Shown here one piece after another: positions 1-64,000 of a DNA stretch of 64,000 nt (position 1 is its first letter; each line of letters begins with the position of its first letter). The notes below the pieces were generated by a model that saw only the letters and a list, made by a program, of their open reading frames with translations, did not search any database and had not been told where the DNA came from. The stretch comes from Fusobacterium varium (GTDB lineage: Bacteria > Fusobacteriota > Fusobacteriia > Fusobacteriales > Fusobacteriaceae), in NCBI GenBank assembly GCA_002356455.1, contig AP017968.1, forward strand, positions 3,534,001 to 3,598,000, given 5' to 3'. A program made the position numbers and the translations under genes.

Positions 1-384
1 AATATAAAAAATAGAAAATTAATATTATTTACTCAACCATTATCAGAAGATAATCTTATAACAGAAGAGGAAAAAATAAAATTATATTCAAAAATTATAG
101 CAAATTACAACAAAGAAAAATTAATAATAAAGAAACACCCAAGAGAAAAAACAGACTATAAAAAAATATTTAAAGAAATAGTTGTACTAGAAGAAAATTT
201 TCCAGCTGAAATATTTTTCCTTTTAAATATAAAATTTAAAAAAGCAATAACAATTTTTTCTACTGCAGTTTTAAATTTAGAAAAAAATATAGAAATTGAT
301 TTTTATGGTACAGAAATCCATCCCATTCTATACAAAAGGTTTGGATCACAAAATCAAATTTTAAAAAGAAATAAAATTCTTTAA
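1..384 (+). CDS. C-terminal part of a sialyltransferase-like glycosyltransferase (GT52-like)
   Basis: The reading frame is open from the first base and ends at TAA 382-384, leaving about 127 residues of a protein whose start lies outside the window. Visible motifs are LFTQPLSED near the left edge, KKHPRE, and AITIFSTAV followed by DFYGTEI; I recognise this pattern from family GT52 lipooligosaccharide sialyltransferases. The five genes that follow make and activate sialic acid and export the glycan, which fits a transferase that uses CMP-sialic acid. The flippase starts 12 bp downstream. The family assignment comes from remembered motifs; a related polysialyltransferase-like family is the main alternative. 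Confidence 0.6.
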   Translation, partial: NIKNRKLILFTQPLSEDNLITEEEKIKLYSKIIANYNKEKLIIKKHPREKTDYKKIFKEIVVLEENFPAEIFFLLNIKFKKAITIFSTAVLNLEKNIEIDFYGTEIHPILYKRFGSQNQILKRNKIL

Positions 385-396
385 ACAGAGGAAAAT

Positions 397-1704
397 ATGA
401 CTCTAGATAAAAATATAATAAAAAACATTGCTTGGATGATATTTGATAAAATTTTTATTTTAATACTAGAATTTTTAGTTGGTATAAAAGTAGCTAATTT
501 TTATGGAAGTTTTTTTTATGGTTCTTATAGTTTTGCTGTCTCCATAAGCATATTTTCAGCAATTTTTTTTGAATTAATTAATAGTAGAATAATTAAAAAA
601 TATTATAATAAAAAAAATTATTATTTAATAATTTTTAATGTTACTTTTTTTAAGAGAAGTGTTGCCATATTTCTCTTTATAATCATTTTTATAGTGGGGA
701 ACATAATCCAATTAGAAAGGAGCTTGTACATCTTTCTTCTTCTTCTATTCTTGGATAATATTTTAGCTACTTCTACAGTTGGAATTGAAAACTATTTTGA
801 ATTTAAACTCCAATCAAAAAAAATTGTAGTATCAAATAATATTGTAAAATTAGTTTCTTACACCTTACAATATATTGGAATGATATTAAATTATCCCATT
901 ATAATAGTTCCAATAATTAGATGCATTGGAAGTTTAGTTAGAGTATTTATCTTGAAAAATATATATAAAAAAAATTATTATCAAGGCAAAAAAGGAAAAA
1001 TAATTCAAAAACTAATTTATAATATGATAAAAAAAAGTTTTTATCTTTGGCTAAGTTTTATTTCTTTTATTATCTACACTCAGCTAGATAAAATTATGCT
1101 AGGAGTTTTACTTGGGAAAAAGCAGGTAGGTATCTATACACTAGGAATACAACTAATAAATGTATTAAGTACTCTAATAATTCCAATACAAGTATCTCTA
1201 TTCCCTAAAATGCTTGAATTATATAAAAAAAACTATAATGAATATTTAGAATTTTATTTAAATTGCAATATTTTAATAACTCAAATATATATCTTTTTAA
1301 TTTTATTTTCAATACCAATAGTAAAAATTATATTTCCATATGTCTTTATTTCTGAATATTCTAAAGCAGTATCAATATATAACATATTAATAATAGCAGT
1401 TCTTATGAAAGTTAATGGTGCATTACAAAGCTCACATATGACATTAAAGGATATAACTAAAAAAAGTTTCTATAAAACTACAGTAGGATTATTATTAAAT
1501 GGAATTTTAAATTATATATTAATAAAAAAACAAGGAATTATTGGGGCTGCTATAGCTACAACAATAACGCAGATATTTACAGTTTTTATCATGGATTTTT
1601 TTATTAAAGAATATAAAGAACAAGCTAAAATTCAATTAAAATCATTTAATCCTTTCTATTTAGTTAATTTAATAAAAGTTTTCAAATGGAGATATAAAAA
1701 ATGA
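397..1704 (+). CDS. Oligosaccharide flippase (Wzx/MOP superfamily)
   Basis: A 435-residue polytopic inner-membrane protein made almost entirely of hydrophobic helices separated by short Lys/Asn-rich loops, the size and look of Wzx-type O-unit or capsule flippases. It would move lipid-linked oligosaccharide from the cytoplasmic to the periplasmic face. Its start follows GAGGAAAAT, and its end overlaps the next gene by 4 bp, so it belongs to the sialic acid operon. Substrate specificity cannot be read from the sequence; the sialyl context suggests a sialylated LOS or O-antigen unit. Confidence 0.8.
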   Translation: MTLDKNIIKNIAWMIFDKIFILILEFLVGIKVANFYGSFFYGSYSFAVSISIFSAIFFELINSRIIKKYYNKKNYYLIIFNVTFFKRSVAIFLFIIIFIVGNIIQLERSLYIFLLLLFLDNILATSTVGIENYFEFKLQSKKIVVSNNIVKLVSYTLQYIGMILNYPIIIVPIIRCIGSLVRVFILKNIYKKNYYQGKKGKIIQKLIYNMIKKSFYLWLSFISFIIYTQLDKIMLGVLLGKKQVGIYTLGIQLINVLSTLIIPIQVSLFPKMLELYKKNYNEYLEFYLNCNILITQIYIFLILFSIPIVKIIFPYVFISEYSKAVSIYNILIIAVLMKVNGALQSSHMTLKDITKKSFYKTTVGLLLNGILNYILIKKQGIIGAAIATTITQIFTVFIMDFFIKEYKEQAKIQLKSFNPFYLVNLIKVFKWRYKK

Positions 1705-2330
1705 AAAAAAAGTTAATATTAATAGGGGCTGGAGGATTTGTAAAGTCAGTAATAGATTCAATAGATGAGAAAAAATATAATATCGAAGGTTTTATTGATA
1801 ATATTAAAAGTGGATCACATCTTGGATATAAAATACTTGCAAATAATCTTGAAGAATTAGAAAATTCAGGACAATATTGCTACTTTATAGCAATAGGTGA
1901 TAATAAAAAGAGAACTTATTGGTATAAAAAGGTAGCTAAAAGAAATTTGGAAATAATAAATGTAATAGATAAAACTGCCATTCTTTCAGAAAATATAACT
2001 TTTGGAAGAGGTATTTTTATTGGAAAATTAGCAATAATAAATAGTGATGCCAGAATAGGTGAAAATGTAATAATAAATACAAAAGCTTTAGTGGAACATG
2101 GAAATAGAATAGGAAATAATGTTAATATTTCTACAGGAACTATTTTAAATGGAGATGTAAAAATAAGAGATAATTGTTTTATAGGAAGTTCTGCTGTAGT
2201 GAATGGACAAATAACTATAGGAGAAAATAGTATAGTTGGTTCAGGAACAGTAGTTATAAATAATATAGATAAAGATGTAATAGTAGCTGGAATACCTGGA
2301 AAAGTGATTAGGAGATTGAATAATGAATAG
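1701..2330 (+). CDS. neuD: NeuD-type sialic acid O-acetyltransferase (left-handed beta-helix)
   Basis: A 209-residue protein with an N-terminal Rossmann-like part (LILIGAGGFVKSVIDSI) and a C-terminal run of hexapeptide repeats (for example ARIGENVIINTKALVEHGNRIG, split here as ARIGEN, VIINTK and so on), ending in GIPGKVIRRL. This is the PglD/NeuD acyltransferase architecture. NeuD proteins acetylate sialic acid or stabilise the synthase. The gene overlaps the flippase by 4 bp and neuB by 8 bp. The exact acceptor (Neu5Ac or another nonulosonic acid) is inferred from context. Confidence 0.85.
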   Translation: MKKKLILIGAGGFVKSVIDSIDEKKYNIEGFIDNIKSGSHLGYKILANNLEELENSGQYCYFIAIGDNKKRTYWYKKVAKRNLEIINVIDKTAILSENITFGRGIFIGKLAIINSDARIGENVIINTKALVEHGNRIGNNVNISTGTILNGDVKIRDNCFIGSSAVVNGQITIGENSIVGSGTVVINNIDKDVIVAGIPGKVIRRLNNE

Positions 2331-3363
2331 AGTGTTTATAGTTGCAGAAATTGGGTGCAATCATAATGGTAATTTTGAACTAGCAAAAAAAATGGTGAAG
2401 ATAGCAAAAGAGTGTGGAGTAGATGCAGTAAAGTTTCAAACATTTAAAGCCGATAAATTAATATCTAAATATGCTCCAAAAGCAGAATATCAAAAAAAAG
2501 TAACTTCTAAAGATGAGAGTCAGTTAGAAATGACAAAAAAATTAGAACTTCCCAATGATGAACTTATAAAATTATTTAGTTATGCAGCATCATTAGAACT
2601 AATAACATTTTCAACTCCATTTGATTTTGAGTCTATAGAATTTTTAGCAGAACAAAAACAAAAGATATGGAAAATACCATCTGGAGAAATTACTAATCTT
2701 CCTTATCTAGAAAAGATAGCAAAGTTAGATATCTCTGAAAAAGAAATAGTAATTTCAACAGGAATGGCAACAATAGAAGAAATAGAAAAAGTATTAGAAA
2801 TATTAGAAAAAAATGGAATAGAAAAAGAGAAAATAACAATATTACATTGTAATACTGAATATCCAACTCCTTTTGAAGATGTAAACCTTAATTCTATCTC
2901 ATATTTAAAAGATAAATTTAAAGAATATAAAATTGGATTTTCAGATCATTCAGAAGGGTATTTCCCTGGAATTGCTTCAGTGATATACGGAATCACTTTT
3001 ATAGAAAAACATTTTACATTGGATAAAAATCTTGAAGGACCTGATCATAAAGCTTCAGTAACTCCAGATGAATTAAAAGAATTGTGTAGAGGAATAAGGA
3101 TTATTGAAAGATCATTGGGAATATTTGATAAAAAAGTAACAAGTTCAGAGAAAAAAAATAAAATAGTTGCAAGAAAATCAATTGTAGCTAATAAAGCTAT
3201 AAAAAAAGGTGAAAAATTTACAATTGAAAATCTTACAACTAAAAGGCCAGGAAATGGTATAAGTCCTATGTGTTGGTATGATATTTTAGGAAAAACTGCA
3301 GAAAAGAACTTTGAAGAAGATGAATTGATAATAGATTCAAGATTTAAAACACAAGAGGTATAA
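2323..3363 (+). CDS. neuB: N-acetylneuraminate synthase
   Basis: NeuB condenses ManNAc with phosphoenolpyruvate to form N-acetylneuraminate. The 346-residue protein has the expected TIM-barrel start (AEIGCNHNG, then DAVKFQTF), the middle STPFD and GFSDHSEG motifs, an EKHFTLD motif, and a C-terminal antifreeze/SAF domain (ARKSIVANKAIKKGEKFT, then KRPGNGISP). Length matches the family. It starts inside the end of neuD and is followed after 1 bp by neuA, so translation is likely coupled. A legionaminate or pseudaminate synthase is less likely because the neighbouring epimerase and NeuA are of the sialic acid type. Confidence 0.93.
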   Translation: MNRVFIVAEIGCNHNGNFELAKKMVKIAKECGVDAVKFQTFKADKLISKYAPKAEYQKKVTSKDESQLEMTKKLELPNDELIKLFSYAASLELITFSTPFDFESIEFLAEQKQKIWKIPSGEITNLPYLEKIAKLDISEKEIVISTGMATIEEIEKVLEILEKNGIEKEKITILHCNTEYPTPFEDVNLNSISYLKDKFKEYKIGFSDHSEGYFPGIASVIYGITFIEKHFTLDKNLEGPDHKASVTPDELKELCRGIRIIERSLGIFDKKVTSSEKKNKIVARKSIVANKAIKKGEKFTIENLTTKRPGNGISPMCWYDILGKTAEKNFEEDELIIDSRFKTQEV

Positions 3364-3364
3364 A

Positions 3365-4627
3365 ATGAAAAAAGTAGCAATTATTCCTGCTCGTTCAGGG
3401 TCAAAAGGATTACCTAATAAAAATATACTTATGTTAATGGATAAACCTATTTTAGCTTATACAATAGAGGCTGCAATAAAATCTGAAAACTTTGAAAAAA
3501 TTATTGTTAGTACAGACTCTTTAGAATATAAAGAAATTGCTGAAAAATATGGAGCTGAAGTAATTGTCAGAAATGAGGAATTATCAAATGATAATGCAAC
3601 TTCATATATGGTGATAAAAGATATATTGGATAAAAATCTTGAACTAGAATATGACTATTTTGTACTTTTGCAACCTACTTCTCCTTTTAGAAATTCAGAT
3701 CACATAAAAGAAAGTATAATAAAATTTGAGAAAAATATAGATAATTTTGATTTCTTAGTATCTGTAGCAGAATCATCAAAAGCTTCTATATTGATTAAGG
3801 AAATAGATCAAGATGAAAGTTTAAAAAATTATAATATTGACTTTTCAAATTATAAAAGGCAGAAATTTAAAGAATATTATCCTAATGGAGCTATTTTTAT
3901 AGGTAAAAAAGAAGAATATCTTTTAAAGAAAGATTTTTTTGGAGAAAGATCAATAGCATATTTTATGAATAAAGAAGATTCAATAGATATTGATGATAAA
4001 TTAGATTTTGAATTAGCAATTTTAATAATGAATGCAAAAAATAAAAAAGAACAGCTTATTAAAAATATAAAAGCAAGAATAGAAGAGAAAAAAAATTTAT
4101 TTAAAGAAAAAAAAGAAATAACTTTAATTGGGCATTCCTTATTTGATAATTGGAACATAAGGAAATTTAAAGAGTATGAAGTAAATAATTTAGGAATAAG
4201 AGGTATAAATACAAAGCAATATCAAGATTTTATATTAAAAGAAAATTTAATAACAGAGTTAGGAAATTATATTTTTTTTATGGCAGGAACAAATGATATT
4301 GTCATTGAAAATTGGAAAAAAGAAGATACATTATTATGGATAAAAGATACAATTTCATTTTTAAAAAAAATAAATAATAATGCAAAAATATTTTTTTTAG
4401 AAGTACCTAGAGTAATTTCAAGATTGGATAGAAGTAATAAGACTATTTTAAATCTAAATGAGTTTTTATATAAAAATTTAAAAGAAAAAGTAAATTATAT
4501 AAAATTAAATGAATTACAAGATAAATTTGGAAATCTAAATATTGATTATACAAATGATGGATTACACTTTAATGAAAAAGGTTATGAAAAATTATATGAA
4601 ATTTTAGTAAAGGAAATAAAAATATGA
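3365..4627 (+). CDS. neuA: CMP-sialic acid synthetase fused to an SGNH esterase
   Basis: Residues 1 to about 225 are a CMP-N-acetylneuraminate cytidylyltransferase: the nucleotide loop IPARSGSKGLPNKN sits at residues 7-20 and LQPTSPFR follows. Residues from about 250 to 420 form an SGNH/GDSL hydrolase: IGHSLFDNW gives a candidate nucleophile Ser258, AGTNDI gives Asn310, and DGLH gives Asp398 and His401. Group B Streptococcus NeuA is known to have the same two-domain plan, with the second domain removing O-acetyl groups from sialic acid. Together with neuD this implies an acetylation/deacetylation cycle. The block I motif reads GHS rather than GDS. It overlaps neuC by 4 bp. Confidence 0.9.
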   Translation: MKKVAIIPARSGSKGLPNKNILMLMDKPILAYTIEAAIKSENFEKIIVSTDSLEYKEIAEKYGAEVIVRNEELSNDNATSYMVIKDILDKNLELEYDYFVLLQPTSPFRNSDHIKESIIKFEKNIDNFDFLVSVAESSKASILIKEIDQDESLKNYNIDFSNYKRQKFKEYYPNGAIFIGKKEEYLLKKDFFGERSIAYFMNKEDSIDIDDKLDFELAILIMNAKNKKEQLIKNIKARIEEKKNLFKEKKEITLIGHSLFDNWNIRKFKEYEVNNLGIRGINTKQYQDFILKENLITELGNYIFFMAGTNDIVIENWKKEDTLLWIKDTISFLKKINNNAKIFFLEVPRVISRLDRSNKTILNLNEFLYKNLKEKVNYIKLNELQDKFGNLNIDYTNDGLHFNEKGYEKLYEILVKEIKI

Positions 4628-5790
4628 AAAAAGTGTTATATGTAACTGGATCAAGAGCAGAATATGGAATAATGAAAAGATTGTTGCTAAAGCTAAATGA
4701 AGATAAAGATATAGAATTAACAATAGTTGCTACTGCTATGCATGCTGATAAAAAATATGGAGAAACTTACAAAGTAATTAAAGAAGATGGATTAAAAGTA
4801 GATAAACTAATAGATATAGAATTGAATAATTACAATAATAAAAAAGTTATTGATTCAATGGCTATTTGTCTGCAAGAATTTGGACAATGCTTATTTGAAA
4901 AATCTTTTGATGCAGTTATACTACTTGGAGATAGATATGAAATATTATCAGTAGCTATTGCAGCCGCTATGCACAATATTCCAATTATTCATTTACATGG
5001 TGGAGAAATAACTTTAGGAAACTATGATGAATTTATTAGACACTCTATAACTAAAATGAGTAAGCTTCATTTAGTTTCAACAGAAGAGTATAAAAGAAGA
5101 GTTATACAACTAGGAGAAAACCCAAAATCTGTTCATAATATAGGATCATTAGGTGCTGAAAATAGTTTTAAATTAAAATTATTAGATAAAAAAGAATTAA
5201 TAAAAAGATTAAATATTACTGAAAGAGAATATTTTTTAATTGTTTTTCATCCTGAAACTGTTACAGGGAACAATATTGAAAAGCAAGCAAGAAACTTATT
5301 GGAAGCTTTAGATTTATTTAAAAAAGAATATGATTTTATATTTATAGGATCAAATTCAGATACAGGTTCAGACACTATATATAGAGTATTTTATGATTAT
5401 ACATTAGAAAATAATTTTGATTTTTTAACTTCAGTAAAACCAGAAGAATATTTATCTTTAATAAAATATTCAAAAGGTTTGATAGGAAATTCTTCTTCAG
5501 GATTAATAGAAGTTCCATCATTTGGAATTCCTACATTAAATATTGGGGATAGACAAAAAGGAAGAGTGAGAGGAAAATCAGTAATAGATGTATCAACAAA
5601 TAGTAAGGAAATAGAAAATGGAATTGTTAAAATGTTAAATAAAGAATTTAAAAACAAGATAAAGTTAGAAAAAAATCCATATTTCCAAGAAAATAGTCTA
5701 GAAAAAGCACATCAAGTAATAAAGAATTTTTTATTTTCAGATGAAATCAAAAAAATTAAAATGTTTTATGATTTCAAAATAATAAAGTAG
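4624..5790 (+). CDS. neuC: UDP-N-acetylglucosamine 2-epimerase (hydrolysing)
   Basis: NeuC converts UDP-GlcNAc to ManNAc and UDP, supplying NeuB. The 388-residue protein has the GT-B-like epimerase motifs: VTGSRAEYG at the N-terminus, LGDRYE, HLHGGE, FHPET, and GNSSSGLIEVPSFGIPTLNIG in the C-terminal half (shown as GNSSSG then PSFGIPTLNIGDRQKGR). Its start overlaps the end of neuA. It is the last intact gene of the cluster; the DNA beyond is decayed and I see no clear terminator directly after it. Confidence 0.93.
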   Translation: MKKVLYVTGSRAEYGIMKRLLLKLNEDKDIELTIVATAMHADKKYGETYKVIKEDGLKVDKLIDIELNNYNNKKVIDSMAICLQEFGQCLFEKSFDAVILLGDRYEILSVAIAAAMHNIPIIHLHGGEITLGNYDEFIRHSITKMSKLHLVSTEEYKRRVIQLGENPKSVHNIGSLGAENSFKLKLLDKKELIKRLNITEREYFLIVFHPETVTGNNIEKQARNLLEALDLFKKEYDFIFIGSNSDTGSDTIYRVFYDYTLENNFDFLTSVKPEEYLSLIKYSKGLIGNSSSGLIEVPSFGIPTLNIGDRQKGRVRGKSVIDVSTNSKEIENGIVKMLNKEFKNKIKLEKNPYFQENSLEKAHQVIKNFLFSDEIKKIKMFYDFKIIK

Positions 5791-5809
5791 ATACTTGAAA
5801 GGAGAAAAA

Positions 5810-6087
5810 TTGACAGAAAAAGAGTTTCTATTGCTATATAAAGAAAGACTTAAGCTAAAGAGTATGAAGGAAGCAAAAGAAATTTTAGACTCATTTCATT
5901 TTGGCAAGCTCTTTTCCTTGCATTGAAACAAGAAAATAAAGTTGTAATAAAAGATTGGGGAGTATTTGAAAAAAATCACGAAAGATTTTTAATTTAGCTA
6001 CAAAAGAAATCATGATAACTGAGAATTGAAAAAGTTATTAAATTAAAATCAAAAATGTTAAATGAATTAAATAAGAATATTACATAA
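5810..6087 (+). pseudogene. Decayed HU-family DNA-binding protein gene (copy 1)
   Basis: After GGAG, a TTG start opens a frame reading LTEKEFLLLYKERL and SMKEAKEIL, then shifts to FWQALFLALKQENKVVIKDWGVFE, shifts again to KKSRKIFNLATKEI, and again to KVIKLKSK, ending at TAA 6085-6087. Joined together the pieces have the HU/IHF-like layout (helical N-terminus, the GVFE strand turn, basic arm). At least three frameshifts show the gene is dead. It follows neuC by 19 bp. Confidence 0.7.
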
Positions 6088-6100
6088 TTGGAGGAAAAAA

Positions 6101-6379
6101 ATGAATAGTAGAAATTTTAATGCGCATTATAAAAGAATAAGAAAGTAAAAAATAAGCATAAATATTTCTATAGATGCTAAAAAAGAAATAAATGAAATAT
6201 TTAATTTAATAACAGAAGCTATTAATGAAAGTAAAAAAATAAAATTTAAAACTAAAGGAACATTTACATTATTCCAATGTAAAAAGAGAAGAATAGGAAA
6301 TCCTATATCAAATGAAACAATAGAAATTATTCCTAAACAAATTATAAAATTTAAACAATTCAAAGTTATCCAATTTTAA
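6101..6379 (+). pseudogene. HU-family DNA-binding protein gene with one nonsense codon (copy 2)
   Basis: A good ribosome site (GGAGG) precedes ATG 6101. The frame reads about 15 codons, meets TAA at 6146-6148, and then continues in the same frame to TAA 6377-6379. The downstream part contains DAKKEINEIFNLITEAI and KFKTKGTFTLFQCKKRRIGN followed by IEIIPKQIIKFK, the HU arm-and-core pattern. A single stop is the only lesion seen, so this copy decayed later than copy 1, 13 bp upstream. Confidence 0.7.
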
Positions 6380-6501
6380 GAAAAATATAAAAATACTATA
6401 GAGGAATAAATGACAAAATCACTAGATTTAGATATAAAAATTCCTCTTACCTAAAAAAAATCTAGTAGTAAATATGAACTGCTAGAGTCTTAATAATTAC
6501 T

Positions 6502-7836
6502 TTATCTTACTGTTGATTTTATCCATTTATCTCCACGCAATCTTATCAGGCAAGCTACCATTTTCAATGGTGTTTCCAATCTAAGTATAACAAGAACCAA
6601 TGCTGGATTCAAATGCCATTTAAATGCTGCTGCAAATCCTATTGGAAGCAAACACCACAAAAATGATATATCCACTGTTGCTGCAAACTTTGTATCTCCG
6701 CTTCCCCAAAGTATCCCTCCTATAATAGGAGCTGAAACTGCCCTGAACATTGTAATAAAAGCATAAGCAAGCATAAAATGCTTTGCTAGTTTTAATGTTG
6801 CTGGCTGCAAACTGTAAAATGAGAAAAATGGTCCGCTTACACTTAACAAAAATACAGCAGTTATCACACCACATACAGCAAAAAATTTAACTAAAGCCTT
6901 AGAAGCTTTTTTTGCCATATCAAATTCACCAGCCCCAATATATCTTCCCATAATTACAGCTGAAGCACTTCCTACTCCCTGCACAAATGAAAGTGCAAAC
7001 TGGTGAAGTACATTACATATACTATTTGCTGCTACTACAGCCTCTCCCATATGACCTAAAATAGCTGAGTGAGCTGAAAGTCCTATTCCCCAGAATAGTT
7101 CTCCAACTATTACAGGAAGTCCATATTTTATCATATCTTTGAACAATATTCTATTATATAGTTTTAACATTATAGGTTTAAACTTCAATACTTTCTCGTA
7201 TTTTTTTAAGTATATTATTACAAGAGCCACTTCAACACCTCTTGCCATAACAGTTCCTAAAGCAGCTCCAATTATGCCCATTCTTGGAAATCCAAAATGT
7301 CCAAAAATAAATACATAATTAAAAAATACATTTGTGAAAAAAGAAACTGTATATATCCAGAGAGAAAGTTTTACATCCTGTAAACTCCTCAATACTATGA
7401 GAAATGTTGTAGTTATTCCAAAACATATATATGAAACAGCAACTACTCTAAGATATTTACTTCCCTGTTCTATTACTGCTGCTTCTGGAGTAAATATCTT
7501 CATAACTGCAGAAGGAAATACCAAAAGTATCAAAGTAAATATAATACTTAAACCTAATGCCAGTTTTAAAACCATTGCTGCTATTTTTCTTAAATTCTTT
7601 AAATCTCTTTTTCCAAAATACTGACTGCATAGAACCCCAGCTCCACATCCTAACCCAGATACAAGTATAGAAAATAAAAAAAATACCTGCCCTGCAAGGC
7701 TCGAAGCAGATAATATTGTTTCTCCAAGACTTCCCAGCATAAGTGTATCCATCATATTTACACTATATGAAATTATATTCTGGAATGCTATAGGCATAGT
7801 TATTGCCAAAAGATTTTTATAAAAAGTTTTATCCAA
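6502..7836 (-). CDS. MATE-family multidrug/toxin efflux transporter
   Basis: A 444-residue inner-membrane protein with about 12 hydrophobic helices arranged as two similar halves, typical of MATE cation-coupled antiporters (N-terminal AITMPIAFQNIISYSVNMMD with MLGSLGE, and a matching second-half start ILFKDMIKYGLPVIVGEL). It probably exports cationic drugs or metabolites. The start is a TTG preceded by GGGGGAGAG. It is the last gene of a minus-strand group, 31 bp after pgeF. Confidence 0.88.
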   Translation of the reverse strand: MDKTFYKNLLAITMPIAFQNIISYSVNMMDTLMLGSLGETILSASSLAGQVFFLFSILVSGLGCGAGVLCSQYFGKRDLKNLRKIAAMVLKLALGLSIIFTLILLVFPSAVMKIFTPEAAVIEQGSKYLRVVAVSYICFGITTTFLIVLRSLQDVKLSLWIYTVSFFTNVFFNYVFIFGHFGFPRMGIIGAALGTVMARGVEVALVIIYLKKYEKVLKFKPIMLKLYNRILFKDMIKYGLPVIVGELFWGIGLSAHSAILGHMGEAVVAANSICNVLHQFALSFVQGVGSASAVIMGRYIGAGEFDMAKKASKALVKFFAVCGVITAVFLLSVSGPFFSFYSLQPATLKLAKHFMLAYAFITMFRAVSAPIIGGILWGSGDTKFAATVDISFLWCLLPIGFAAAFKWHLNPALVLVILRLETPLKMVACLIRLRGDKWIKSTVR

Positions 7837-7867
7837 GATTACTCTCCCCCAATAAATGTTTCAATAA

Positions 7868-8584
7868 TCATCTAAAATATATAAATCCTCCTGCTCTTCC
7901 TGAATTTTCTTTATCTCTCCTAAAAGATTGGAATCTTTTATCTCTGAATGTACAATAGTTGTTTAATATTATTTTAGACTTATCTATTCCATTTGATATT
8001 AAATTCAAATAATTGAATTTCTGATTATTAAAATATAATTTTCCATTTTTTTCTATAAAACTTTTATCTACTATATCATCTGAAAACTTATCTGTAAACA
8101 GTTCTTTAAACTCCTGTCCAACTTCATAATTATCCTGTCCAATACCTATTCCAAAAGCAAAATAAATATCTTTTTTTGATGTTCCATAATTTTCTTCCAT
8201 TAATTTTACAGCCTCTAAAGCTATTTCCTGCAAAGTTCCTCTCCATCCAGAATGGACCAGACCTATTACTTCTTTTACAGGATCATAAATATATACAGGA
8301 AGACAATCTGCATATTTAGTAAATATTACCACATCTTTTCTAGCAGTTATAAATCCATCTGTATTTTCAAAATATTCCTTATCCACTTCCTTTATTACTT
8401 GTATATTCTTACTATGAGTTTGATATCCAGATACAAGTTTTCTATTTCCAAGGTCAAAATCTTTTATAAGTTCTTCACGTGTTTTCTGTTTTGTATTTCC
8501 ATAAGATATATCAGTAAATATAGTTCCTATTCCCATATCTTCAAATTCTCTTATTACTAAATGATTGCCTTTATCTTCAAACAT
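7868..8584 (-). CDS. pgeF: Peptidoglycan editing factor PgeF (YfiH/laccase-domain family)
   Basis: A 238-residue cytoplasmic protein with the zinc-site motifs of the YfiH family: QTH in the first third, YADCLPV, HSGWRG, and a C-terminal FRRDKENSGRAGG. Family members hydrolyse or correct mis-built UDP-MurNAc-serine peptidoglycan precursors and were formerly called polyphenol oxidases. Length is normal. It lies 13 bp downstream of the DAHP synthase gene on the same strand. Confidence 0.88.
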   Translation of the reverse strand: MFEDKGNHLVIREFEDMGIGTIFTDISYGNTKQKTREELIKDFDLGNRKLVSGYQTHSKNIQVIKEVDKEYFENTDGFITARKDVVIFTKYADCLPVYIYDPVKEVIGLVHSGWRGTLQEIALEAVKLMEENYGTSKKDIYFAFGIGIGQDNYEVGQEFKELFTDKFSDDIVDKSFIEKNGKLYFNNQKFNYLNLISNGIDKSKIILNNYCTFRDKRFQSFRRDKENSGRAGGFIYFR

Positions 8585-8597
8585 ATTTTACCTCTTT

Positions 8598-9611
8598 TTA
8601 TACAAGATTTTTCTTCACTTCTAAAATCTTTTTTAAATTTTCAGTTAATTTTTCAAATCCATCAAAATTCAATGACTGAACTCCATCAGAAACTGCACAT
8701 TCTGGATTTTCATGTACTTCTACCATTGCTCCATCTGCTCCAGCAATTACTCCTGCCAAGGTTACAGGTTCTACAAGATTTCTCCTTCCAGTTCCATGAC
8801 TTGCATCTATTATTATTGGAAGATGTGATTTTTCTTTTATCAATGGAATGGCATTTATATCTACAGTATTTCTAGTTATTGTTTCAAAAGTTCTTATTCC
8901 TCTTTCACACAATATTATTTCCTTATTTCCATATGCAACTATATATTCAGCTGCCATCAAAAGATCCCTCATTGTTGCACTAAGCCCTCTCTTTAAAAGT
9001 ATAGGCTTTCTACATTTTCCCAGCATTTTAAGCAAACTGAAATTCTGCATATTTCTTGCTCCAACTTGAAGTATATCAGCATATTCAGATATAAGAGATA
9101 TATCTTGAGTATCCATCACTTCTGTTACCACTAGAAGATCATATTTATCTGCTGCTTCTCTCATATATTTAAGCCCTTCTTCTCCTAAACCTTGAAAATC
9201 ATATGGAGATGTTCTTGGTTTAAAAGCTCCTCCTCGCAGTGCTTGAGCACCATATTTCTTTACTCTTTCAGCTATTTTGAATATAGATTTTCTGCTTTCC
9301 ACGGCACAAGGTCCTGCCATAAGCATAAAATTGCCTCCACCTATTTTTCTTCCTTTTACATTTATTACAGTATCTTCTTTTTGGAATTCTCTGCTCACAA
9401 ATTTATAACTTTTTCCAATAGGAACCACTTCATCTACTCCATCAAAAGACAGAAGTACATCTAAATCTACATTTTTTTTATTTCCCATTATACCTATTTT
9501 GAGTATTTCTTCATCTTCTGTTATAATTATTCCCAAACCATTATTTTTAAGAAATTCTATTATTTTCTCTTTTTCATGTTCACCAATATTTTTTTTTGTT
9601 TTTATGTACAT
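8598..9611 (-). CDS. aroF: 3-deoxy-7-phosphoheptulonate synthase (DAHP synthase, type I beta)
   Basis: First step of the shikimate pathway: PEP plus erythrose-4-phosphate to DAHP. The 337 residues comprise an N-terminal ferredoxin-like regulatory domain (about 1-70), as in Thermotoga-type enzymes, and a TIM barrel with MAGPCAVES, RGGAFKPRTSPY, LKRG and DASHGTGRR. The N-terminal domain in this class normally mediates feedback inhibition by aromatic amino acids. A GGAAGG site precedes ATG. Confidence 0.94.
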   Translation of the reverse strand: MYIKTKKNIGEHEKEKIIEFLKNNGLGIIITEDEEILKIGIMGNKKNVDLDVLLSFDGVDEVVPIGKSYKFVSREFQKEDTVINVKGRKIGGGNFMLMAGPCAVESRKSIFKIAERVKKYGAQALRGGAFKPRTSPYDFQGLGEEGLKYMREAADKYDLLVVTEVMDTQDISLISEYADILQVGARNMQNFSLLKMLGKCRKPILLKRGLSATMRDLLMAAEYIVAYGNKEIILCERGIRTFETITRNTVDINAIPLIKEKSHLPIIIDASHGTGRRNLVEPVTLAGVIAGADGAMVEVHENPECAVSDGVQSLNFDGFEKLTENLKKILEVKKNLV

Positions 9612-9648
9612 AATTACCTTCCAGTTAAATATTTAAGATATCTATTGA

Positions 9649-9939
9649 CTAAAATCCAAGTTTTTTCTTTTTAGGTTGAGGAAGATTTTTCAGCGGCATA
9701 ACATAGGTTACTCCCGGATTCAAATCTATTCTCATTTTTACACAGTCTTTATTTTTAGAGAAAAACTGTCTTATCTTAGTTCTTATTACAGCTTCTCCAT
9801 CTAAAAACTTCGAACCATATCCATGTATCACTTTTATTTCTTTTCTTTCGCCTTTTTTGTATAAAGCATTATATTTCATTATAAAAACTCTCAGAGCATC
9901 ATCAAAGTTCATTTGATGAAGATCAATTTCATTATACAT
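9649..9939 (-). CDS. Small Smr-domain protein
   Basis: A 96-residue protein consisting almost only of an Smr domain: EIDLHQMNFDDAL near the start and VIHGYGSKFL in the middle match the LDLHG and HGKG signatures. Free-standing Smr domains are nucleases or RNA/DNA-binding proteins related to the MutS2 tail. It ends 37 bp before aroF on the same strand. Its substrate cannot be told. Confidence 0.8.
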   Translation of the reverse strand: MYNEIDLHQMNFDDALRVFIMKYNALYKKGERKEIKVIHGYGSKFLDGEAVIRTKIRQFFSKNKDCVKMRIDLNPGVTYVMPLKNLPQPKKKKLGF

Positions 9940-10030
9940 TTCAGCAGTATCTCCTAAATTTTTTTTACAAAAAAGCCTGTCAAAAACTTTAGCCTTATTT
10001 AATAGAATATCATAATTTACAAAAAAATAA

Positions 10031-10060
10031 AAGAGATATATCTTGTTAAGAAAATATCTC
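10031..10060. terminator. Bidirectional hairpin between the Smr and acetyltransferase genes
   Basis: AGAGATAT and ATATCTCT form an 8-bp stem around a 14-base loop inside an A/T-rich stretch. It probably terminates the acetyltransferase transcript on the minus strand. Confidence 0.4.
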
Positions 10061-10159
10061 TCATATCATTATTAAAAATAATACTTTTTAGTCATTTATT
10101 GAATTTTATAACAAAAAATCTGTTGAATTTAAAAGTTTTATTTTTTAAATTTTATTAAA

Positions 10160-10654
10160 TTATAAATTTTTTTCCAGTTTAATTTCATAAATTGGTTCAT
10201 CACACCATTCAGTTTCCTTAAATCTTTCTGTTTCATGAAAACCTTGATGGTTATAAAATGATAGTGCTCTGTCTAAATTACTTGCTGTCCACAGAAAAAT
10301 ATTTTTATATTCCCATTTTACAGCAAACTCAAAAAATTTATCCATTAATGCTCTTCCTACACCATATTTTCTATATTCTTTATCCACAATAAACCAACGC
10401 AGCTGTCCTTTGCAAGGTTTATCTGACTCTGGAGTGATTAAAGCTATAGCTCCAATAGGTTTTCCTTCTGCTTCTGCAATCCAGATATTTTCTCTTTCCC
10501 ATTTTGTCTCTGCTAAAAAATCCATTACAGTTTTTTCTACATAATTATAAAAACTTCTTTTAGTATATCCATATTCATTAGAATATATATTCCAGTGTTT
10601 TTCAATAATAAATTCCATATCTTCTTTTCTAAAATCTCTAATTTTAAATTGCAT
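10160..10654 (-). CDS. GNAT-family N-acetyltransferase
   Basis: A 164-residue single-domain GNAT protein. The acetyl-CoA loop is visible as RKYGVGRALMDKF after the core strand LRWFIVDKEY, and the C-terminal ASNLDRALSFYNHQGF is the usual GNAT beta5-alpha4 signature. The acceptor is unknown. It is separated from both neighbours by more than 150 bp of A/T-rich sequence, so it is probably monocistronic. Confidence 0.85.
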   Translation of the reverse strand: MQFKIRDFRKEDMEFIIEKHWNIYSNEYGYTKRSFYNYVEKTVMDFLAETKWERENIWIAEAEGKPIGAIALITPESDKPCKGQLRWFIVDKEYRKYGVGRALMDKFFEFAVKWEYKNIFLWTASNLDRALSFYNHQGFHETERFKETEWCDEPIYEIKLEKNL

Positions 10655-10814
10655 AACTCCCCCTATGTAATTAAATGATGTTTTAATATCTAATTTTGAA
10701 ACTTAATTCTAGATACCTATATTATACTAAATAATTTTTGAAATAAATCAATTATTTTTAATATTTTTATCGGGTTAAGTTAATTATAAAAATAATTATA
10801 AGAAAATAATATAT

Positions 10815-11744
10815 TTATTGTTTTTTATTCCATTGGAAAAGTTCTTCATCAGTTGCCAATACATAATGCTCTCCCTCTATATGATGCTGTTTCCCTTTTG
10901 TGTAATCTATTCCGCTGTTTTTATAATCATAAGTCATTGTAATCCTTGTCTTTTCTACATTAGGATCTGGTAATGGTATCGCTGACAAAAGGCTTTTAGT
11001 ATAAGGATGAATAGGATTGTTAAATATTTCTTCTGTTCTCCCAGTTTCCACTAAATGTCCTAAGTGAAGCACTCCTATTCTATCTGAAATATATTTTACC
11101 ATGGATAAATCATGAGCAATAAACAAATATGCTGTTCCAGTTTTCTTTTGAAGCTCTTTCATCAAATTAACAACCTGTGCCTGTATTGATACATCCAATG
11201 CTGATATAGCCTCATCTGCAATTATAAGTTCAGGATTCATTATCAAAGCTCTAGCTATTCCTATACGCTGCCTTTGTCCTCCTGAAAACTGATGCGGATA
11301 TCTCATAGCATGTTCATGAGACAATCCTACCAATTCTAGAATATGATATACTTTTTCTTCTCGTTCTTTTTCATCTTTATATAATTTATGAATATCCAAT
11401 CCTTGTGCAATAATATCTATTACTTTCATTCTGGGATTCAAACAAGCCATAGGATCCTGAAATATCATCTGCATTTTTGTACGCAGGTGCTGCAGCTGAT
11501 TTGTTGATAATTTTCCAGAAATTTTTACTCCTTTGAAATTAACTTCTCCATCTGTAGGTTCATATAATCTGATAATAGAGCGCCCAGTTGTTGATTTTCC
11601 TGAACCTGATTCACCTACTAATCCATATGTTTCTCCTGGATAAATATTAAATGATATATCATCTACAGCTTTTACTGTAAATTTTTTATTTATTTTAAAA
11701 TACTGTTTCAAGTTTTTTACTTCAAGCAAAGGAGTTCTTTCCAT
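10815..11744 (-). CDS. oppF: Oligopeptide ABC transporter ATPase OppF
   Basis: A 309-residue ATP-binding subunit with Walker [13 protein letters not shown] signature FSGGQRQR, and Walker [14 protein letters not shown]. The C-terminal extension typical of OppD/OppF proteins is present ([16 protein letters not shown]). It works with OppD to power import through OppBC. Its start lies 3 bp after the end of oppD, at the end of the operon. Confidence 0.9.
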
Positions 11745-11747
11745 AAT

Positions 11748-12818
11748 TTATTTACCTCCCTTCAGCATTTTCTCTATACGACGTTTTAAAGAAGCTGGCA
11801 TTTCTACTTCAGGTGCTTTTTCATGAAGAAGCCATGATGATACACGATGTTTACCACCAATATTAAACATTGGAGGTTCCACTCTAAAGTCTATATTTAA
11901 AGCATACTCATTACGAACTGCAAAAGCATCTCCTGGTACTTTATTTAAAAGATTTGGTGGTGTTCCTGGAATTGTATACAATACTTCGTCATTAGTTTCT
12001 ATATCAGGCATAGATGATAAAAGCCCCCATGTATATGGATGACGAGGATTATAAAATATTTCTTCTACACTTCCCTTTTCTATTATCTTTCCAGCATACA
12101 TTACAGCTACATAGTCTGCAACTTTTGCTACTACTCCAAGATCATGTGTTATATATATTACAGAAATATTCTTTTTAGTTTGTATTTCTTTTATTAGCTC
12201 TAATATTTTTGCTTGAATTGTTACATCTAATGCTGTAGTAGGTTCATCACATATCAATATATCTGGATCACAAGCAAGAGCAATAGCTATAACTACACGC
12301 TGACGCATTCCTCCTGATAATTGATGCGGATAATTTTTCATACGTTTTTCAGGTTCTGTTATGCCTACCTCTTCCAACAGTTCTACTGCTTTCCTGTAAG
12401 CTTCTTTCTTAGAAATATTATAGTGATAGCACATTCCCTCCATAATCTGTTTTCCTATAGTCATAGTTGGATTTAAAGATATCATAGGATCTTGAAATAC
12501 CATCGCTATTCTTTTTCCACAGATATGTTTCTGCATCTCTTTTGGTGTCAGTTTTATTATATCTCTTGTTATTTTTTCTCCATTTTCATTTGTATATTTA
12601 AATATTATACTTCCATTATTAATAAATCCATTACTGCTCAAAATACCCATTATAGCTTTTACAGTTACAGATTTTCCAGACCCTGATTCTCCAACTATTG
12701 CAATAGTTTCCCCCTTAAATAAATCTAAACGCACACCACGTATAGCATTTACTACTCCATTAGATGTACGAAAACAAATATCTAAATCACGAATTGATAA
12801 TACTCTCTCTTTTTCCAT
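11748..12818 (-). CDS. oppD: Oligopeptide ABC transporter ATPase OppD
   Basis: A 356-residue ATPase with Walker [10 protein letters not shown], signature LSGGMRQR, Walker B DILICDEPTTALD, and the OppD-type tail (HPYTWGLLSSMPD, then a GTPPNLLN segment). It lacks the usual C-terminal cysteine set of many OppD proteins, which some family members use for an iron-sulfur cluster. It sits between oppC (10 bp) and oppF. Confidence 0.9.
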   Translation of the reverse strand: MEKERVLSIRDLDICFRTSNGVVNAIRGVRLDLFKGETIAIVGESGSGKSVTVKAIMGILSSNGFINNGSIIFKYTNENGEKITRDIIKLTPKEMQKHICGKRIAMVFQDPMISLNPTMTIGKQIMEGMCYHYNISKKEAYRKAVELLEEVGITEPEKRMKNYPHQLSGGMRQRVVIAIALACDPDILICDEPTTALDVTIQAKILELIKEIQTKKNISVIYITHDLGVVAKVADYVAVMYAGKIIEKGSVEEIFYNPRHPYTWGLLSSMPDIETNDEVLYTIPGTPPNLLNKVPGDAFAVRNEYALNIDFRVEPPMFNIGGKHRVSSWLLHEKAPEVEMPASLKRRIEKMLKGGK

Positions 12819-12828
12819 ATTTCCTCTC

Positions 12829-13839
12829 CTACATCTCTTTCATTTTAGGATCAAAAGCATCTTTTAATCCGTCAGCCAGTAAATTAAAACTCAGCATAAG
12901 AATAGCTAATATCATAGCAGGAATAATAGTCATATATGGAGATATCATAAATGACTTAAATCCATCTGATATCATTACTCCCAATGATACATTTGGAGCT
13001 GGAATTCCCAAGCCTACAAAAGAAAGCGTTGTTTCCATAAATATCGCATTAGGTATTGAAAACATTGACATAATAATAAGCTGTCCAAATATATTTGGTA
13101 AAATGTCCTTAAAAATTATATGCATATCTGAGGCACCTAATGTTTTTGAAGCAAGAACAAACTCCTGTTCTTTCAGTTTAAGCATCTGAGCACGAGCAAT
13201 ACGGCTCATCCCTATCCATCCTGTCAATACCAAAACAAATAAAATTGGTATAATTCCTGGTTTTAAAATTACCAGCATCAGTGTTGCTATTACTAATGTA
13301 GGAATAGAATTGAGTATCTCAATAATACGCTGCATAACCATATCTACTTTTCCTCCAAAGTACCCAGAGATAAGTCCATATGTCATTCCAACTACCATAT
13401 CTATAATAATAGCTGCTCCTGCTACTAATAGTGAAATACGAGTTCCACTCCAGGTTCTCAGCCATATATCCCTTCCCATTGTGTCAGTTCCAAAAAAATA
13501 AAATACATCTTTTATCTTTTTTACAGCATATATATCCTTCCCTCTCATATATCCATCTGCTACTCCTAAATTTTGAAGAAATGGGACTTTTGGAGGCAGG
13601 CTCTGATGAGCAAGATTATTTCCATTTATCTGAAATTTAGATAGCATTGGAGCTATTATTGACAATAGAATTATTATACTTATACATCCAAGTCCAATCA
13701 TTGCTCCTTTGTTGGCTTTTAAACGTATAAAAAAATCCCTCCAGAAAGAATGGTTTTCATAGACCTTGTCTATATAGAGGTCTTTATGATGAGCAAGCTT
13801 AAAATCATCCTCCTGAAAAACTATTCTTTGATCACTCAT
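12829..13839 (-). CDS. oppC: Oligopeptide ABC transporter permease OppC
   Basis: A 336-residue inner-membrane permease. The N-terminal cytoplasmic segment and first helix are followed by a periplasmic loop containing FGTDTMGRDIWLRTW, the hallmark of DppC/OppC proteins, and a BPD_transp_1 domain with the EAA-like stretch (ASKTLGASDMHIIFKDILPN). The gene overlaps oppB by 8 bp. Confidence 0.9.
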   Translation of the reverse strand: MSDQRIVFQEDDFKLAHHKDLYIDKVYENHSFWRDFFIRLKANKGAMIGLGCISIIILLSIIAPMLSKFQINGNNLAHQSLPPKVPFLQNLGVADGYMRGKDIYAVKKIKDVFYFFGTDTMGRDIWLRTWSGTRISLLVAGAAIIIDMVVGMTYGLISGYFGGKVDMVMQRIIEILNSIPTLVIATLMLVILKPGIIPILFVLVLTGWIGMSRIARAQMLKLKEQEFVLASKTLGASDMHIIFKDILPNIFGQLIIMSMFSIPNAIFMETTLSFVGLGIPAPNVSLGVMISDGFKSFMISPYMTIIPAMILAILMLSFNLLADGLKDAFDPKMKEM

Positions 13840-14773
13840 TTGTTCCTCCTTTTACCAATCTAATACGTGGATCTATTACTCCATACAATAAATCTACTGC
13901 TAACATTATAACAATATACATCAAACTGTAAATAAATGCACATGCCATAATGACATTATAATCATTTACTTGTATTCCCATTGTTAATAACTGTCCAATT
14001 CCTGGTATTGAGAACATCTTTTCTATTACCAATGATCCTGTCATCAGTCCTACTATCAAAGGTGCCAATACTGTTATCACTTGTATTAAAGTATTTCTTA
14101 AAGCATGACGAAATATCAGTATTTCTTTGCTCAATCCTTTAGATTGTGCCAGCTGCATATACTCACTTCCCAATACTTCTGCCATTTCACTTCGAGTAAA
14201 ACGAGCTATATTTGCTACAGTAAAAACTGAAAGTGCTATAGTTGGCATGATACTTGAAATAAACGGCTGATGAACATTATATAATACAGGAAGTATATTT
14301 AATCTTTTAGCAAATAATAAAATAAAAAATAATGCAAAAACAAATGAAGGTATAGATACTCCTATAACTGCTAATAATGAAGATAATGTATCTATCCATG
14401 TATTCTTTTTTAATGCTGCTGTTATTCCTAACAATAAACCTAAAATAACTCCCACTATAACAGCCTGCAGCCCTATACGAATAGATGTCCACAAGCGAGC
14501 ATCAAGCATTTGTGATACAGGCATATTTGGCTGAATAGAATAACTTACTCCAAAATCTCCCTGCAGCATAAGTTTAAGATAATTAAAAAATTGAATAAAA
14601 AATGGTTTGTCTAATCCATATTTTGCTTTTACTATTGCCATTTGAGCTTCTGTTAATTTTTCATCATTAAATGGTGTTCCAGGCATTAGCTGGAGCATTA
14701 AATATAATATGAAAATTATAACAATAAGAGTTACAGCAGCAATAGCTAAACGTTTTATTATATATTTGATCAT
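13832..14773 (-). CDS. oppB: Oligopeptide ABC transporter permease OppB
   Basis: A 313-residue inner-membrane permease with the DppB/OppB N-terminal helix, the YGLDKPFFIQF segment and the C-terminal EAA loop (AQSKGLSKEILIFRHALRN). It starts 157 bp downstream of oppA, and a strong hairpin terminator lies between them, so permease and ATPases are probably made at a lower level than the binding protein. Confidence 0.9.
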   Translation of the reverse strand: MIKYIIKRLAIAAVTLIVIIFILYLMLQLMPGTPFNDEKLTEAQMAIVKAKYGLDKPFFIQFFNYLKLMLQGDFGVSYSIQPNMPVSQMLDARLWTSIRIGLQAVIVGVILGLLLGITAALKKNTWIDTLSSLLAVIGVSIPSFVFALFFILLFAKRLNILPVLYNVHQPFISSIMPTIALSVFTVANIARFTRSEMAEVLGSEYMQLAQSKGLSKEILIFRHALRNTLIQVITVLAPLIVGLMTGSLVIEKMFSIPGIGQLLTMGIQVNDYNVIMACAFIYSLMYIVIMLAVDLLYGVIDPRIRLVKGGTNE

Positions 14774-14867
14774 CTTCTTTTTACTCCTTTAAAAATTACT
14801 CTATACATTAAATTTTTAAACAGTATATTATTATCTATAGTTTAATATTTTTATTATTGAATTTATA

Positions 14868-14910
14868 ATAATAAAAATACAGCACAATACCTAAACAGCA
14901 TTGTGCTGTA
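14868..14910 (-). terminator. Attenuating terminator between oppA and oppB
   Basis: TACAGCACAAT (14878-14888) pairs with ATTGTGCTGTA (14900-14910), an 11-bp stem, followed on the minus strand by a T-rich run. Its position inside the operon suggests partial termination that raises oppA over oppBCDF. Confidence 0.75.
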
Positions 14911-14929
14911 TAAAAAATATATTTTTAAA

Positions 14930-16570
14930 TTATTTTCTTACAATATTCTTATAAATTGTAGGTATTCCCACTGAATGGAATTCAAATCCTGTCAAATTTT
15001 TATTTATCATAACAGCTGATCCTGTTTGATATACTGGAATAATTGCTGCATCATCTAAACAAACTTTTTCAGCTTCTTTTAATGCTTCCCATCTTTCTAA
15101 AGGTTTACCAGTTAAATCACCTTTACTTACATCAAAAATAAGTTTATCATATTTTTCATTTGACCAATTTCCATAGTTGGATGATCCACCTGTAATCCAT
15201 AAATCAAGATAAGTCATTGGATCTGCATAGTCTGGTCCCCAACGAGTAAGTCCTATATCATATGTTTTGTTTCTCATTAATTGCAAACGAGCTTTTTTGG
15301 GCTGTTGTTTTAAATTGATAGTCATTCCTACAAGATTTGTTTCTATTTCAGATTTCAGATACTCTGCAACTTTTTTACTTGCTTCAGTATCTTCAAATAA
15401 CAATTCATATGAAAACTTATCTTTTCCAAGTTCCACTTTAGCTTTTTCAAAATATTCTTTTGCTTTCTCTTTATTTGTATTTAAATATGTTGGAGCAGTT
15501 TCACGAAAATCTTTTCCATCTGGTCCTACTGCTAATTTTACTGGAACTGCAAAGTTTGCAGCTATTGATCCATCTTTTAAAAGATATTCTGCTATCTGTT
15601 CCTTATCAAATGAAAGTGCCAGTGCCATACGAAGATTAAGATTTTCAAGCCCTGCTACTTTTTGATTAGGTGAAAGATACCATAAATATCCTCCCAAAGT
15701 ATTTATAAATTCAGGAGAATTTCTATATTGCTCTACCATTTCTCCTGTTAGTTTTACATAATCTACAGTTCCCTGTTCAAAAGCAACCATTGCTGATTGA
15801 GCATCTTTTACTACCTGAAAATTTAATCCATCTATTTTTACTTTATCAGCATCATAGTATTGCTCATTTTTTACCATTGTATAGTTAGCACCTTGATTCC
15901 ATTCTGTCATTTTAAAAGGTCCATTAGCTAATATAGCCTCTGGAGTAAGTGCATATTGTTCTTTATATTTATTATAAAATTCTTCATTAATTGGATAATA
16001 TACTGGAAATGATACTAGTTGATCAAAAAATGGAACAGGATAATCCAATTCTATTTTTAAAGTTTTACTATCTACTGCTGTTATTCCAAGTTCAGAAGCT
16101 GCTTTTTCTCCTTTTTGTACTGCAGCAGCATTTTTTACTCCTGCAACTTCTACCATATATCCATATTGAGATGCTGTTTTAGGATCAGCAAGACGTCTCC
16201 ATGCAAATACAAAATCATTTGCTGTTACTGGCTGTCCATTACTCCATTTCGCATCTCTAAGAGTAAAAATACGTGTTTTTCCATCTTCACTTACTTCTTC
16301 TTTTATAGCCATACCTGGAATAATATTCCCTGCTGCATCCTGTTGATAAAGTCCTTCAATTGTTGCTGCAATAGCTTCAAATGCAGTTCCATCAGTTGCT
16401 ACCCCTGTATCCATCGAAGAAAGTTCTACATCATTTGCTATTGTTACAATATTATTTTTCACTGGTTCTGCCTTATCTTCTACTGATACAGCTGTTTCTT
16501 TACTTCCTCCACATCCTGAAAGAATACTCAGTAAAAACAATACTGACATAATCGTTTTAAATTTTCTCAT
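14930..16570 (-). CDS. oppA: Oligopeptide-binding lipoprotein OppA
   Basis: A 546-residue solute-binding protein of SBP family 5. The N-terminus is a lipoprotein signal ending LSGCGG, with Cys20 as the lipidation site, so the mature protein would be tethered to a membrane in the periplasm. Family features include GLYQQDAAGNIIPGMA, the SNGQPVTANDFVFAWRR segment, and ANGPFKMTEW. It is the first gene of the opp operon and is driven by a near-perfect promoter. Peptide specificity cannot be read. Confidence 0.92.
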   Translation of the reverse strand: MRKFKTIMSVLFLLSILSGCGGSKETAVSVEDKAEPVKNNIVTIANDVELSSMDTGVATDGTAFEAIAATIEGLYQQDAAGNIIPGMAIKEEVSEDGKTRIFTLRDAKWSNGQPVTANDFVFAWRRLADPKTASQYGYMVEVAGVKNAAAVQKGEKAASELGITAVDSKTLKIELDYPVPFFDQLVSFPVYYPINEEFYNKYKEQYALTPEAILANGPFKMTEWNQGANYTMVKNEQYYDADKVKIDGLNFQVVKDAQSAMVAFEQGTVDYVKLTGEMVEQYRNSPEFINTLGGYLWYLSPNQKVAGLENLNLRMALALSFDKEQIAEYLLKDGSIAANFAVPVKLAVGPDGKDFRETAPTYLNTNKEKAKEYFEKAKVELGKDKFSYELLFEDTEASKKVAEYLKSEIETNLVGMTINLKQQPKKARLQLMRNKTYDIGLTRWGPDYADPMTYLDLWITGGSSNYGNWSNEKYDKLIFDVSKGDLTGKPLERWEALKEAEKVCLDDAAIIPVYQTGSAVMINKNLTGFEFHSVGIPTIYKNIVRK

Positions 16571-16619
16571 ATCTTCTCCCCCCTTTAAAATATAAATCTT
16601 CTTATTTTTGTTTGATGTA

Positions 16620-16648
16620 AGTATACAACTTCAGGTAACTCTTGTCAA
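16620..16648 (-). promoter_or_regulatory. Sigma-70-type promoter of oppA
   Basis: On the minus strand TTGACA (16643-16648) and TATACT (16620-16625) are 17 bp apart, about 50 bp upstream of the oppA start. The rest of 16571-16893 holds this promoter, A/T-rich filler and the terminator of the next operon; I see no gene in it. Confidence 0.8.
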
Positions 16649-16838
16649 GTTATTTTCGGTATATTTTTTTCATTTTATAGTTTTTTGAAATTTTTTTTCT
16701 ATAAATATTTTTTATTTCATTATAAAGATTATCTTTTATAGTTTTAAACATATTTATATCCTTGAGTTATAATTTCTATGTGTATTTTTTTCTATTTCAT
16801 TTTCAGAATATTAAAAAAATATTTATTATATTAATAAT

Positions 16839-16877
16839 AAAAAAGTGAGAAATTTTTTTTAGATTCCTCACTTTTTT
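16839..16877 (-). terminator. Intrinsic terminator after the NifX-like gene
   Basis: AAAAGTGAG (16841-16849) pairs with CTCACTTTT (from 16867), with a T run on either side. It lies just beyond the last gene of the long minus-strand corrinoid operon and marks its end. Confidence 0.75.
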
Positions 16878-16893
16878 ATGTTAATTTTTATAT

Positions 16894-17274
16894 TTATTTA
16901 GTTTTACAACATTCATGAGTATGATTTGTATAATGATGTACATACTCTTCTTCATCTTTACTTGCAAGTTTTTTTTCTATGTATGCCTTTACTGCTTCAT
17001 CAATACTGCCTTCTATCCCTAATATTATTTCTGCTCCATTATTTTTTATAGCTTCAAATACTGTTGAAGCTATATGCCCAGTAATTACAACATTTACACC
17101 TTTGTCTTTTAATAGTTTTGCTGCTGCTCCATGAGCCTTTTCCAATTCTTCTGTAATACCTTGTGCTGCCACTACACCATTTTCTACTACACAAATAAAA
17201 AATTTGTCACTGTGACCAAAATGTTTTTCAATACTTATCCCATCTCTTGTTGGAAACGCTACTACTTTTTTCAT
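16894..17274 (-). CDS. NifX/NifB-C-terminal-like cofactor-binding protein with His/Cys tail
   Basis: A 126-residue protein of the dinitrogenase iron-molybdenum cofactor biosynthesis family (NifX, NafY, NifB tail): VAFPTRDGISIEKHFGHSDKF is the family's usual start, followed by ITGHIASTVFEAIKNNG. Family members bind metal clusters or metallo-intermediates. The last 16 residues are rich in metal ligands (HHYTNHTHECC). The gene lies 37 bp after the TIM-barrel gene at the end of the riboswitch 1 operon. Role here is unknown; binding of a metal or metallo-tetrapyrrole is a plausible guess. Confidence 0.8.
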   Translation of the reverse strand: MKKVVAFPTRDGISIEKHFGHSDKFFICVVENGVVAAQGITEELEKAHGAAAKLLKDKGVNVVITGHIASTVFEAIKNNGAEIILGIEGSIDEAVKAYIEKKLASKDEEEYVHHYTNHTHECCKTK

Positions 17275-17311
17275 TTTTCCTCCTTTGTACTCCTTTAGTT
17301 TATGATAATCA

Positions 17312-18280
17312 TTATTTTTTATAAAACTTTCCTAATATTTTATCTTGTCTTTCTATTTTATCTTTCAGTTCTGCTTTAGTTTTTGCAATCACTTCATATA
17401 CAAGATATTCAATAGGTAAGGATTCTATTATATCTATTATCCCTTTATTTTCAAAAGGATCATGATAATCTATAGAGTTGATGTGTATGTATATATTATT
17501 CATAATATCTTCTATATTCAATTCTTTATCCTTATGTTCTTTTACTACCTGCTTCACATATTCTCCTGATAAAGAATAATTGAGATGTATTCCAAAAATA
17601 TAATTTTTGTACTCTCCTAGATTTTCTATATTCCGCTTTATATAAGCTACAGCTTCATCTGAATTTTTAATATCTCTATTATTATTTATCATATGGCCAG
17701 TATCCAGCATAAACCCTATATTTTTATATTTTACATTATTTAGAATATACTCCACTTCTTTCTTATTTGTAAGTTTTAATCCTGGCCACCATAAATTTTC
17801 TAATAAAAGTTTAAAAGTATATTCTCCATTATCAAATAAATCATTTATCAATGACACAACATTTTCTAAAACTTCTTCATCTGAATATTTGAAATCATAA
17901 GTCATACTTTCTGTGACTTTCGAATTACAGGCATGAAGTACTACATATTCTACTTCTAATTTTTTTGCTGTTTCTAATTCTTTTTTGTAGTATTCAATTA
18001 ATTCTTCTTTGCTGTTTTCTCCTCCACATAAAGATTTAAAATATTTTTTATCCTTCACCTCTTCATATAGTGCATTTAAATCTTCATTGTATAGCTCCAG
18101 CCAAGATGGAAAGAAACGCATATGATAACCTTTAATATAATTTTTTAAATAAGTATTATCTACATCTGTAAATTTTATTAATTCAAACCCATCAAACCCA
18201 TATTTTGAAATATAGTGCTGCATATCTTTTTCTATTTCATCACTGTTAAAAAAGTCTGTTCTGTTTAATAGCTTATACAT
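17312..18280 (-). CDS. Xylose-isomerase-like TIM-barrel protein
   Basis: A 322-residue AP-endonuclease-2/sugar-isomerase-like barrel. Candidate metal ligands sit at the expected strand ends: VVLHACN, LLLENLWWPG, FMLDTGHMINNN, GIHLN and YEVIA. I chose ATG 18280 because AAAGGAATAAGA precedes it at proper spacing; a GTG seven codons upstream (18301) lacks a ribosome site. It follows bchD by 25 bp in the corrinoid operon. Barrels of this kind isomerise or epimerise sugars or cleave DNA; its job next to a metal chelatase is not known. Confidence 0.75.
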   Translation of the reverse strand: MYKLLNRTDFFNSDEIEKDMQHYISKYGFDGFELIKFTDVDNTYLKNYIKGYHMRFFPSWLELYNEDLNALYEEVKDKKYFKSLCGGENSKEELIEYYKKELETAKKLEVEYVVLHACNSKVTESMTYDFKYSDEEVLENVVSLINDLFDNGEYTFKLLLENLWWPGLKLTNKKEVEYILNNVKYKNIGFMLDTGHMINNNRDIKNSDEAVAYIKRNIENLGEYKNYIFGIHLNYSLSGEYVKQVVKEHKDKELNIEDIMNNIYIHINSIDYHDPFENKGIIDIIESLPIEYLVYEVIAKTKAELKDKIERQDKILGKFYKK

Positions 18281-18305
18281 TCTTATTCCTTTCCAATACA
18301 CTCTT

Positions 18306-20213
18306 TCATATATTATCTTTTATAAGCTTTAGCACATCTTCGCTTTTTAGATTTTCAAGTTTATAATAATCTGCTTTCATAGCATCACTCAATGTCTTTG
18401 CCATTTCAAGTTTTATAAAACCTTCTTCTGTATCTATTACTATGACTCTTATTCCATCATTTTTTATTTTTTCAGCCATTTCGATACTCTCTTTCACTGG
18501 ATCTTTTCCTGAAACAGAAAAATTTCCTTTACCATCAGATAAGAATACTATTAAAGGAACAATTTCTTTATCTTTTCTTATTTCATTTTTCATTATTGTA
18601 TATGCCTTTGCAATACCTTCAGCTAATGGAGTTTTTCCTCCTGTTGTTAGTTTTTCCAATTTTTTCTGTGCCAAATCTATACTTCTGGTAATAGGCAACA
18701 ATTCCTCTGCTCTATCTCTTCTGAAAGATACCATTCCTACTTTATCTCTTTTTTCATAGGCATCTTTTAACAAAGACATAATTGCTCCCTTTACTGCTTC
18801 CATCCTTTTTTTAACACCCATAGAACCACTGGAATCCACTACAAAAAGAATGCTTGCTCCTGTTCTTTTTTCTCTTACCTTAACTCTTATATGCTCTTTT
18901 TTTATGCTTATCATCAGATTATTTTCTTTATTCTTTGGCTGATATGGAGCTGCTGCTCTTATTGTTGCATCAAAAGCAAAATCTGTGATTTTTCCCTTTG
19001 GCAAAGTACTCTTTATATATCTTCCTTGTAAAGAACCGCTTTTAGTTTTACATCTCTTTCCTGTTCCAGCTCTTTTTTTAGTATCATGTATAGTATCTAT
19101 AAGTATATCCTTTACTTTAAATATTTCTCCTATTCCAAACTCTTCTTCAGATTCTGTGTTTTCATTATTTTTCTTTTTTTCTTCATTCTTATCTGAATTT
19201 TCAGAGGTTTCAGAATCATTTTTTTCTTTATTTTCTTTTCCACTCTCTTCAGAAGTTTCTTTTTTCTGTTCTTCATCTGGAAGATTATTTTCTTTTGATC
19301 CATTATCCTCTTGTTCATTTTCATGATTATTATCTTCCAGTTCATTTTCCTTATTTTGAGGTGTACTTTCTTGTTTTTGATTTGTTCTATGAGGAAGAAC
19401 AAATATAGCTGCCTCTTTTAAATCATCTATATTTAGATAACTTCTTCCATCTAATGCTGCCAAAGCTTTAGCTGTTTCAACAAGAATTATTTCAGCTCTA
19501 TTACCTATTGTATTAGCTTCTTCTACAATCTTAACAGCTATATTCATTATCTGTTCACTAACTTTTATCTTTTCTACTCTTTCTCTGGCATGATTTACTT
19601 TTTCTTTTAATATTTCTTCCTCTTCAACATATTTTTTACAGAATTCTATGGGACTATTTTCATATTCCAATCTTTTCTTTACTATTCTTACTCTTTCCAA
19701 AACATCACAAGTTCCAACAGCATTTACATAAAGACCAAATTTATCTAATAATTGAGGCCTTAAATCTCCCTCTTCTGGATTCATTGTTCCTATTAAAACA
19801 AATCTACATTCATGAGAAAAACTTACTCCATCTCTTTCTACATAATTCATCTCGCGTGAAGCTACTTCTAATACACTGCTTACTATACTGTCTCCTAATA
19901 GATTTATTTCATCTACATATAAAATATTTCCATGACATTTTTTTAAAAGTCCCTCTTGAAATATTTTTTTTCCAGATTTCATAGTTTTTTCTATATCTAT
20001 ACTTCCTACCAGATTATCCTCTGTTATATTTAAAGGGAGATTTATCACTTTTATTTCAGAAAATAATTCTCCTAATCCTCTAACCAATGTAGATTTTGCT
20101 GTTCCTTTCTCTCCATTTATCAGCACTCCTCCTATTTTTTTATTTACTATATTTAGAAGAAGAGCTTTTTTTATTCTTTCCTGTCCTTCAACTGCTACAA
20201 AAGGAAATGTCAT
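18306..20213 (-). CDS. bchD: ChlD/BchD-type chelatase subunit (AAA+ plus von Willebrand A)
   Basis: A 635-residue protein with an N-terminal AAA+ module (Walker [10 protein letters not shown] at 34-42, [30 protein letters not shown]), a very acidic, low-complexity linker of Glu/Lys/Asn (about 285-365), and a C-terminal VWA domain with the MIDAS motif DSSGSMG at 460-466. This is the D subunit layout of magnesium and cobalt chelatases, which forms a motor ring with the I subunit and acts on the large CobN/ChlH subunit. GGAGGG precedes the ATG. It starts 10 bp after bchI. Confidence 0.9.
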   Translation of the reverse strand: MTFPFVAVEGQERIKKALLLNIVNKKIGGVLINGEKGTAKSTLVRGLGELFSEIKVINLPLNITEDNLVGSIDIEKTMKSGKKIFQEGLLKKCHGNILYVDEINLLGDSIVSSVLEVASREMNYVERDGVSFSHECRFVLIGTMNPEEGDLRPQLLDKFGLYVNAVGTCDVLERVRIVKKRLEYENSPIEFCKKYVEEEEILKEKVNHARERVEKIKVSEQIMNIAVKIVEEANTIGNRAEIILVETAKALAALDGRSYLNIDDLKEAAIFVLPHRTNQKQESTPQNKENELEDNNHENEQEDNGSKENNLPDEEQKKETSEESGKENKEKNDSETSENSDKNEEKKKNNENTESEEEFGIGEIFKVKDILIDTIHDTKKRAGTGKRCKTKSGSLQGRYIKSTLPKGKITDFAFDATIRAAAPYQPKNKENNLMISIKKEHIRVKVREKRTGASILFVVDSSGSMGVKKRMEAVKGAIMSLLKDAYEKRDKVGMVSFRRDRAEELLPITRSIDLAQKKLEKLTTGGKTPLAEGIAKAYTIMKNEIRKDKEIVPLIVFLSDGKGNFSVSGKDPVKESIEMAEKIKNDGIRVIVIDTEEGFIKLEMAKTLSDAMKADYYKLENLKSEDVLKLIKDNI

Positions 20214-20223
20214 ATTTCCCTCC

Positions 20224-21252
20224 TTATAAGTTTTCTATGAGCTTTTCTAATTTGCTTTCTTCCAACACACCATCTTCAAAAGGAGTTTTTCTCATTCTAT
20301 GAGGCAATGTCAATACTGCTGCTCTCAACATATCCTCCTTAGCTACATCTTCTCTTCCTTCATATGCAGCTATTGTTATAGCTGTTTTTATAACACTTAT
20401 ATCTGCTCTATGTCCATCAACATTCAAAGCTATTGATATTTTAGCTGCAATTTCATACATTTCATCACTGCATTTAACATTTTTTAATATTTTTTTACTT
20501 TTTTCTATTTTTTCTTTTAATTCATTTTCGTCTTTTTCATATTTTTTTATAAATTTTTCAGAGTCTGCCTCAAATTCAAGCCTTCTCTTTACTACTTCTA
20601 CTCTTTTGCTTGTTTCTTTTTCTCCTGCTACATCTACCACCAGTCCAAACCTGTCTAATAATTGAGGTCTCAAATCTCCTTCTTCTGGATTCATTGTCCC
20701 TACCAATATAAATTTAGCTGGGTGGCTGAATGATATCCCTTCTCTTTCTATACTGTTTACTCCCATAGCTGCTGAATCCAATAAAACATCAACTATATGG
20801 TCATCCAATAAATTTATTTCATCTACATAGAGAATATTTCTATTACTTTGAGCAAGTATTCCCTTTTCAAATTTCTTTTCTCCATTTTTTATTGCATGTT
20901 CAATATCCAATGTTCCTACGACTCTGTCTTCTGTAGCACTTATTGGAAGATTTATTACTTTCATTTTACCTTGAATTATCTGAATCTCTTCTCCTGCTTT
21001 ATATTTTTTTAGGCACTCATCACAAAACTCATCAGGTTTCTCAGGGTCGCAATGAAATTCACAATGGTTTTCATCCCTCTCTGCAAGAAGACTGGCAAGA
21101 CCTCTAACTAATGTAGATTTTGCTGTTCCCTTCTCTCCTCTTATAAGCACCCCTCCCAAAGCTGGGTTTATTATATTCAATATTAATGCTTCTTTCATTT
21201 TTTCTTGCCCTACTATCCCTGTAAAAGGATAGAGAAAATTTCTATTACTCAT
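20224..21252 (-). CDS. bchI: ChlI/BchI-type chelatase AAA+ ATPase
   Basis: A 342-residue AAA+ protein: Walker [10 protein letters not shown] at 39-47, [35 protein letters not shown], and a four-cysteine insert (Cys64, Cys68, Cys77, Cys80) known from many bacterial ChlI-like cobaltochelatase subunits. With the D subunit it supplies ATP-driven force for metal insertion by CobN/ChlH. The start overlaps the radical SAM gene by 8 bp, so expression is coupled. Confidence 0.92.
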
Positions 21253-22270
21253 TTATTTTCCTTTCTTCATCCAGTATTTTAAACACTGCCTTTCGCAGAA
21301 TACAATCTTTATCTTCTGTTTCATATTTTTGATTATACAGCATTCTCGAAGGACAGCATCCTTTACAAATTTTCCTATATTCACATATATTACATCTTTC
21401 ATATTTCCCTGAAGATAATTGCTTCATCTCAATTTCTTCATCTATATTTCCCATATAATATTCCCTATTTCCAACAAGAGAACTGCATGGATAAGTATCT
21501 CCATCTGGAGTTACTACCATGGCCTGACCTAATGATGAATAACAATAATTGTTACTGCTGCATCCCATACATTCTCTCATTTTTGTTTCTTCTATTTCTC
21601 TTATCCCTACTTTTTTCCCTGTGAGTTCTGTAAGAAGCCGAATCTTTTCATATGCCTTTTTTAAACTAATATAAATATCCCCATCAGCTGGAGGTTGTAT
21701 CTCTTTATTAATGTTACAGTTTCCAGCAGTTCGTAAAAGATCAAGTCCTATTCCTCTTACATTTCCTAAGTAATATGCCATTTCTATTAATTTTTCAAGT
21801 TTTTCAATATTTTTATTAGTTACTACACAATTTATGTTTATATCTTTTTTATACTCCCTAAGAAAATTTATCCCTTGAAGAACTTTTTTAGTTCCTCCCC
21901 TCATTTCCTCATTAATAGCTACAGTTCCATCAAAACTGATTCCTATATTTATATCCATTTTTGCAAGTTTTTCGGCTATTTCTTCTGTTATCAATGTCCC
22001 ATTACTTTGGAGTCCTACCTTACATTTATATCTATTTTCTTTCAAATATTGGTAAAGTTTTTCTATTACCCCGAAATTAAGCAGAGGTTCTCCCCCTGCC
22101 AATATCAGAGTAAAGTTTTTATCTACACAAAGATTTATTGCTTTTTTAGCAGTTTCAAAAGACATTAATTTATGAGTAAATGCAGGGTGGGCATAGCAAT
22201 ATTTGCAATTTAAATTACAATCATCAGCCAGCCACAACACAAGATATTTAATATTTTTTTTACTCTTCAT
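21245..22270 (-). CDS. Radical SAM/SPASM-domain enzyme
   Basis: A 341-residue protein with the radical SAM cluster motif CNLNCKYC (Cys18, Cys22, Cys25), GGEPLL for SAM binding, and a C-terminal SPASM-type cysteine set ([34 protein letters not shown]) expected to hold auxiliary iron-sulfur clusters. SPASM enzymes usually modify peptides or act as maturases, but some act on other substrates. It overlaps cobN by 11 bp and bchI by 8 bp, deep in the corrinoid operon. No peptide substrate gene is visible nearby. Confidence 0.88.
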
Positions 22271-25200
22271 ATGCCTCTATATCACCTTCAATACTTAAAT
22301 ATATTTTTCTTAAACTTTCTAGTTTTTCTGGAGATGTACTCCACATATTTCTTTGATTAGCTTCTAAAAGTTTTTCAGCTATATTCATCACTGCATGTGG
22401 ATTATTTTCTTTTATCCACTCTCTGTTTTCTTCATTTTCAATATATTTTTCAGCTATTTTATCATACATCCAATCTTCAGCTATCTCAGATGTTGCATCC
22501 CACCCAAAGAATATATCTACCATAAAACTTACTTCCTGAGCTCCTTTATACCCATGCCTTTTTAAACCTTCAAACCACTTTGGATTCAGTATTCTTGATC
22601 TCATTATTTTGGCAGTTTCTTCTTTTAAACTTTTTATTTTTGTTGATTCTGGATCACTTGCATCTGCACTATATGAATGAGGATCTTTTCCACTGGCACA
22701 TTTTACTGCTGCTACCAATCCGCCATGATATGTATAGTAATCATCGCTTTCCAGCATATCTATTTCAACTGAACTTTCATTTTTTACTGTTATTTCTGAT
22801 TTAGACATTCTCTTAGTGAATATCTTTTCTGCTTTGGTTCCATGATAGCTTTTTCCATAAGCATAACTGCTCCAATTTATATATGCTTTTCCTAAATCTT
22901 CTCTCGTTTCCCATTCCTTTGAATTGATGAGCACTCCCACTCCAGCACCATATGTACCTGGCGGACACCCAAAGACTCTCATTTTTGAAACATGTTCAGC
23001 TTCGCTCAATTTATATCCTTCTTTTAAAAGCTGTTCTATCTCTTCATTCATATTTTTTCTAATATAGTTTATTTCCTCAGGTTCATCTAATTGCGATACC
23101 AGATTTACTGCTTCTTCTAATAATCTTATAAGGATTGGAAAAGTATCTCTAAACAATCCTGTTATTCTCAATGTTACATCTATTCTTGGCCTTTTCAATT
23201 CTTCATAGGGAATAACTTCTAATCCTATTACTCTATCTCCATTATTCAGCCATATTGGTCTTACTCCCATAAGGTATAATGCTTCTGCAATATCATCTCC
23301 ATTAGTTTTCATAGTTTCTCCACCATAGACCAGCATAGCTATATTTTGAGGTATTTTTCCTTCATCCTCAATATATCTTTCTATAAGTTTATCTCCTAAC
23401 TGCATTCCTACTTTCCATGATGCTCTTGATGGGATTTTGTTAGGATCTATTGCATAAAAATTAGTTCCTGTAGGTAAAATGTTTATATTTCCTCTTGTGG
23501 GACACCCTGATTGTCCTGGAATAATAAATTTCCCCTCAGCTCCTTTTATTGTACTTTCTTTTTCTCTTGCTACTCCTCTTATTTTTGGTAAAACAGTTTC
23601 TGATATATTATTTTTAAGAGCTAAAATATATTTTCTATTTTTTACCTCATATCCTGAATATTCACTTTTTAATTCTGTTTTATTATCTGATAATATTTCT
23701 TTTATGATATCTAAAGTTATATTTCTTATATCATCTAAAATCATAAGATTAGTTTTTCCATTTTCAGAAAAATCATATGGCTCATTCTTTAATTGTTCCA
23801 AATCATATCCCAGAGCTTTTCCAACAGATTTATCTGCTGCCAGCATTCCACAGTTGTCTATTCTCATAAGAGCTTGAATTAAAGTAGCACATCTGTCTCC
23901 TTCTGCTGGTTCTCCTAATATATGAAGTCCATCTTTGATTGTTGAACTTTTTAATTCCTCTATATATGAATGAAGCTTATTTATAAAGAACTTATAATCT
24001 TCTAAAACTTTTTCTTTATCTAAATTCATATCCAAATTATAGTTATACTTAAACACTCTATCTAATATATCCTCTTTAATTCCTTCCAATTTTGAATCTT
24101 TTGCATTTTCAGCTTGATAATACTGCTTTATTAATTCATCTATTTCTTCTATGTCCTCATACTCTCCCGCTAAAGTAAGAGCTGGAATCATATACGATAT
24201 GAGCGCTGCATAGCTTCTTCTTTTAGCCTGTAATCCTTCACCTGTTACATTAATAGAATAATCATACAAATGTGGAATATCATCTATATTAAAATCTGGG
24301 CAGCAACTGCTGCTTAATCCTATCTCTTTTCCTGGCAGCCATTCTAAAGTTCCATGAGTTCCCACGTGATAAATCACATCTGCTTTAAATACTTCCTTTA
24401 TCCACTTATAAAATGAATAATATTGATGAGGAATCATAAAATCTGTATTGTGATATACTTCTTCTGCTCTGCATATCATTCCTCTTGCAGGCTGTAGTCC
24501 TATAAAAATATTTCCATTGAGTATCCCAGGAACTGGCAGTACATCCTCATATACCATAAATTCTCCTGGGCCTTTTCCCCATTGTTCTTCCATTTTCTTC
24601 TGAACTTTTTCATCAAGCTGATCAAACCACTTCAAGTATTTTTCCTTATCTATTGTATCTATACTTTTTTCTAATACCTTTTCAGAAGTCAGCCATTTCT
24701 GATCATTTGATACCCCTTTTATAATCTTCTGAATTATCTCATTTCCATCTTTAAATTTATACTCAGTTTTAATACCCATTTCGCCAAAAGCTTCCACCAT
24801 ATTATACACAGAATTAGGTGTATCCAATCCAAAGGCACACCCTATCATGTCATTTCTTGGAGGCATATTGTGAAATATTACTGCTACTTTTTTATCTTCA
24901 TTCTTTTTCTGGGATAATCTTGTCCATCCCATAGCCATTCTTGCTATTTTATTTACTCTTTCATTGATTGGAATAAAAACAGATTTTTCTCCAAATTCAT
25001 CTTTAATAATTTCATGAGTACAGCAAGTAACTGAAATAATCTGTCCATCAAACTCTGGATAATAAACCCCTGTTGTAAGAGTCATAGTATCCAGCCCACG
25101 AACATCTTCTTCCCATATTTCTCTATTTTGATATGTAGTCATAGCTTGTATTACAGGAACTCCCATATCTTCAAATATACTTTTTTCGACTACAGATGTT

Positions 25201-25997
25201 CCATCCCCCGGCTCATTAAATATACTTTGGGAATATCCAATGAGATTTATTATTGCTCCTGGTATAACTTTTTCATTTTTTTTGAAATAATTTTCTATTA
25301 CCCATTTTGTTCCTCTTGATTTTATAGATGGATCTGGAACAGAATTAGTAAAGACAGCTAAAGGAATCCCTCCTTCTTTTTTTATTTCTTCTATAAACTT
25401 ATCAATAACTTCCATTCTTCTGCTCTGCCATTCTCGGCCATGAAAAAGTATCCCCACTATATTTTTTTCTTCTGCTATACTTTCAATAAATTTATCTGTA
25501 TCTTTTACTATTTCTCCATTGTTATAGATTCCTTCCCATTGTGGATATTGACACTCTTCTATTTCATATTTATCTTTTCCTAGAGTATTTGCTGCATATA
25601 GAATCATATTTCTATAATTCTTCTCTCCCCCTAAAAGATAATATTTAGTCAATTTTTCTTGTACAAGAGGTGATAGTCCTGAATCAGAAGTAAATTCTCT
25701 TGTCTCATCTTCTATTGTTGAATGTATAAAAAATAGTTTTTTCCCTTGAAATTTCTTTTTAAATTTTAAAAAATTTTTAAAGGTTGATATTCCTCCATGT
25801 ATCATCATACATATTAGATCACTTTTCTCAGTATGAACTTCCAATTGATTATATATTGTATCAGAAGAATCTATTTCAAAAGCTGTAAAAAATTTAAACT
25901 CAAACTTTCCTTGATATTCTTTAACTATAGAACTGCATACTTTATTTAAACTATGCATATTATCAAACATAGAAGTTATAAATATAATTTTAAACAT
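22260..25997 (-). CDS. cobN: CobN-family chelatase large subunit (copy 1)
   Basis: A 1245-residue protein of the CobN/ChlH/BchH family, the porphyrin- or corrin-binding chelatase subunit. Characteristic stretches are GDGTSVVEKSIFEDMGVPVIQA (as two shorter blocks), GTHGTLEWLPGKEIGLS, GEGLQAKRR, GQSGCPTRGNINILPTGTNFY and FGCPPGTYGAGV. Near the middle both CobN copies here read LISYMIPALTL where I recall most CobN/ChlH proteins having a DHL-P motif. It overlaps cbiZ and the radical SAM gene, and with bchI and bchD downstream this operon can make a full three-part chelatase. It may insert cobalt or, as proposed for HmuS relatives, remove metal. Confidence 0.9.
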   Translation of the reverse strand: MFKIIFITSMFDNMHSLNKVCSSIVKEYQGKFEFKFFTAFEIDSSDTIYNQLEVHTEKSDLICMMIHGGISTFKNFLKFKKKFQGKKLFFIHSTIEDETREFTSDSGLSPLVQEKLTKYYLLGGEKNYRNMILYAANTLGKDKYEIEECQYPQWEGIYNNGEIVKDTDKFIESIAEEKNIVGILFHGREWQSRRMEVIDKFIEEIKKEGGIPLAVFTNSVPDPSIKSRGTKWVIENYFKKNEKVIPGAIINLIGYSQSIFNEPGDGTSVVEKSIFEDMGVPVIQAMTTYQNREIWEEDVRGLDTMTLTTGVYYPEFDGQIISVTCCTHEIIKDEFGEKSVFIPINERVNKIARMAMGWTRLSQKKNEDKKVAVIFHNMPPRNDMIGCAFGLDTPNSVYNMVEAFGEMGIKTEYKFKDGNEIIQKIIKGVSNDQKWLTSEKVLEKSIDTIDKEKYLKWFDQLDEKVQKKMEEQWGKGPGEFMVYEDVLPVPGILNGNIFIGLQPARGMICRAEEVYHNTDFMIPHQYYSFYKWIKEVFKADVIYHVGTHGTLEWLPGKEIGLSSSCCPDFNIDDIPHLYDYSINVTGEGLQAKRRSYAALISYMIPALTLAGEYEDIEEIDELIKQYYQAENAKDSKLEGIKEDILDRVFKYNYNLDMNLDKEKVLEDYKFFINKLHSYIEELKSSTIKDGLHILGEPAEGDRCATLIQALMRIDNCGMLAADKSVGKALGYDLEQLKNEPYDFSENGKTNLMILDDIRNITLDIIKEILSDNKTELKSEYSGYEVKNRKYILALKNNISETVLPKIRGVAREKESTIKGAEGKFIIPGQSGCPTRGNINILPTGTNFYAIDPNKIPSRASWKVGMQLGDKLIERYIEDEGKIPQNIAMLVYGGETMKTNGDDIAEALYLMGVRPIWLNNGDRVIGLEVIPYEELKRPRIDVTLRITGLFRDTFPILIRLLEEAVNLVSQLDEPEEINYIRKNMNEEIEQLLKEGYKLSEAEHVSKMRVFGCPPGTYGAGVGVLINSKEWETREDLGKAYINWSSYAYGKSYHGTKAEKIFTKRMSKSEITVKNESSVEIDMLESDDYYTYHGGLVAAVKCASGKDPHSYSADASDPESTKIKSLKEETAKIMRSRILNPKWFEGLKRHGYKGAQEVSFMVDIFFGWDATSEIAEDWMYDKIAEKYIENEENREWIKENNPHAVMNIAEKLLEANQRNMWSTSPEKLESLRKIYLSIEGDIEAYEE

Positions 25998-27093
25998 TGT
26001 TCCCCCATTTTTCTGTAATATATTTTACAAAAGTCATGATATATCTTCCTATCAAATAGTTTAATATCTCCTCTTTCTTTTCTTCTAATTCATAGTTGAT
26101 TTGGAGCTTATCACAAATAAGTTTTCTTATTTGTTCACACTGCTCTTTCACTGTTTCTTCTGAAAGCAGATTCCACTCTAACTGATCCAGTAAATGAATA
26201 TATAATGAAGTAAGAGCAACTGTCTCCTCATTCTTTTCTATTTTCTCAATAAATTCCATGTATTCTAATTTTTCCTCAGTTTTTTCTGGATATTTTTCAA
26301 CGTATCTATTCCATATTTCTTCAGCTGTTATGCCATATCTTCTTCCTCTTCTAAATATAGACTTTTGTTTTTCAGGAGTTAAGCCTGATTGTCTTGCTAA
26401 AGCTTCTTTTACTCCTTTTTTTACAGCTTTTCCTATTAATTCTCCTAATTTTGAATGCTTTCCAGAATCATTATATACAGCTTCACTTTCAAGATTACTG
26501 TAAACTATAACACCATCTGTTCCAGACCCAGTTGCTATTCCATTTGAATATTTACTTCCTTCCAACAATTCCTGTATTGCTGCTGTTTTTGCTTCAGTTA
26601 TAGTAATCATTGCCCTTGTTAAAGTTCTTGGAGGTAAATTTCCATTAACAGCTACAATTATATTTATAGTTCCATGCTTTATTTTCTCTGTTTTTCCATT
26701 ATTTTCAACATAAGAGGCTGGATCCCCAACACGCCCTCCATTTGTTTCTATTCCTCCCGTTATCAAGGCAGTAACACTTAAATCTCCATACTTTTCTATA
26801 GTCACACTCATATTTTTCATATCTGCTGCTGTTCCCATTCCAGTTGTATATTGAGGGTCAAGCCCTAATTCTCCTGCTATGATTTCCATATGCTCCTTAT
26901 ATGTTGGAGCTTTTAGCTGACATCCCATTCCTGGCGCAGTTTTTGCATCATTATTAAAAACAGAAGTCAGATGTTCACTATATCCTCCATTTATAACTCC
27001 TGTGCTTAGTACAGCTCTCTTTCCAGAAAATTTTACTATAACACTTTTATTATATTTATATATTTTATCTCCTGTTTCTAATACTTTTAACAT
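25990..27093 (-). CDS. cbiZ: Adenosylcobinamide amidohydrolase CbiZ with a C-terminal extension
   Basis: Residues 1 to about 225 match CbiZ: GVINGGYSE, NNDAKTAPGMGC, TGMGTAADMKN, TNGGRVGDPAS, MITITEAKTAAIQELL and ATGSGTDGVIV. CbiZ cleaves the aminopropanol side chain of cobinamide or pseudo-B12 to give cobyric acid, so that another lower ligand can be attached. The remaining 140 residues are a charged helical extension (including YGITAEEIWNRYVEKYPEKT) not part of the core. It lies 16 bp after btuD and overlaps cobN by 8 bp. Confidence 0.85.
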   Translation of the reverse strand: MLKVLETGDKIYKYNKSVIVKFSGKRAVLSTGVINGGYSEHLTSVFNNDAKTAPGMGCQLKAPTYKEHMEIIAGELGLDPQYTTGMGTAADMKNMSVTIEKYGDLSVTALITGGIETNGGRVGDPASYVENNGKTEKIKHGTINIIVAVNGNLPPRTLTRAMITITEAKTAAIQELLEGSKYSNGIATGSGTDGVIVYSNLESEAVYNDSGKHSKLGELIGKAVKKGVKEALARQSGLTPEKQKSIFRRGRRYGITAEEIWNRYVEKYPEKTEEKLEYMEFIEKIEKNEETVALTSLYIHLLDQLEWNLLSEETVKEQCEQIRKLICDKLQINYELEEKKEEILNYLIGRYIMTFVKYITEKWGNNV

Positions 27094-27109
27094 TTGTTCC
27101 TCCTAATTT

Positions 27110-27886
27110 CTATAATATACAAAAATCTAATAATCCAGATATAGAATTATGGTAAACTCTCGCATTTATTCCATATACCTTATTCAAATTTTCTTCTGTC
27201 ATAACTTCTTCTGGCTTTCCATCTTTAACTATTTCTCCATTGGAGAGCAGTATAAGTCTTGTACAATATTTTACTGCTATTCTCAAATTATGAATTACTG
27301 ATATCACTGTTTTAGATTCCTCTTTCATACTTTCTACATGCTTAAAAAGCTCATCTTCATACATCATATCTAAACTGGCTGACGGTTCATCTAAAAGCAT
27401 TATGTCACTTTCCTGTGTAAGTACTTTGGCAAAAAGCACTCTTTGTCTCTCTCCACCAGAAAGTTCCAGTATAGACTTATCTTTAAAGTTTAAAGTATTT
27501 GTCATCTTCATATATTTTTCTGCTGTTTCTATATCTTTTCTGCTATATTCCTGAAATCTTTCCAGATATGGATATCTTCCTAAAACTACTACATCTATAC
27601 ATGAAAAATCAAAACCAAGATTCGTATTTTGATTCATAAAAGAAATTTTCTTTGCTAATTCTTTTTCCTTATACTCTGCAATACTTTTATCATTAAGAAG
27701 TATTTTCCCTCTGTCTATTTTATTTATTCCATTTATTGTTTTTAGAAGGGTAGTTTTTCCAGAACCATTGGGACCTATTATCCCTATAATTTCTCCCTGA
27801 CTGCATTCAAAACATATATTTTTTAATATCTCTCTTTCATCTATTTTGTAATACACATTTTTAAGCTTCAAAGTAAAGTTATTCAT
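27110..27886 (-). CDS. btuD: BtuD-like ABC transporter ATPase (operon 1)
   Basis: A 258-residue FecE/BtuD-type ATPase: Walker A GPNGSGKTT, signature LSGGERQR, Walker B IMLLDEPSASLD. It overlaps its permease gene by 4 bp and serves the importer that follows the first TonB receptor. Riboswitch context supports cobalamin or another corrinoid rather than ferric chelates. Confidence 0.88.
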   Translation of the reverse strand: MNNFTLKLKNVYYKIDEREILKNICFECSQGEIIGIIGPNGSGKTTLLKTINGINKIDRGKILLNDKSIAEYKEKELAKKISFMNQNTNLGFDFSCIDVVVLGRYPYLERFQEYSRKDIETAEKYMKMTNTLNFKDKSILELSGGERQRVLFAKVLTQESDIMLLDEPSASLDMMYEDELFKHVESMKEESKTVISVIHNLRIAVKYCTRLILLSNGEIVKDGKPEEVMTEENLNKVYGINARVYHNSISGLLDFCIL

Positions 27887-28911
27887 AGCCCTTTTCCCTC
27901 TTTTCTAATTTTAATTATTAGATAAATAAAATATGGTGCTCCTATTAATGAAGTAATTATTCCTACACTTATTTCACTAGGAGCTAAAATTACTCTTGAT
28001 ATTAAATCACTTAATGTGAGAAAAAAAGCTCCTGTTAGAAATGATCCTTTTAACAGCTTTCTATTGTCTGCTCCAATTATTTTTCTCAGCATATGTGGAA
28101 CAACGAGTCCAACAAACCCTATATTTCCACTTATACATACAGAAACAGCTGTTAATACTGCAACTATCACAAGTATTTTCTTTCTCATTTTTCTTATATT
28201 TATTCCCAAAGACTTTGCTTCCTCATCTCCCAACAAAAGTATATTCAGTTCTTTTCCATGACAAAACAAAATAAAAGCTAAAATTATAACAGGACCTACT
28301 CCAAATAAAAAATGCTCCCATCTTCTCCCACTAAGACTTCCTATAGACCAGAAAATATATTCCTTTATTTGAGCTTCCATAAGATTTGTAAGTATTATAG
28401 ATGATATAGCCCCTACAAAACTGCTTATAGCAATTCCAGAAAGTATCAATAATAGATTATCACTTTTACCTCTTAAAGTTGAAAGTCTGTACACTATAGC
28501 TGATATCACCAAAGAAAAGAATATAGAAAATAATGGCATTGCAAAAATATATTTTGAACTTAATCCTAAGGCTATAGATATCACTGCCCCAAGACTTGCT
28601 CCACTTGAGATTCCTATTATTCCTGAATCTGCTATGGGATTTTTTAAAAGACTCTGCATTGTACATCCACATACAGCTAAAGCTCCTCCTACAATTACTG
28701 CTGTCATTATCCTAGGAAATCTTACATAATATACAATTGGAATAAAACTTTTTTTCATTATGTCAAAATTAGTTATTCCAGTTTTATTTAATAATATTTT
28801 TATAACTTCTGGTATTGGTACTTTTACTGCTCCATAGAAAAGAGAAAAAATAATTACTATAATCAAAAAGAAAGTTATCATAACATTAAAATTTAATTTA
28901 GTCTTTCCCAT
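27883..28911 (-). CDS. btuC: BtuC-like ABC transporter permease (operon 1)
   Basis: A 342-residue FecCD/BtuC-type permease with about ten hydrophobic helices; typical stretches are RFPRIMTAVIVGGALAVCG, IGISSGASLGAV, GDEEAKSLGINI, and GFVGLVVPHMLR. It forms the inner-membrane channel with the downstream ATPase and the upstream binding protein (3 bp away). Confidence 0.9.
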   Translation of the reverse strand: MGKTKLNFNVMITFFLIIVIIFSLFYGAVKVPIPEVIKILLNKTGITNFDIMKKSFIPIVYYVRFPRIMTAVIVGGALAVCGCTMQSLLKNPIADSGIIGISSGASLGAVISIALGLSSKYIFAMPLFSIFFSLVISAIVYRLSTLRGKSDNLLLILSGIAISSFVGAISSIILTNLMEAQIKEYIFWSIGSLSGRRWEHFLFGVGPVIILAFILFCHGKELNILLLGDEEAKSLGINIRKMRKKILVIVAVLTAVSVCISGNIGFVGLVVPHMLRKIIGADNRKLLKGSFLTGAFFLTLSDLISRVILAPSEISVGIITSLIGAPYFIYLIIKIRKEGKGL

Positions 28912-28914
28912 TGA

Positions 28915-29790
28915 TTATTCCTCCCTTAAATTATAGATAGCCTTTCCAAGATTTTCTATTCCTTCAATCATATATTGAGAAGTTGGAGAAATATCTTTAT
29001 GCCTCAATAAATATACTCTTTTGCTTTTTACTGCTTTGACATCTTCATAACTTAAATCATTCATAACAAACTTTGAAAACTCTTCAGAATTTATATGTCC
29101 TCTCCATATAGGTATTATTATTACATCTGGATTTAATTCTATAACTTTCTCTTTTGATATTTTTTGTGAACCATTGATCCCTGCTTCAGCAGCTGCATTT
29201 ATTCCCCCAATAAGATTTACTATATCATCAAAAGTAGTATTTTTTCCACTTGTATATTCATAAGATGTATACATTAATATTCTTAGTTTTTCTTCATTAT
29301 AATTATCATGTATTTGTTTTTGAAGAACAAAAAGCCTAGTTTCCATATTTTTCACTATTTCTTCTCCTTTTTCTTCTTCACCTACTAAAACTGATAATTC
29401 TTTTATAAGTTCTTTTTGTTCTTTAAAATTTTTAGGAGTTTTATAGGTATATAAATTTGCTCCAGTTTCTTGTATTTGCAGAAGTATTTCTTTTTTCATC
29501 CAATCTGCTGTTATTACTAAATCTGGTTCTAATTCTATCATTGTTTCAATATTGCTTTCTATCTTTGGAAATTCTTTTGCTTTTTCCCACACATGAGACA
29601 TATCTGTTTCTTCATTAATTTTTCCACATAGCCCTACTATTCTTTCAGGCTCTACAAGACTCAATATCATCTCATCTCCACTTAATGTCAGAGAGGCTAT
29701 TCTATTAAATTTTTTTCCCTCTGCTCCCAGAATAGATATTGAAATGGTAAATATAAAAATTATATAAATTAGAGAGATTATTTTTTTCAA
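28915..29790 (-). CDS. btuF: BtuF-like periplasmic corrinoid-binding protein (operon 1)
   Basis: A cluster A substrate-binding protein (helical backbone type) of about 291 residues with a signal peptide (KKIISLIYIIFIFTISISI). Core motifs are RIASLTLSGDEMILSLVEPERIVGL, IELEPDLVITADW and IELNPDVIIIPIW. The frame is open to 29823, but that TTG has no ribosome site and abuts a terminator; TTG 29790, with AAAAGGGA upstream and a proper signal peptide start, is more likely, though not certain. It is paired with btuCD immediately downstream. Confidence 0.85.
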   Translation of the reverse strand: MKKIISLIYIIFIFTISISILGAEGKKFNRIASLTLSGDEMILSLVEPERIVGLCGKINEETDMSHVWEKAKEFPKIESNIETMIELEPDLVITADWMKKEILLQIQETGANLYTYKTPKNFKEQKELIKELSVLVGEEEKGEEIVKNMETRLFVLQKQIHDNYNEEKLRILMYTSYEYTSGKNTTFDDIVNLIGGINAAAEAGINGSQKISKEKVIELNPDVIIIPIWRGHINSEEFSKFVMNDLSYEDVKAVKSKRVYLLRHKDISPTSQYMIEGIENLGKAIYNLREE

Positions 29791-29830
29791 TACCCTCACA
29801 TCCCTTTTTAAAGTGTTCTTCAATAGTAAT

Positions 29831-29858
29831 AAAGCAGGGGGAAAATTCTCCCTGCTTT
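29831..29858 (-). terminator. Hairpin terminator/attenuator directly after btuB1
   Basis: AAAGCAGGG (29831-29839) pairs with CCCTGCTTT (29850-29858), with further A/T pairing inside. It separates the TonB receptor gene from the rest of the operon and probably lowers downstream expression. Confidence 0.6.
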
Positions 29859-29869
29859 ATATTTAATTA

Positions 29870-31813
29870 TTAAAAATTATATTTAAATCCTGCATAGAAA
29901 CTTCTTCCATCTGCTGGGTAATATGCTTTATATCCTCCACTTGTAGTTACTGTAGTAGAATATTCTTTGTCTAATAAATTTTTTATTCCTCCATAAATTT
30001 CCAATCCTTCATTAACCTTACATTTTAAATTTAAATCAAATGTTGTGTATCCTCCAACTTTTCCATAATTGTTAGAAAAATCATCTTCCCCATATGCTTT
30101 TCCTAGATAATACATATCTATATTTCCAAGCAATTTCTCAGTAAAATTATATGTCACTCCTGCATTTAGCTGCCATCTTGATACTCCAGCAAATTCTTTT
30201 CCATCATGTTCTCCAGAAGTAACTTTAGGTTGAATATATGAAATATTCTCTCTTAAAGTAAGTTTATCAAAATAGTGCTGTAGTGATAATTGAGTACCTA
30301 TTCTTCTTACTGTTCCATCAAAATTTTTATTCGCTCCTGGCCAAGCTGCTCCTGGTATTCTCCCTTCAGGGTTATAATATATTTCTTTATCTGTATCTAT
30401 TAAAAATACCGAAGCTGAAATATTAGTATTCCCTTTCATATCTTTTATTCCTAACTCATATGTTGTTGTTTTTTGAACATCATAATTTCCTAGCCATAAA
30501 TTCATATCATTTATTGTTGGAATTCTAAACCCTTGTGCAAAGTTTAAATAAACACTTCCTGTATTAGAATATAAATAGTTTGCTGCTAGTTCAAATGAAT
30601 TATTTTCAAACTTATCTTTATCCATAGCTGTTCCTGAATCTAATTTATTTATTTCTCTTCTAAATCCCTGTGTTAATTGCAAATCTCCAAAAGTTGTTTT
30701 ATTTAAAATATATCCAGCATATGACTCTTTAGTTTTGTCAGGTGTTGAAGAATCTTTTCTATCTTCAATCTTACCATCTTTATAGTCAACACCTAAAATT
30801 ACATAACTATTTTCTCCATAAGTATACTTCATTTGCGCTTTTGAGTAATATTGGATAATTCTATCTTTAGATAAATATGGTCCATATGAAGATATAGAAT
30901 TATATTCCCCTTCATTTTCTGAATACCCTCCATAGATTAAAACAGAAATATTTTCTGTTAATTTTTGATTATATGTAAGTAAATAACTATCTGTTTTATC
31001 TTTAACAATTCCTCCACTTGTTCCAATTTGTTTTGGATTATCTTCAAATTGCTTCTTTGTCAATGCCCCAGTAAAGGAATCATCATTTTCGCTATGATTA
31101 TACTTAGCTTCAATATAACCATCATTTAACAAATATTTACCTCTAAGCCATATTGATTCTCTTTTATCTCCATCATCATATCCTGGATATGCACTTCTAT
31201 ATCCATCAGTTTTGTAATTAGTGTAAGAAGTATCAAATAAGAATTTTTCTCCTATTTTTGTTCCATAACTTAAAGTTCCTTTTGTAGTTCCCCAAGAACC
31301 TGCTTCTAAACCAACACTTCCATAATTTATTCTGTCTTTTGGAGATTTTGTAATAATATTAATTATTCCTCCAATAGCTCCTTCACCATACATTACTGTA
31401 CCTCCAGCTGGAACTATTTCTATTTTTTCTATTTGGTCCACTGGAATTTGATCTGTTTCATAACTTCCATTTATTCCATTTAATGGGACACCATCTAATA
31501 ATACTACTGTATTTGTATTAGATGTGGCTCCTGAACCTCTCATATCAAAATTTGGTTTTCCTCCATCCATATATCTAACTACCAACCCTGGCACTCCTCT
31601 TAATGCTTCTGCTACTGTATTAGCTCCTTTGTTTTGAATATCTTCCTGTGTTACAATTGTCACATTTTTCGCTGTATCCAATACACTAGTCTCAAAATTT
31701 TCAGTAGATATTACTGTTTCATTTAGTCTTTGGCTGGCGCTATTTTCCTCTGCTATTGTTGTCATTGATGTCCCAACTGCTAATGCAGCAGCTAACATTA
31801 AAGTCCTTCTCAT
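29870..31813 (-). CDS. btuB: TonB-dependent outer-membrane receptor (BtuB-like, copy 1)
   Basis: A 647-residue receptor with a signal peptide (LMLAAALAVGTSMTTIAEE), a likely TonB box LNETVIS, a plug domain (IQNKGANTVAEALRGVPGL, VLLDGVPLNG, GGTVMYGEGAIGGIINIITK in pieces) and a 22-strand-type barrel ending in FKYNF with a terminal aromatic residue. It would take corrinoids across the outer membrane. It is the first gene after riboswitch 1. No tonB or exbBD genes are in the window. Confidence 0.9.
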   Translation of the reverse strand: MRRTLMLAAALAVGTSMTTIAEENSASQRLNETVISTENFETSVLDTAKNVTIVTQEDIQNKGANTVAEALRGVPGLVVRYMDGGKPNFDMRGSGATSNTNTVVLLDGVPLNGINGSYETDQIPVDQIEKIEIVPAGGTVMYGEGAIGGIINIITKSPKDRINYGSVGLEAGSWGTTKGTLSYGTKIGEKFLFDTSYTNYKTDGYRSAYPGYDDGDKRESIWLRGKYLLNDGYIEAKYNHSENDDSFTGALTKKQFEDNPKQIGTSGGIVKDKTDSYLLTYNQKLTENISVLIYGGYSENEGEYNSISSYGPYLSKDRIIQYYSKAQMKYTYGENSYVILGVDYKDGKIEDRKDSSTPDKTKESYAGYILNKTTFGDLQLTQGFRREINKLDSGTAMDKDKFENNSFELAANYLYSNTGSVYLNFAQGFRIPTINDMNLWLGNYDVQKTTTYELGIKDMKGNTNISASVFLIDTDKEIYYNPEGRIPGAAWPGANKNFDGTVRRIGTQLSLQHYFDKLTLRENISYIQPKVTSGEHDGKEFAGVSRWQLNAGVTYNFTEKLLGNIDMYYLGKAYGEDDFSNNYGKVGGYTTFDLNLKCKVNEGLEIYGGIKNLLDKEYSTTVTTSGGYKAYYPADGRSFYAGFKYNF

Positions 31814-31844
31814 TATTTCCTCCCAGATATTTGTTTTGTAATAA

Positions 31845-31886
31845 ACAAAAAACTCTGATTAGGCAAAATAACTTACCTAATCAGAG
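31845..31886 (-). terminator. Riboswitch 1 expression-platform terminator
   Basis: CTCTGATTAGG (31853-31863) pairs with CCTAATCAGAG (31876-31886), an 11-bp stem followed on the minus strand by TTTTTT, ahead of the btuB1 ribosome site. Ligand binding upstream is expected to favour it. Confidence 0.85.
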
Positions 31887-31949
31887 CACCAATTCTGAAA
31901 TAATGAAATTCAAAAAATAATAGAAATTTACATTTTCAAATATATTAAT

Positions 31950-32096
31950 TGGTAAGTCTTCTGACTTAGCTTCATCCTACTCTCACGCCTTCCCAGTTTC
32001 CCAGTGACATAATGTGATTTCGTCCACCATACAGCAGCTTGCGCTATGGGGGATTCTCACCCCTCTTCCTCTATTAAGCTTATATGCACCTAATCA
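31950..32096 (-). promoter_or_regulatory. Cobalamin riboswitch RS1 (btuB-btuFCD-cbiZ-cobN operon)
   Basis: On the minus strand the aptamer reads TGATTAGGTGC at its 5' end, then GGTGAGAATCCCCC, a GTCACTGGGAAACTGGGAAGGC stretch (shown here in halves GTCACTGGGA and ACTGGGAAGGC), GAGTAGGATGAAG, and the B12 box AAGTCAGAAGACTTACC. These are the conserved elements of class I cobalamin riboswitches. The terminator at 31845-31886 makes it a transcriptional OFF switch. Confidence 0.95.
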
Positions 32097-32120
32097 TCTT
32101 TTTGTCTTATTCTAATTTTA

Positions 32121-32149
32121 ATAGTATAGTATCCAAACAATAATGTCAA
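32121..32149 (-). promoter_or_regulatory. Promoter of the riboswitch 1 operon
   Basis: TTGACA (32144-32149) and TACTAT (32121-32126) are 17 bp apart on the minus strand, starting transcription about 20 bp before the aptamer. Between here and 32488 (plus strand) I see only A/T-rich sequence with a weak TATAAT at 32454-32459 for the next gene. Confidence 0.8.
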
Positions 32150-32487
32150 GTATAATATCAAATTTTATATTAATGTTATAAAAAATATATAGAACTTTAA
32201 AATCCAATCTAAATATATTATAAATTTTTTTATGTCTTATATTTCAGAAATATTAAATTTCAAATCAATAATTTTCATTATTTTATCTGCAATTAATTTG
32301 TTATCTTTTTTATTAATACAATATATTTATTAATTATACTTTAAAAGCAGTTTTTTAATTTTAATTTATCCCTAAAATGACGTGTTATATATATTCAGCA
32401 TATACTCTGTTTTTAAAAATAAAATTATTTAGTTTTCAAAGTTTATGTTATATTATAATTAGCAAAACAAAATAAAGGAGGATATTT

Positions 32488-33420
32488 ATGAAAAAAATTA
32501 TAGCAATTTTGTTAACAACTTTTAGTACAATGCTTTTTGCTTTTACTAATTCTCAAGAAATTAATGGGGTAAAATACAATTTTAATTTTGATAAAGCTCC
32601 ACAGAGAGCTGTAAGTATGTCTCAATTTACTACAGAAATAATGTTAAAACTAGGACTTAAAGATAATATGGCTGGAACAGCATTTTTAGAGGAAGAAATA
32701 TATCCATCTGTTGCTTCTGCTTATAAAGAAGTACCTGTATTAGCTGATAAATGGCCTTCTCTGGAAGAACTTTTAGCTGCTGATCCTGATTTCGTTACTG
32801 GATGGGAGGTAGCTTTTAAAAAAGGTGTAGACTCAAAAATGATTGTTAAAAATAATATAAATATATTTGTTCCTCAATCTTCAATAGATTTTAATGCTGA
32901 TTTAGATACTTTATTCAATGATTTTTTAATGTTTGGAAAAATATTTAATAAAGAAAAAGAAGCACAAGACTATGTGAACTCTGAAAAATCAAGAGTTGAA
33001 GAAATAAAGAAAAGCACTGCTGGAAAAAAAGAATTTACATATTTTATATATGATTCAGGAACTGATAAAGCATTTACTGTTTTTGAAGGATTTACTCCTA
33101 ATCTGTTAAAATTAATAAATGGTAAAAATATTTTATCTGGTAAAGGTGTAGAAAAAACTTGGGGTGAAACAAGCTGGGAAGATGTAATAGCAGCAGATCC
33201 GGATTATTTTATAATAGTAGATTACAGTACTGGAATAAGGGAAGAAACTGATTCTGAAGGTAAAATAAAAGCTATTAAAGATAATCCTAAATTAAATGAA
33301 CTTAAAGCTGTAAAAAATGATAAATTCATAAGAGTAAAACTAGCTGAAATAGTTCCAGGAATAAGAAATGTAGACTTTTTTGAAAAAGTAGCAAAGGAAG
33401 TATACCAAGTAAATGAATAA
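32488..33420 (+). CDS. Metal-chelate/corrinoid ABC transporter binding protein
   Basis: A 310-residue cluster A binding protein with a signal peptide (KKIIAILLTTFSTMLFAF), then APQRAVSMSQFTTEIMLKLGL, LLAADPDFVTGWE and IAADPDYFIIVDYS. AAAGGAGG precedes the ATG. It is the first gene of a plus-strand three-gene importer, divergent from riboswitch 1. No riboswitch lies upstream. Substrate could be a ferric chelate, haem or a corrinoid; the location favours corrinoid but the regulation does not prove it. Confidence 0.8.
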   Translation: MKKIIAILLTTFSTMLFAFTNSQEINGVKYNFNFDKAPQRAVSMSQFTTEIMLKLGLKDNMAGTAFLEEEIYPSVASAYKEVPVLADKWPSLEELLAADPDFVTGWEVAFKKGVDSKMIVKNNINIFVPQSSIDFNADLDTLFNDFLMFGKIFNKEKEAQDYVNSEKSRVEEIKKSTAGKKEFTYFIYDSGTDKAFTVFEGFTPNLLKLINGKNILSGKGVEKTWGETSWEDVIAADPDYFIIVDYSTGIREETDSEGKIKAIKDNPKLNELKAVKNDKFIRVKLAEIVPGIRNVDFFEKVAKEVYQVNE

Positions 33421-34447
33421 AAAAAATAAAATTCTGGTTTTAATCCTTCTATCAATAATAATCTGCATTTTATGTGTAGGATTTGGTTCAGTAAAAATAC
33501 CAAGCAACCATGTTTTTAAAATAATTATAAACAAAATAATGAGAACTGACTATTTTTCTGCTGAATGGAAAAAAACTATTGAAAATATAATATGGAATAT
33601 AAGGGTACCTAGAGTAATACTGGCTTTCATTACAGGAGCTTCTCTTTCTCTAGTTGGAATAATAATGCAAACTATAACAAAAAATAATCTTGCTGAGCCT
33701 TATATATTAGGAATATCCAGTGGAGCTTCAACTGGTGCAGTTTCTGTTATAATTCTTAGTAATTCTTATATATTTCTGAAACTGGTAACAATAGAACAGG
33801 GAGCATTCATTGGTGCTCTCCTTTCTATTGCTGCTGTTTTCCTTATAAGTTCAAAGCAAATTTTCAATGGAAGTAGTTTGATATTAACTGGTGTAGGAGT
33901 ATCTGCTTTCTTTTCAGCCTGTACAACTGTAATTATATACAGCAGTAAAAATAACTCTCAGTTAGTAACTGCAATGTTCTGGATGACAGGAAGTTTAAGT
34001 TCAGCCTCATGGGATGAACTTTTTTATCCATTTTTATTTTTATTAATCATTTTTATCATAATGATTATTTATTCATATGAATTAGACATTCTTCTCATGG
34101 GAGACAGCAGTGCTAAAGCATTAGGTATTAATACTGCATTAATAAAATTATTCTTGATAATCATATCTACCCTCCTTGTATCAGTAGTGGTTTCTCTTAC
34201 AGGAATAATTGGCTTTATAGGTCTGGTAATCCCACATATTTCAAGAAAAATAATAGGATACAAGCATAAATCTTTAACTCTTTTTTCAGTTTTTGCTGGA
34301 GGTCTTTTTTTAGTACTTTCTGATACATTTGCCAGAACATATTTTTCTCCAGAAGAAATGCCTATTGGAGTAATAACAGCATTTTGTGGAACTCCGCTAT
34401 TTCTTTGGATAATAAGAAAGAATTATTCATATGGAGGAAAAGAATGA
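33413..34447 (+). CDS. FecCD/BtuC-type ABC permease
   Basis: A 344-residue polytopic permease with the family stretches RVPRVILAFITGASLSLVG, LGISSGASTGAV, MGDSSAKALGINT, GIIGFIGLVIPHISRK and PIGVITAFCGTPLFLWII. It overlaps the binding protein gene by 8 bp and the ATPase gene by 4 bp (ATGA), so all three are one operon. Confidence 0.9.
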   Translation: MNKKNKILVLILLSIIICILCVGFGSVKIPSNHVFKIIINKIMRTDYFSAEWKKTIENIIWNIRVPRVILAFITGASLSLVGIIMQTITKNNLAEPYILGISSGASTGAVSVIILSNSYIFLKLVTIEQGAFIGALLSIAAVFLISSKQIFNGSSLILTGVGVSAFFSACTTVIIYSSKNNSQLVTAMFWMTGSLSSASWDELFYPFLFLLIIFIIMIIYSYELDILLMGDSSAKALGINTALIKLFLIIISTLLVSVVVSLTGIIGFIGLVIPHISRKIIGYKHKSLTLFSVFAGGLFLVLSDTFARTYFSPEEMPIGVITAFCGTPLFLWIIRKNYSYGGKE

Positions 34448-35199
34448 TAGAGATAAAGAATTTGTCCTATATGCAAAATGGAAAATATATTTTAAAAAAT
34501 GTAAATATTGCTATAAAACAAAATTGTGTTACAGGAATACTTGGACCTAATGGTTCAGGAAAAACTACTCTTTTAAAACATATAATTAAAGAACTTCCAA
34601 GTAAAAATAATATTTTTATTGATGGAGAAAATATTGAAAAAATTCCAAGAAAAAATTTTGCAAAAAAAATATCTTTTGTAGAACAAAGTTTTACTGGAAT
34701 AGAAGAAATAACAATAGAAGATATTGTAAAAATGGGAAGATATCCATATAAAAAAATCTTTTTTGATTATAGCAGTAAAGACAAACTTATAATAGACGAA
34801 GCTCTTTATCAATTTCAATTGAAAGACTTAAAAGATAAAAGAGCTGGAAAAGTATCTGGTGGAGAATTAAAAAGAGCTTTTATTGCAAAAGCATTTGCTC
34901 AGCAAAGTGAAATTATGCTTCTAGATGAACCTATAAATCATTTGGATATAAAACATCAATTAGATTTAATGAAACTTTTAAAAAGTATGGAAAATAAGAC
35001 AATTATTTTTTCTATACACAATATTGACTTAGCCCTTAAATTCTGTGATAATATAATTCTCATGAAAAATGGTGAAATTACAGCTTTTGGAAAAACTCAA
35101 AAAATATTAATACCAGAAAAAATAAAAGAAATCTTTGAAGTAGATACTACTATAAAAAATATAGAAAATGAAAATATTATTATCTATAATAGTAAATAA
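34444..35199 (+). CDS. FecE/BtuD-type ABC ATPase
   Basis: A 251-residue ATPase: Walker A GPNGSGKTT, signature VSGGELKR, Walker B IMLLDEPINHLD. I chose ATG 34444, preceded by GGAGGAAAAGA and overlapping the permease stop; an upstream in-frame ATG at 34384 lies inside the permease gene without a ribosome site. It completes the plus-strand importer. Confidence 0.88.
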   Translation: MIEIKNLSYMQNGKYILKNVNIAIKQNCVTGILGPNGSGKTTLLKHIIKELPSKNNIFIDGENIEKIPRKNFAKKISFVEQSFTGIEEITIEDIVKMGRYPYKKIFFDYSSKDKLIIDEALYQFQLKDLKDKRAGKVSGGELKRAFIAKAFAQQSEIMLLDEPINHLDIKHQLDLMKLLKSMENKTIIFSIHNIDLALKFCDNIILMKNGEITAFGKTQKILIPEKIKEIFEVDTTIKNIENENIIIYNSK

Positions 35200-35252
35200 A
35201 AAAACTCTCTTGTTTTTAAATTATTTATTAATTTAATATCAAGAGAGTTTAT
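35200..35252. terminator. Bidirectional terminator between convergent operons
   Basis: AAACTCTCTTG (35202-35212) pairs with CAAGAGAGTTT (35240-35250), with A runs on the left and T runs on the right, so it can stop the plus-strand importer and the minus-strand cobN2 transcript. Confidence 0.8.
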
Positions 35253-35268
35253 TCTATTCTATTTTTCT

Positions 35269-38200
35269 TTATTCTTCATATTCTTCAATATCACCTTCTA
35301 TAGTCATATATATCTTTCTTAGTTCATTAAGTTTTTCTTGTGAAGCACTCCACATTCCTCTTTGTTCAGCCTCTAATAACCTTTCAGTTATGTTCATTAA
35401 AGCATGAGGATTGTTTTCTTTTATCCATTCTCTATTTTCTATATTTTGCACATACTTCTCTGTTATTCTGTCATACATCCAGTCTTCTGCAACTTCAGCA
35501 GTGGCATCCCAGCCAAATACAATATCTACCATCGCACTTACTTCCATAGCTCCTTTATATCCATGTCTTTTCAAACCTTCAAGCCATTTTGGATTCAATA
35601 TTCTTGCTCTCATTATTCTTGCTGTTTCTTCATTTAAACTTTTTATTTTCACATTATTTGGATCACTTGTATTTCCACTGTAAGATCTTGCTTCTTTCCC
35701 ACTGGCATATTTTACTGCTGCTGTTAATCCGCCATGATATGCATAGTAATCGTCACTTTCCAACATATCTAACTCTACTGATGCTTCATTTTTTACTGTA
35801 ACATCTATATTTTTCAATCTTTTTACAAACATATTTTCTAATTTGGTTCCATGATAATTACTGCTGTAAGCATGGCTGCTCCAATTTATATATGCCTGAC
35901 CTAAATCATCTCTTGTTTCCCATTGTTGTGATTCTATTAATATTCTTACTCCTGTTCCATATGTTCCTGGTGGACATCCAAATATTCTGACTTTTGATAA
36001 GTTTTCAGCTTCACTAAAATTATATCCTTCTTTCAATAACTTTTCTATATCATCTTTCAAATTTTTTCTGATATAGTTTATTTCATCATCTTCATCTAAT
36101 TGAGAAACTATATTCACTCCATCTTCCAAAAGTTTAATCAAAGTAGGAAAAGTATCTCTGAACAATCCTGATATTCTTAATGTTACATCTATTCTAGGTC
36201 TTCTCAGCTCTTCATAGGGAATAGCCTCTAGCCCTATTACTCTATCTCCATTGTTCAGCCATACTGGTTTCACCCCCATAAGATACAATGCTTCAGCTAT
36301 ATCATCACCATTAGTTTTTATTGTATCTCCACTATATAGAATCATAGCAATATTTTGTGGAAGCTTTCCTTCATCTTCAATGTATCTGTTCATAAGTTCT
36401 TCTGCCAGTTTTATTCCTACTTTCCATGAAGCTCTTGATGGAATTTTATATGGGTCAATAGAATAAAAATTGGTCCCTGTTGGAAGAATATTTATATTCC
36501 CTCTTGTTGGATATCCTGACTGTCCTGGAACGATAAACTTTCCATTAGCTCCATCTACTACACTTTTGCTTTCTTTTTTTGTTTCTAATATTTTAGGTAA
36601 TACTATCTCTAAAATATTTTTTTCTAAAAGTATAATATAGCTTTCATCTATTATTTTATATTCTTTTGTTTTTTCAACTACAGTTTGATATTTCTTTTCT
36701 CCTAATATTTCCCTTACTATCTCTACTGTTATATTTCTTATATCATCCAGTATCATTAAATTAGTTTTTCCTATTTTATTATGTCCATGAGGATTTTCTT
36801 TCAGAGCTTCTATATCATATCCTAAACTCTTTCCCACTGCTTCTTCTGCTGCCATCATTCCACAGTTTTCAATTCTCAATAGAGCATGAATCAACGATGC
36901 TAATCTATCTCCTACTGGAGCTTCTCCCAATATATGAAGCCCATCTTTTATTACTGAACTTTTAAGTTCTTCTATGTATGAGTGAAGTTTATTTATAAAA
37001 AGAGAATAATTTTTTCTTATCTCTTCCTCAGTGATATCCATATCTAAATTATATTTATATTCTAATACTCTTTTTATAATATTCTCTTTCAAGTCTATTA
37101 CTTTTGAATCTTTTCCTATTTCAGCCAGATAATACTGTTTTATCAAATCGTCTATTTCTTCTATATCCTCATATTCTCCAGAAAGGGTAAGAGCAGGAAT
37201 CATGTATGAAATCAACACTGCATTGCTTCTTCTTTTAGCCTGTAGTCCTTCTCCAGAAATATTTATTGAATAAGGATATAGATGTGGAATATCATCTATA
37301 TTGAAATCTGGACAGCATCTGTCACTTAATCCAACCTCTTTCCCTGGTAGCCATTCCAAAGTTCCATGAGTTCCCACATGATAAATTACATCTGCTTTAA
37401 AAACTTCTTTTATCCATTTGTAGAAAGAATAATATTGATGTGGAATAATAAAATCTGTACTGTGATATATCTCTTCTGCTTTTTCTTCCATACCTCTTGA
37501 AGGTTGTAATCCTATAAATATATTTCCATTAAGAATCCCAGGTACTGGAAATACATCGTCATAAATCATAAATTCTCCTGGAGCTTTTCCCCATTGAGCT
37601 TCTATTTTTTCCTGTACCTCTTTATCTAATTTAGAAAACCACTCCAGATACTTTTCCTTGTCTATTTTATCAATACTTTTTTCCAGAACTTTCTCACTAG
37701 TCAGCCATTTTTTATCATTAGATACACCCTTAATAATAGTATTTACTATTTCATTTCCATCTTTAAATTCATACTCTGTCTTTATTCCCATACTTGAAAA
37801 TAATTTCATCATATTATTTGCTGAATTGGGGGTATCTAATCCAAAAGCTCTTCCTATCATATCATTTCTTGGTGGCATATTATGAAGAATAATAGCTACT
37901 TTCTTTTCTTCATTTTTTTTTACTCCTAACTTTGCCCAGTTTACAGCCATTCTAGATATTTTATTTACTCTTTCATCTATAGGTACAAATATTTTTTTCT
38001 CTCCATATTCATCTTTTATACTTTCATAAGTACAACATGTTACCGAAATTATCTGCCCATCAAACTCTGGATAGTAGACACCTGTAGTTAAAGCTTCTGA
38101 ATCCAGTCCTCTTATATCTTTTTCCCATATTTCTCTGTTCTGATAAGTGCTCATAGCCTGTATTACAGGAATTTTCAAATCTTCAAAAATACTTTTTTCA

Positions 38201-39009
38201 ACTATTCCACTTCCATCTCCTGGGTCACTAAATATAGTTTGAGAATATGCCATTAAATTAATGATAACTTTAGGAATTATTTTCCCTTTATATTTTAAGT
38301 AATTTTCTATTACCCATTTTATTCCTTTTGATTTGATTTCTTGTTTCAAAATTGAATTTGTAAAAATGGGATAAGGAGTTACTCCTAATTTTTCTAACTC
38401 TTCTATAAATTTATCTACTACTTTTATTCGTTTGCTGTTCCATTCTTTTCCATGAAACAGAACAGCAATCGCCATAGGTTCTTCTGCTATTTTTTTTATA
38501 TAGTCTTCCTCATTTTCTACTATATTTCCATTATCATATATTCCTTCCCATTTGGTATAATTATATTTTTTGTATAAATATTTCTTATTTCCAAGTTCTG
38601 AAGCTGTATAGAGAATCATATTTTTATAATTTTCTTCTCCTCCTAATGTATAATATTTTGTCATATTATATATTACTGATACAGGTATTCCACCCTGTTC
38701 AACAAATTCTCTATTTTCATCATCAATTGTAGTATTAATAAAAAATGGAAGCTTTCCCCAAAAATTATTTTTTATATTCAGAAATTTTTTAAAACTAGAT
38801 ACTCCTCCATGAAGAAGAACATACACTATATTACTTGTTCTTATTTCTTCTTCAAGTTTTATATATTCTTCATCAGATTTATCTATTATATTAGATTTAA
38901 AAAAACTGAATTTAAATTCCCCACAATATTCATCCATTAGATTTTTACATATTTTATTGAATGTATAACTATTATCATAGTTTGATGTAATTAAAGTAAT
39001 TTTAAACAT
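35269..39009 (-). CDS. cobN: CobN-family chelatase large subunit (copy 2)
   Basis: A 1246-residue paralogue of copy 1, collinear along its whole length and clearly closely related (for example [27 protein letters not shown] in pieces, [34 protein letters not shown] in pieces). This operon carries no I or D motor subunits, so it must borrow those of operon 1 or act alone, as reported for CobN-like HmuS proteins in haem uptake operons. It is the last gene of riboswitch 2 operon, 21 bp after a binding protein gene. Confidence 0.9.
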   Translation of the reverse strand: [1246 protein letters not shown]

Positions 39010-39030
39010 ATTTTCTCCTTTTGAAAAATA

Positions 39031-39912
39031 CTATTCTTTATCATCTTTTAATTGATAAATACTGTTAGCTAACTCTTCTATTCCATCTATAACATATTGA
39101 GAATATATATACACATATTTTCCTGGAATAGGATATATTCTGCCATTTTTTACAGCTTTCAAGTCTTTATAGCTTTTATCCTTACTTAAAAATTCTAAAA
39201 ATCTACTGCTATCCTTTGCAGCAGTAGAATCCCATATAGGCACTATAATTACATCTGGATTAATCTCTATAACTTTTTCTTTTGATATTTTTGCAAAACG
39301 TCCTATCCCTGCTTCTCTAGCAGTATTTATAACATATATTTTTTGAAGCATGTCATCAAAAATACTTCCTTTTCCATTTGTTCCTTCATAATGAGAGTAT
39401 TCCAATACCCTTGGAGAAATTTTTCTACTTTCTTTTATTTTTTTCTGGACCGCAGCTAATCTTTCATCCATATTCCTTACAATTTCATTTCCTTTTTCTT
39501 TTTCTTCTACCAACTCAGCTAATTCCATGATGAGATTTTTCTGTTCCTCATATGTAGAAGAGGTACTGTAAATATATACATTAATCCCTGCATCTTCCAA
39601 TTGAGATAATATATCTTTTTTTAACCAGTTAGCTGCAATCACTAAGTCAGGCTCCATATCAATTATCTTTTCTACATTATCTACTTTTGTGAATCTATCC
39701 AATTTATCATATAAAACAGATGCCATTTCATTTTTATTAGAATATCCACTAAATGCAAGTATTCTATTTTTTCCAACCAAATCAAAAAGCATTTCATCTC
39801 CTGCCATTGATAAAGAAATTATTCTATTATATTTTTTAATAGACGTTTTCTGCCCATATAAAAAAGTTGTAATAAATATTCCTATAAAGAATATATAGAT
39901 AATTTTCTTCAT
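39031..39912 (-). CDS. btuF: BtuF-like periplasmic binding protein (operon 2)
   Basis: A 293-residue cluster A binding protein with a signal peptide (KKIIYIFFIGIFITTFLYG). It resembles the operon 1 protein closely: IISLSMAGDEMLFDLVGKNRI, MEPDLVIAANWLKKDIL, KISKEKVIEINPDVIIVPIW. I chose ATG 39912 because AGGAGGAAATA precedes it; the frame is open 11 codons further. No permease or ATPase accompanies it, so it probably feeds one of the other BtuCD pairs. Confidence 0.87.
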   Translation of the reverse strand: MKKIIYIFFIGIFITTFLYGQKTSIKKYNRIISLSMAGDEMLFDLVGKNRILAFSGYSNKNEMASVLYDKLDRFTKVDNVEKIIDMEPDLVIAANWLKKDILSQLEDAGINVYIYSTSSTYEEQKNLIMELAELVEEKEKGNEIVRNMDERLAAVQKKIKESRKISPRVLEYSHYEGTNGKGSIFDDMLQKIYVINTAREAGIGRFAKISKEKVIEINPDVIIVPIWDSTAAKDSSRFLEFLSKDKSYKDLKAVKNGRIYPIPGKYVYIYSQYVIDGIEELANSIYQLKDDKE

Positions 39913-39932
39913 TATTTCCTCCTGATACAATT

Positions 39933-39972
39933 TAAAGAAAAGCAATATAAAATAATTTTATTCTATATTGCT
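39933..39972 (-). terminator. Hairpin terminator directly after btuB2
   Basis: AGCAATATA (39941-39949) pairs with TATATTGCT (39964-39972), followed on the minus strand by a T-rich run. It occupies the same place as the hairpin after btuB1. Confidence 0.6.
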
Positions 39973-39997
39973 TCTCTGTTTAATTATTCTTTAAATT

Positions 39998-41962
39998 TTA
40001 AAAACTATATTTGAATCCAACATAATAGTTTCTTCTTGTTCCATAATAATAATCCAATGTTTTTCCATCACTTCCTGCTTTTGCATTAAAATACTCTTTA
40101 TCTAATATATTATTTATTCCTCCATAAAGAGTCAAACCATTTTCCATCTTATAGCTCAATGATACATTAAGTTCAGTATGCCCCTTTTGTTTTCCTAAAT
40201 TATTATGAAAATCATAAGTAGCATAGGCACTTCCATAGTAGTAAAAGGCTGTATTAAATATTAAATTATTTAAAATACTATAGTCCATTCCTAGGTTATA
40301 CACATATTTTGAAACTCCTGGTATTTCATTTCCAGAAAAAGGCCCACTTTTTATTTCATGTTCTATATAACTGAATCCTTCTCTAAAAGTAATCTTATCA
40401 AAATATTGTTCCATAGATAATTCAATTCCTCTTCTTCTGTTTTTTCCAGGAAGATTATATGTTGTTCCTAATTTTCCATTTTCATAGGCTACATAAAATA
40501 TTTCATTATCTGTATCTGTTTGAAATATAGCTCCAGAAAAATATAGGTTATTCCATACAGTCTTTAATCCTAATTCAAATGTATCTGATGTCTGCATTTC
40601 TACATCATATCCTGGTCTCCAACGTCCTGCTTCATCAGCTGTAGGAGCTCTAAAAGCCCTATTGTATGTTAAATATATACTGCTGCTTTCATTTAATAAA
40701 TAACTTCCAGTTAACTCATAAGCATTTTCACTAAAAGTTTCATCTACCGTTTTAGGAAGTGTATGTCCTTTTGAAGGGTAGAGTCTATCTGTTACATCAT
40801 ATTTTATTTTCTGATGTCTATATCCTTGAGTAAAAATAAAATCATTAATTCTTGTCTTATTTGTAGCAAATACTCCTAAAGATTCTCTTTTAGTATCTGT
40901 ACTTGTAGAAGTTGTATATACATATTCAGATTTTCCTTTAGAAAAATCTCCTCCAACAATAAAATATGAATTGTCCATATATTGATATTTTACTTGTGGA
41001 GTAATATAAAAAGATTGAGTATCTCTTACTGTACTTGTTGCTCCAGTTTTTTCATTTATAGAATTATATAATTTATCTTTATAATCTCCTGCTATGCTGA
41101 ACTGCAGATTATCAGTAATTGCAGTTTCATACTTTCCTCTGTATATTTTTAATTTTTCTTTTCCTTTAGTAGAACCTGTTGAAGGTTTTATCTGTCCTTT
41201 ATCAATTTGAGTTTTAGTTAATTTTCCAGGAAATCTAGATTCAGTTTCTGAATGAGTAAATCCTAAAGTCAGCGTTCCATTATCAAATTTATATTTTGAA
41301 TTAAAGTCTGCATATTCCACATCTCTTGTATCATGCTTTCTATAATTTTCAACTTCTTTATTAAGATAATTTACATTTAATGATAACCTATCTGTAATTT
41401 GAGATCCTACATTGACTTTATATTTTTTTAAATCATAAGAACCTCTCTCATAGCCAACAGTTCCATAATATTTTTTATTTTTTCCCTCTTTTGTAATAAT
41501 ATTTATTACACCAGCTACTGCTCCTTCACCATATAGTACATTTCCTCCATTAGGAACTACCTCTATTCTTTCAATTGTATCTACTGGTATAAGGTTTAAA
41601 TTAACTCCAGCAGTATCCACAGTACTATTATATGGAATCCCATCTATTAAAAATAGAATATTCTGTTCTTCTTTTCCAGGGGCCATCCCTCTAAAAGATA
41701 TTTTAGCGTCTGATCCGCCTATATTATTATAAGCTGTTAAACCTGGCACTACCTTCAAAGCCTCTTCAATAGTTTGAGCACCCCTTCTCTCAATTTCTTC
41801 TGAAGTTATTACAGTTACGTTTTTAGGTGTTTCCAATACACTTGTTCCAAAACTTTCAGCAGAAACTATTGTTTCATCCAGTTTAACTGCAAACTTTTCA
41901 TCAGCTGCTGTTATTGATGAGCTAACTGCTAATACAGCAACTACCATTAAATATTTTTTCAT
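39998..41962 (-). CDS. btuB: TonB-dependent outer-membrane receptor (BtuB-like, copy 2)
   Basis: A 654-residue receptor with a signal peptide (KKYLMVVAVLAVSSSITAA), a TonB-box-like LDETIVS, the plug (RRGAQTIEEALKVVPGL, FLIDGIPYN, GNVLYGEGAVAGVINIITKEG in pieces) and a barrel ending FKYSF. It is related to but clearly different from copy 1 in the barrel loops, so it may take a different corrinoid or chelate. First gene after riboswitch 2. Confidence 0.9.
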   Translation of the reverse strand: MKKYLMVVAVLAVSSSITAADEKFAVKLDETIVSAESFGTSVLETPKNVTVITSEEIERRGAQTIEEALKVVPGLTAYNNIGGSDAKISFRGMAPGKEEQNILFLIDGIPYNSTVDTAGVNLNLIPVDTIERIEVVPNGGNVLYGEGAVAGVINIITKEGKNKKYYGTVGYERGSYDLKKYKVNVGSQITDRLSLNVNYLNKEVENYRKHDTRDVEYADFNSKYKFDNGTLTLGFTHSETESRFPGKLTKTQIDKGQIKPSTGSTKGKEKLKIYRGKYETAITDNLQFSIAGDYKDKLYNSINEKTGATSTVRDTQSFYITPQVKYQYMDNSYFIVGGDFSKGKSEYVYTTSTSTDTKRESLGVFATNKTRINDFIFTQGYRHQKIKYDVTDRLYPSKGHTLPKTVDETFSENAYELTGSYLLNESSSIYLTYNRAFRAPTADEAGRWRPGYDVEMQTSDTFELGLKTVWNNLYFSGAIFQTDTDNEIFYVAYENGKLGTTYNLPGKNRRRGIELSMEQYFDKITFREGFSYIEHEIKSGPFSGNEIPGVSKYVYNLGMDYSILNNLIFNTAFYYYGSAYATYDFHNNLGKQKGHTELNVSLSYKMENGLTLYGGINNILDKEYFNAKAGSDGKTLDYYYGTRRNYYVGFKYSF

Positions 41963-41990
41963 TATTTCCTCCCCTATTTATAAAAAATTA

Positions 41991-42034
41991 CAAATAAAAA
42001 CTCTGATTAGGCAAAATAATTTACCTAATCAGAG
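41991..42034 (-). terminator. Riboswitch 2 expression-platform terminator
   Basis: CTCTGATTAGG (42001-42011) pairs with CCTAATCAGAG (42024-42034), followed on the minus strand by TTTTT. It is the same hairpin as in the riboswitch 1 leader. Confidence 0.85.
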
Positions 42035-42098
42035 CACCAATTCTGAAATAATGAAATTCAAAAAATAACAGAAATTTACATTTTCAAATATATTAATT

Positions 42099-42245
42099 GG
42101 TAAGTCTTCTGACTTAGCTTCATCCTACTCTCACGCCTTCCCAGTTTCCCAGTGACATAATGTGATTTCGTCCGCCATACAGCAGCTTGCGCTGTGGGGG
42201 ATTCTCACCCCTCTTCCTCTATTAAGCTTATATGCACCTAATCAT
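42099..42245 (-). promoter_or_regulatory. Cobalamin riboswitch RS2 (btuB2-btuF2-cobN2 operon)
   Basis: Minus-strand aptamer with the same conserved blocks as RS1, including the B12 box AAGTCAGAAGACTTACC and GGTGAGAATCCCCC. The whole leader differs from that of RS1 at only about six positions over 300 bp, by direct comparison. It should repress the operon when cobalamin is present. Confidence 0.95.
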
Positions 42246-42268
42246 CTTTTTGTTTTATTCTAATTTTA

Positions 42269-42297
42269 ATAGTATAATATCCAAACAATAATGTCAA
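42269..42297 (-). promoter_or_regulatory. Promoter of the riboswitch 2 operon
   Basis: TTGACA (42292-42297) and TACTAT (42269-42274) are spaced 17 bp on the minus strand, in the same context as the RS1 promoter. Confidence 0.8.
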
Positions 42298-42375
42298 GTA
42301 TATTATTTTTTTAAAACGATATTCTTTTATTAAGAAAATAAATATAAGACGAATATTAAGAACACCAATATTTTT

Positions 42376-43158
42376 TTATTTATTAAAATCTTCTGCAATA
42401 ATTACACTTTTTAAAATCTTATCCTCAATTTCAGTATCAAAAATTTTTGTTTCTATATTAAAATATTTTCTTAAATTGTCCTCATTTATTATATCAATAG
42501 TTTTTCCTATGATATAATCATCCTTTCCCATTATCAGTGATCTATCAGAGATTCTTAAAGCATATTCTGGATAATGAGTATTAAAAATACAAGTTATACC
42601 TTTTTCTTTTACCAATCTAACTATTAATTTTAAAATTATGGCCTGATTTTTAAAATCTAAATGAGATTCAGGTTCATCTAAGATTAATATTTGAGGTTCT
42701 CCAATCAAAGCTCTTGCTACAAATACCATCTGTAACTGTCCTCCGCTCAATTCAGAACACTTTTTATCTATTAGATGAAGTATTCCTATCTCATCTAATA
42801 CTTCTTCCACTAATTTCTGATCTTTTTTAGAGGGAATAGAAAACATTCCCAAATATCTAGCTCTTCCCATTATAGTTAATTCCCTTACTGAATATGGAAA
42901 AGAAAGACTATGTGCCTGTGGTACATATCCTATATTTTTCAATTCTTTAGGCGAATTTATTCTTCTATCTCCTATATACATCTCTCCAGAACTCCATTTT
43001 AATACACCATTAAGACATTTTAGCAAAGTAGTTTTTCCTATCCCATTTTGCCCCAATATTGTAAATATTTCTCCATCATTTACTTTTAAATTTATATTCT
43101 TTAAAATTAAATTCTCTCTTAAATATCCAAAGTTTCCATTTTTTATCTCTAAATTCAT
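42376..43158 (-). CDS. btuD: BtuD-like ABC transporter ATPase (operon 3)
   Basis: A 260-residue ATPase: Walker A GQNGIGKTT, signature LSGGQLQM, Walker B ILILDEPESHLD. It lies 4 bp after its permease gene and is the last gene of the riboswitch 3 operon. The signature and loop sequences differ from the ATPase of operon 1, so this is not a recent copy. Confidence 0.88.
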   Translation of the reverse strand: MNLEIKNGNFGYLRENLILKNINLKVNDGEIFTILGQNGIGKTTLLKCLNGVLKWSSGEMYIGDRRINSPKELKNIGYVPQAHSLSFPYSVRELTIMGRARYLGMFSIPSKKDQKLVEEVLDEIGILHLIDKKCSELSGGQLQMVFVARALIGEPQILILDEPESHLDFKNQAIILKLIVRLVKEKGITCIFNTHYPEYALRISDRSLIMGKDDYIIGKTIDIINEDNLRKYFNIETKIFDTEIEDKILKSVIIAEDFNK

Positions 43159-43162
43159 TTTC

Positions 43163-44164
43163 TCACCAACTCTTGTATCTCTTAAAAATAATAATAAAAA
43201 ATGGTGCTCCTACTAAAGAAGTGAGTATCCCTATTGGTATCTCTGCTGCTGTAGCTGTTCTGGCTATTCCATCTATTATCAGCATAAATATAGCTCCCAT
43301 TATGCAAGAACTTGGAATCAGTTTTGTATTATCAACTCCTATAAACATACGGCATATATGCGGTATTAACAATCCTATCCATCCTATTATTCCTGTAATA
43401 GTTACACATGCAGCTGTTATTAAAGTTACTAAAATTATTATAAAAGCTCTGATTTGAAGTGGATTAACACCTAATGACCGAACTTCATCGTCTCCTAGAG
43501 AAAGAATATTTATTCTCCATCTTAAAAGATATAAGATCATCATTCCTATCCCAACAGGAATTACTGCTATTTTCAATCCAGAATATGAAACATTAGAAAA
43601 ACTTCCCATAAGCCAGTAAGTTATAGCTGGAAGTTTATCATAAGGATCAGCAGTATACTTAATCAAAGAAATAAGAGAACCAAAAAGTGATGTCATAACC
43701 ATCCCTGAAAGTACAAGAGAGAGGGTGGAACTCTCTCCTCTCACTCTTGATAAAATATACGTCATTCCTACACTTAATATTCCAAAAAACATAGCTAAAA
43801 CTATAACATAACTGTTCATTCCAAAAAATAATATTCCAAGAACTGCTCCAAAAGCTGACCCAGAACTTACACTGATTACATCTGGGCTTACCAACGGATT
43901 TTGAAATATTCCTTGAAGTGCTGTTCCTGATACAGCAAGTCCTGCTCCTATTACCACATTCATTAATACTCTTGGTATTCTAAGTTGATATATTATTGAA
44001 CTTTCAATAGATGTATTTTCTATTCCTTTTAAGCTGTTTATTATAGTTGAATAGAATACTGCAGGAGAGATATAAAACCTTCCTAAAAATATTCCTCCAA
44101 ATATACAAAAAAACAATACTATTATAAGAAACAAAAGTTTCTTTCTATAATTATCCTTATACAT
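43163..44164 (-). CDS. btuC: BtuC-like ABC transporter permease (operon 3)
   Basis: A 333-residue FecCD-type permease: RIPRVLMNVVIGAGLAVSG, SVSSGSAFGAVLG, GDDEVRSLGVNP, GIIGWIGLLIPHICR, and PIGILTSLVGAPFFI. It lies 11 bp after the binding protein gene. Riboswitch 3 upstream supports a corrinoid or cobalt-chelate substrate. Confidence 0.9.
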   Translation of the reverse strand: MYKDNYRKKLLFLIIVLFFCIFGGIFLGRFYISPAVFYSTIINSLKGIENTSIESSIIYQLRIPRVLMNVVIGAGLAVSGTALQGIFQNPLVSPDVISVSSGSAFGAVLGILFFGMNSYVIVLAMFFGILSVGMTYILSRVRGESSTLSLVLSGMVMTSLFGSLISLIKYTADPYDKLPAITYWLMGSFSNVSYSGLKIAVIPVGIGMMILYLLRWRINILSLGDDEVRSLGVNPLQIRAFIIILVTLITAACVTITGIIGWIGLLIPHICRMFIGVDNTKLIPSSCIMGAIFMLIIDGIARTATAAEIPIGILTSLVGAPFFIIIFKRYKSW

Positions 44165-44175
44165 TTTATCCTCTC

Positions 44176-45234
44176 TTAAATATCAAGTCCTTGATTTATT
44201 TTTATATTTAAAATAGTTTCTAGTTGTTCTTCTGAAAGTTCATAATCAAAAAACTTAGAATAAAAATCTTTAATATCTTTTTTTATATTATATTCTTTAA
44301 AAATTTCAGGTGCAGCAGTTTTAGCTATCCATTTAATCATAAGTGGTGTCTCTGCACAAGGTGCATCCCATCTATAAATTCCTATTGGAGCTTTATATAC
44401 TTTTTTATTTTTTATAGCTTCAATATTTGCCCAATTTTGTCCACTGATTTTATTATTATAGATATCATCTGGTTGTATATTATCAAAATTACTCAAAATA
44501 ATTATATCTGGATTCCATACCATTACTTGTTCCATAGTCACTTTAGTCCAGTTTCCTGTTTTAATATCCTTAGTTACATTTTCTCCACCAGCCATATTTA
44601 TCATAATATCATTAACTGAATTTCCTGTTGCCACTGTTAATTGTGAATCTCTTATATAAAGAATCTTTTTTCTTTTTATATTTTTTAGCTCATTTTCTTT
44701 TGATGTCAGATAATTATTCGTATCCTTATGATATGCTATCAATTCAGCTGCTTTTTCCTCTTTATTAAAAATATCTCCCAACAACTTAATTCCCGCTTGA
44801 ACATCTTCCAATGTTCCATATTTTATAGCTACTGAAGGTATTTTTATTTTATCCAGTTTTTCTTTTACTTCTCCTTGATAATCCCATATTACTACTAATT
44901 CTGGTTTTAAAAGAGCCAATTCCTCATAATTCATATTAAAATTATTATCCACAAATGTTGAATTTATTTTTTCCATTTCTGGAGCCATTTCTTTTAAAAT
45001 GCTTATTTTATATGCTCCAATAGCTGATGGATGCATTCCTACAATCTTTGAAGCACTTCCATCTACTGCATAAGCAAGAGAGGCCCAAGGTATTGGTACT
45101 ATAGCCACCTTCTGAATGTTATCTGATATCTCTACATTCTTTCCTGTCAAGTCAGTTACTACTTTACCTTCTGTACTTATACTTCCCAACATAAACAATG
45201 AACACATAAACATACAACTTAAAATCTTTTTCAT
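44176..45234 (-). CDS. Cluster A binding protein of ABC importer (operon 3)
   Basis: A 352-residue binding protein with a signal peptide (KKILSCMFMCSLFMLGSIS). Core motifs are VVTDLTGKNVEI, LALLKPELVVIWDY, TGNSVNDIMINMAGG and VWNPDIIILSNFD. I chose ATG 45234 with AAAGGAGA upstream; an in-frame GTG three codons earlier sits too close to that site. It is larger and only distantly related to the other binding proteins here, closer in look to metal-chelate proteins. It follows riboswitch 3 directly. Confidence 0.85.
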   Translation of the reverse strand: MKKILSCMFMCSLFMLGSISTEGKVVTDLTGKNVEISDNIQKVAIVPIPWASLAYAVDGSASKIVGMHPSAIGAYKISILKEMAPEMEKINSTFVDNNFNMNYEELALLKPELVVIWDYQGEVKEKLDKIKIPSVAIKYGTLEDVQAGIKLLGDIFNKEEKAAELIAYHKDTNNYLTSKENELKNIKRKKILYIRDSQLTVATGNSVNDIMINMAGGENVTKDIKTGNWTKVTMEQVMVWNPDIIILSNFDNIQPDDIYNNKISGQNWANIEAIKNKKVYKAPIGIYRWDAPCAETPLMIKWIAKTAAPEIFKEYNIKKDIKDFYSKFFDYELSEEQLETILNIKINQGLDI

Positions 45235-45278
45235 CCTTCCCACTCTCCTTTAATTATTTTATAGAAATTTTTTTAAAT

Positions 45279-45324
45279 AAAAAAAGCTCTCCAGTTAACA
45301 GAAGATTCTATCTTACTGGAGAGC
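45279..45324 (-). terminator. Riboswitch 3 expression-platform terminator
   Basis: GCTCTCCAGT (45286-45295) pairs with ACTGGAGAGC (45315-45324), followed on the minus strand by a T run, just before the ribosome site of the binding protein gene. Confidence 0.85.
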
Positions 45325-45369
45325 CAAATACTGAAAACCTATTTAAATAAATAGTATTTTAATGACCAT

Positions 45370-45515
45370 TGGTAAGTCTTCTGACTCAGTTTCATCCTAC
45401 TCTCACGCCTTCCCAGTCTCCCAGTGACACAATGTGATTTCGTCCACCATACAGCAGCTTTTCGCTGTGGGGGAATCTCACCCCTCTTCCTCTATTAAGC
45501 TTATTCACACCTAAT
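45370..45515 (-). promoter_or_regulatory. Cobalamin riboswitch RS3 (btuFCD operon 3)
   Basis: The minus strand holds AATTAGGTGTG, GGTGAGATTCCCCC, CACTGGGAGACTGGGAAGGC, GAGTAGGATGAAA and the B12 box GAGTCAGAAGACTTACC. Its terminator lies at 45279-45324. The core is almost identical to RS4 and differs from the RS1/RS2 pair. Confidence 0.94.
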
Positions 45516-45540
45516 TGTTTTTAGTTATTCTTTCATCCCA

Positions 45541-45569
45541 ATGATATATTATTCAAACATGATTGTCAA
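45541..45569 (-). promoter_or_regulatory. Promoter of the riboswitch 3 operon
   Basis: TTGACA (45564-45569) and TATCAT (45541-45546) with a 17-bp spacer on the minus strand. The stretch from here to 45689 contains only A/T-rich sequence. Confidence 0.75.
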
Positions 45570-45688
45570 TAAAATACTTTTTTTCTTTATTTTAATTCAT
45601 TTTATTTTAAAAAAATATTAAAAATCCCTTTCATATAAATTATAGTAACAATGACTTAAAAAAGTTATTAACTATTTTTTATCTTTTA

Positions 45689-47572
45689 TTAAATATTGTA
45701 TTTAAACCCTAAATAAAAATCTCTTTCATCAGCAGGAATTCCAGTAGTTTTAGTTTCTTCTAAATAGTACTTTTCATTAAATAAATTATTGACTCCTCCA
45801 TATATACTTAATCCTCTACCTATGTCATATTTTACTGATAAATCAGTAACAATATTAGAATCTTTATTATAACTTCCTGTATTCATACTTCCTGTATAAT
45901 TTATACTTGTATTTAATGTTAATTTTTCTGTTGCTTCATATGTTGCAGAAAGTACAAACCTTTTTTCAGGAACATTTGGAATATCTTGTCCTTTCTTGCT
46001 TCCTTTAGTAATTTCTGCATCTATAAAAGTAAATGATTCATTTAGTGTTAATTTTCCTAAGTATTGTTCTGCTGTTAATTCTATTCCTTTTCTTTCTGTT
46101 TCATCAAGATTTTCATATACAAAATTGGGGCTTCCTAAAGATTGATAACTAATTTCATCTTTTATTGTAGAAAAAAATCCTGTTATACTTACATAACTTC
46201 CAAAGATATTATCTTTCATTCCAATTTCATAAGTTGTTGATTTTTCAGCTTTTAAATCATTTCCGACATAATCTCCTTTTATTCTGTTAGCTAATTGTCT
46301 TGGTGTTGGAGCCACAAAACCTCTTTCAAATTTTACATATATATTTCCTGTATTACTGTATAAATAATTTAATCCTATATCAGCAGCATAATTGTCTATT
46401 TTATTATCAATATCCAAATTTACTCCAGAATCTCTATATCCATCATATTCATTCCATTCTTTTCTTCCACCAACGCTTAAAATCAGGTTATCATTAAGCT
46501 TATATTTTTCTACAGCATAAATTGCATTAGTTATTTTATCAACATCCATAGCTGTACTAGAACTTTTCATTATTCCATTATTTTTATTGTAGTCATAACC
46601 TGCCACTAATATTCCATTAGAATGCTCATATCTTCCTTTAACTCCAATTCCTTCTATATCCATTGTACAAGTTGTTAATCTTGTACTTTGAGTATCATTA
46701 TCTATTTTTGATTTAAATCCAGTAACTCCTAAAGTAAATTTATCAAACTTTCCTTCATATACTGCTTGATAACTTTCTCTTCTTGAATACCATCTTGATA
46801 CTGCTCCTGCACTTTCTCTATCTTTTTCTAATTTTGTTTTTGCTACAGCATCTGTAAAGTTAAAATCTCCTCTATAATTTTCACCTTTTAAAATTAATCT
46901 TTGATTATTGCTAATATCATAAGTTAATGTTCCTGAATAGTTATTCTCTATCCCTTTGTCTTCATCTCTGTAACCTTCTCTTGATAATCCGTTATATCCT
47001 ACCATTATTCCTAATTTATCTGTTATTTTTGTACCTGTAAAGATATTTGTATATTTTTTATTATAAGATCCAATTCCAGAATCAAGGCTTAAAAATGGTT
47101 TATCTACATTTTTTTTAGTAATTATATTTATGTATCCACCAGAAGCCCTATCACCATAAAGGACTGCTCCACTTCCTGGAAGGATTTCTATCTTTTCTAT
47201 TGTTGCAACTGGTATTGTATTAAATCCTTGTGGAGACATTATTGTATTAATTGGCACCCCATCTATCATCACTTTAACTTTCATATCTATAGCGCTATGA
47301 TTTTGACCTCTCATATTTATAATAGTTCCTTGAGAAGTTCCACTTACATTAATCATCGAATAATCTTTTAAAATATCTGTTACCTGATTATAGTGTTTTT
47401 TCTCAATATCTTGTTGATTTATTACAATAACATTTTTTATTTCATCTTTAACCGTTTCAGAAAATCCTGTTGTAGTAATAACCTTTTCCTCTAATCTTAC
47501 CCCCATATTTGATTCAGCATAAAGTGATGACACAGCACAAATAAAACTTAAAATAACTAATCTTTTTTTCAT
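45689..47572 (-). CDS. TonB-dependent outer-membrane receptor (copy 3, nitrogenase-like operon)
   Basis: A 627-residue receptor with a signal peptide (KRLVILSFICAVSSLYAES), TonB-box-like EEKVITTTGF, plug (VTDILKDYSMINVSG, MIDGVPINTIMSP, GSGAVLYGDRASGGYINIITKK in pieces) and a barrel ending FKYNI rather than the usual terminal Phe. It is the last gene of the operon that begins with a NifH-like protein, 15 bp after the NifK-like gene. Its ligand should be the substrate, product or precursor of that reductase system. Confidence 0.88.
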   Translation of the reverse strand: MKKRLVILSFICAVSSLYAESNMGVRLEEKVITTTGFSETVKDEIKNVIVINQQDIEKKHYNQVTDILKDYSMINVSGTSQGTIINMRGQNHSAIDMKVKVMIDGVPINTIMSPQGFNTIPVATIEKIEILPGSGAVLYGDRASGGYINIITKKNVDKPFLSLDSGIGSYNKKYTNIFTGTKITDKLGIMVGYNGLSREGYRDEDKGIENNYSGTLTYDISNNQRLILKGENYRGDFNFTDAVAKTKLEKDRESAGAVSRWYSRRESYQAVYEGKFDKFTLGVTGFKSKIDNDTQSTRLTTCTMDIEGIGVKGRYEHSNGILVAGYDYNKNNGIMKSSSTAMDVDKITNAIYAVEKYKLNDNLILSVGGRKEWNEYDGYRDSGVNLDIDNKIDNYAADIGLNYLYSNTGNIYVKFERGFVAPTPRQLANRIKGDYVGNDLKAEKSTTYEIGMKDNIFGSYVSITGFFSTIKDEISYQSLGSPNFVYENLDETERKGIELTAEQYLGKLTLNESFTFIDAEITKGSKKGQDIPNVPEKRFVLSATYEATEKLTLNTSINYTGSMNTGSYNKDSNIVTDLSVKYDIGRGLSIYGGVNNLFNEKYYLEETKTTGIPADERDFYLGFKYNI

Positions 47573-47587
47573 TTTTCCCCCTTTTAT

Positions 47588-48802
47588 TTATTTTAGTTGA
47601 TTTAAAATCATTTCCCCCATCTTTAAAACTCCTTCTATTCCCATAAAAGAATTTTCACAACTTAAAAATTTAGCTTGAATATTTGGATTACTTACCCTTA
47701 TTTTTAGTTCTCCATCCAAATAATTTAATAATTCTTCATCCCCTAATATTAAATCATAGCTTTCTGCCTCATTCCATTGTTCTCTATCAATTATCTTATC
47801 TAAATATTCTTTATAATACTGTGTATGTAATTCTGTTAGCTTATGATTTATTATAATTTTTTTTACTAATATGTTTAGATCATTTTCTAATAAACTACAT
47901 AAACCGCATGCTTCAAAATAGTTTCCACTTATACATACACTCAGTTTTTTATTTCTCAATTTTCTTTTTAATGCTATTTTAGCCTCTGTTATTCTTTTTA
48001 TTTCTTCAGTTATTAAATAAGAATCTCTAGATTTTTTTAAAATATTTCCTATTTTTTCCAATGTATTTTTTATATTATTAACTCCATAAAAATTAGCAAC
48101 AATATAAGTCGTTCCACAATATTTTTCCAAATATTTTGCTGCTTTTATTCCTTCTGGTCTTACTACTATATTAATTTCAGCTTCTGAAATATCTTTTAAT
48201 TTTTCTATTTCTGCTGATATATTCAGGCAAGAATTTAGCTTTAAAGAAAAATATTTTTCCACTATAAATTCAATAGTTTTTTTATCACTTTTGTAAAAGC
48301 AATCATTTTTAGAAAGTCCTATTATATTAAATTTTCCACTATTCTTTTTTATCTTTTTTTCACAAAAGTTTGAAACTAATAAAGAAAATCCATTTTCTAT
48401 TCCAATAGATATATCTCCATAACTTCCACTATCTTCTAAAGGAATAAGCTTTGCTTTTATTTTTTTCTGTAATATATTACAACAAGCTACAATATCTATT
48501 CCTACTAAAGCAGTAAGACTTGTAGCAGAAACAAAAATATATTCATACAGATTTTTTTTATCTAATTCTATTATCGCTTTTTCTAATCTCTCTGTTTCCC
48601 CAAAAAGAAGATCATTTTCTTTTATATGTGCACTGAAAAGATTAATTCTTTCAAAACCTGTTCCCATTAAAAAATCCATTGCAAAATGAGTTGTTCCAGA
48701 AGGTCCATACTCTATAATTGCTGTTTTATCTATTCCTGCTATTGTTAAAAGAGTTCCCATTCTGCTATTTGGAATAGGCAGCCTATTAAATTTATTCATC
48801 AT
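47588..48802 (-). CDS. NifK/BchB-like nitrogenase component 1 subunit lacking cluster cysteines
   Basis: A 404-residue protein of the nitrogenase component 1 fold, far shorter than true NifD/NifK (about 480-520). Landmarks align with its partner: PIPNSRMGTLLTIAGI, EYGPSGTTHF (residues 31-40), and VSATSLTALVGIDI (91-104). At the three places where cluster cysteines normally sit the residues are near Met15, Thr37 or Thr38, and Thr94; a Cys-Cys pair occurs later (107-108). So it probably contributes no cysteine ligand, like BchB. Its start overlaps the partner's stop (TAATG). Confidence 0.82.
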   Translation of the reverse strand: MMNKFNRLPIPNSRMGTLLTIAGIDKTAIIEYGPSGTTHFAMDFLMGTGFERINLFSAHIKENDLLFGETERLEKAIIELDKKNLYEYIFVSATSLTALVGIDIVACCNILQKKIKAKLIPLEDSGSYGDISIGIENGFSLLVSNFCEKKIKKNSGKFNIIGLSKNDCFYKSDKKTIEFIVEKYFSLKLNSCLNISAEIEKLKDISEAEINIVVRPEGIKAAKYLEKYCGTTYIVANFYGVNNIKNTLEKIGNILKKSRDSYLITEEIKRITEAKIALKRKLRNKKLSVCISGNYFEACGLCSLLENDLNILVKKIIINHKLTELHTQYYKEYLDKIIDREQWNEAESYDLILGDEELLNYLDGELKIRVSNPNIQAKFLSCENSFMGIEGVLKMGEMILNQLK

Positions 48803-50022
48803 TACTCACATTCCTTCAATATTGCTGACAAGATTTCTTCTTGAGCCTCCAGGCCAAACTGTCCATCAGTAAGATAATTTATATTTAAATGTTTTATTTC
48901 ATATTTCTTTAAAATTTGAGGATATTCCATTCCTATAAAATAATCTACATCCATTTCTTTATATAATTCCCTGATAGGTTCTAGATTTCCACTTTTTATA
49001 TATTTAACTAAATAATTCTTAGATAGATACTCTGCATCTTCTTCTTCAAAACTATAGATATCTTTAATAACCATAATTTTAGGAATAATTCCAACCTGTT
49101 CTAATAATATCCCTATTTCTACTGCTGAAACTGATATAGGAGCTACTACTGCTAATTTATTATTCATATTTTTTTCTTTGATTTTATTTTTTAAATTTAA
49201 AATTTTATTTAAGGCCTCTTTTATATTATCTTTAATATCTATTTCTAGAATATTTTCAATTTTTAAGTATTCTTTTTCTAATTCTTCTACTTTTCCTATT
49301 CTAAGTAAATTTATATAGGGAATTGAAAACTTCCTTTCCATATATTTTGCTAGTTCTAAGCCAGTAAAATCTACTACAATATTAATTTTTACATTTGATA
49401 AATTTTTTATATCATCCAATGAGTTTATTGAATATGGGACGATACTATTAATACTTATTCCTTTTTCTTTTAAAATTAAAGATATTTTTGATTTTTCTCC
49501 ATTTCTATATCTCATTCCTAAGATATTAAAACTTTTCAAATTATTTTCAAAATTAGGACTTTCTATCAATTCTCCTAAAATGTTTATAGTTTTGGCCATT
49601 CCTTTGATATAGTTATCACATTTAAAATGTTCAGTTCTCATAAGTAGAATTTTAGTTTTATATTTATTTTCAATACTTTTAATAATTCCTTCAATATCTT
49701 CTCCTGTAAGTTCAACTATACAAGTAGTAATAATTAAAATTACCTCTGGTAAATAAATATTTATAATCTCATCAATAGTTTTAACTAATATCTCTTCAAT
49801 CCCTAATACTATTTCTTTATCAGTTAATGAAAGCATTAATAAAGAATCATCTCTTTGTTTCTTTCCATATTCAAAAATAAAATTTTTACTATAATATGTA
49901 CATTCTTCAGTTCCTATAACTAATATTTTTAAACTTTCTATTCCTGCTGCAACCATAACTGCTCCAAAAAGATCACAATGAGAACCTGGATTTATTGCAT
50001 ATGATAATTCTTCTATCTTCAT
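48802..50022 (-). CDS. NifD/BchN-like nitrogenase component 1 subunit with three cysteines
   Basis: A 406-residue component 1 subunit: NPGSHCDLFGAVMVAAGI (Cys16), VIGTEECTYY (Cys41) and IITTCIVELTGEDI (Cys101). These three cysteines stand where nitrogenase P-cluster and DPOR cluster ligands stand. The pairing with a cysteine-free partner is the pattern known for BchN/BchB, which reduces protochlorophyllide. It lies 8 bp after the binding protein gene. True nitrogen fixation is unlikely: no nifB, nifE or nifN is present and the length is too short. Confidence 0.85.
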   Translation of the reverse strand: MKIEELSYAINPGSHCDLFGAVMVAAGIESLKILVIGTEECTYYSKNFIFEYGKKQRDDSLLMLSLTDKEIVLGIEEILVKTIDEIINIYLPEVILIITTCIVELTGEDIEGIIKSIENKYKTKILLMRTEHFKCDNYIKGMAKTINILGELIESPNFENNLKSFNILGMRYRNGEKSKISLILKEKGISINSIVPYSINSLDDIKNLSNVKINIVVDFTGLELAKYMERKFSIPYINLLRIGKVEELEKEYLKIENILEIDIKDNIKEALNKILNLKNKIKEKNMNNKLAVVAPISVSAVEIGILLEQVGIIPKIMVIKDIYSFEEEDAEYLSKNYLVKYIKSGNLEPIRELYKEMDVDYFIGMEYPQILKKYEIKHLNINYLTDGQFGLEAQEEILSAILKECE

Positions 50023-50030
50023 TTAATCTT

Positions 50031-50912
50031 CTACTCCTCATAAACTATTTTATAGAGTTCTTCTAAAGCCTCTATTCCATTCACTCCAGAACTCATTCTA
50101 AATAAAGTTGAACTTATATTTAATATTTTATTATTTTTATAGGCGTTTGTTACTTTTAAAAGTTCATTGTCTTTCAATAAGTCATTTTTTAATTCATCTG
50201 GAGCTATTTTTAATATATAGTCTGGATTTAAATATACTAATTTTTCTACACTGAAAGGGATTATTTTTGCTCTACTATTAACTTTCCCTTCAACCTCATT
50301 AGATACATTTATACAATTAATTTTAGAAATAAGTTCACTTGCAAAATGATCATTTGAAATAATACTAACTGTGCTATCCAAGTTATATAAAATAGCTATC
50401 CTTTTTGGTTTTTGTTTTTGTGCTTTATCAATTATAATTTTTTCTCTTTTTTCTATATCTTTTAAAAGATTATTACTAATATTTTCTTTTTGAAAAGCTA
50501 ATCCAAGCTTCTTTAAACTTTCCTTTGAAGTTTGGTAACTTTCTAAATCTATATAAAATACAGGTATTCCTAATTGCTTATATCTTTCAGATGTTGAAAA
50601 TTCAGCAAATGTAGTAGATATAACTAAATCTAAATTTAAATCTTTCATTACTTCATAGTCTGGTGATCCAGCTCTTCCAACTTTTACAACTTTGTTATAT
50701 CTATCTGGAATTTTTGTCATAGATGTAGGAGCCCCTATTAAATCTATTTCTAGAACATCCAATACTCTTGCAACAATAGCAGAATCTGTAGCTATTCTTT
50801 TTGGAAAACTATTTAGCACTAACTTATTTTTTCCTTGTTCCAATACAAATTCTTCACCAAATAAAAAACTAGTTATTATAATCCCTAAAAAAAATCCTAT
50901 TATTTTCCTCAT
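50031..50912 (-). CDS. Cluster A binding protein of the nitrogenase-like operon
   Basis: A 293-residue periplasmic binding protein with a signal peptide ([18 protein letters not shown]), then [39 protein letters not shown] and [17 protein letters not shown]. It overlaps the NifH-like gene by 4 bp, so it is translated with the reductase. No permease or ATPase is in this operon; it may use the transporter of operon 1 or 3. Confidence 0.85.
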
Positions 50913-51664
50913 AGTTTTTCTCCTTGATAAATTTTTTCAGAAAGTTTTAAATAATATCCACTTATCTTGGAATTTTTATTTAATTCTATTACTGTTTTTC
51001 CTATATTTTCAGCAATTTGTATTTCTGAACTTCTAGGTATATCCATTATTATTTCTATTCCAATTTCTTTTGCAGCTTTTTTTACAATTTCTTCTTCATT
51101 TTCAATATTTTTTCTATTCAGTATTAATCCTTTTAATTTAGCATACCCTCTATTTGAAAGATTTTTCATTGCTTCTGCAATATTTGAAGCAGCATATAAT
51201 GACATCATTTCTCCAGATGTAACTATATAAACTTCATCAGCATACCCCTCTCTTAATGGCATTGTAAAACCTCCACAAACTACATCTCCCAAAACGTCAA
51301 ATAATACTATTTCTGGTTTAAAATTTTCTAAAATATTTAGTTCTTTTATCTTATCAAAGGCTGCAATTATCCCTCTCCCTGCACAACCTACTCCAGGTTT
51401 TGGTCCTCCTGCTTCAATACATTTTATATTATTAAACCCTGTAAATAATATATCTTCTATTAAAATATCATTTCCTTTTTCTCTGATTGTATCTAATACT
51501 GTCTTTATCTTTTTTTCTCCTAAAATATTTTTAGTTGAATCAGATTTAGGATCACATCCTATCTGTAATACTCTATATCCTCTTACTGAAAAAGCCGCAG
51601 CAAGATTTGAAACTGTAGTAGTTTTTCCAATCCCACCTTTTCCATAAATTGCTATTTTTTTCAT
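50909..51664 (-). CDS. NifH/BchL-like iron protein (ATP-dependent reductase)
   Basis: A 251-residue iron protein: P-loop [10 protein letters not shown] at 7-16, GCDPKSDS at 36-43, and the two cysteines that bridge the [4Fe-4S] cluster of the homodimer, Cys94 in [14 protein letters not shown] and Cys130 in [10 protein letters not shown]. It should hydrolyse ATP and pass electrons to the NifD/NifK-like pair encoded two genes downstream. It is slightly shorter than NifH. Expression from riboswitch 4 would have to cross an insertion element. Confidence 0.92.
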
Positions 51665-51691
51665 TTTTCCTCCATTTTTCTTAAATAAAAA

Positions 51692-51735
51692 AAGCTGAGT
51701 AACATTTAAAAAAAATGTTTTACTCAGCTCTCTTT
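51692..51735. terminator. Bidirectional terminator in front of the NifH-like gene
   Basis: GCTGAGTAACATTT (51694-51707) pairs with AAATGTTTTACTCAGC (51713-51728) with one small bulge; T runs lie outside on both strands. It blocks readthrough into the NifH-like gene from upstream and may mark an edge of the insertion element or belong to the original leader. Confidence 0.7.
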
Positions 51736-51780
51736 TTTGTATAATATAGTTACCACCCTAATTATGCAAAGGAGACATTC

Positions 51781-52989
51781 ATGCAAATCAAACATATTAT
51801 CTCTAAAATCAATATAACAAATCTTTTAGGTAAAATCAAAAAATATTTTAAAAATGAGCATTTTGAGGATGTTAAACAGACTATTCAAAAATTCTTAGCC
51901 TGTTCTATTGATAAATCTTTTCTCTCTCTTCAATGCCCTAATTGTCATGAGGCGCATAAAATTAAAGTTACTTGTAAATCTAGATTTTGTCCTTCCTGCG
52001 GTAAACGTTATTCTGCTGTTTGAACTGAAAAAACTTCCACTTCTCTTATTGATGTTAAACATAGAAGTGTCCTTTTTACTATTCCTGAAGAACTTAGAAT
52101 GTTTTTCTTCTATGATAGAGACCTTTTAACTAAGCTTGCTTATGCTGTTAATGATGTTTTTAAATATCAATTTCATAACATTAAAGCAAAAAATCAAAGA
52201 ATTCATAAAATTTCAAAATATTCCTCTAAATACTTTACTAACTCAGATATCATTCATTATGGATTGATTACTGTTATTCATACCTTTGGACGCGATCTTA
52301 AATGGAATCCTCATATTCATGCTATTGTTACTTTAGGTGGATTCAATAAAAACTACCAATTTCTTGAAAAAAAATATTTTCATGTCAATTCCATTGCTGG
52401 ACAATGGAAAAAAATGGTTATTGATATTGTTAAATCTGGAAATTATGACAAGCCTGAAATTAAAGCTAAAGCTTATGCTGCTGCTAACTCCCTTTATCGC
52501 AAAAATACAAGATTCTTTTTCAATGTTGCAAAAAATGATTTAAATAATAATATTTATGCAATTAAATATATTGGCAGATACCTGTCAAGAGCTCCTATCG
52601 CAGAATATAAAATTATTGATTTCTATGATAATAAGGTTACTTTCTATTATGAAAGTCTTGCTGATGATAAACAAAGAATTGAGCTTACTTTAGATGCAGA
52701 AACATTTCTTTCTAAATTAATTATTCACATTCCCCCTAAACATTTCAAAATGATTAGGCGCTTTGGAATCTATTCTAGAAATATTAAATCAGAACTTAAA
52801 AATATCATGAAATTCATGAGAAAATATGTCTCTAAATATTCCAATTCTACTTTTTATCAACTTGAAATATGGAAAGCTTTTGGAGTAAATCCTTTTTATT
52901 GTTTTAAATGTAATGCCAGAATGAAAGTTAAAAAAATATCATATTTTAATATACATACAGGCTCCATTTGCTGGAAAGAATATCGCTAA
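51781..52989 (+). pseudogene. IS91-like (Y2 HUH) transposase with one in-frame TGA
   Basis: The 403-codon frame is interrupted only by TGA at 52021-52023 (codon 81), where related proteins have Trp after CPSCGKRYSAV. The N-terminus is a zinc-binding region (CPNCHEAHKIKVTCKSRFCPSC in pieces), the HUH motif is seen in WNPHIHAIVTLGG, and the tyrosine region in YIGRYLSRAPIAEYKI. A second Cys pair (CFKCNARM) is near the end. One nonsense change and otherwise full length indicate recent inactivation. Confidence 0.85.
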
Positions 52990-52990
52990 A

Positions 52991-53015
52991 CAGCTGATTA
53001 ACAATCAGCTTTTTT
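52991..53015 (+). terminator. Terminator after the IS91-like transposase
   Basis: AGCTGA (52992-52997) pairs with TCAGCT (53005-53010) followed by TTTTTT on the plus strand, directly after the transposase stop. Confidence 0.65.
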
Positions 53016-53123
53016 GTGCTGTCAATTTTAATCTTATTCAATTAATATATCTAATATGAATACAAAATAATTAATATTTTTTATTTTTTCAACAAATTTA
53101 TCAAATTATAATTTCCTAAGAAA

Positions 53124-53168
53124 TAAAAAAACTCTCCAGTTAATAGAAGATTCTATCTTACTGGAGAG
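53124..53168 (-). terminator. Riboswitch 4 expression-platform terminator
   Basis: CTCTCCAGT (53132-53140) pairs with ACTGGAGAG (53160-53168), followed on the minus strand by a T run. It matches the RS3 platform. Confidence 0.85.
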
Positions 53169-53218
53169 CCAAATACTGAAAAACTATTTTAAAAATAGTA
53201 TATCTTTATATGACCATT

Positions 53219-53364
53219 GGTAAGTCTTCTGACTCAGTTTCATCCTACTCTCACGCCTTCCCAGTCTCCCAGTGACACAATGTGATTTCGTCCACCATAC
53301 AGCAGCTTTTCGCTGTGGGGGAATCTCACCCCTCTTCCTCTATTAAGCTTATATGCACCTAATT
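53219..53364 (-). promoter_or_regulatory. Cobalamin riboswitch RS4 (nitrogenase-like operon, now separated)
   Basis: Minus-strand aptamer with AATTAGGTGC, GGTGAGATTCCCCC, CACTGGGAGACTGGGAAGGC, GAGTAGGATGAAA and the B12 box GAGTCAGAAGACTTACC, nearly identical to RS3. The first minus-strand gene downstream is the NifH-like gene, 1.5 kb away across the IS91-like element. Confidence 0.94.
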
Positions 53365-53390
53365 ATTTTTTTATTATATTTTTTACCAAT

Positions 53391-53419
53391 ATAATACATT
53401 ATTCAAACATAAATGTCAA
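53391..53419 (-). promoter_or_regulatory. Promoter upstream of riboswitch 4
   Basis: TTGACA (53414-53419) and TATTAT (53391-53396) are 17 bp apart on the minus strand. Confidence 0.78.
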
Positions 53420-53817
53420 TTAAATACTTTTAATACCTATTTTAAAACATTTTAATTTTGAATTGAAATTTATATAAAAAAATATTTAAAGTATCAATAA
53501 ATATAATTAATCTTTTCAAATTTTTATTTTTATTTTTATCTAAATTACTAAAAATATTTTATTTTATTTTTTATGAAACTAAAATATTAGAATTCTTTAT
53601 TATTAACTCTTGAACAAATTTAATATATCATTTTCTTAAAAGTACTACAATAAAATATTTTATTTTCTGGTTCTAATATTATTAGATTAAAAGAAAAATC
53701 TACTTTTCTTTTAATGATATTATACTACTTTGTAATTAACAATATTAATTATATAAATTTTAATTCCTAAATATAGTTAATACGTTTTCACTATAATTTT
53801 TCTTTATAAATTAAAAT
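53420..53817. other. A/T-rich intergenic stretch with one strong hairpin
   Basis: I see no gene here. The one notable element is a 12-bp perfect stem, ATTAAAAGAAAA (53686-53697) with TTTTCTTTTAAT (53704-53715) around a six-base loop, which could be a terminator or part of a small RNA. Confidence 0.4.
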
Positions 53818-53833
53818 AGCCCTTAATAGGGCT
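53818..53833 (-). terminator. Small terminator after the 45-residue membrane peptide gene
   Basis: AGCCCT (53818-53823) and AGGGCT (53828-53833) form a short G/C stem followed on the minus strand by ATTTTAATTT. It would end a transcript of about 350 bases begun near 54175. Confidence 0.5.
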
Positions 53834-53907
53834 ACCTTAGTATAGGATTTTATCATGAAATCAAACAGATGAGTACAAATTTTCTATTTGACAAATGAGC
53901 ATTAATA

Positions 53908-54045
53908 TTATTTTTTTATTATTAAGCTAAAAATAAACATTAATAATAAAATAAATAAAAATAATAACATAAAAGTAAAAGGAATCCAATGGCTAATAAT
54001 ATATATTGTTAAAATTCCAAGAATAATCAATATTATTTCTTCCAT
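53908..54045 (-). CDS. 45-residue hydrophobic membrane peptide
   Basis: The frame starts at ATG 54045 after AGAGG and ends at TAA 53908-53910. The peptide begins MEEIILIILGILTIYIISHW, has a short break at Pro22, and continues as a second almost purely hydrophobic helix ending LIIKK. Upstream are a TTGCAT/TATAAT promoter with 17-bp spacing and a roughly 130-base leader with two perfect hairpins (54071-54115 and 54136-54157). Structured leader plus tiny membrane peptide resembles type I toxins, but no antisense RNA is proven. I recognise no family. Confidence 0.5.
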   Translation of the reverse strand: MEEIILIILGILTIYIISHWIPFTFMLLFLFILLLMFIFSLIIKK

Positions 54046-54070
54046 TTTTCCTCTTCATTATTTTTGGGAT

Positions 54071-54157
54071 CCCTTCAATAATATTTTAGTTGGCGTATAA
54101 AAAATTATTGAAGGGAAAATTAAATTGACATATATTGCATTGCCGGGGGGCAATGCA
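54071..54157 (-). promoter_or_regulatory. Structured leader of the membrane peptide gene
   Basis: Two perfect stems: CCCTTCAATAAT (54071-54082) with ATTATTGAAGGG (54104-54115), 12 bp, and TGCATTGCC (54136-54144) with GGCAATGCA (54149-54157), 9 bp around a four-base loop. They sit between promoter and start codon and could control translation. Confidence 0.5.
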
Positions 54158-54180
54158 GCCAAGAATTTCTTCTTAAAACA

Positions 54181-54209
54181 ATTATATAACATAAATATTT
54201 TTTATGCAA
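54181..54209 (-). promoter_or_regulatory. Promoter of the membrane peptide gene
   Basis: TTGCAT (54204-54209) and TATAAT (54181-54186), 17 bp apart, on the minus strand. Confidence 0.55.
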
Positions 54210-54428
54210 CAATATATAGTATAAATGATTATACAAATTTTAGACTTTATGAATTGACTTAATAAATATAATTTCATAAAAACAAATAAAAAAATAAGGT
54301 TTAAAATAAAACAATTGAATATATTATATTTATAAAAGTTACCATCTTAACACAAAAAACAAAAAAATAGATTTAAAAAAGAAATTTTAAAATTATAATA
54401 TATATATAACAATGATTATAATATATTA

Positions 54429-54457
54429 TTGCATTTATATGATTTATATTATATAAT
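54429..54457 (+). promoter_or_regulatory. Promoter of a candidate small RNA
   Basis: TTGCAT (54429-54434) and TATAAT (54452-54457), 17 bp apart, on the plus strand; the same two hexamers as the promoter at 54181-54209. Confidence 0.5.
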
Positions 54458-54463
54458 TATAAA

Positions 54464-54605
54464 AAGGGAATAAAAGCCCTAATGATAACTACAAATTTTT
54501 AATACAAGCAAGGTTTAACAACCTTGCTTACCAAAATCATAATTAATATAAAATATTATATTTAAGTGAGTAATAAAAATCAACAATGGAGTTGATTTTT
54601 ATTAT
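54464..54605 (+). ncRNA. Candidate small RNA of about 140 bases
   Basis: Downstream of the plus-strand promoter there is no open frame of note. The sequence holds a 9-bp hairpin (AAGCAAGGT 54506-54514 with ACCTTGCTT 54521-54529) and ends in a 14-bp perfect stem (54571-54584 with 54591-54604) whose right arm is T-rich and can act as a terminator. This is the layout of a short structured RNA. Function and target are unknown. Confidence 0.4.
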
Positions 54606-54607
54606 AA

Positions 54608-54647
54608 ACAAAGAAAAGAACAGCAATGAAGCTGTTCTTTTCTTTGT
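54608..54647. terminator. Long hairpin downstream of the RS5 transporter operon
   Basis: A perfect 17-bp stem, ACAAAGAAAAGAACAGC (54608-54624) with its complement at 54631-54647, around the loop AATGAA. It lies 70 bp beyond the last minus-strand gene and probably ends that operon; its neighbour at 54571-54604 has a similar six-base loop (AATGGA). Confidence 0.65.
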
Positions 54648-54716
54648 ATTTCTACTTACTAACAGAAAATTTTAAGATAACAAAAAAATGTATTTTATTT
54701 ATCATTATTTTTGATT

Positions 54717-55697
54717 TTATCTTTTTCCAATTTCTTCCTTATTCAAATGACAAGCTATTTTATGTCCACTGTTAATTTCTTTTAATGCTGGTTTTTCCAA
54801 TCTGCATATTTCTATTGCTGATTTACACCGATTCACAAAAGGACAGCCCTTTGGAATATTTAGTGGACTTGGAACTTCTCCTTCCAATAATTCTAAATTA
54901 TTTTTAGAGTTCATATCTAAAGTAAATACTGCATTTACTAAAGCTTTTGTATATGGATGAAGTGCTTCTTTTTTCACTCTCTGCCCTGGCAGAATTTCCA
55001 TTATATTTCCTAAATACATAACAACAACTTCATGAGAAAAAGATTGAACCAAAGCCAAATCATGACATACAAAAACTATACTTAAACCTTTTTCTTTTTG
55101 TAATTTTTTTAGTAATTCTATAATACTATTCTGTATGGAAACATCTAAGGCCGATGTTGCCTCATCACATATCAATATCTTTGGATTCAATGAAAGAGCT
55201 CTTGCTATTCCCACTCTTTGAAGTTGCCCTCCACTTACATTATGAGGATATGAATACAGATATTCTTTAGAGAGTTCCACCATTTCCAATAATTCCTCTG
55301 CTTTTTCTTTTTTATCTTTATTTGATAATAATCCATAATTCATCAAAGGTTCAGTAATTATATCTATAATTTTCATTTTAGGATTAAATGCTGCCATTGA
55401 ATCTTGAAAAATCATCTGCATATTTTTTCTATGTTCCCATATTTCTTTTTTCGAAAAATGAGCTATATCCCTATTTTCATAAATTATACTGCCTGAACTT
55501 ACTTCTTCAAGCTGCATCAGCATTCTTACAAAAGTAGATTTTCCACAACCACTTTCTCCTACTATTCCTAAAGTTCTTCCTTTATAAACATTTAAATTTA
55601 TATCATTACATGCTATTAAAGATTGATTCTTTGCTGTAGTAAATATTTTAGAAATCCCTTTTGTTTTCAGTATCAAATCTGATTCTTTATAGAGCAT
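54717..55697 (-). CDS. Opp/Dpp/Nik-type ABC ATPase (second ATPase, RS5 operon)
   Basis: A 326-residue ATPase with Walker A GESGCGKST, signature VSGGQLQR, Walker B ILICDEATSALD and the C-terminal cysteine cluster (CPFVNRCKSAIEIC, later AC) common in OppF/DppF proteins, where it may bind an iron-sulfur cluster. It overlaps the first ATPase by 11 bp and is last in the RS5 operon. Confidence 0.88.
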   Translation of the reverse strand: MLYKESDLILKTKGISKIFTTAKNQSLIACNDINLNVYKGRTLGIVGESGCGKSTFVRMLMQLEEVSSGSIIYENRDIAHFSKKEIWEHRKNMQMIFQDSMAAFNPKMKIIDIITEPLMNYGLLSNKDKKEKAEELLEMVELSKEYLYSYPHNVSGGQLQRVGIARALSLNPKILICDEATSALDVSIQNSIIELLKKLQKEKGLSIVFVCHDLALVQSFSHEVVVMYLGNIMEILPGQRVKKEALHPYTKALVNAVFTLDMNSKNNLELLEGEVPSPLNIPKGCPFVNRCKSAIEICRLEKPALKEINSGHKIACHLNKEEIGKR

Positions 55698-56472
55698 GCC
55701 TTTCCTCCAATCCTGGAACAGAATCTAATAATAATTTTGTATAATCACTGTTTGGAAAATTCAGTATCTGTTCAGGCTTTCCTTTTTCTACAATATCTCC
55801 ATCTTTCATTACTATTATTTTATCTGACATATATGAAGCTACTCCTAAATTATGAGTTACAATTATTATACTTGTTTCATATGTATCTCTTAAGCCTATT
55901 AATTCCTGTACAATCTGTGCCTGTGTTGTAACATCTAAAGCACTAGTAGGTTCATCTGCTAATAATATTTTAGGATTGAATGTCATTGCCATAGCAATTC
56001 CTATTCTTTGACACATTCCTCCACTTAATTGATGAGGATAGCTCTCCATTATATTTTCTGGATCTGGGAGCTTCATTTTTTTCAGCATTAATTCAGCTTT
56101 TTTTCTTGCTTCCTCTTTTGAGCAATTCGAATGATATTGAATATACTCAATGTATTGGCTGCCTATTTTTCTAATTGGATTTAATGTATTACGGCAATCC
56201 TGAAAAATCATAGTTATATTTTTTCCTCTGTTTTTCTTTAATATTTCTCCTTTATCACTAAGTAATTCTTCATTATCTAAAATGATACTTCCAGATAATA
56301 TTTTACTATTATATGATAAAGCTCCCATTATACTTTTTATTACTGTAGTTTTTCCACTTCCACTTTCACCTACTATACCTACAATTTCACCTTTTTTTAC
56401 TGACAAGTTAAAATTTTTTACTGTTGGCTTTTTCTTCCCATATTGTATAGTCAAATCTTTTATCTTTAACAT
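55687..56472 (-). CDS. Opp/Dpp/Nik-type ABC ATPase (first ATPase, RS5 operon)
   Basis: A 261-residue ATPase: Walker A GESGSGKTT, signature LSGGMCQR, Walker B ILLADEPTSALD. It is short for DppD and close to NikD in length. It lies 8 bp after the binding protein gene. Under a cobalamin riboswitch, cobalt, a cobalt chelate or a corrinoid precursor is the likely cargo. Confidence 0.86.
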   Translation of the reverse strand: MLKIKDLTIQYGKKKPTVKNFNLSVKKGEIVGIVGESGSGKTTVIKSIMGALSYNSKILSGSIILDNEELLSDKGEILKKNRGKNITMIFQDCRNTLNPIRKIGSQYIEYIQYHSNCSKEEARKKAELMLKKMKLPDPENIMESYPHQLSGGMCQRIGIAMAMTFNPKILLADEPTSALDVTTQAQIVQELIGLRDTYETSIIIVTHNLGVASYMSDKIIVMKDGDIVEKGKPEQILNFPNSDYTKLLLDSVPGLEERHAL

Positions 56473-56480
56473 AGTTTCTC

Positions 56481-58037
56481 CTACTTCAAAGCTGTTTTAT
56501 TTGTTATCCAATAGTAATCTGTTGGGTATAGAACAGTATTTATCACATTTTTTGCAGTAATCAAATATGTTGTTTCATATCCAAAGAAAATTGTAGGAAT
56601 GTCATCCATTATTAATTGTTGAATTTCAATAGTAAGTTTTTTTCTTTCTTCAGAATCAAATTCTGCTGATAATTTATCTAGCAATTCATCTACTTTAGCA
56701 TTACTATATCCTGTCTGATTAGATGGAGATTTACTATACCAGTTTTCACGAAGGTATTTTTCAGGGTCTCCAGTATTTGCTACCAGCACATTCCAAATAA
56801 GCATGTCAAATTTTCCTGCATCTCTTAAATCTAATAAAGTTTCATAACTTACTGTATTTATTTTAACATTAATTCCAATCTCTTTAAGATTTATTTGAGC
56901 TGCTTGAGCATATATTTTTAATTCTTCTCTGCTTGTATAGATAACAAAATCAAGCTGAATTTTTTTCCCATCTGGAGTTTCTACAAAACCATCTCCATCA
57001 ATGTCTTTATATCCTGCATTTTTTAATAATTGTTTTGCACTTTCTGGATTATATTTATTCTCATCTATTAACTCATCAAAACCAAAATCTAATGTTGGTG
57101 GAATTGGGGCTTTTCCTGGAGTTGCTCCTCCTTCTAATAAAACTTTACAATATATATCTCTATTTAAAGCTCTTGATACCGCCTGACGTAAAATTTTATC
57201 TCCAAGGACACCTTTTTCATTCATAAAAGCAAAAGTTGTTCTTAAAGACTCTAAACTTTGAATATGATACTTGCTTTCATCGCTAAAATCCTGTAAATTT
57301 TCTGTTTTAAGATTATATGCAATTTGAATTTCTCCAGATTGCAAAGCCATAGAACGTGTAGCTTGGTCATTTATACACTTAAAAGTTACTTTATCTAATG
57401 GAACTTCTCCATTCCAGTAATGTTTATTTTTAACAACAACACATACTTCAGTTGGATTAAAAGATTCTACTACATATGGTCCTGTACAGACTGGTCCTTT
57501 CATTGCAAAAGTTGAAGTGTCTGCATCTGTATTAACTATTATAAACAAAGGATCTGCCAAACATTCAGGAAGAACAGTCACTGGAGCTTCTGTACTTATT
57601 ATTACATATTGCCCATCTACTTTTATTGAAACAGGGTTAAAAAATGTTGAGGCTCTATTGCTTAATTTAAATGTACGCTCAAGAGATTTTTTTACTCTTT
57701 CAGGTGTCATTTCTGTTCCATCAGAAAACTTAACTCCCTCTCTTATTTTAAATTTCCATACTTTCCCACCTTCACTGTTTTCCCAACTTTCTGCTAATAA
57801 AGGTGCTTTTTCCCCATGTTCATCAAATTTTACTAAAGTTTCTCCAACTCCATATCTTGAAACTACCCAGCTGAAATACTGTTCTGTGGTTTCAAGAGTA
57901 TCTGCAAAGCTTGTTACTCCTACTGTTATTTCTTTAGGAGCTGCCATTACAGATGTTGAAATACCAGTAAATATTCCTAAAACCATCATCCCCATTAAAA
58001 CAATTCTGCTGACAAATTTTTTACTTTTCATTTTCAT
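56481..58037 (-). CDS. Opp/Nik-type periplasmic binding protein (RS5 operon)
   Basis: A 518-residue SBP family 5 protein with a cleavable signal peptide (IVLMGMMVLGIFTGISTSVMAAP) and no lipobox cysteine, so soluble in the periplasm. Family segments: AESWENSEGGKVWKFKIREG, FSDGTEMTPERVKKSLER, TGPYVVESF, KHYWNGEVPLDKV. NikA-type proteins of this family bind metal chelates and others bind peptides or haem; the ligand here is unknown. It lies 23 bp after its permease gene. Confidence 0.88.
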   Translation of the reverse strand: MKMKSKKFVSRIVLMGMMVLGIFTGISTSVMAAPKEITVGVTSFADTLETTEQYFSWVVSRYGVGETLVKFDEHGEKAPLLAESWENSEGGKVWKFKIREGVKFSDGTEMTPERVKKSLERTFKLSNRASTFFNPVSIKVDGQYVIISTEAPVTVLPECLADPLFIIVNTDADTSTFAMKGPVCTGPYVVESFNPTEVCVVVKNKHYWNGEVPLDKVTFKCINDQATRSMALQSGEIQIAYNLKTENLQDFSDESKYHIQSLESLRTTFAFMNEKGVLGDKILRQAVSRALNRDIYCKVLLEGGATPGKAPIPPTLDFGFDELIDENKYNPESAKQLLKNAGYKDIDGDGFVETPDGKKIQLDFVIYTSREELKIYAQAAQINLKEIGINVKINTVSYETLLDLRDAGKFDMLIWNVLVANTGDPEKYLRENWYSKSPSNQTGYSNAKVDELLDKLSAEFDSEERKKLTIEIQQLIMDDIPTIFFGYETTYLITAKNVINTVLYPTDYYWITNKTALK

Positions 58038-58060
58038 TCCCTTTTCTCCTCCTTATATTT

Positions 58061-58885
58061 TTAGTTATCTTTGGGATCTAAAATATCACGAATGCTGTCA
58101 CCCAGCATATTGAATATTATTACCACTACTATTATAGCTATTCCTGGATACATTATAAGCCAAGAAGCTTTTGTTATATATGTTCTTCCCTCATTTAACA
58201 TCAATCCCCATTCTGGAGTTGGTGCCTGTGCTCCAAATCCTAAAAAAGATAATGATGCAAGTTCTAACATCATTGTTCCTATATCTGTAGTAGCAGTTAC
58301 AATCATTGTTGGTATCATATTGGGAATAAGATACCTTCCTATTATTTTACCTGTTCTTGCTCCTCCTACAATAGCTGCCTCTATATACATATTATTTTTA
58401 ATTTTTAAAACTAAGCTTCTTGCCAGCCTCGCATACTTTGGCCAGCTTACCAATGATATGGCAAGCACTGCATTAGTCATACTTGGTCCTAATAGCCCAG
58501 CTACTGCTATTGCCAGAACTAATCCAGGAAATGAAATCATCATATCTGCAAATCTCATAATAATTGTATCTATGATGCCTCCAAAATATCCTGCCAGTAT
58601 TCCAAGCCCTGTTCCTACTAAAAATACAACTGATACTAAAGTAAATGTCATTATTAATGATGGTCTTGTTCCATAAATTATTCTTGAAAATATATCTCTT
58701 CCTAATCTGTCTGTTCCCCACATATATTTTTCACCAGGTGGAATCAGAGAATCAGTCATTATTGCATCATAAGGATTTTTAACTGCAATCCATGGAGCAA
58801 AAACAGCTATAAATATAACCATTAATGCCAATATAGAAAAAAATACAAACTGCTTATTTTTCATTAATTTTTTTGGTAAATCCAT
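58061..58885 (-). CDS. Opp/Nik-type ABC permease (NikC/DppC-like, RS5 operon)
   Basis: A 274-residue permease with the DppC hallmark WGTDRLGRDIFSRIIYGTRPS and the EAA segment (AAIVGGARTGKIIGRYLIPNM). Length fits NikC. It follows the other permease by 1 bp. Confidence 0.88.
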   Translation of the reverse strand: MDLPKKLMKNKQFVFFSILALMVIFIAVFAPWIAVKNPYDAIMTDSLIPPGEKYMWGTDRLGRDIFSRIIYGTRPSLIMTFTLVSVVFLVGTGLGILAGYFGGIIDTIIMRFADMMISFPGLVLAIAVAGLLGPSMTNAVLAISLVSWPKYARLARSLVLKIKNNMYIEAAIVGGARTGKIIGRYLIPNMIPTMIVTATTDIGTMMLELASLSFLGFGAQAPTPEWGLMLNEGRTYITKASWLIMYPGIAIIVVVIIFNMLGDSIRDILDPKDN

Positions 58886-58886
58886 T

Positions 58887-59825
58887 TTAATGTTTCTCCC
58901 CCAATCTAGGATCTAAATGTTTGTATGAACTATCAACTATTAGATTTATCAACATATAGAATAGTGCTATAAATAAAACATATCCCTGTACTAATGGATA
59001 GTCATGAGTAGAAATTGCTTTCACTGCCATACTCCCCATTCCAGGCCAGTTATATACTATTTCTACAACTGCTGTTCCACTTAATAAACTTCCAAGAGAT
59101 AATCCTAAAAGGGTCACTAAAGGAAGCAATACATTTGGAAGAACATGTTTAATTATTATTATTCTTTCACTCATTCCTCTTATTCTTGCACCAGTTACAT
59201 ATTCCTGCCTTAATTCATCTAATACTGTTGTTCTGACCTGCCTTGTATACTTTGCAGACATTGCCAAAGCCAATGTTACTGCTGGAAGTATTAGAGCTTT
59301 TAAATTTGCTGTCCCCCCAGCTATTGGCACAAGCTTTAATTTTACTCCAAATATACTTAGAAATATTAATCCCAACCAAAAACTTGGAACTGATATTCCA
59401 ATAAAAGTAAACCCTCTTACAAAATAATCCATTTTTTTATTTCTATTTACTGCTGCTAATACTCCTAATGGTATTGATATTATTACCATCAAAATCAATG
59501 ATGCTACTGCTAATTTAAAAGTTATGAAAAAGTTAGATATAAGTTTTCCCCACACTGGAACCTTTAAAGAATAAGAGTATCCCATATCTCCTTTGCATAT
59601 TTTCAAAAGCCATTCTCCATATTGAGTTAAAAATGGTTTGTCTAACCCCAATTCTATTCTTGTTTGTGTTAAAAGTTCTGGTGTTGGAATATTCCCGCAA
59701 GCTGTCAGCATAATTTCTGCTGGATCTCCTGGAGATAAATATATCAATGCAAATGTTAAAAAACTTATACCAAACAGGACAATTCCTATTTGAAGTATTT
59801 TTTTAAAAAAACTTTTTCCATTCAT
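58887..59825 (-). CDS. Opp/Nik-type ABC permease (NikB/DppB-like, RS5 operon)
   Basis: A 312-residue permease with SPGDPAEIML, ELGLDKPFLTQYGEWL and the EAA loop (GARIRGMSERIIIIKHVLPN). It is the first gene after riboswitch 5 and its terminator. Gene order is permease, permease, binding protein, ATPase, ATPase, unlike the oppABCDF operon in this window. Confidence 0.88.
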   Translation of the reverse strand: MNGKSFFKKILQIGIVLFGISFLTFALIYLSPGDPAEIMLTACGNIPTPELLTQTRIELGLDKPFLTQYGEWLLKICKGDMGYSYSLKVPVWGKLISNFFITFKLAVASLILMVIISIPLGVLAAVNRNKKMDYFVRGFTFIGISVPSFWLGLIFLSIFGVKLKLVPIAGGTANLKALILPAVTLALAMSAKYTRQVRTTVLDELRQEYVTGARIRGMSERIIIIKHVLPNVLLPLVTLLGLSLGSLLSGTAVVEIVYNWPGMGSMAVKAISTHDYPLVQGYVLFIALFYMLINLIVDSSYKHLDPRLGEKH

Positions 59826-59881
59826 CAGATTTTACTCTCCTTAATTTTATTTTTTATACTTATCCCATCCAGATTTAAAAT

Positions 59882-59960
59882 AAAAAAATCAATCCCTTAC
59901 AACTAAAATTTTAAAAAGAGATTCCCCTTAATTTAAAATTTTAGTCTTAAAGAATTGATT
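59882..59960 (-). terminator. Riboswitch 5 expression-platform terminator
   Basis: A long imperfect stem pairs the AATCAAT region at 59887-59893 with ATTGATT at 59954-59960, plus an inner TAAAATTTTA pairing; a run of seven T follows on the minus strand. It lies between the aptamer and the first permease gene. Confidence 0.65.
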
Positions 59961-60058
59961 ACTTTCAATAATTATAAATATTATTTTTTAATAAATATAT
60001 CATTATTATATAATAATTCATCACTCTTATCTCCCCGATAAAAGTTAAAACTAAAACT

Positions 60059-60203
60059 AGATAAGTCTCCTGGCTTGATTTCATTTTACTCCTATCCCTT
60101 CCCAGAATTTTCCAGTGGTTTTGATAGTTTCATCAATCTTACAGTAGCGGGGGCTGCATAGGAATTTCACCTATTTCCTCTTTTAAGCTATAAGCACCTA
60201 ATT
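60059..60203 (-). promoter_or_regulatory. Cobalamin riboswitch RS5 (Opp/Nik-type importer operon)
   Basis: Minus strand: AAATTAGGTGC, GGTGAAATTCC, GCAGCCCCCGCTACTGTAA, CCACTGG, GGGAAGG and the B12 box CAAGCCAGGAGACTTATC. The conserved blocks are in class I order, but the sequence is clearly diverged from RS1 to RS4. Confidence 0.92.
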
Positions 60204-60221
60204 TATATATATCTACTAAGA

Positions 60222-60250
60222 ATTAAATCATGTATATTATTTTTTGTCAA
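60222..60250 (-). promoter_or_regulatory. Promoter of the riboswitch 5 operon
   Basis: TTGACA (60245-60250) and TTTAAT (60222-60227) with a 17-bp spacer on the minus strand. Confidence 0.75.
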
Positions 60251-60340
60251 CTTTTTTTATACTGAAAAAGTATATATAATATCATTTTTTATTTTTAGAC
60301 TATATTAATTTTACTTTCCTTTCAAAACAAATCTCAAAAA

Positions 60341-60826
60341 TTATTTATTTAATACCTCAATCAAATTTTTTATAATTTCTTTTGCTTTTTCTGAATCTGC
60401 ATCTTGTTTTTTTATTGCTATCCCTTCTAGAATATCTGCATCAGGGCATATCTTTTTCAAATCTTTTATTGTATTAGTAAGTCCTCCACCACCATGCATA
60501 CAGATAGGAAGGATTACTTTATCTTTAAAATCATATTTTTCCATAAAAGTGAATACAGGCATTGGAAGTGTTCCCCACCAGTTTGGAAATACTAATACCA
60601 CTTTCTTATATTCTGAAATATTTTCTAATTCTCTTTTTAATTGAGGTCTTTCTTTTTTTAATTTCTCCATACCTGCTTGAGCCACACATGCGATATATTT
60701 ATCTGGATATATCTTAACAGCTTCTATCTGAAATATATCAGCATTTAGCTCGTTTTTTATTCTTTCAGCTATTACCTTTGAAGTACCACTCCAAGTAAAG
60801 TAAACAACTAGCAACCTATTTTCCAT
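60341..60826 (-). CDS. Flavodoxin-family protein
   Basis: A 161-residue flavodoxin-like protein. The FMN phosphate loop is YFTWSGTSKVIAERI at the N-terminus, and FPNWWGTLPMP contacts the flavin ring in this family. It could pass electrons to a reductase or act as an NAD(P)H-linked flavoprotein. It has its own promoter (60899-60927) and lies just upstream of the RS5 promoter, so it is not under the riboswitch. It is a conceivable electron donor for the NifH-like protein, but nothing here proves that. Confidence 0.85.
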   Translation of the reverse strand: MENRLLVVYFTWSGTSKVIAERIKNELNADIFQIEAVKIYPDKYIACVAQAGMEKLKKERPQLKRELENISEYKKVVLVFPNWWGTLPMPVFTFMEKYDFKDKVILPICMHGGGGLTNTIKDLKKICPDADILEGIAIKKQDADSEKAKEIIKNLIEVLNK

Positions 60827-60898
60827 GATTATACCTCCATTTCAAAATATAAAAAGTCAGCTGATAATTTATTTGAAAACATATATTCTATTTAAGAT

Positions 60899-60927
60899 AT
60901 AGTATAATATATAAAAAATATTGTCAA
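60899..60927 (-). promoter_or_regulatory. Promoter of the flavodoxin gene
   Basis: TTGACA (60922-60927) and TACTAT (60899-60904), 17 bp apart on the minus strand. Confidence 0.7.
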
Positions 60928-60934
60928 ATTATAT

Positions 60935-60997
60935 AAAATAAAACAGAACTCAAAATAATTATAAAAGTTTTTTCTCTTTATTTTAAGTTCTGTTTAT
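60935..60997 (-). terminator. Terminator after the HAD phosphatase gene
   Basis: AAACAGAACT (60941-60950) pairs with AGTTCTGTTT (60986-60995); a T-rich run follows on the minus strand. Confidence 0.6.
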
Positions 60998-61034
60998 TTT
61001 TCATTATATAGTTCTACTATTTTATTACTATTAT

Positions 61035-62186
61035 TTATATTTCAGGAGCAAATAATCCAGTTTGAGGGTTTCTATATTGTATAACAGCTCTTGAATCTTT
61101 TACTAGATCATCAAGTTTTCCTTCTCTTTTCATTAACAGAAGAAGCTGAATATTTTCAAATTCTGTCATCATATTATAGTCTCCAGAACTGTCTCCTGCT
61201 ACTAATATAGGATCTTTTCCTTTATGTTTAGGTTTTATGAACTTATTTATTGCTTCTACTTTTCCCTTGGTCTGAGTCTGAGGATAATCTCTTTTATATT
61301 CTGTAATAAATTTTCCATCTTTCATTTCCAGTTTCATTCCAAAAACATTTTCTGCTGGCAGATTATATCCATATGATGGATCAGCAGCAAAAACTTCTAC
61401 CACTTCTTCTAGTGATGCTGATACTACATATACTTCTATTCCATTATCCTTCAAAATATGAAATAAATTTGCTGTTTCAGGCTGTGTTCTCAAGCCACTT
61501 TTATATAAATTTCTTACTTTTCCTGCTTTTCCTTTTAAAGTATCACTTGATTCTAAAACATATTTATCAAGTTTGTTTCCTATTCCAAAATCATTTGCTT
61601 CTTTTGCCAGTTCCTTCACTTCTGCTGGAGTCATTCCAGTAAAAAGATAAAGTACCCATGGATAAGCTATGTCATGGGAAAAAGTTCCTCCAATAGCTTC
61701 ATAAAGAAATGCTAATTTACCTCTAAAATCTTTGAATTCCTCTGTTTTATGGATTTCTTCAAGAGTCATTTTTTTATTTTTTATATAATTCTCATAGAGA
61801 AAAGTATAATCTTTATCTAAATCTTCTCCTATTTTTACTATATTTATCTTTTGTCCATCAATATTTTTAAATTCATCTGCAAAATCATCTGTTGGGATAT
61901 CCTTTCTTATAGCATTTTTAAATTCTGCTGGAGTCATTTTAAATCTTAAATTATCTATTTGATATCTGAATAGATTTTCCTGAGTATCTTGATATATAGA
62001 TGTATAATCCCAATCAAAAACTACATAGTTTTCTTTATTTTTATTATCTTCTATTAATTTCTCTAATTTTTCTCTATTTACAGGATTCCATCTTCCAGTT
62101 TCCAGCAATCCTCCTGCAAATATTGTAGTAATTAAAAATTGAAATATCACTGTTCCTTTAATTATTCTCTTTATAGTTTTATTCAT
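61035..62186 (-). CDS. Secreted HAD-superfamily phosphatase
   Basis: A 383-residue protein with a signal peptide (IKGTVIFQFLITTIFAGG), so periplasmic or outer-membrane associated. HAD motifs: I, VFDWDYTSI (nucleophile the first Asp of DWDYT); II, VVSAS; IV, GDSSGDYNM. The size, export and large helical cap (about 80-230) resemble phosphorylcholine phosphatases. Placed next to ethanolamine genes, release of ethanolamine from phosphoethanolamine is an attractive role, but this is inference. Confidence 0.8.
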   Translation of the reverse strand: MNKTIKRIIKGTVIFQFLITTIFAGGLLETGRWNPVNREKLEKLIEDNKNKENYVVFDWDYTSIYQDTQENLFRYQIDNLRFKMTPAEFKNAIRKDIPTDDFADEFKNIDGQKINIVKIGEDLDKDYTFLYENYIKNKKMTLEEIHKTEEFKDFRGKLAFLYEAIGGTFSHDIAYPWVLYLFTGMTPAEVKELAKEANDFGIGNKLDKYVLESSDTLKGKAGKVRNLYKSGLRTQPETANLFHILKDNGIEVYVVSASLEEVVEVFAADPSYGYNLPAENVFGMKLEMKDGKFITEYKRDYPQTQTKGKVEAINKFIKPKHKGKDPILVAGDSSGDYNMMTEFENIQLLLLMKREGKLDDLVKDSRAVIQYRNPQTGLFAPEI

Positions 62187-62252
62187 AAAGTTCTCCTTAT
62201 TTTAAAAGTAAAATATCTATAATTAGAGTAATTTCAATTTATCTTGTCCATT

Positions 62253-63368
62253 CTATTTTCCATAGTAAATTTTCAGTAATAATTTTATATAATCTTCATC
62301 AGTCAAACTATTAGGATTATATACAGTACATATATCTTTTTTAATATCTGCTAATATTTCTGGTATTAATTTTTTATATTCATCAAAATTTAGCCCAAAC
62401 TCTTCAAGAGATTTCTCTATTTTCATTTTATCTTTTAAAATTTCAATAAATATTTTGAGAGATTTTTTCCCCTCTTCTTTATTAGAAGCAGGAAATCCTA
62501 AATTTTTAGCAATTGAAGCATATCTTCCATCAGCATTACTGTTTACTTCTATTATATAAGGAAGAAGAATAGCATTTGCTCTTCCATGAGGTATATGAAA
62601 TTTAGCTCCTATACTATGAGCAATACTATGATTTATTCCTAAGGATGAATTATTAAATGCTATTCCTGCCATACAAGAGGCATATTGCACTTTTTCTCTA
62701 GGTTCTATATTCTCTCTGTCATTATAGTGTTCCAACAGGTTCTCAAATATAATTTTTATAGCCTCCAATGCCATAGAATCTGTAAATGAATTAGAAATTT
62801 TTGATACATATGCTTCTAGTGCATGTGTTAATACATCCATACCAGTATCAGCTACTACTTTTTTAGGCAGAGTTTTCATAAATTCTGGGTTTAATATGGC
62901 TATATCAGGAAGCATTTTATCATTTGCCAGTGCTATTTTACTATTATTATCAGTTATAACACTATAAGATGTAACCTCTGACCCCGTCCCACTTGTAGTT
63001 GGTACAGCAATAAATATTCTATCTCTCTTCTTTCCTAAAAGATTAAATATTTTATCACCAAAATATAATATAGCTTTACAAGCATCTATTGGAGAACCTC
63101 CCCCTAAAGCTATTACACACTCTGGTTCAAAAGTTATCAATTCTGCTATTCCTTTTTGTACTATATCAACTGTTGGATTTGGAAGCACCTTGCTAAATAT
63201 TTTTATTTTACAGTCAGAATTTAAATTATCTATGATTTTATCAGTAAGTTTCAACTGTACCATCATCTCATCTGTTACTATAAAATATTTTTTATAAGGA
63301 AGAGCTTTCAAGAAAGAAAGGGAATCCTCTCCAAATTTAATTTCTGGTTTTATTCCAAAAGTTTTCAT
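62253..63368 (-). CDS. eutG: Iron-containing alcohol dehydrogenase (EutG/PduQ-like)
   Basis: A 371-residue group III alcohol dehydrogenase: GGGSPIDACKAI and TTSGTGSEVTSY for NAD binding, and metal ligands in DTGMDVLTHALEAYVS and NHSIAHSIGAKFHIPHGRANA. In ethanolamine or propanediol microcompartments this enzyme reduces the aldehyde to alcohol and recycles NADH. It lies 9 bp after eutQ. Confidence 0.85.
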   Translation of the reverse strand: MKTFGIKPEIKFGEDSLSFLKALPYKKYFIVTDEMMVQLKLTDKIIDNLNSDCKIKIFSKVLPNPTVDIVQKGIAELITFEPECVIALGGGSPIDACKAILYFGDKIFNLLGKKRDRIFIAVPTTSGTGSEVTSYSVITDNNSKIALANDKMLPDIAILNPEFMKTLPKKVVADTGMDVLTHALEAYVSKISNSFTDSMALEAIKIIFENLLEHYNDRENIEPREKVQYASCMAGIAFNNSSLGINHSIAHSIGAKFHIPHGRANAILLPYIIEVNSNADGRYASIAKNLGFPASNKEEGKKSLKIFIEILKDKMKIEKSLEEFGLNFDEYKKLIPEILADIKKDICTVYNPNSLTDEDYIKLLLKIYYGK

Positions 63369-63377
63369 GCTTCCCTC

Positions 63378-63830
63378 CTATTTTTGTTCCTGCCAGTTTG
63401 CTGGATAAACTACATATAAAAACTTTGCATATTCAGGAGCACTAAACTGTATTTTTGAATTTTTAGGTATTAGTATCACATCACCCTTTTCTCCTGATAT
63501 TGTTCTTCCATCTATTATTACATCCAGTTTTCCTTCTATTATATAGTCTATTTCATCATATGTAAGAGTCCAGTCAAATGTAGTTTTTACCATTTCCATT
63601 AGTCCAGCACCTATTCTTGGTCCTTCCTCTAAAGTAAACAAATCCGTAGTATACACTTCATCCTTTGGATTTCCTGTATCCATCCTGTCTCTTTTAAGCA
63701 TTTTATTTAATTTAACTACACCTATTCCGCTTTTATCCATAAATTTATATTCTGGAGTATTCTTATTCCCCATCTCAGTTTCTATGACTTTTTTTATTAG
63801 TTCTTCTAATAAAGTTTGATTTATTTCCAT
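63378..63830 (-). CDS. eutQ: Ethanolamine utilisation protein EutQ
   Basis: A 150-residue protein with an amphipathic N-terminal helix (NQTLLEELIKKVIETEM), which looks like a microcompartment-targeting peptide, and a C-terminal cupin domain with WTLTYDEIDYIIEGKLDVIIDG (in pieces) and DVILIPKNSKIQFSAPE. EutQ is an acetate kinase-like or structural factor of ethanolamine bodies. It lies 17 bp after eutH. Confidence 0.9.
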   Translation of the reverse strand: MEINQTLLEELIKKVIETEMGNKNTPEYKFMDKSGIGVVKLNKMLKRDRMDTGNPKDEVYTTDLFTLEEGPRIGAGLMEMVKTTFDWTLTYDEIDYIIEGKLDVIIDGRTISGEKGDVILIPKNSKIQFSAPEYAKFLYVVYPANWQEQK

Positions 63831-63847
63831 ATTTTCACCTGCTTATC

Positions 63848-64000
63848 TTATTTTTTCCCTTCAGAAACTTTTCCAAACATTATCATTGCCAATATCACAG
63901 CAGATATACCTCCAACAAGTTTTCCCACTACCATTGGAAATATCATTGTTTTATCTACACCAGCTATAAATCCTAAATGATCTCCAAATACAAATGCTCC
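63848..64000 (-). CDS. eutH: C-terminal end of ethanolamine permease EutH (partial)
   Basis: The last 50 codons of a frame that enters from the right edge, ending at TAA 63848-63850. The visible residues (AFVFGDHLGFIAGVDK, FPMVVGKLVGGISAVI) are the EutH C-terminus, an inner-membrane ethanolamine transporter. The rest of a eut operon is expected beyond the window. Confidence 0.82.
   Translation of the reverse strand, partial: GAFVFGDHLGFIAGVDKTMIFPMVVGKLVGGISAVILAMIMFGKVSEGKK

Follow-up and report, generated by a model that had tools for sequence, protein, structure and literature searches.

Nitrogenase-like genes in a TonB-receptor operon linked to the B12 regulon of Fusobacterium varium

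The operon and its riboswitch-led surroundings

The 64-kb window analyzed here, from the genome of the gut-type bacterium Fusobacterium varium, carries on its minus strand an operon encoding a NifH-like protein, an IsdE-like binding protein, the component-1 subunits D and K, and a TonB-dependent receptor; open reading frame and Pfam analyses found all five genes intact, and their ribosome-binding sites are good. This operon, its leader, and the neighboring riboswitch-led units comprise the following features:

53202..53378 (minus): cobalamin riboswitch that originally led the nifH operon (RF00174, 64.8 bits; riboswitch model R1, E 3.6e-33)
53132..53169 (minus): intrinsic terminator hairpin of this riboswitch, followed by a T tract that holds the insertion sequence (sequence)
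51686..53130 (plus): insertion sequence with a split Y2_Tnp transposase reading frame (51781-52023, 52099-52989) (PF04986, copies, ends)
50909..51664 (minus): NifH-like iron protein, 251 amino acids (PF00142, 302.7 bits; tree; motifs)
50031..50912 (minus): IsdE-family substrate-binding protein without the IsdE haem ligands (TIGR03659, 147 bits, below cut-off)
48802..50022 (minus): component-1 subunit D, 406 amino acids, with Cys16, Cys41 and Cys101 and no FeMoco cysteine (PF00148, alignments, AF2 pLDDT 89, fold)
47588..48802 (minus): component-1 subunit K, 404 amino acids, no cysteine at cluster positions (PF00148, alignments, AF2 pLDDT 88)
45689..47572 (minus): TonB-dependent receptor, final gene of the nifH operon (PF00593, PF07715)
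45354..45530 (minus): second cobalamin riboswitch, matching the first at 163 of 177 bases (RF00174, 65.8 bits)
44176..45243 (minus): substrate-binding protein of the second unit (PF01497)
43163..44164 (minus): FecCD/BtuC-family permease (PF01032)
42376..43158 (minus): ABC transporter ATPase (PF00005)
35269..42256 (minus): neighboring B12 unit with riboswitch (42256-42082), TonB receptor, binding protein and CobN
17312..32108 (minus): neighboring B12 unit with riboswitch (32108-31934), TonB receptor, binding protein, permease, ATPase, CbiZ, CobN, radical SAM, ChlI-like, ChlD-like and AP_endonuc_2 proteins

The first-pass annotation had described an iron protein with both cluster cysteines, two short component-1 subunits, a binding protein translated together with the iron protein, and a TonB receptor, all in one tight operon among cobalamin riboswitches, and this description holds in each of its parts. 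The NifH-like protein possesses the P-loop GKGGIGK and, with Cys94 and Cys130, both cluster cysteines. Its reading frame overlaps that of the IsdE-like binding protein by 4 bases, the start of K overlaps the stop of D, and the TonB receptor gene begins after a gap of 15 bases. The Pfam scores of the iron protein (Fer4_NifH) and of the two component-1 subunits (Oxidored_nitro, 168 and 179 bits) are well above the cut-offs. The receptor lies between the siderophore and BtuB families, as it scores 180 bits with TIGR01783 and 159 bits with TIGR01779, neither reaching the cut-off, and the PDB matches of the IsdE-like binding protein are Lmo2184 and IsdE.

Five cobalamin riboswitches are present within the window and 14 in the whole genome. 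The riboswitch at 53202 is today separated from nifH by an insertion sequence of 1,445 bases, of which the genome contains about 48 near-identical copies; since these copies are 98-100% identical, the insertion is recent. Once the insertion sequence is removed, the riboswitch with its expression platform is located directly upstream of nifH on the same strand; riboswitch and terminator are then 93 bases away from nifH, compared with 111-121 bases for the corresponding distance in three further units led by riboswitches. The terminator hairpin is near-identical to the one preceding the binding-protein gene at 45243. It thus appears from the sequence that the nifH operon was originally under cobalamin-riboswitch control and has been split off by the insertion sequence. 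We considered that the riboswitch at 53202 serves other genes, and rejected this assignment in view of the ends of the insertion sequence and the match of the interrupted leader to that of the gene at 45243. A terminator-like hairpin is present at the nifH-side end of the insertion sequence, just before nifH, and the element may therefore now silence nifHDK.

The uptake system runs on downstream into the second riboswitch-led unit (45530-42376; binding protein, FecCD permease, and ATPase), whose leader is near-identical to that of the nifH operon. The sequence of the binding protein of this unit is nearer to HI_1472 and to nickel-annotated proteins than to BtuF, so that a cobalt chelate is also a possible cargo. 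CbiZ, two CobN proteins, and ChlI/ChlD are encoded in adjacent riboswitch units of the window.

Cluster ligands and comparison with known systems

Nitrogenase relatives with known function are few, and serve N2 fixation, chlorophyll synthesis, F430 synthesis, or the reduction of organosulfur compounds. The gene anatomy supports the assignment of the F. varium proteins to the short nitrogenase-like reductases. In the alignments, Cys16, Cys41 and Cys101 of D are kept across relatives, K has no cysteine at a cluster position, and the FeMoco-ligand cysteine is absent from D. Because of this distribution of cysteines, a [4Fe-4S] enzyme of the DPOR type is most likely. The best structural match of the K model (AF2) is the DPOR subunit BchB, with a TM score of 0.84; the structure searches point to the component-1 fold only and do not discriminate between substrates. 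In phylogenetic trees, which were computed without CfbCD or any archaeal reference, the window proteins sit on long branches apart from NifHDK/NifEN, MarHDK, and BchLNB; the phylogenetic comparison proposed in the first-pass annotation thus separates them from BchLNB, Mar and NifHDK. Nitrogen fixation was rejected as a function, as neither NifB (searched for in the F. varium genome), nor the FeMoco cysteine, nor a separate NifEN was found.

DPOR (BchL-BchN-BchB) resembles the window set in its ATP-driven H protein and heterotetrameric DK component with short subunits devoid of FeMoco cysteines. Its [4Fe-4S] cluster is held by three cysteines from N and an aspartate from B, and three cysteines are present in the window D protein, but no fourth ligand was identified in K. 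However, DPOR belongs to separate clades, the window proteins score far below the BchN, BchB and BchL cut-offs, and no photosynthesis genes are found near the set. The CfbC profile NF033200 is the top profile for the window H protein (331 bits, cut-off 402), whereas D and K attain only 27-28 bits with the CfbD profile TIGR03282 (cut-off 268); moreover, CfbD is a homodimer without a K subunit (PMC11423573), while the window has a K gene. MarHDK, which employs nitrogenase metalloclusters (PMC12552129), is likewise a three-subunit, Group IV nitrogenase-like system, but it retains the cofactor cysteine and forms its own clade, and the window set lacks this cysteine and falls outside that clade. 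NifHDK, VnfHDK and AnfHDK differ in requiring the FeMoco cysteine and NifB, both missing here, and are separate in the trees. The HmuS/BtuS de-chelatases are CobN homologues that occur with TonB and ABC uptake genes in gut anaerobes, and two CobN proteins are present in the window regulon; HmuS, however, is NADH-dependent rather than ATP-dependent and is unrelated to nitrogenase (PMC12583661).

The F. varium proteins belong to a transporter-linked, Group IV nitrogenase-like group, and their closest precedent is found in the clades that Dos Santos et al. described in 2012 (PMC3464626), e.g., C. botulinum CLM_0808/0809 and Alkaliphilus Clos_0313/0314; these have three cluster cysteines in one of the two subunits, no such cysteine in its partner, and no FeMoco ligands. 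No substrate was proposed for them, although a role in coupling the transport of metal to the assembly of a cofactor was once suggested for the group; in the years since 2012, this larger importer-linked set has gained no assigned substrate. The window set shares with these clades the NifH and two component-1 genes beside an ABC importer (in the window, within the next riboswitch unit), as well as the three P-cluster-type cysteines in the E/D subunit with none in N/K and no FeMoco cysteine. It differs in its TonB receptor, its in-operon IsdE-like binding protein, and its cobalamin riboswitch. The first-pass statement that no described enzyme matches this combination must hence be narrowed: this cysteine pattern in transporter-linked clades was already known, while the regulon context, the fused variant described below, and the evidence on the cargo are not contained in the searched papers. 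The system is not described in the literature that was searched for nitrogenase-like proteins in connection with corrinoids, siderophores, haem, or cobalamin riboswitches.

Congeners and wider relatives

In two congeners (G029, G028), the matching riboswitch-transporter operon houses a different nitrogenase-like pair that includes a fused D'-K protein. The G029 operon consists of riboswitch, terminator, NifH-like gene, and fused D'-K gene, followed by the same transporter (77-83% identical), and it contains no insertion sequence; the G028 copy is decaying. In both congeners, the homologue of the second-unit binding protein (44176..45243) comes after the NifH-like and D'-K genes. The riboswitch-terminator leader, repeated in congeners with a different nitrogenase-like enzyme, therefore supports a real link of the operon to the B12 regulon, beyond the evidence given in the first-pass annotation.

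Wider relatives were collected through a profile scan of genome contigs with a NifH C-terminal alignment, and 80 loci were sampled; a contig scan with the window D protein as query gave no matches, as D is too divergent. Gut Clostridia, Treponema, and Phascolarctobacterium commonly carry importer-linked nitrogenase-like sets, and FecCD-type importers stand beside H, D, and K in about 60 of the 80 loci. A cobalamin riboswitch was detected near only one of these relatives (Phascolarctobacterium faecium, L053), which is chance level, and none is present at the Fusobacteriaceae loci G017 and G016; none of the 80 loci carries the corrinoid-salvage genes CobN, CbiZ, ChlI, or ChlD. Since B12 control is not general among them, the notion of a family that is corrinoid-specific as a whole was dropped.

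Most relatives are found in iron, haem, or siderophore contexts, as indicated by Fur boxes, a siderophore receptor with an esterase, and binding proteins with haem ligands. Clear Fur-like boxes were detected in four of 75 HDK operons (best matches 16-18/19; 0 to 0.25% in Markov shuffles), and the same scan found none at the window operon. Plasmid searches returned mostly rhizobial nif genes, together with an informative set from Sporomusa termitida in which H, D, and K are accompanied by a siderophore receptor scoring above the NCBIfam cut-off, two FecCD permeases, an AraC regulator, an esterase, and Fur-like boxes. The Phascolarctobacterium sets adjoin haemin-type TonB receptors, and one adjoins a ChaN haem-binding gene. 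In the closest H/D/K relatives (L040, L076, L099, L103, L107), the linked binding protein retains the axial Met and His haem ligands of IsdE (Met78 and His229 in IsdE), whereas the window protein has a glycine and a gap at these columns and has thus lost both.

A proposed function and its alternatives

We suggest that the operon encodes an uptake-coupled nitrogenase-like reductase that acts on an imported metal complex, here a corrinoid or cobalt complex; belief and doubt are, in our view, evenly balanced for this explanation. The TonB receptor, the two binding proteins, the FecCD permease, and the ATPase would bring the complex into the cytoplasm. By hydrolyzing ATP, the NifH-like dimer would deliver single low-potential electrons in succession to a [4Fe-4S] cluster. 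This cluster would be bound chiefly through the three cysteines of D, and D and K would form a D2K2 tetramer that lacks FeMo-cofactor. DK might then reduce the imported complex either at the metal or on the ring; reduction of Co(III)/Co(II) in the direction of Co(I), for example, would weaken the hold of axial ligands or of a chelator. The product would feed the nearby CbiZ/CobN salvage genes. Cluster type, electron flow, reduction step, and cargo are all inferred; a corrinoid or cobalt complex is the most likely cargo because the system resides in a corrinoid/cobalt regulon of the F. varium genome. The proposal of the first-pass annotation that the set reduces an imported corrinoid or other metallo-tetrapyrrole thus stands with respect to the B12 regulon, but a corrinoid or any tetrapyrrole is a candidate substrate rather than an established one, given the mostly iron-, haem-, or siderophore-related contexts of the relatives and a second binding protein that is less similar to BtuF than to HI_1472 and nickel-annotated proteins. 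More tentatively, the locus may represent a B12-regulated branch, an ATP-driven corrinoid or cobalt-complex reductase, of a large uptake-coupled family whose other branches would, in gut anaerobes, release the iron bound by haem or siderophores. If so, the salvage of B12 or metals by anaerobes would include a new step, a low-potential reduction driven by ATP, and many gut "nifH" genes would serve nutrient scavenging rather than nitrogen fixation. The locus offers three handles on this question: a ligand-specific riboswitch that names the corrinoid/cobalt context, binding-protein haem ligands that some relatives retain and the window protein has lost, and congeners with a different nitrogenase-like pair in the same operon slot.

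A NifEN-like cofactor maturase or a sulfur-compound reductase of the MarHDK/IsrHDK type is highly improbable: the strongest matches below threshold include the NifE and NifEN profiles, and metal transport was once suggested to be coupled to cofactor assembly in this group (PMC3464626), but the FeMoco cysteine, NifB in the genome, and sulfur genes are all missing, and the trees place the proteins apart from NifEN and Mar. It is improbable, to a lesser degree, that the operon is a relic that was recruited into the B12 regulon and has been silent since the insertion. The position of the element at the riboswitch terminator, the strong terminator-like hairpin before nifH, and the decay of the homologous G028 operon fit such a fate; on the other hand, the five frames are intact with good ribosome-binding sites, the insertion is recent, and the element could also supply a promoter.

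A reductase for haem or a related porphyrin, in which DK reduces the ring of the imported molecule for the reuse of iron or tetrapyrrole while control by B12 is a secondary trait or helps to provide tetrapyrroles for making B12, is an unlikely but serious candidate. The IsdE/Lmo2184-like binding protein, the haem ligands retained in the nearest relatives, the haemin-type receptors and ChaN gene beside the Phascolarctobacterium sets, and the action of known cofactor-free relatives on tetrapyrroles all speak for it. Yet the window binding protein has lost both ligands, a cobalamin riboswitch once led the operon, where the scan detected no Fur box, and haem iron is readily reduced, so that ATP-driven electrons would be needed for the ring only. 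We consider it rather unlikely that DK releases the metal from an imported siderophore-like chelate by reducing its Fe(III) or Co(III). Ferric triscatecholates require very low potentials, and the Sporomusa genes, the Fur-like boxes upstream of four HDK operons, and the resemblance of the second-unit binding protein to nickel-annotated and HI_1472 proteins favor this idea; but the TonB receptor is the only siderophore-type gene in the window operon and matches siderophore and B12 families about equally, and riboswitch control speaks against iron. A cobalt-chelate version of such metal release would overlap with the corrinoid or cobalt-complex reductase that we suggest.

The operon and its riboswitch

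The nitrogenase-like genes form a compact minus-strand operon, in which the Fe protein (H) keeps its P-loop and the two cluster cysteines credited to it by the first-pass annotation; the tight succession of H, a binding protein, two component-1 subunits (D and K) and a TonB receptor described there was likewise recovered, as reading frames supported by profile matches.

51664-50909, minus strand: NifH-like protein (H), with P-loop and both cluster cysteines
overlapping the NifH-like frame by 4 bases, minus strand: IsdE-family binding protein
50022-48802, minus strand: component-1 protein D
48802-47588, minus strand: component-1 protein K
starting 15 bases beyond K, minus strand: TonB receptor

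Of the 14 cobalamin riboswitches that Rfam recognizes in the genome, five lie in the window. One of them (53378-53202) faces nifH, with an insertion sequence (51686-53130) in between, whose ends were set by comparing its approximately 48 genomic copies (98-100% identity). When this element is excised in silico, the riboswitch and its terminator lie 93 bases ahead of nifH; for three further riboswitch units within the window, this distance is 111-121 bases. Furthermore, the nifH leader, including its hairpin, is nearly the same as that ahead of the binding-protein gene (45243-44176) that opens the downstream transporter unit; between the two riboswitches, 163 of 177 bases are identical. Placement of the operon in a B12 regulon is thus borne out once the insertion sequence is left out. 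Since the element occupies the T tract of the riboswitch terminator and has a terminator-like hairpin at the end facing nifH, present-day expression of the operon is uncertain. It encodes a Y2_Tnp transposase, whose reading frame is split in the window copy, and its copies often adjoin terminators.

The sole other full H, D, K set in the 4.12-Mb host genome (C1:3169308-3172610; L008 7261-10638) has no transporter genes; it is nearest to Phascolarctobacterium-type sets. Its orthologue in a second genome (G026, locus L029) was the single further match to D among 98 genomes of the phylum. NifB was absent in a search of the host genome.

A transporter-linked family with a predicted DPOR-like core

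Searching GTDB genomes with the C-terminal portion of the Fe protein yielded 80 loci, whose hosts are exclusively anaerobes (Clostridia, Negativicutes, Treponema and a few others). Transporter genes stand beside the H, D, K sets in several fixed orders; neighbour clustering returned binding proteins (in 64 loci), FecCD permeases (61 loci), ABC ATPases (61 loci) and the recurring AraC-type regulators (22) and flavodoxins (8), counts that are no census since the loci were collected with the Fe protein as query and ordered by similarity, which also biases binding-protein similarities in this sample toward nif-linked cases. Two component-1 types occur: A/C, with three cysteines in D and none in K, to which the window set belongs, and B, with two in D and one in K. 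Both cysteine patterns and the accompanying ABC transporters were already noticed by Dos Santos et al. in 2012, who assigned no function (PMC3464626). Hence, the first-pass remark that no described enzyme was known to match this combination needs qualification: the protein group has been on record since then, as an unexplained one. Several genomes with transporter-linked sets (L128, L129, L130, L131) additionally carry Mar-like D/K pairs, one of which scores 310 bits to R. rubrum MarD.

In trees built without CfbCD, NfaHDK and IsrHDK, one of Fe proteins by maximum likelihood and one of component-1 subunits, the Fe proteins of the window group stand apart from NifH/AnfH/MarH and from BchL, and the D and K members each form a clade (SH-aLRT 95) outside NifDKEN, Mar and Bch; the exact place of the window members is unsure because of long branches. 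The comparison with known clades proposed in the first-pass annotation therefore separates the set from Nif, Mar and Bch. NCBIfam models of all known subfamilies score far under their cut-offs for the window proteins.

D has cysteines at positions 16, 41 and 101; in alignments of type A/C relatives, the second and third are kept in all and the first in nearly all, and K has none at the cluster positions. D lacks the FeMoco cysteine seen in NifD, NifE and MarD, as does BchN. Good AlphaFold2 models (pLDDT 89 for D, 88 for K) both match the component-1 fold, and DPOR BchB is the nearest structure to K (TM-score 0.84). We infer a DPOR-like reductase lacking the cofactor, with a single [4Fe-4S] cluster predicted in each DK half.

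Congeners and a fused component-1 protein

An orthologue search for the binding protein 45243-44176 across the 98 genomes led to a congener operon (G029, locus L152) in the order cobalamin riboswitch, terminator, NifH-like protein, 560-residue component-1 protein, binding protein, permease and ATPase. The NifH-like protein is 51% identical to that of the window, the three transporter proteins 77-83%, and the insertion sequence is absent from this operon. Another congener (G028) has a matching operon in which the frames of H and the binding protein are broken, and a further Fusobacteriaceae genome (G017) has one without the riboswitch.

L152 8969-10651: fused component-1 protein
L154 7406-9061: fused component-1 protein
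L155 9353-11011: fused component-1 protein

These proteins of 551-560 residues are fusions of a D part and a K part: the first ~165 residues align to the N-terminal domain of type-B D, and the remainder, from residue ~170, covers the whole type-B K profile at 200-220 bits. None of the three cluster cysteines is missing; the D part supplies two of them and the K part the third. Together with H, the fusion possibly constitutes a minimal two-gene nitrogenase-like enzyme. It is found within the riboswitch operon in two congeners; one riboswitch-transporter slot thus holds two quite different nitrogenase-like enzymes within the genus. The chance that a given gene lies directly behind a riboswitch is roughly 0.35% (14 riboswitches, ~4,000 genes).

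What the transporters may carry

Common to the branches is the import of a metal complex via a FecCD-type transporter, combined with an enzyme whose build suits it to the ATP-driven supply of very low-potential electrons; the imported complex would be processed reductively in the cytoplasm. The evidence on cargo differs from branch to branch, with a B12 context in the window and its congeners. For the window, this mode of control suggests that a corrinoid or cobalt complex is the cargo, a reading that we consider about evenly balanced against its competitors, the main ones being haem or a porphyrin, and a metallophore. In favor of haem, the linked binding proteins of the branch nearest the window set (L040, L076, L099, L103, L107) keep both IsdE haem ligands, and Phascolarctobacterium sets adjoin haemin-type receptors and, in one case, a ChaN gene; against it, the window IsdE-like protein has lost both ligands, a Gly and a gap standing in their place. 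A metallophore is favored by signs of an iron cargo in some relatives: four HDK operons (L072, L030, L102, L107) are preceded by Fur-like boxes that match at 16-18 of 19 positions and seldom arise in Markov shuffles, and one is the Sporomusa plasmid set (L030), where a TonB siderophore receptor above its family cut-off accompanies two permeases, an AraC regulator and an esterase.

With regard to the corrinoid or cobalt reading, the second-unit binding protein is most similar to the uncharacterized structure 4ovk, then to HI_1472 and nickel-annotated proteins, and then to BtuF. Adjoining riboswitch units encode CbiZ, two CobN above the curated cut-off and ChlI/ChlD-like proteins (window 18306-25997 and 35269-39009). 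The CobN relative HmuS takes iron out of haem using NADH and without ATP (PMC12583661); CobN-like proteins in such regulons are thus not necessarily cobalt chelatases. In Phascolarctobacterium faecium (L053), a riboswitch-led receptor, an AP_endonuc_2 protein and a BtuF-like protein, all resembling window B12-regulon genes, lie directly upstream of the H, D, K set, a single case in 80 loci and no more than chance.

Several loci deserve mention in their own right. L099 (Clostridioides difficile CD160), L040, L076, L103 and L107 are candidate ATP-dependent haem-processing systems, and L030 2807-15256 (Sporomusa termitida pSPTER), which spans regulator, receptor, importer, H, D, K, esterase and Fur-like boxes, is a candidate nitrogenase-like siderophore reductase. 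The xylose-isomerase-like AP_endonuc_2 proteins of cobalamin-riboswitch units in the window (17312-18301) and L053 (7447-8409) match at 174.6 bits. A peptide/nickel-type ABC transporter behind a cobalamin riboswitch (window 54717-60216; SBP_bac_5, two permeases, two ATPases) is a candidate cobalt or corrinoid importer, and a second group of seven riboswitches is found in the same genome at C1:2388-2403 kb.
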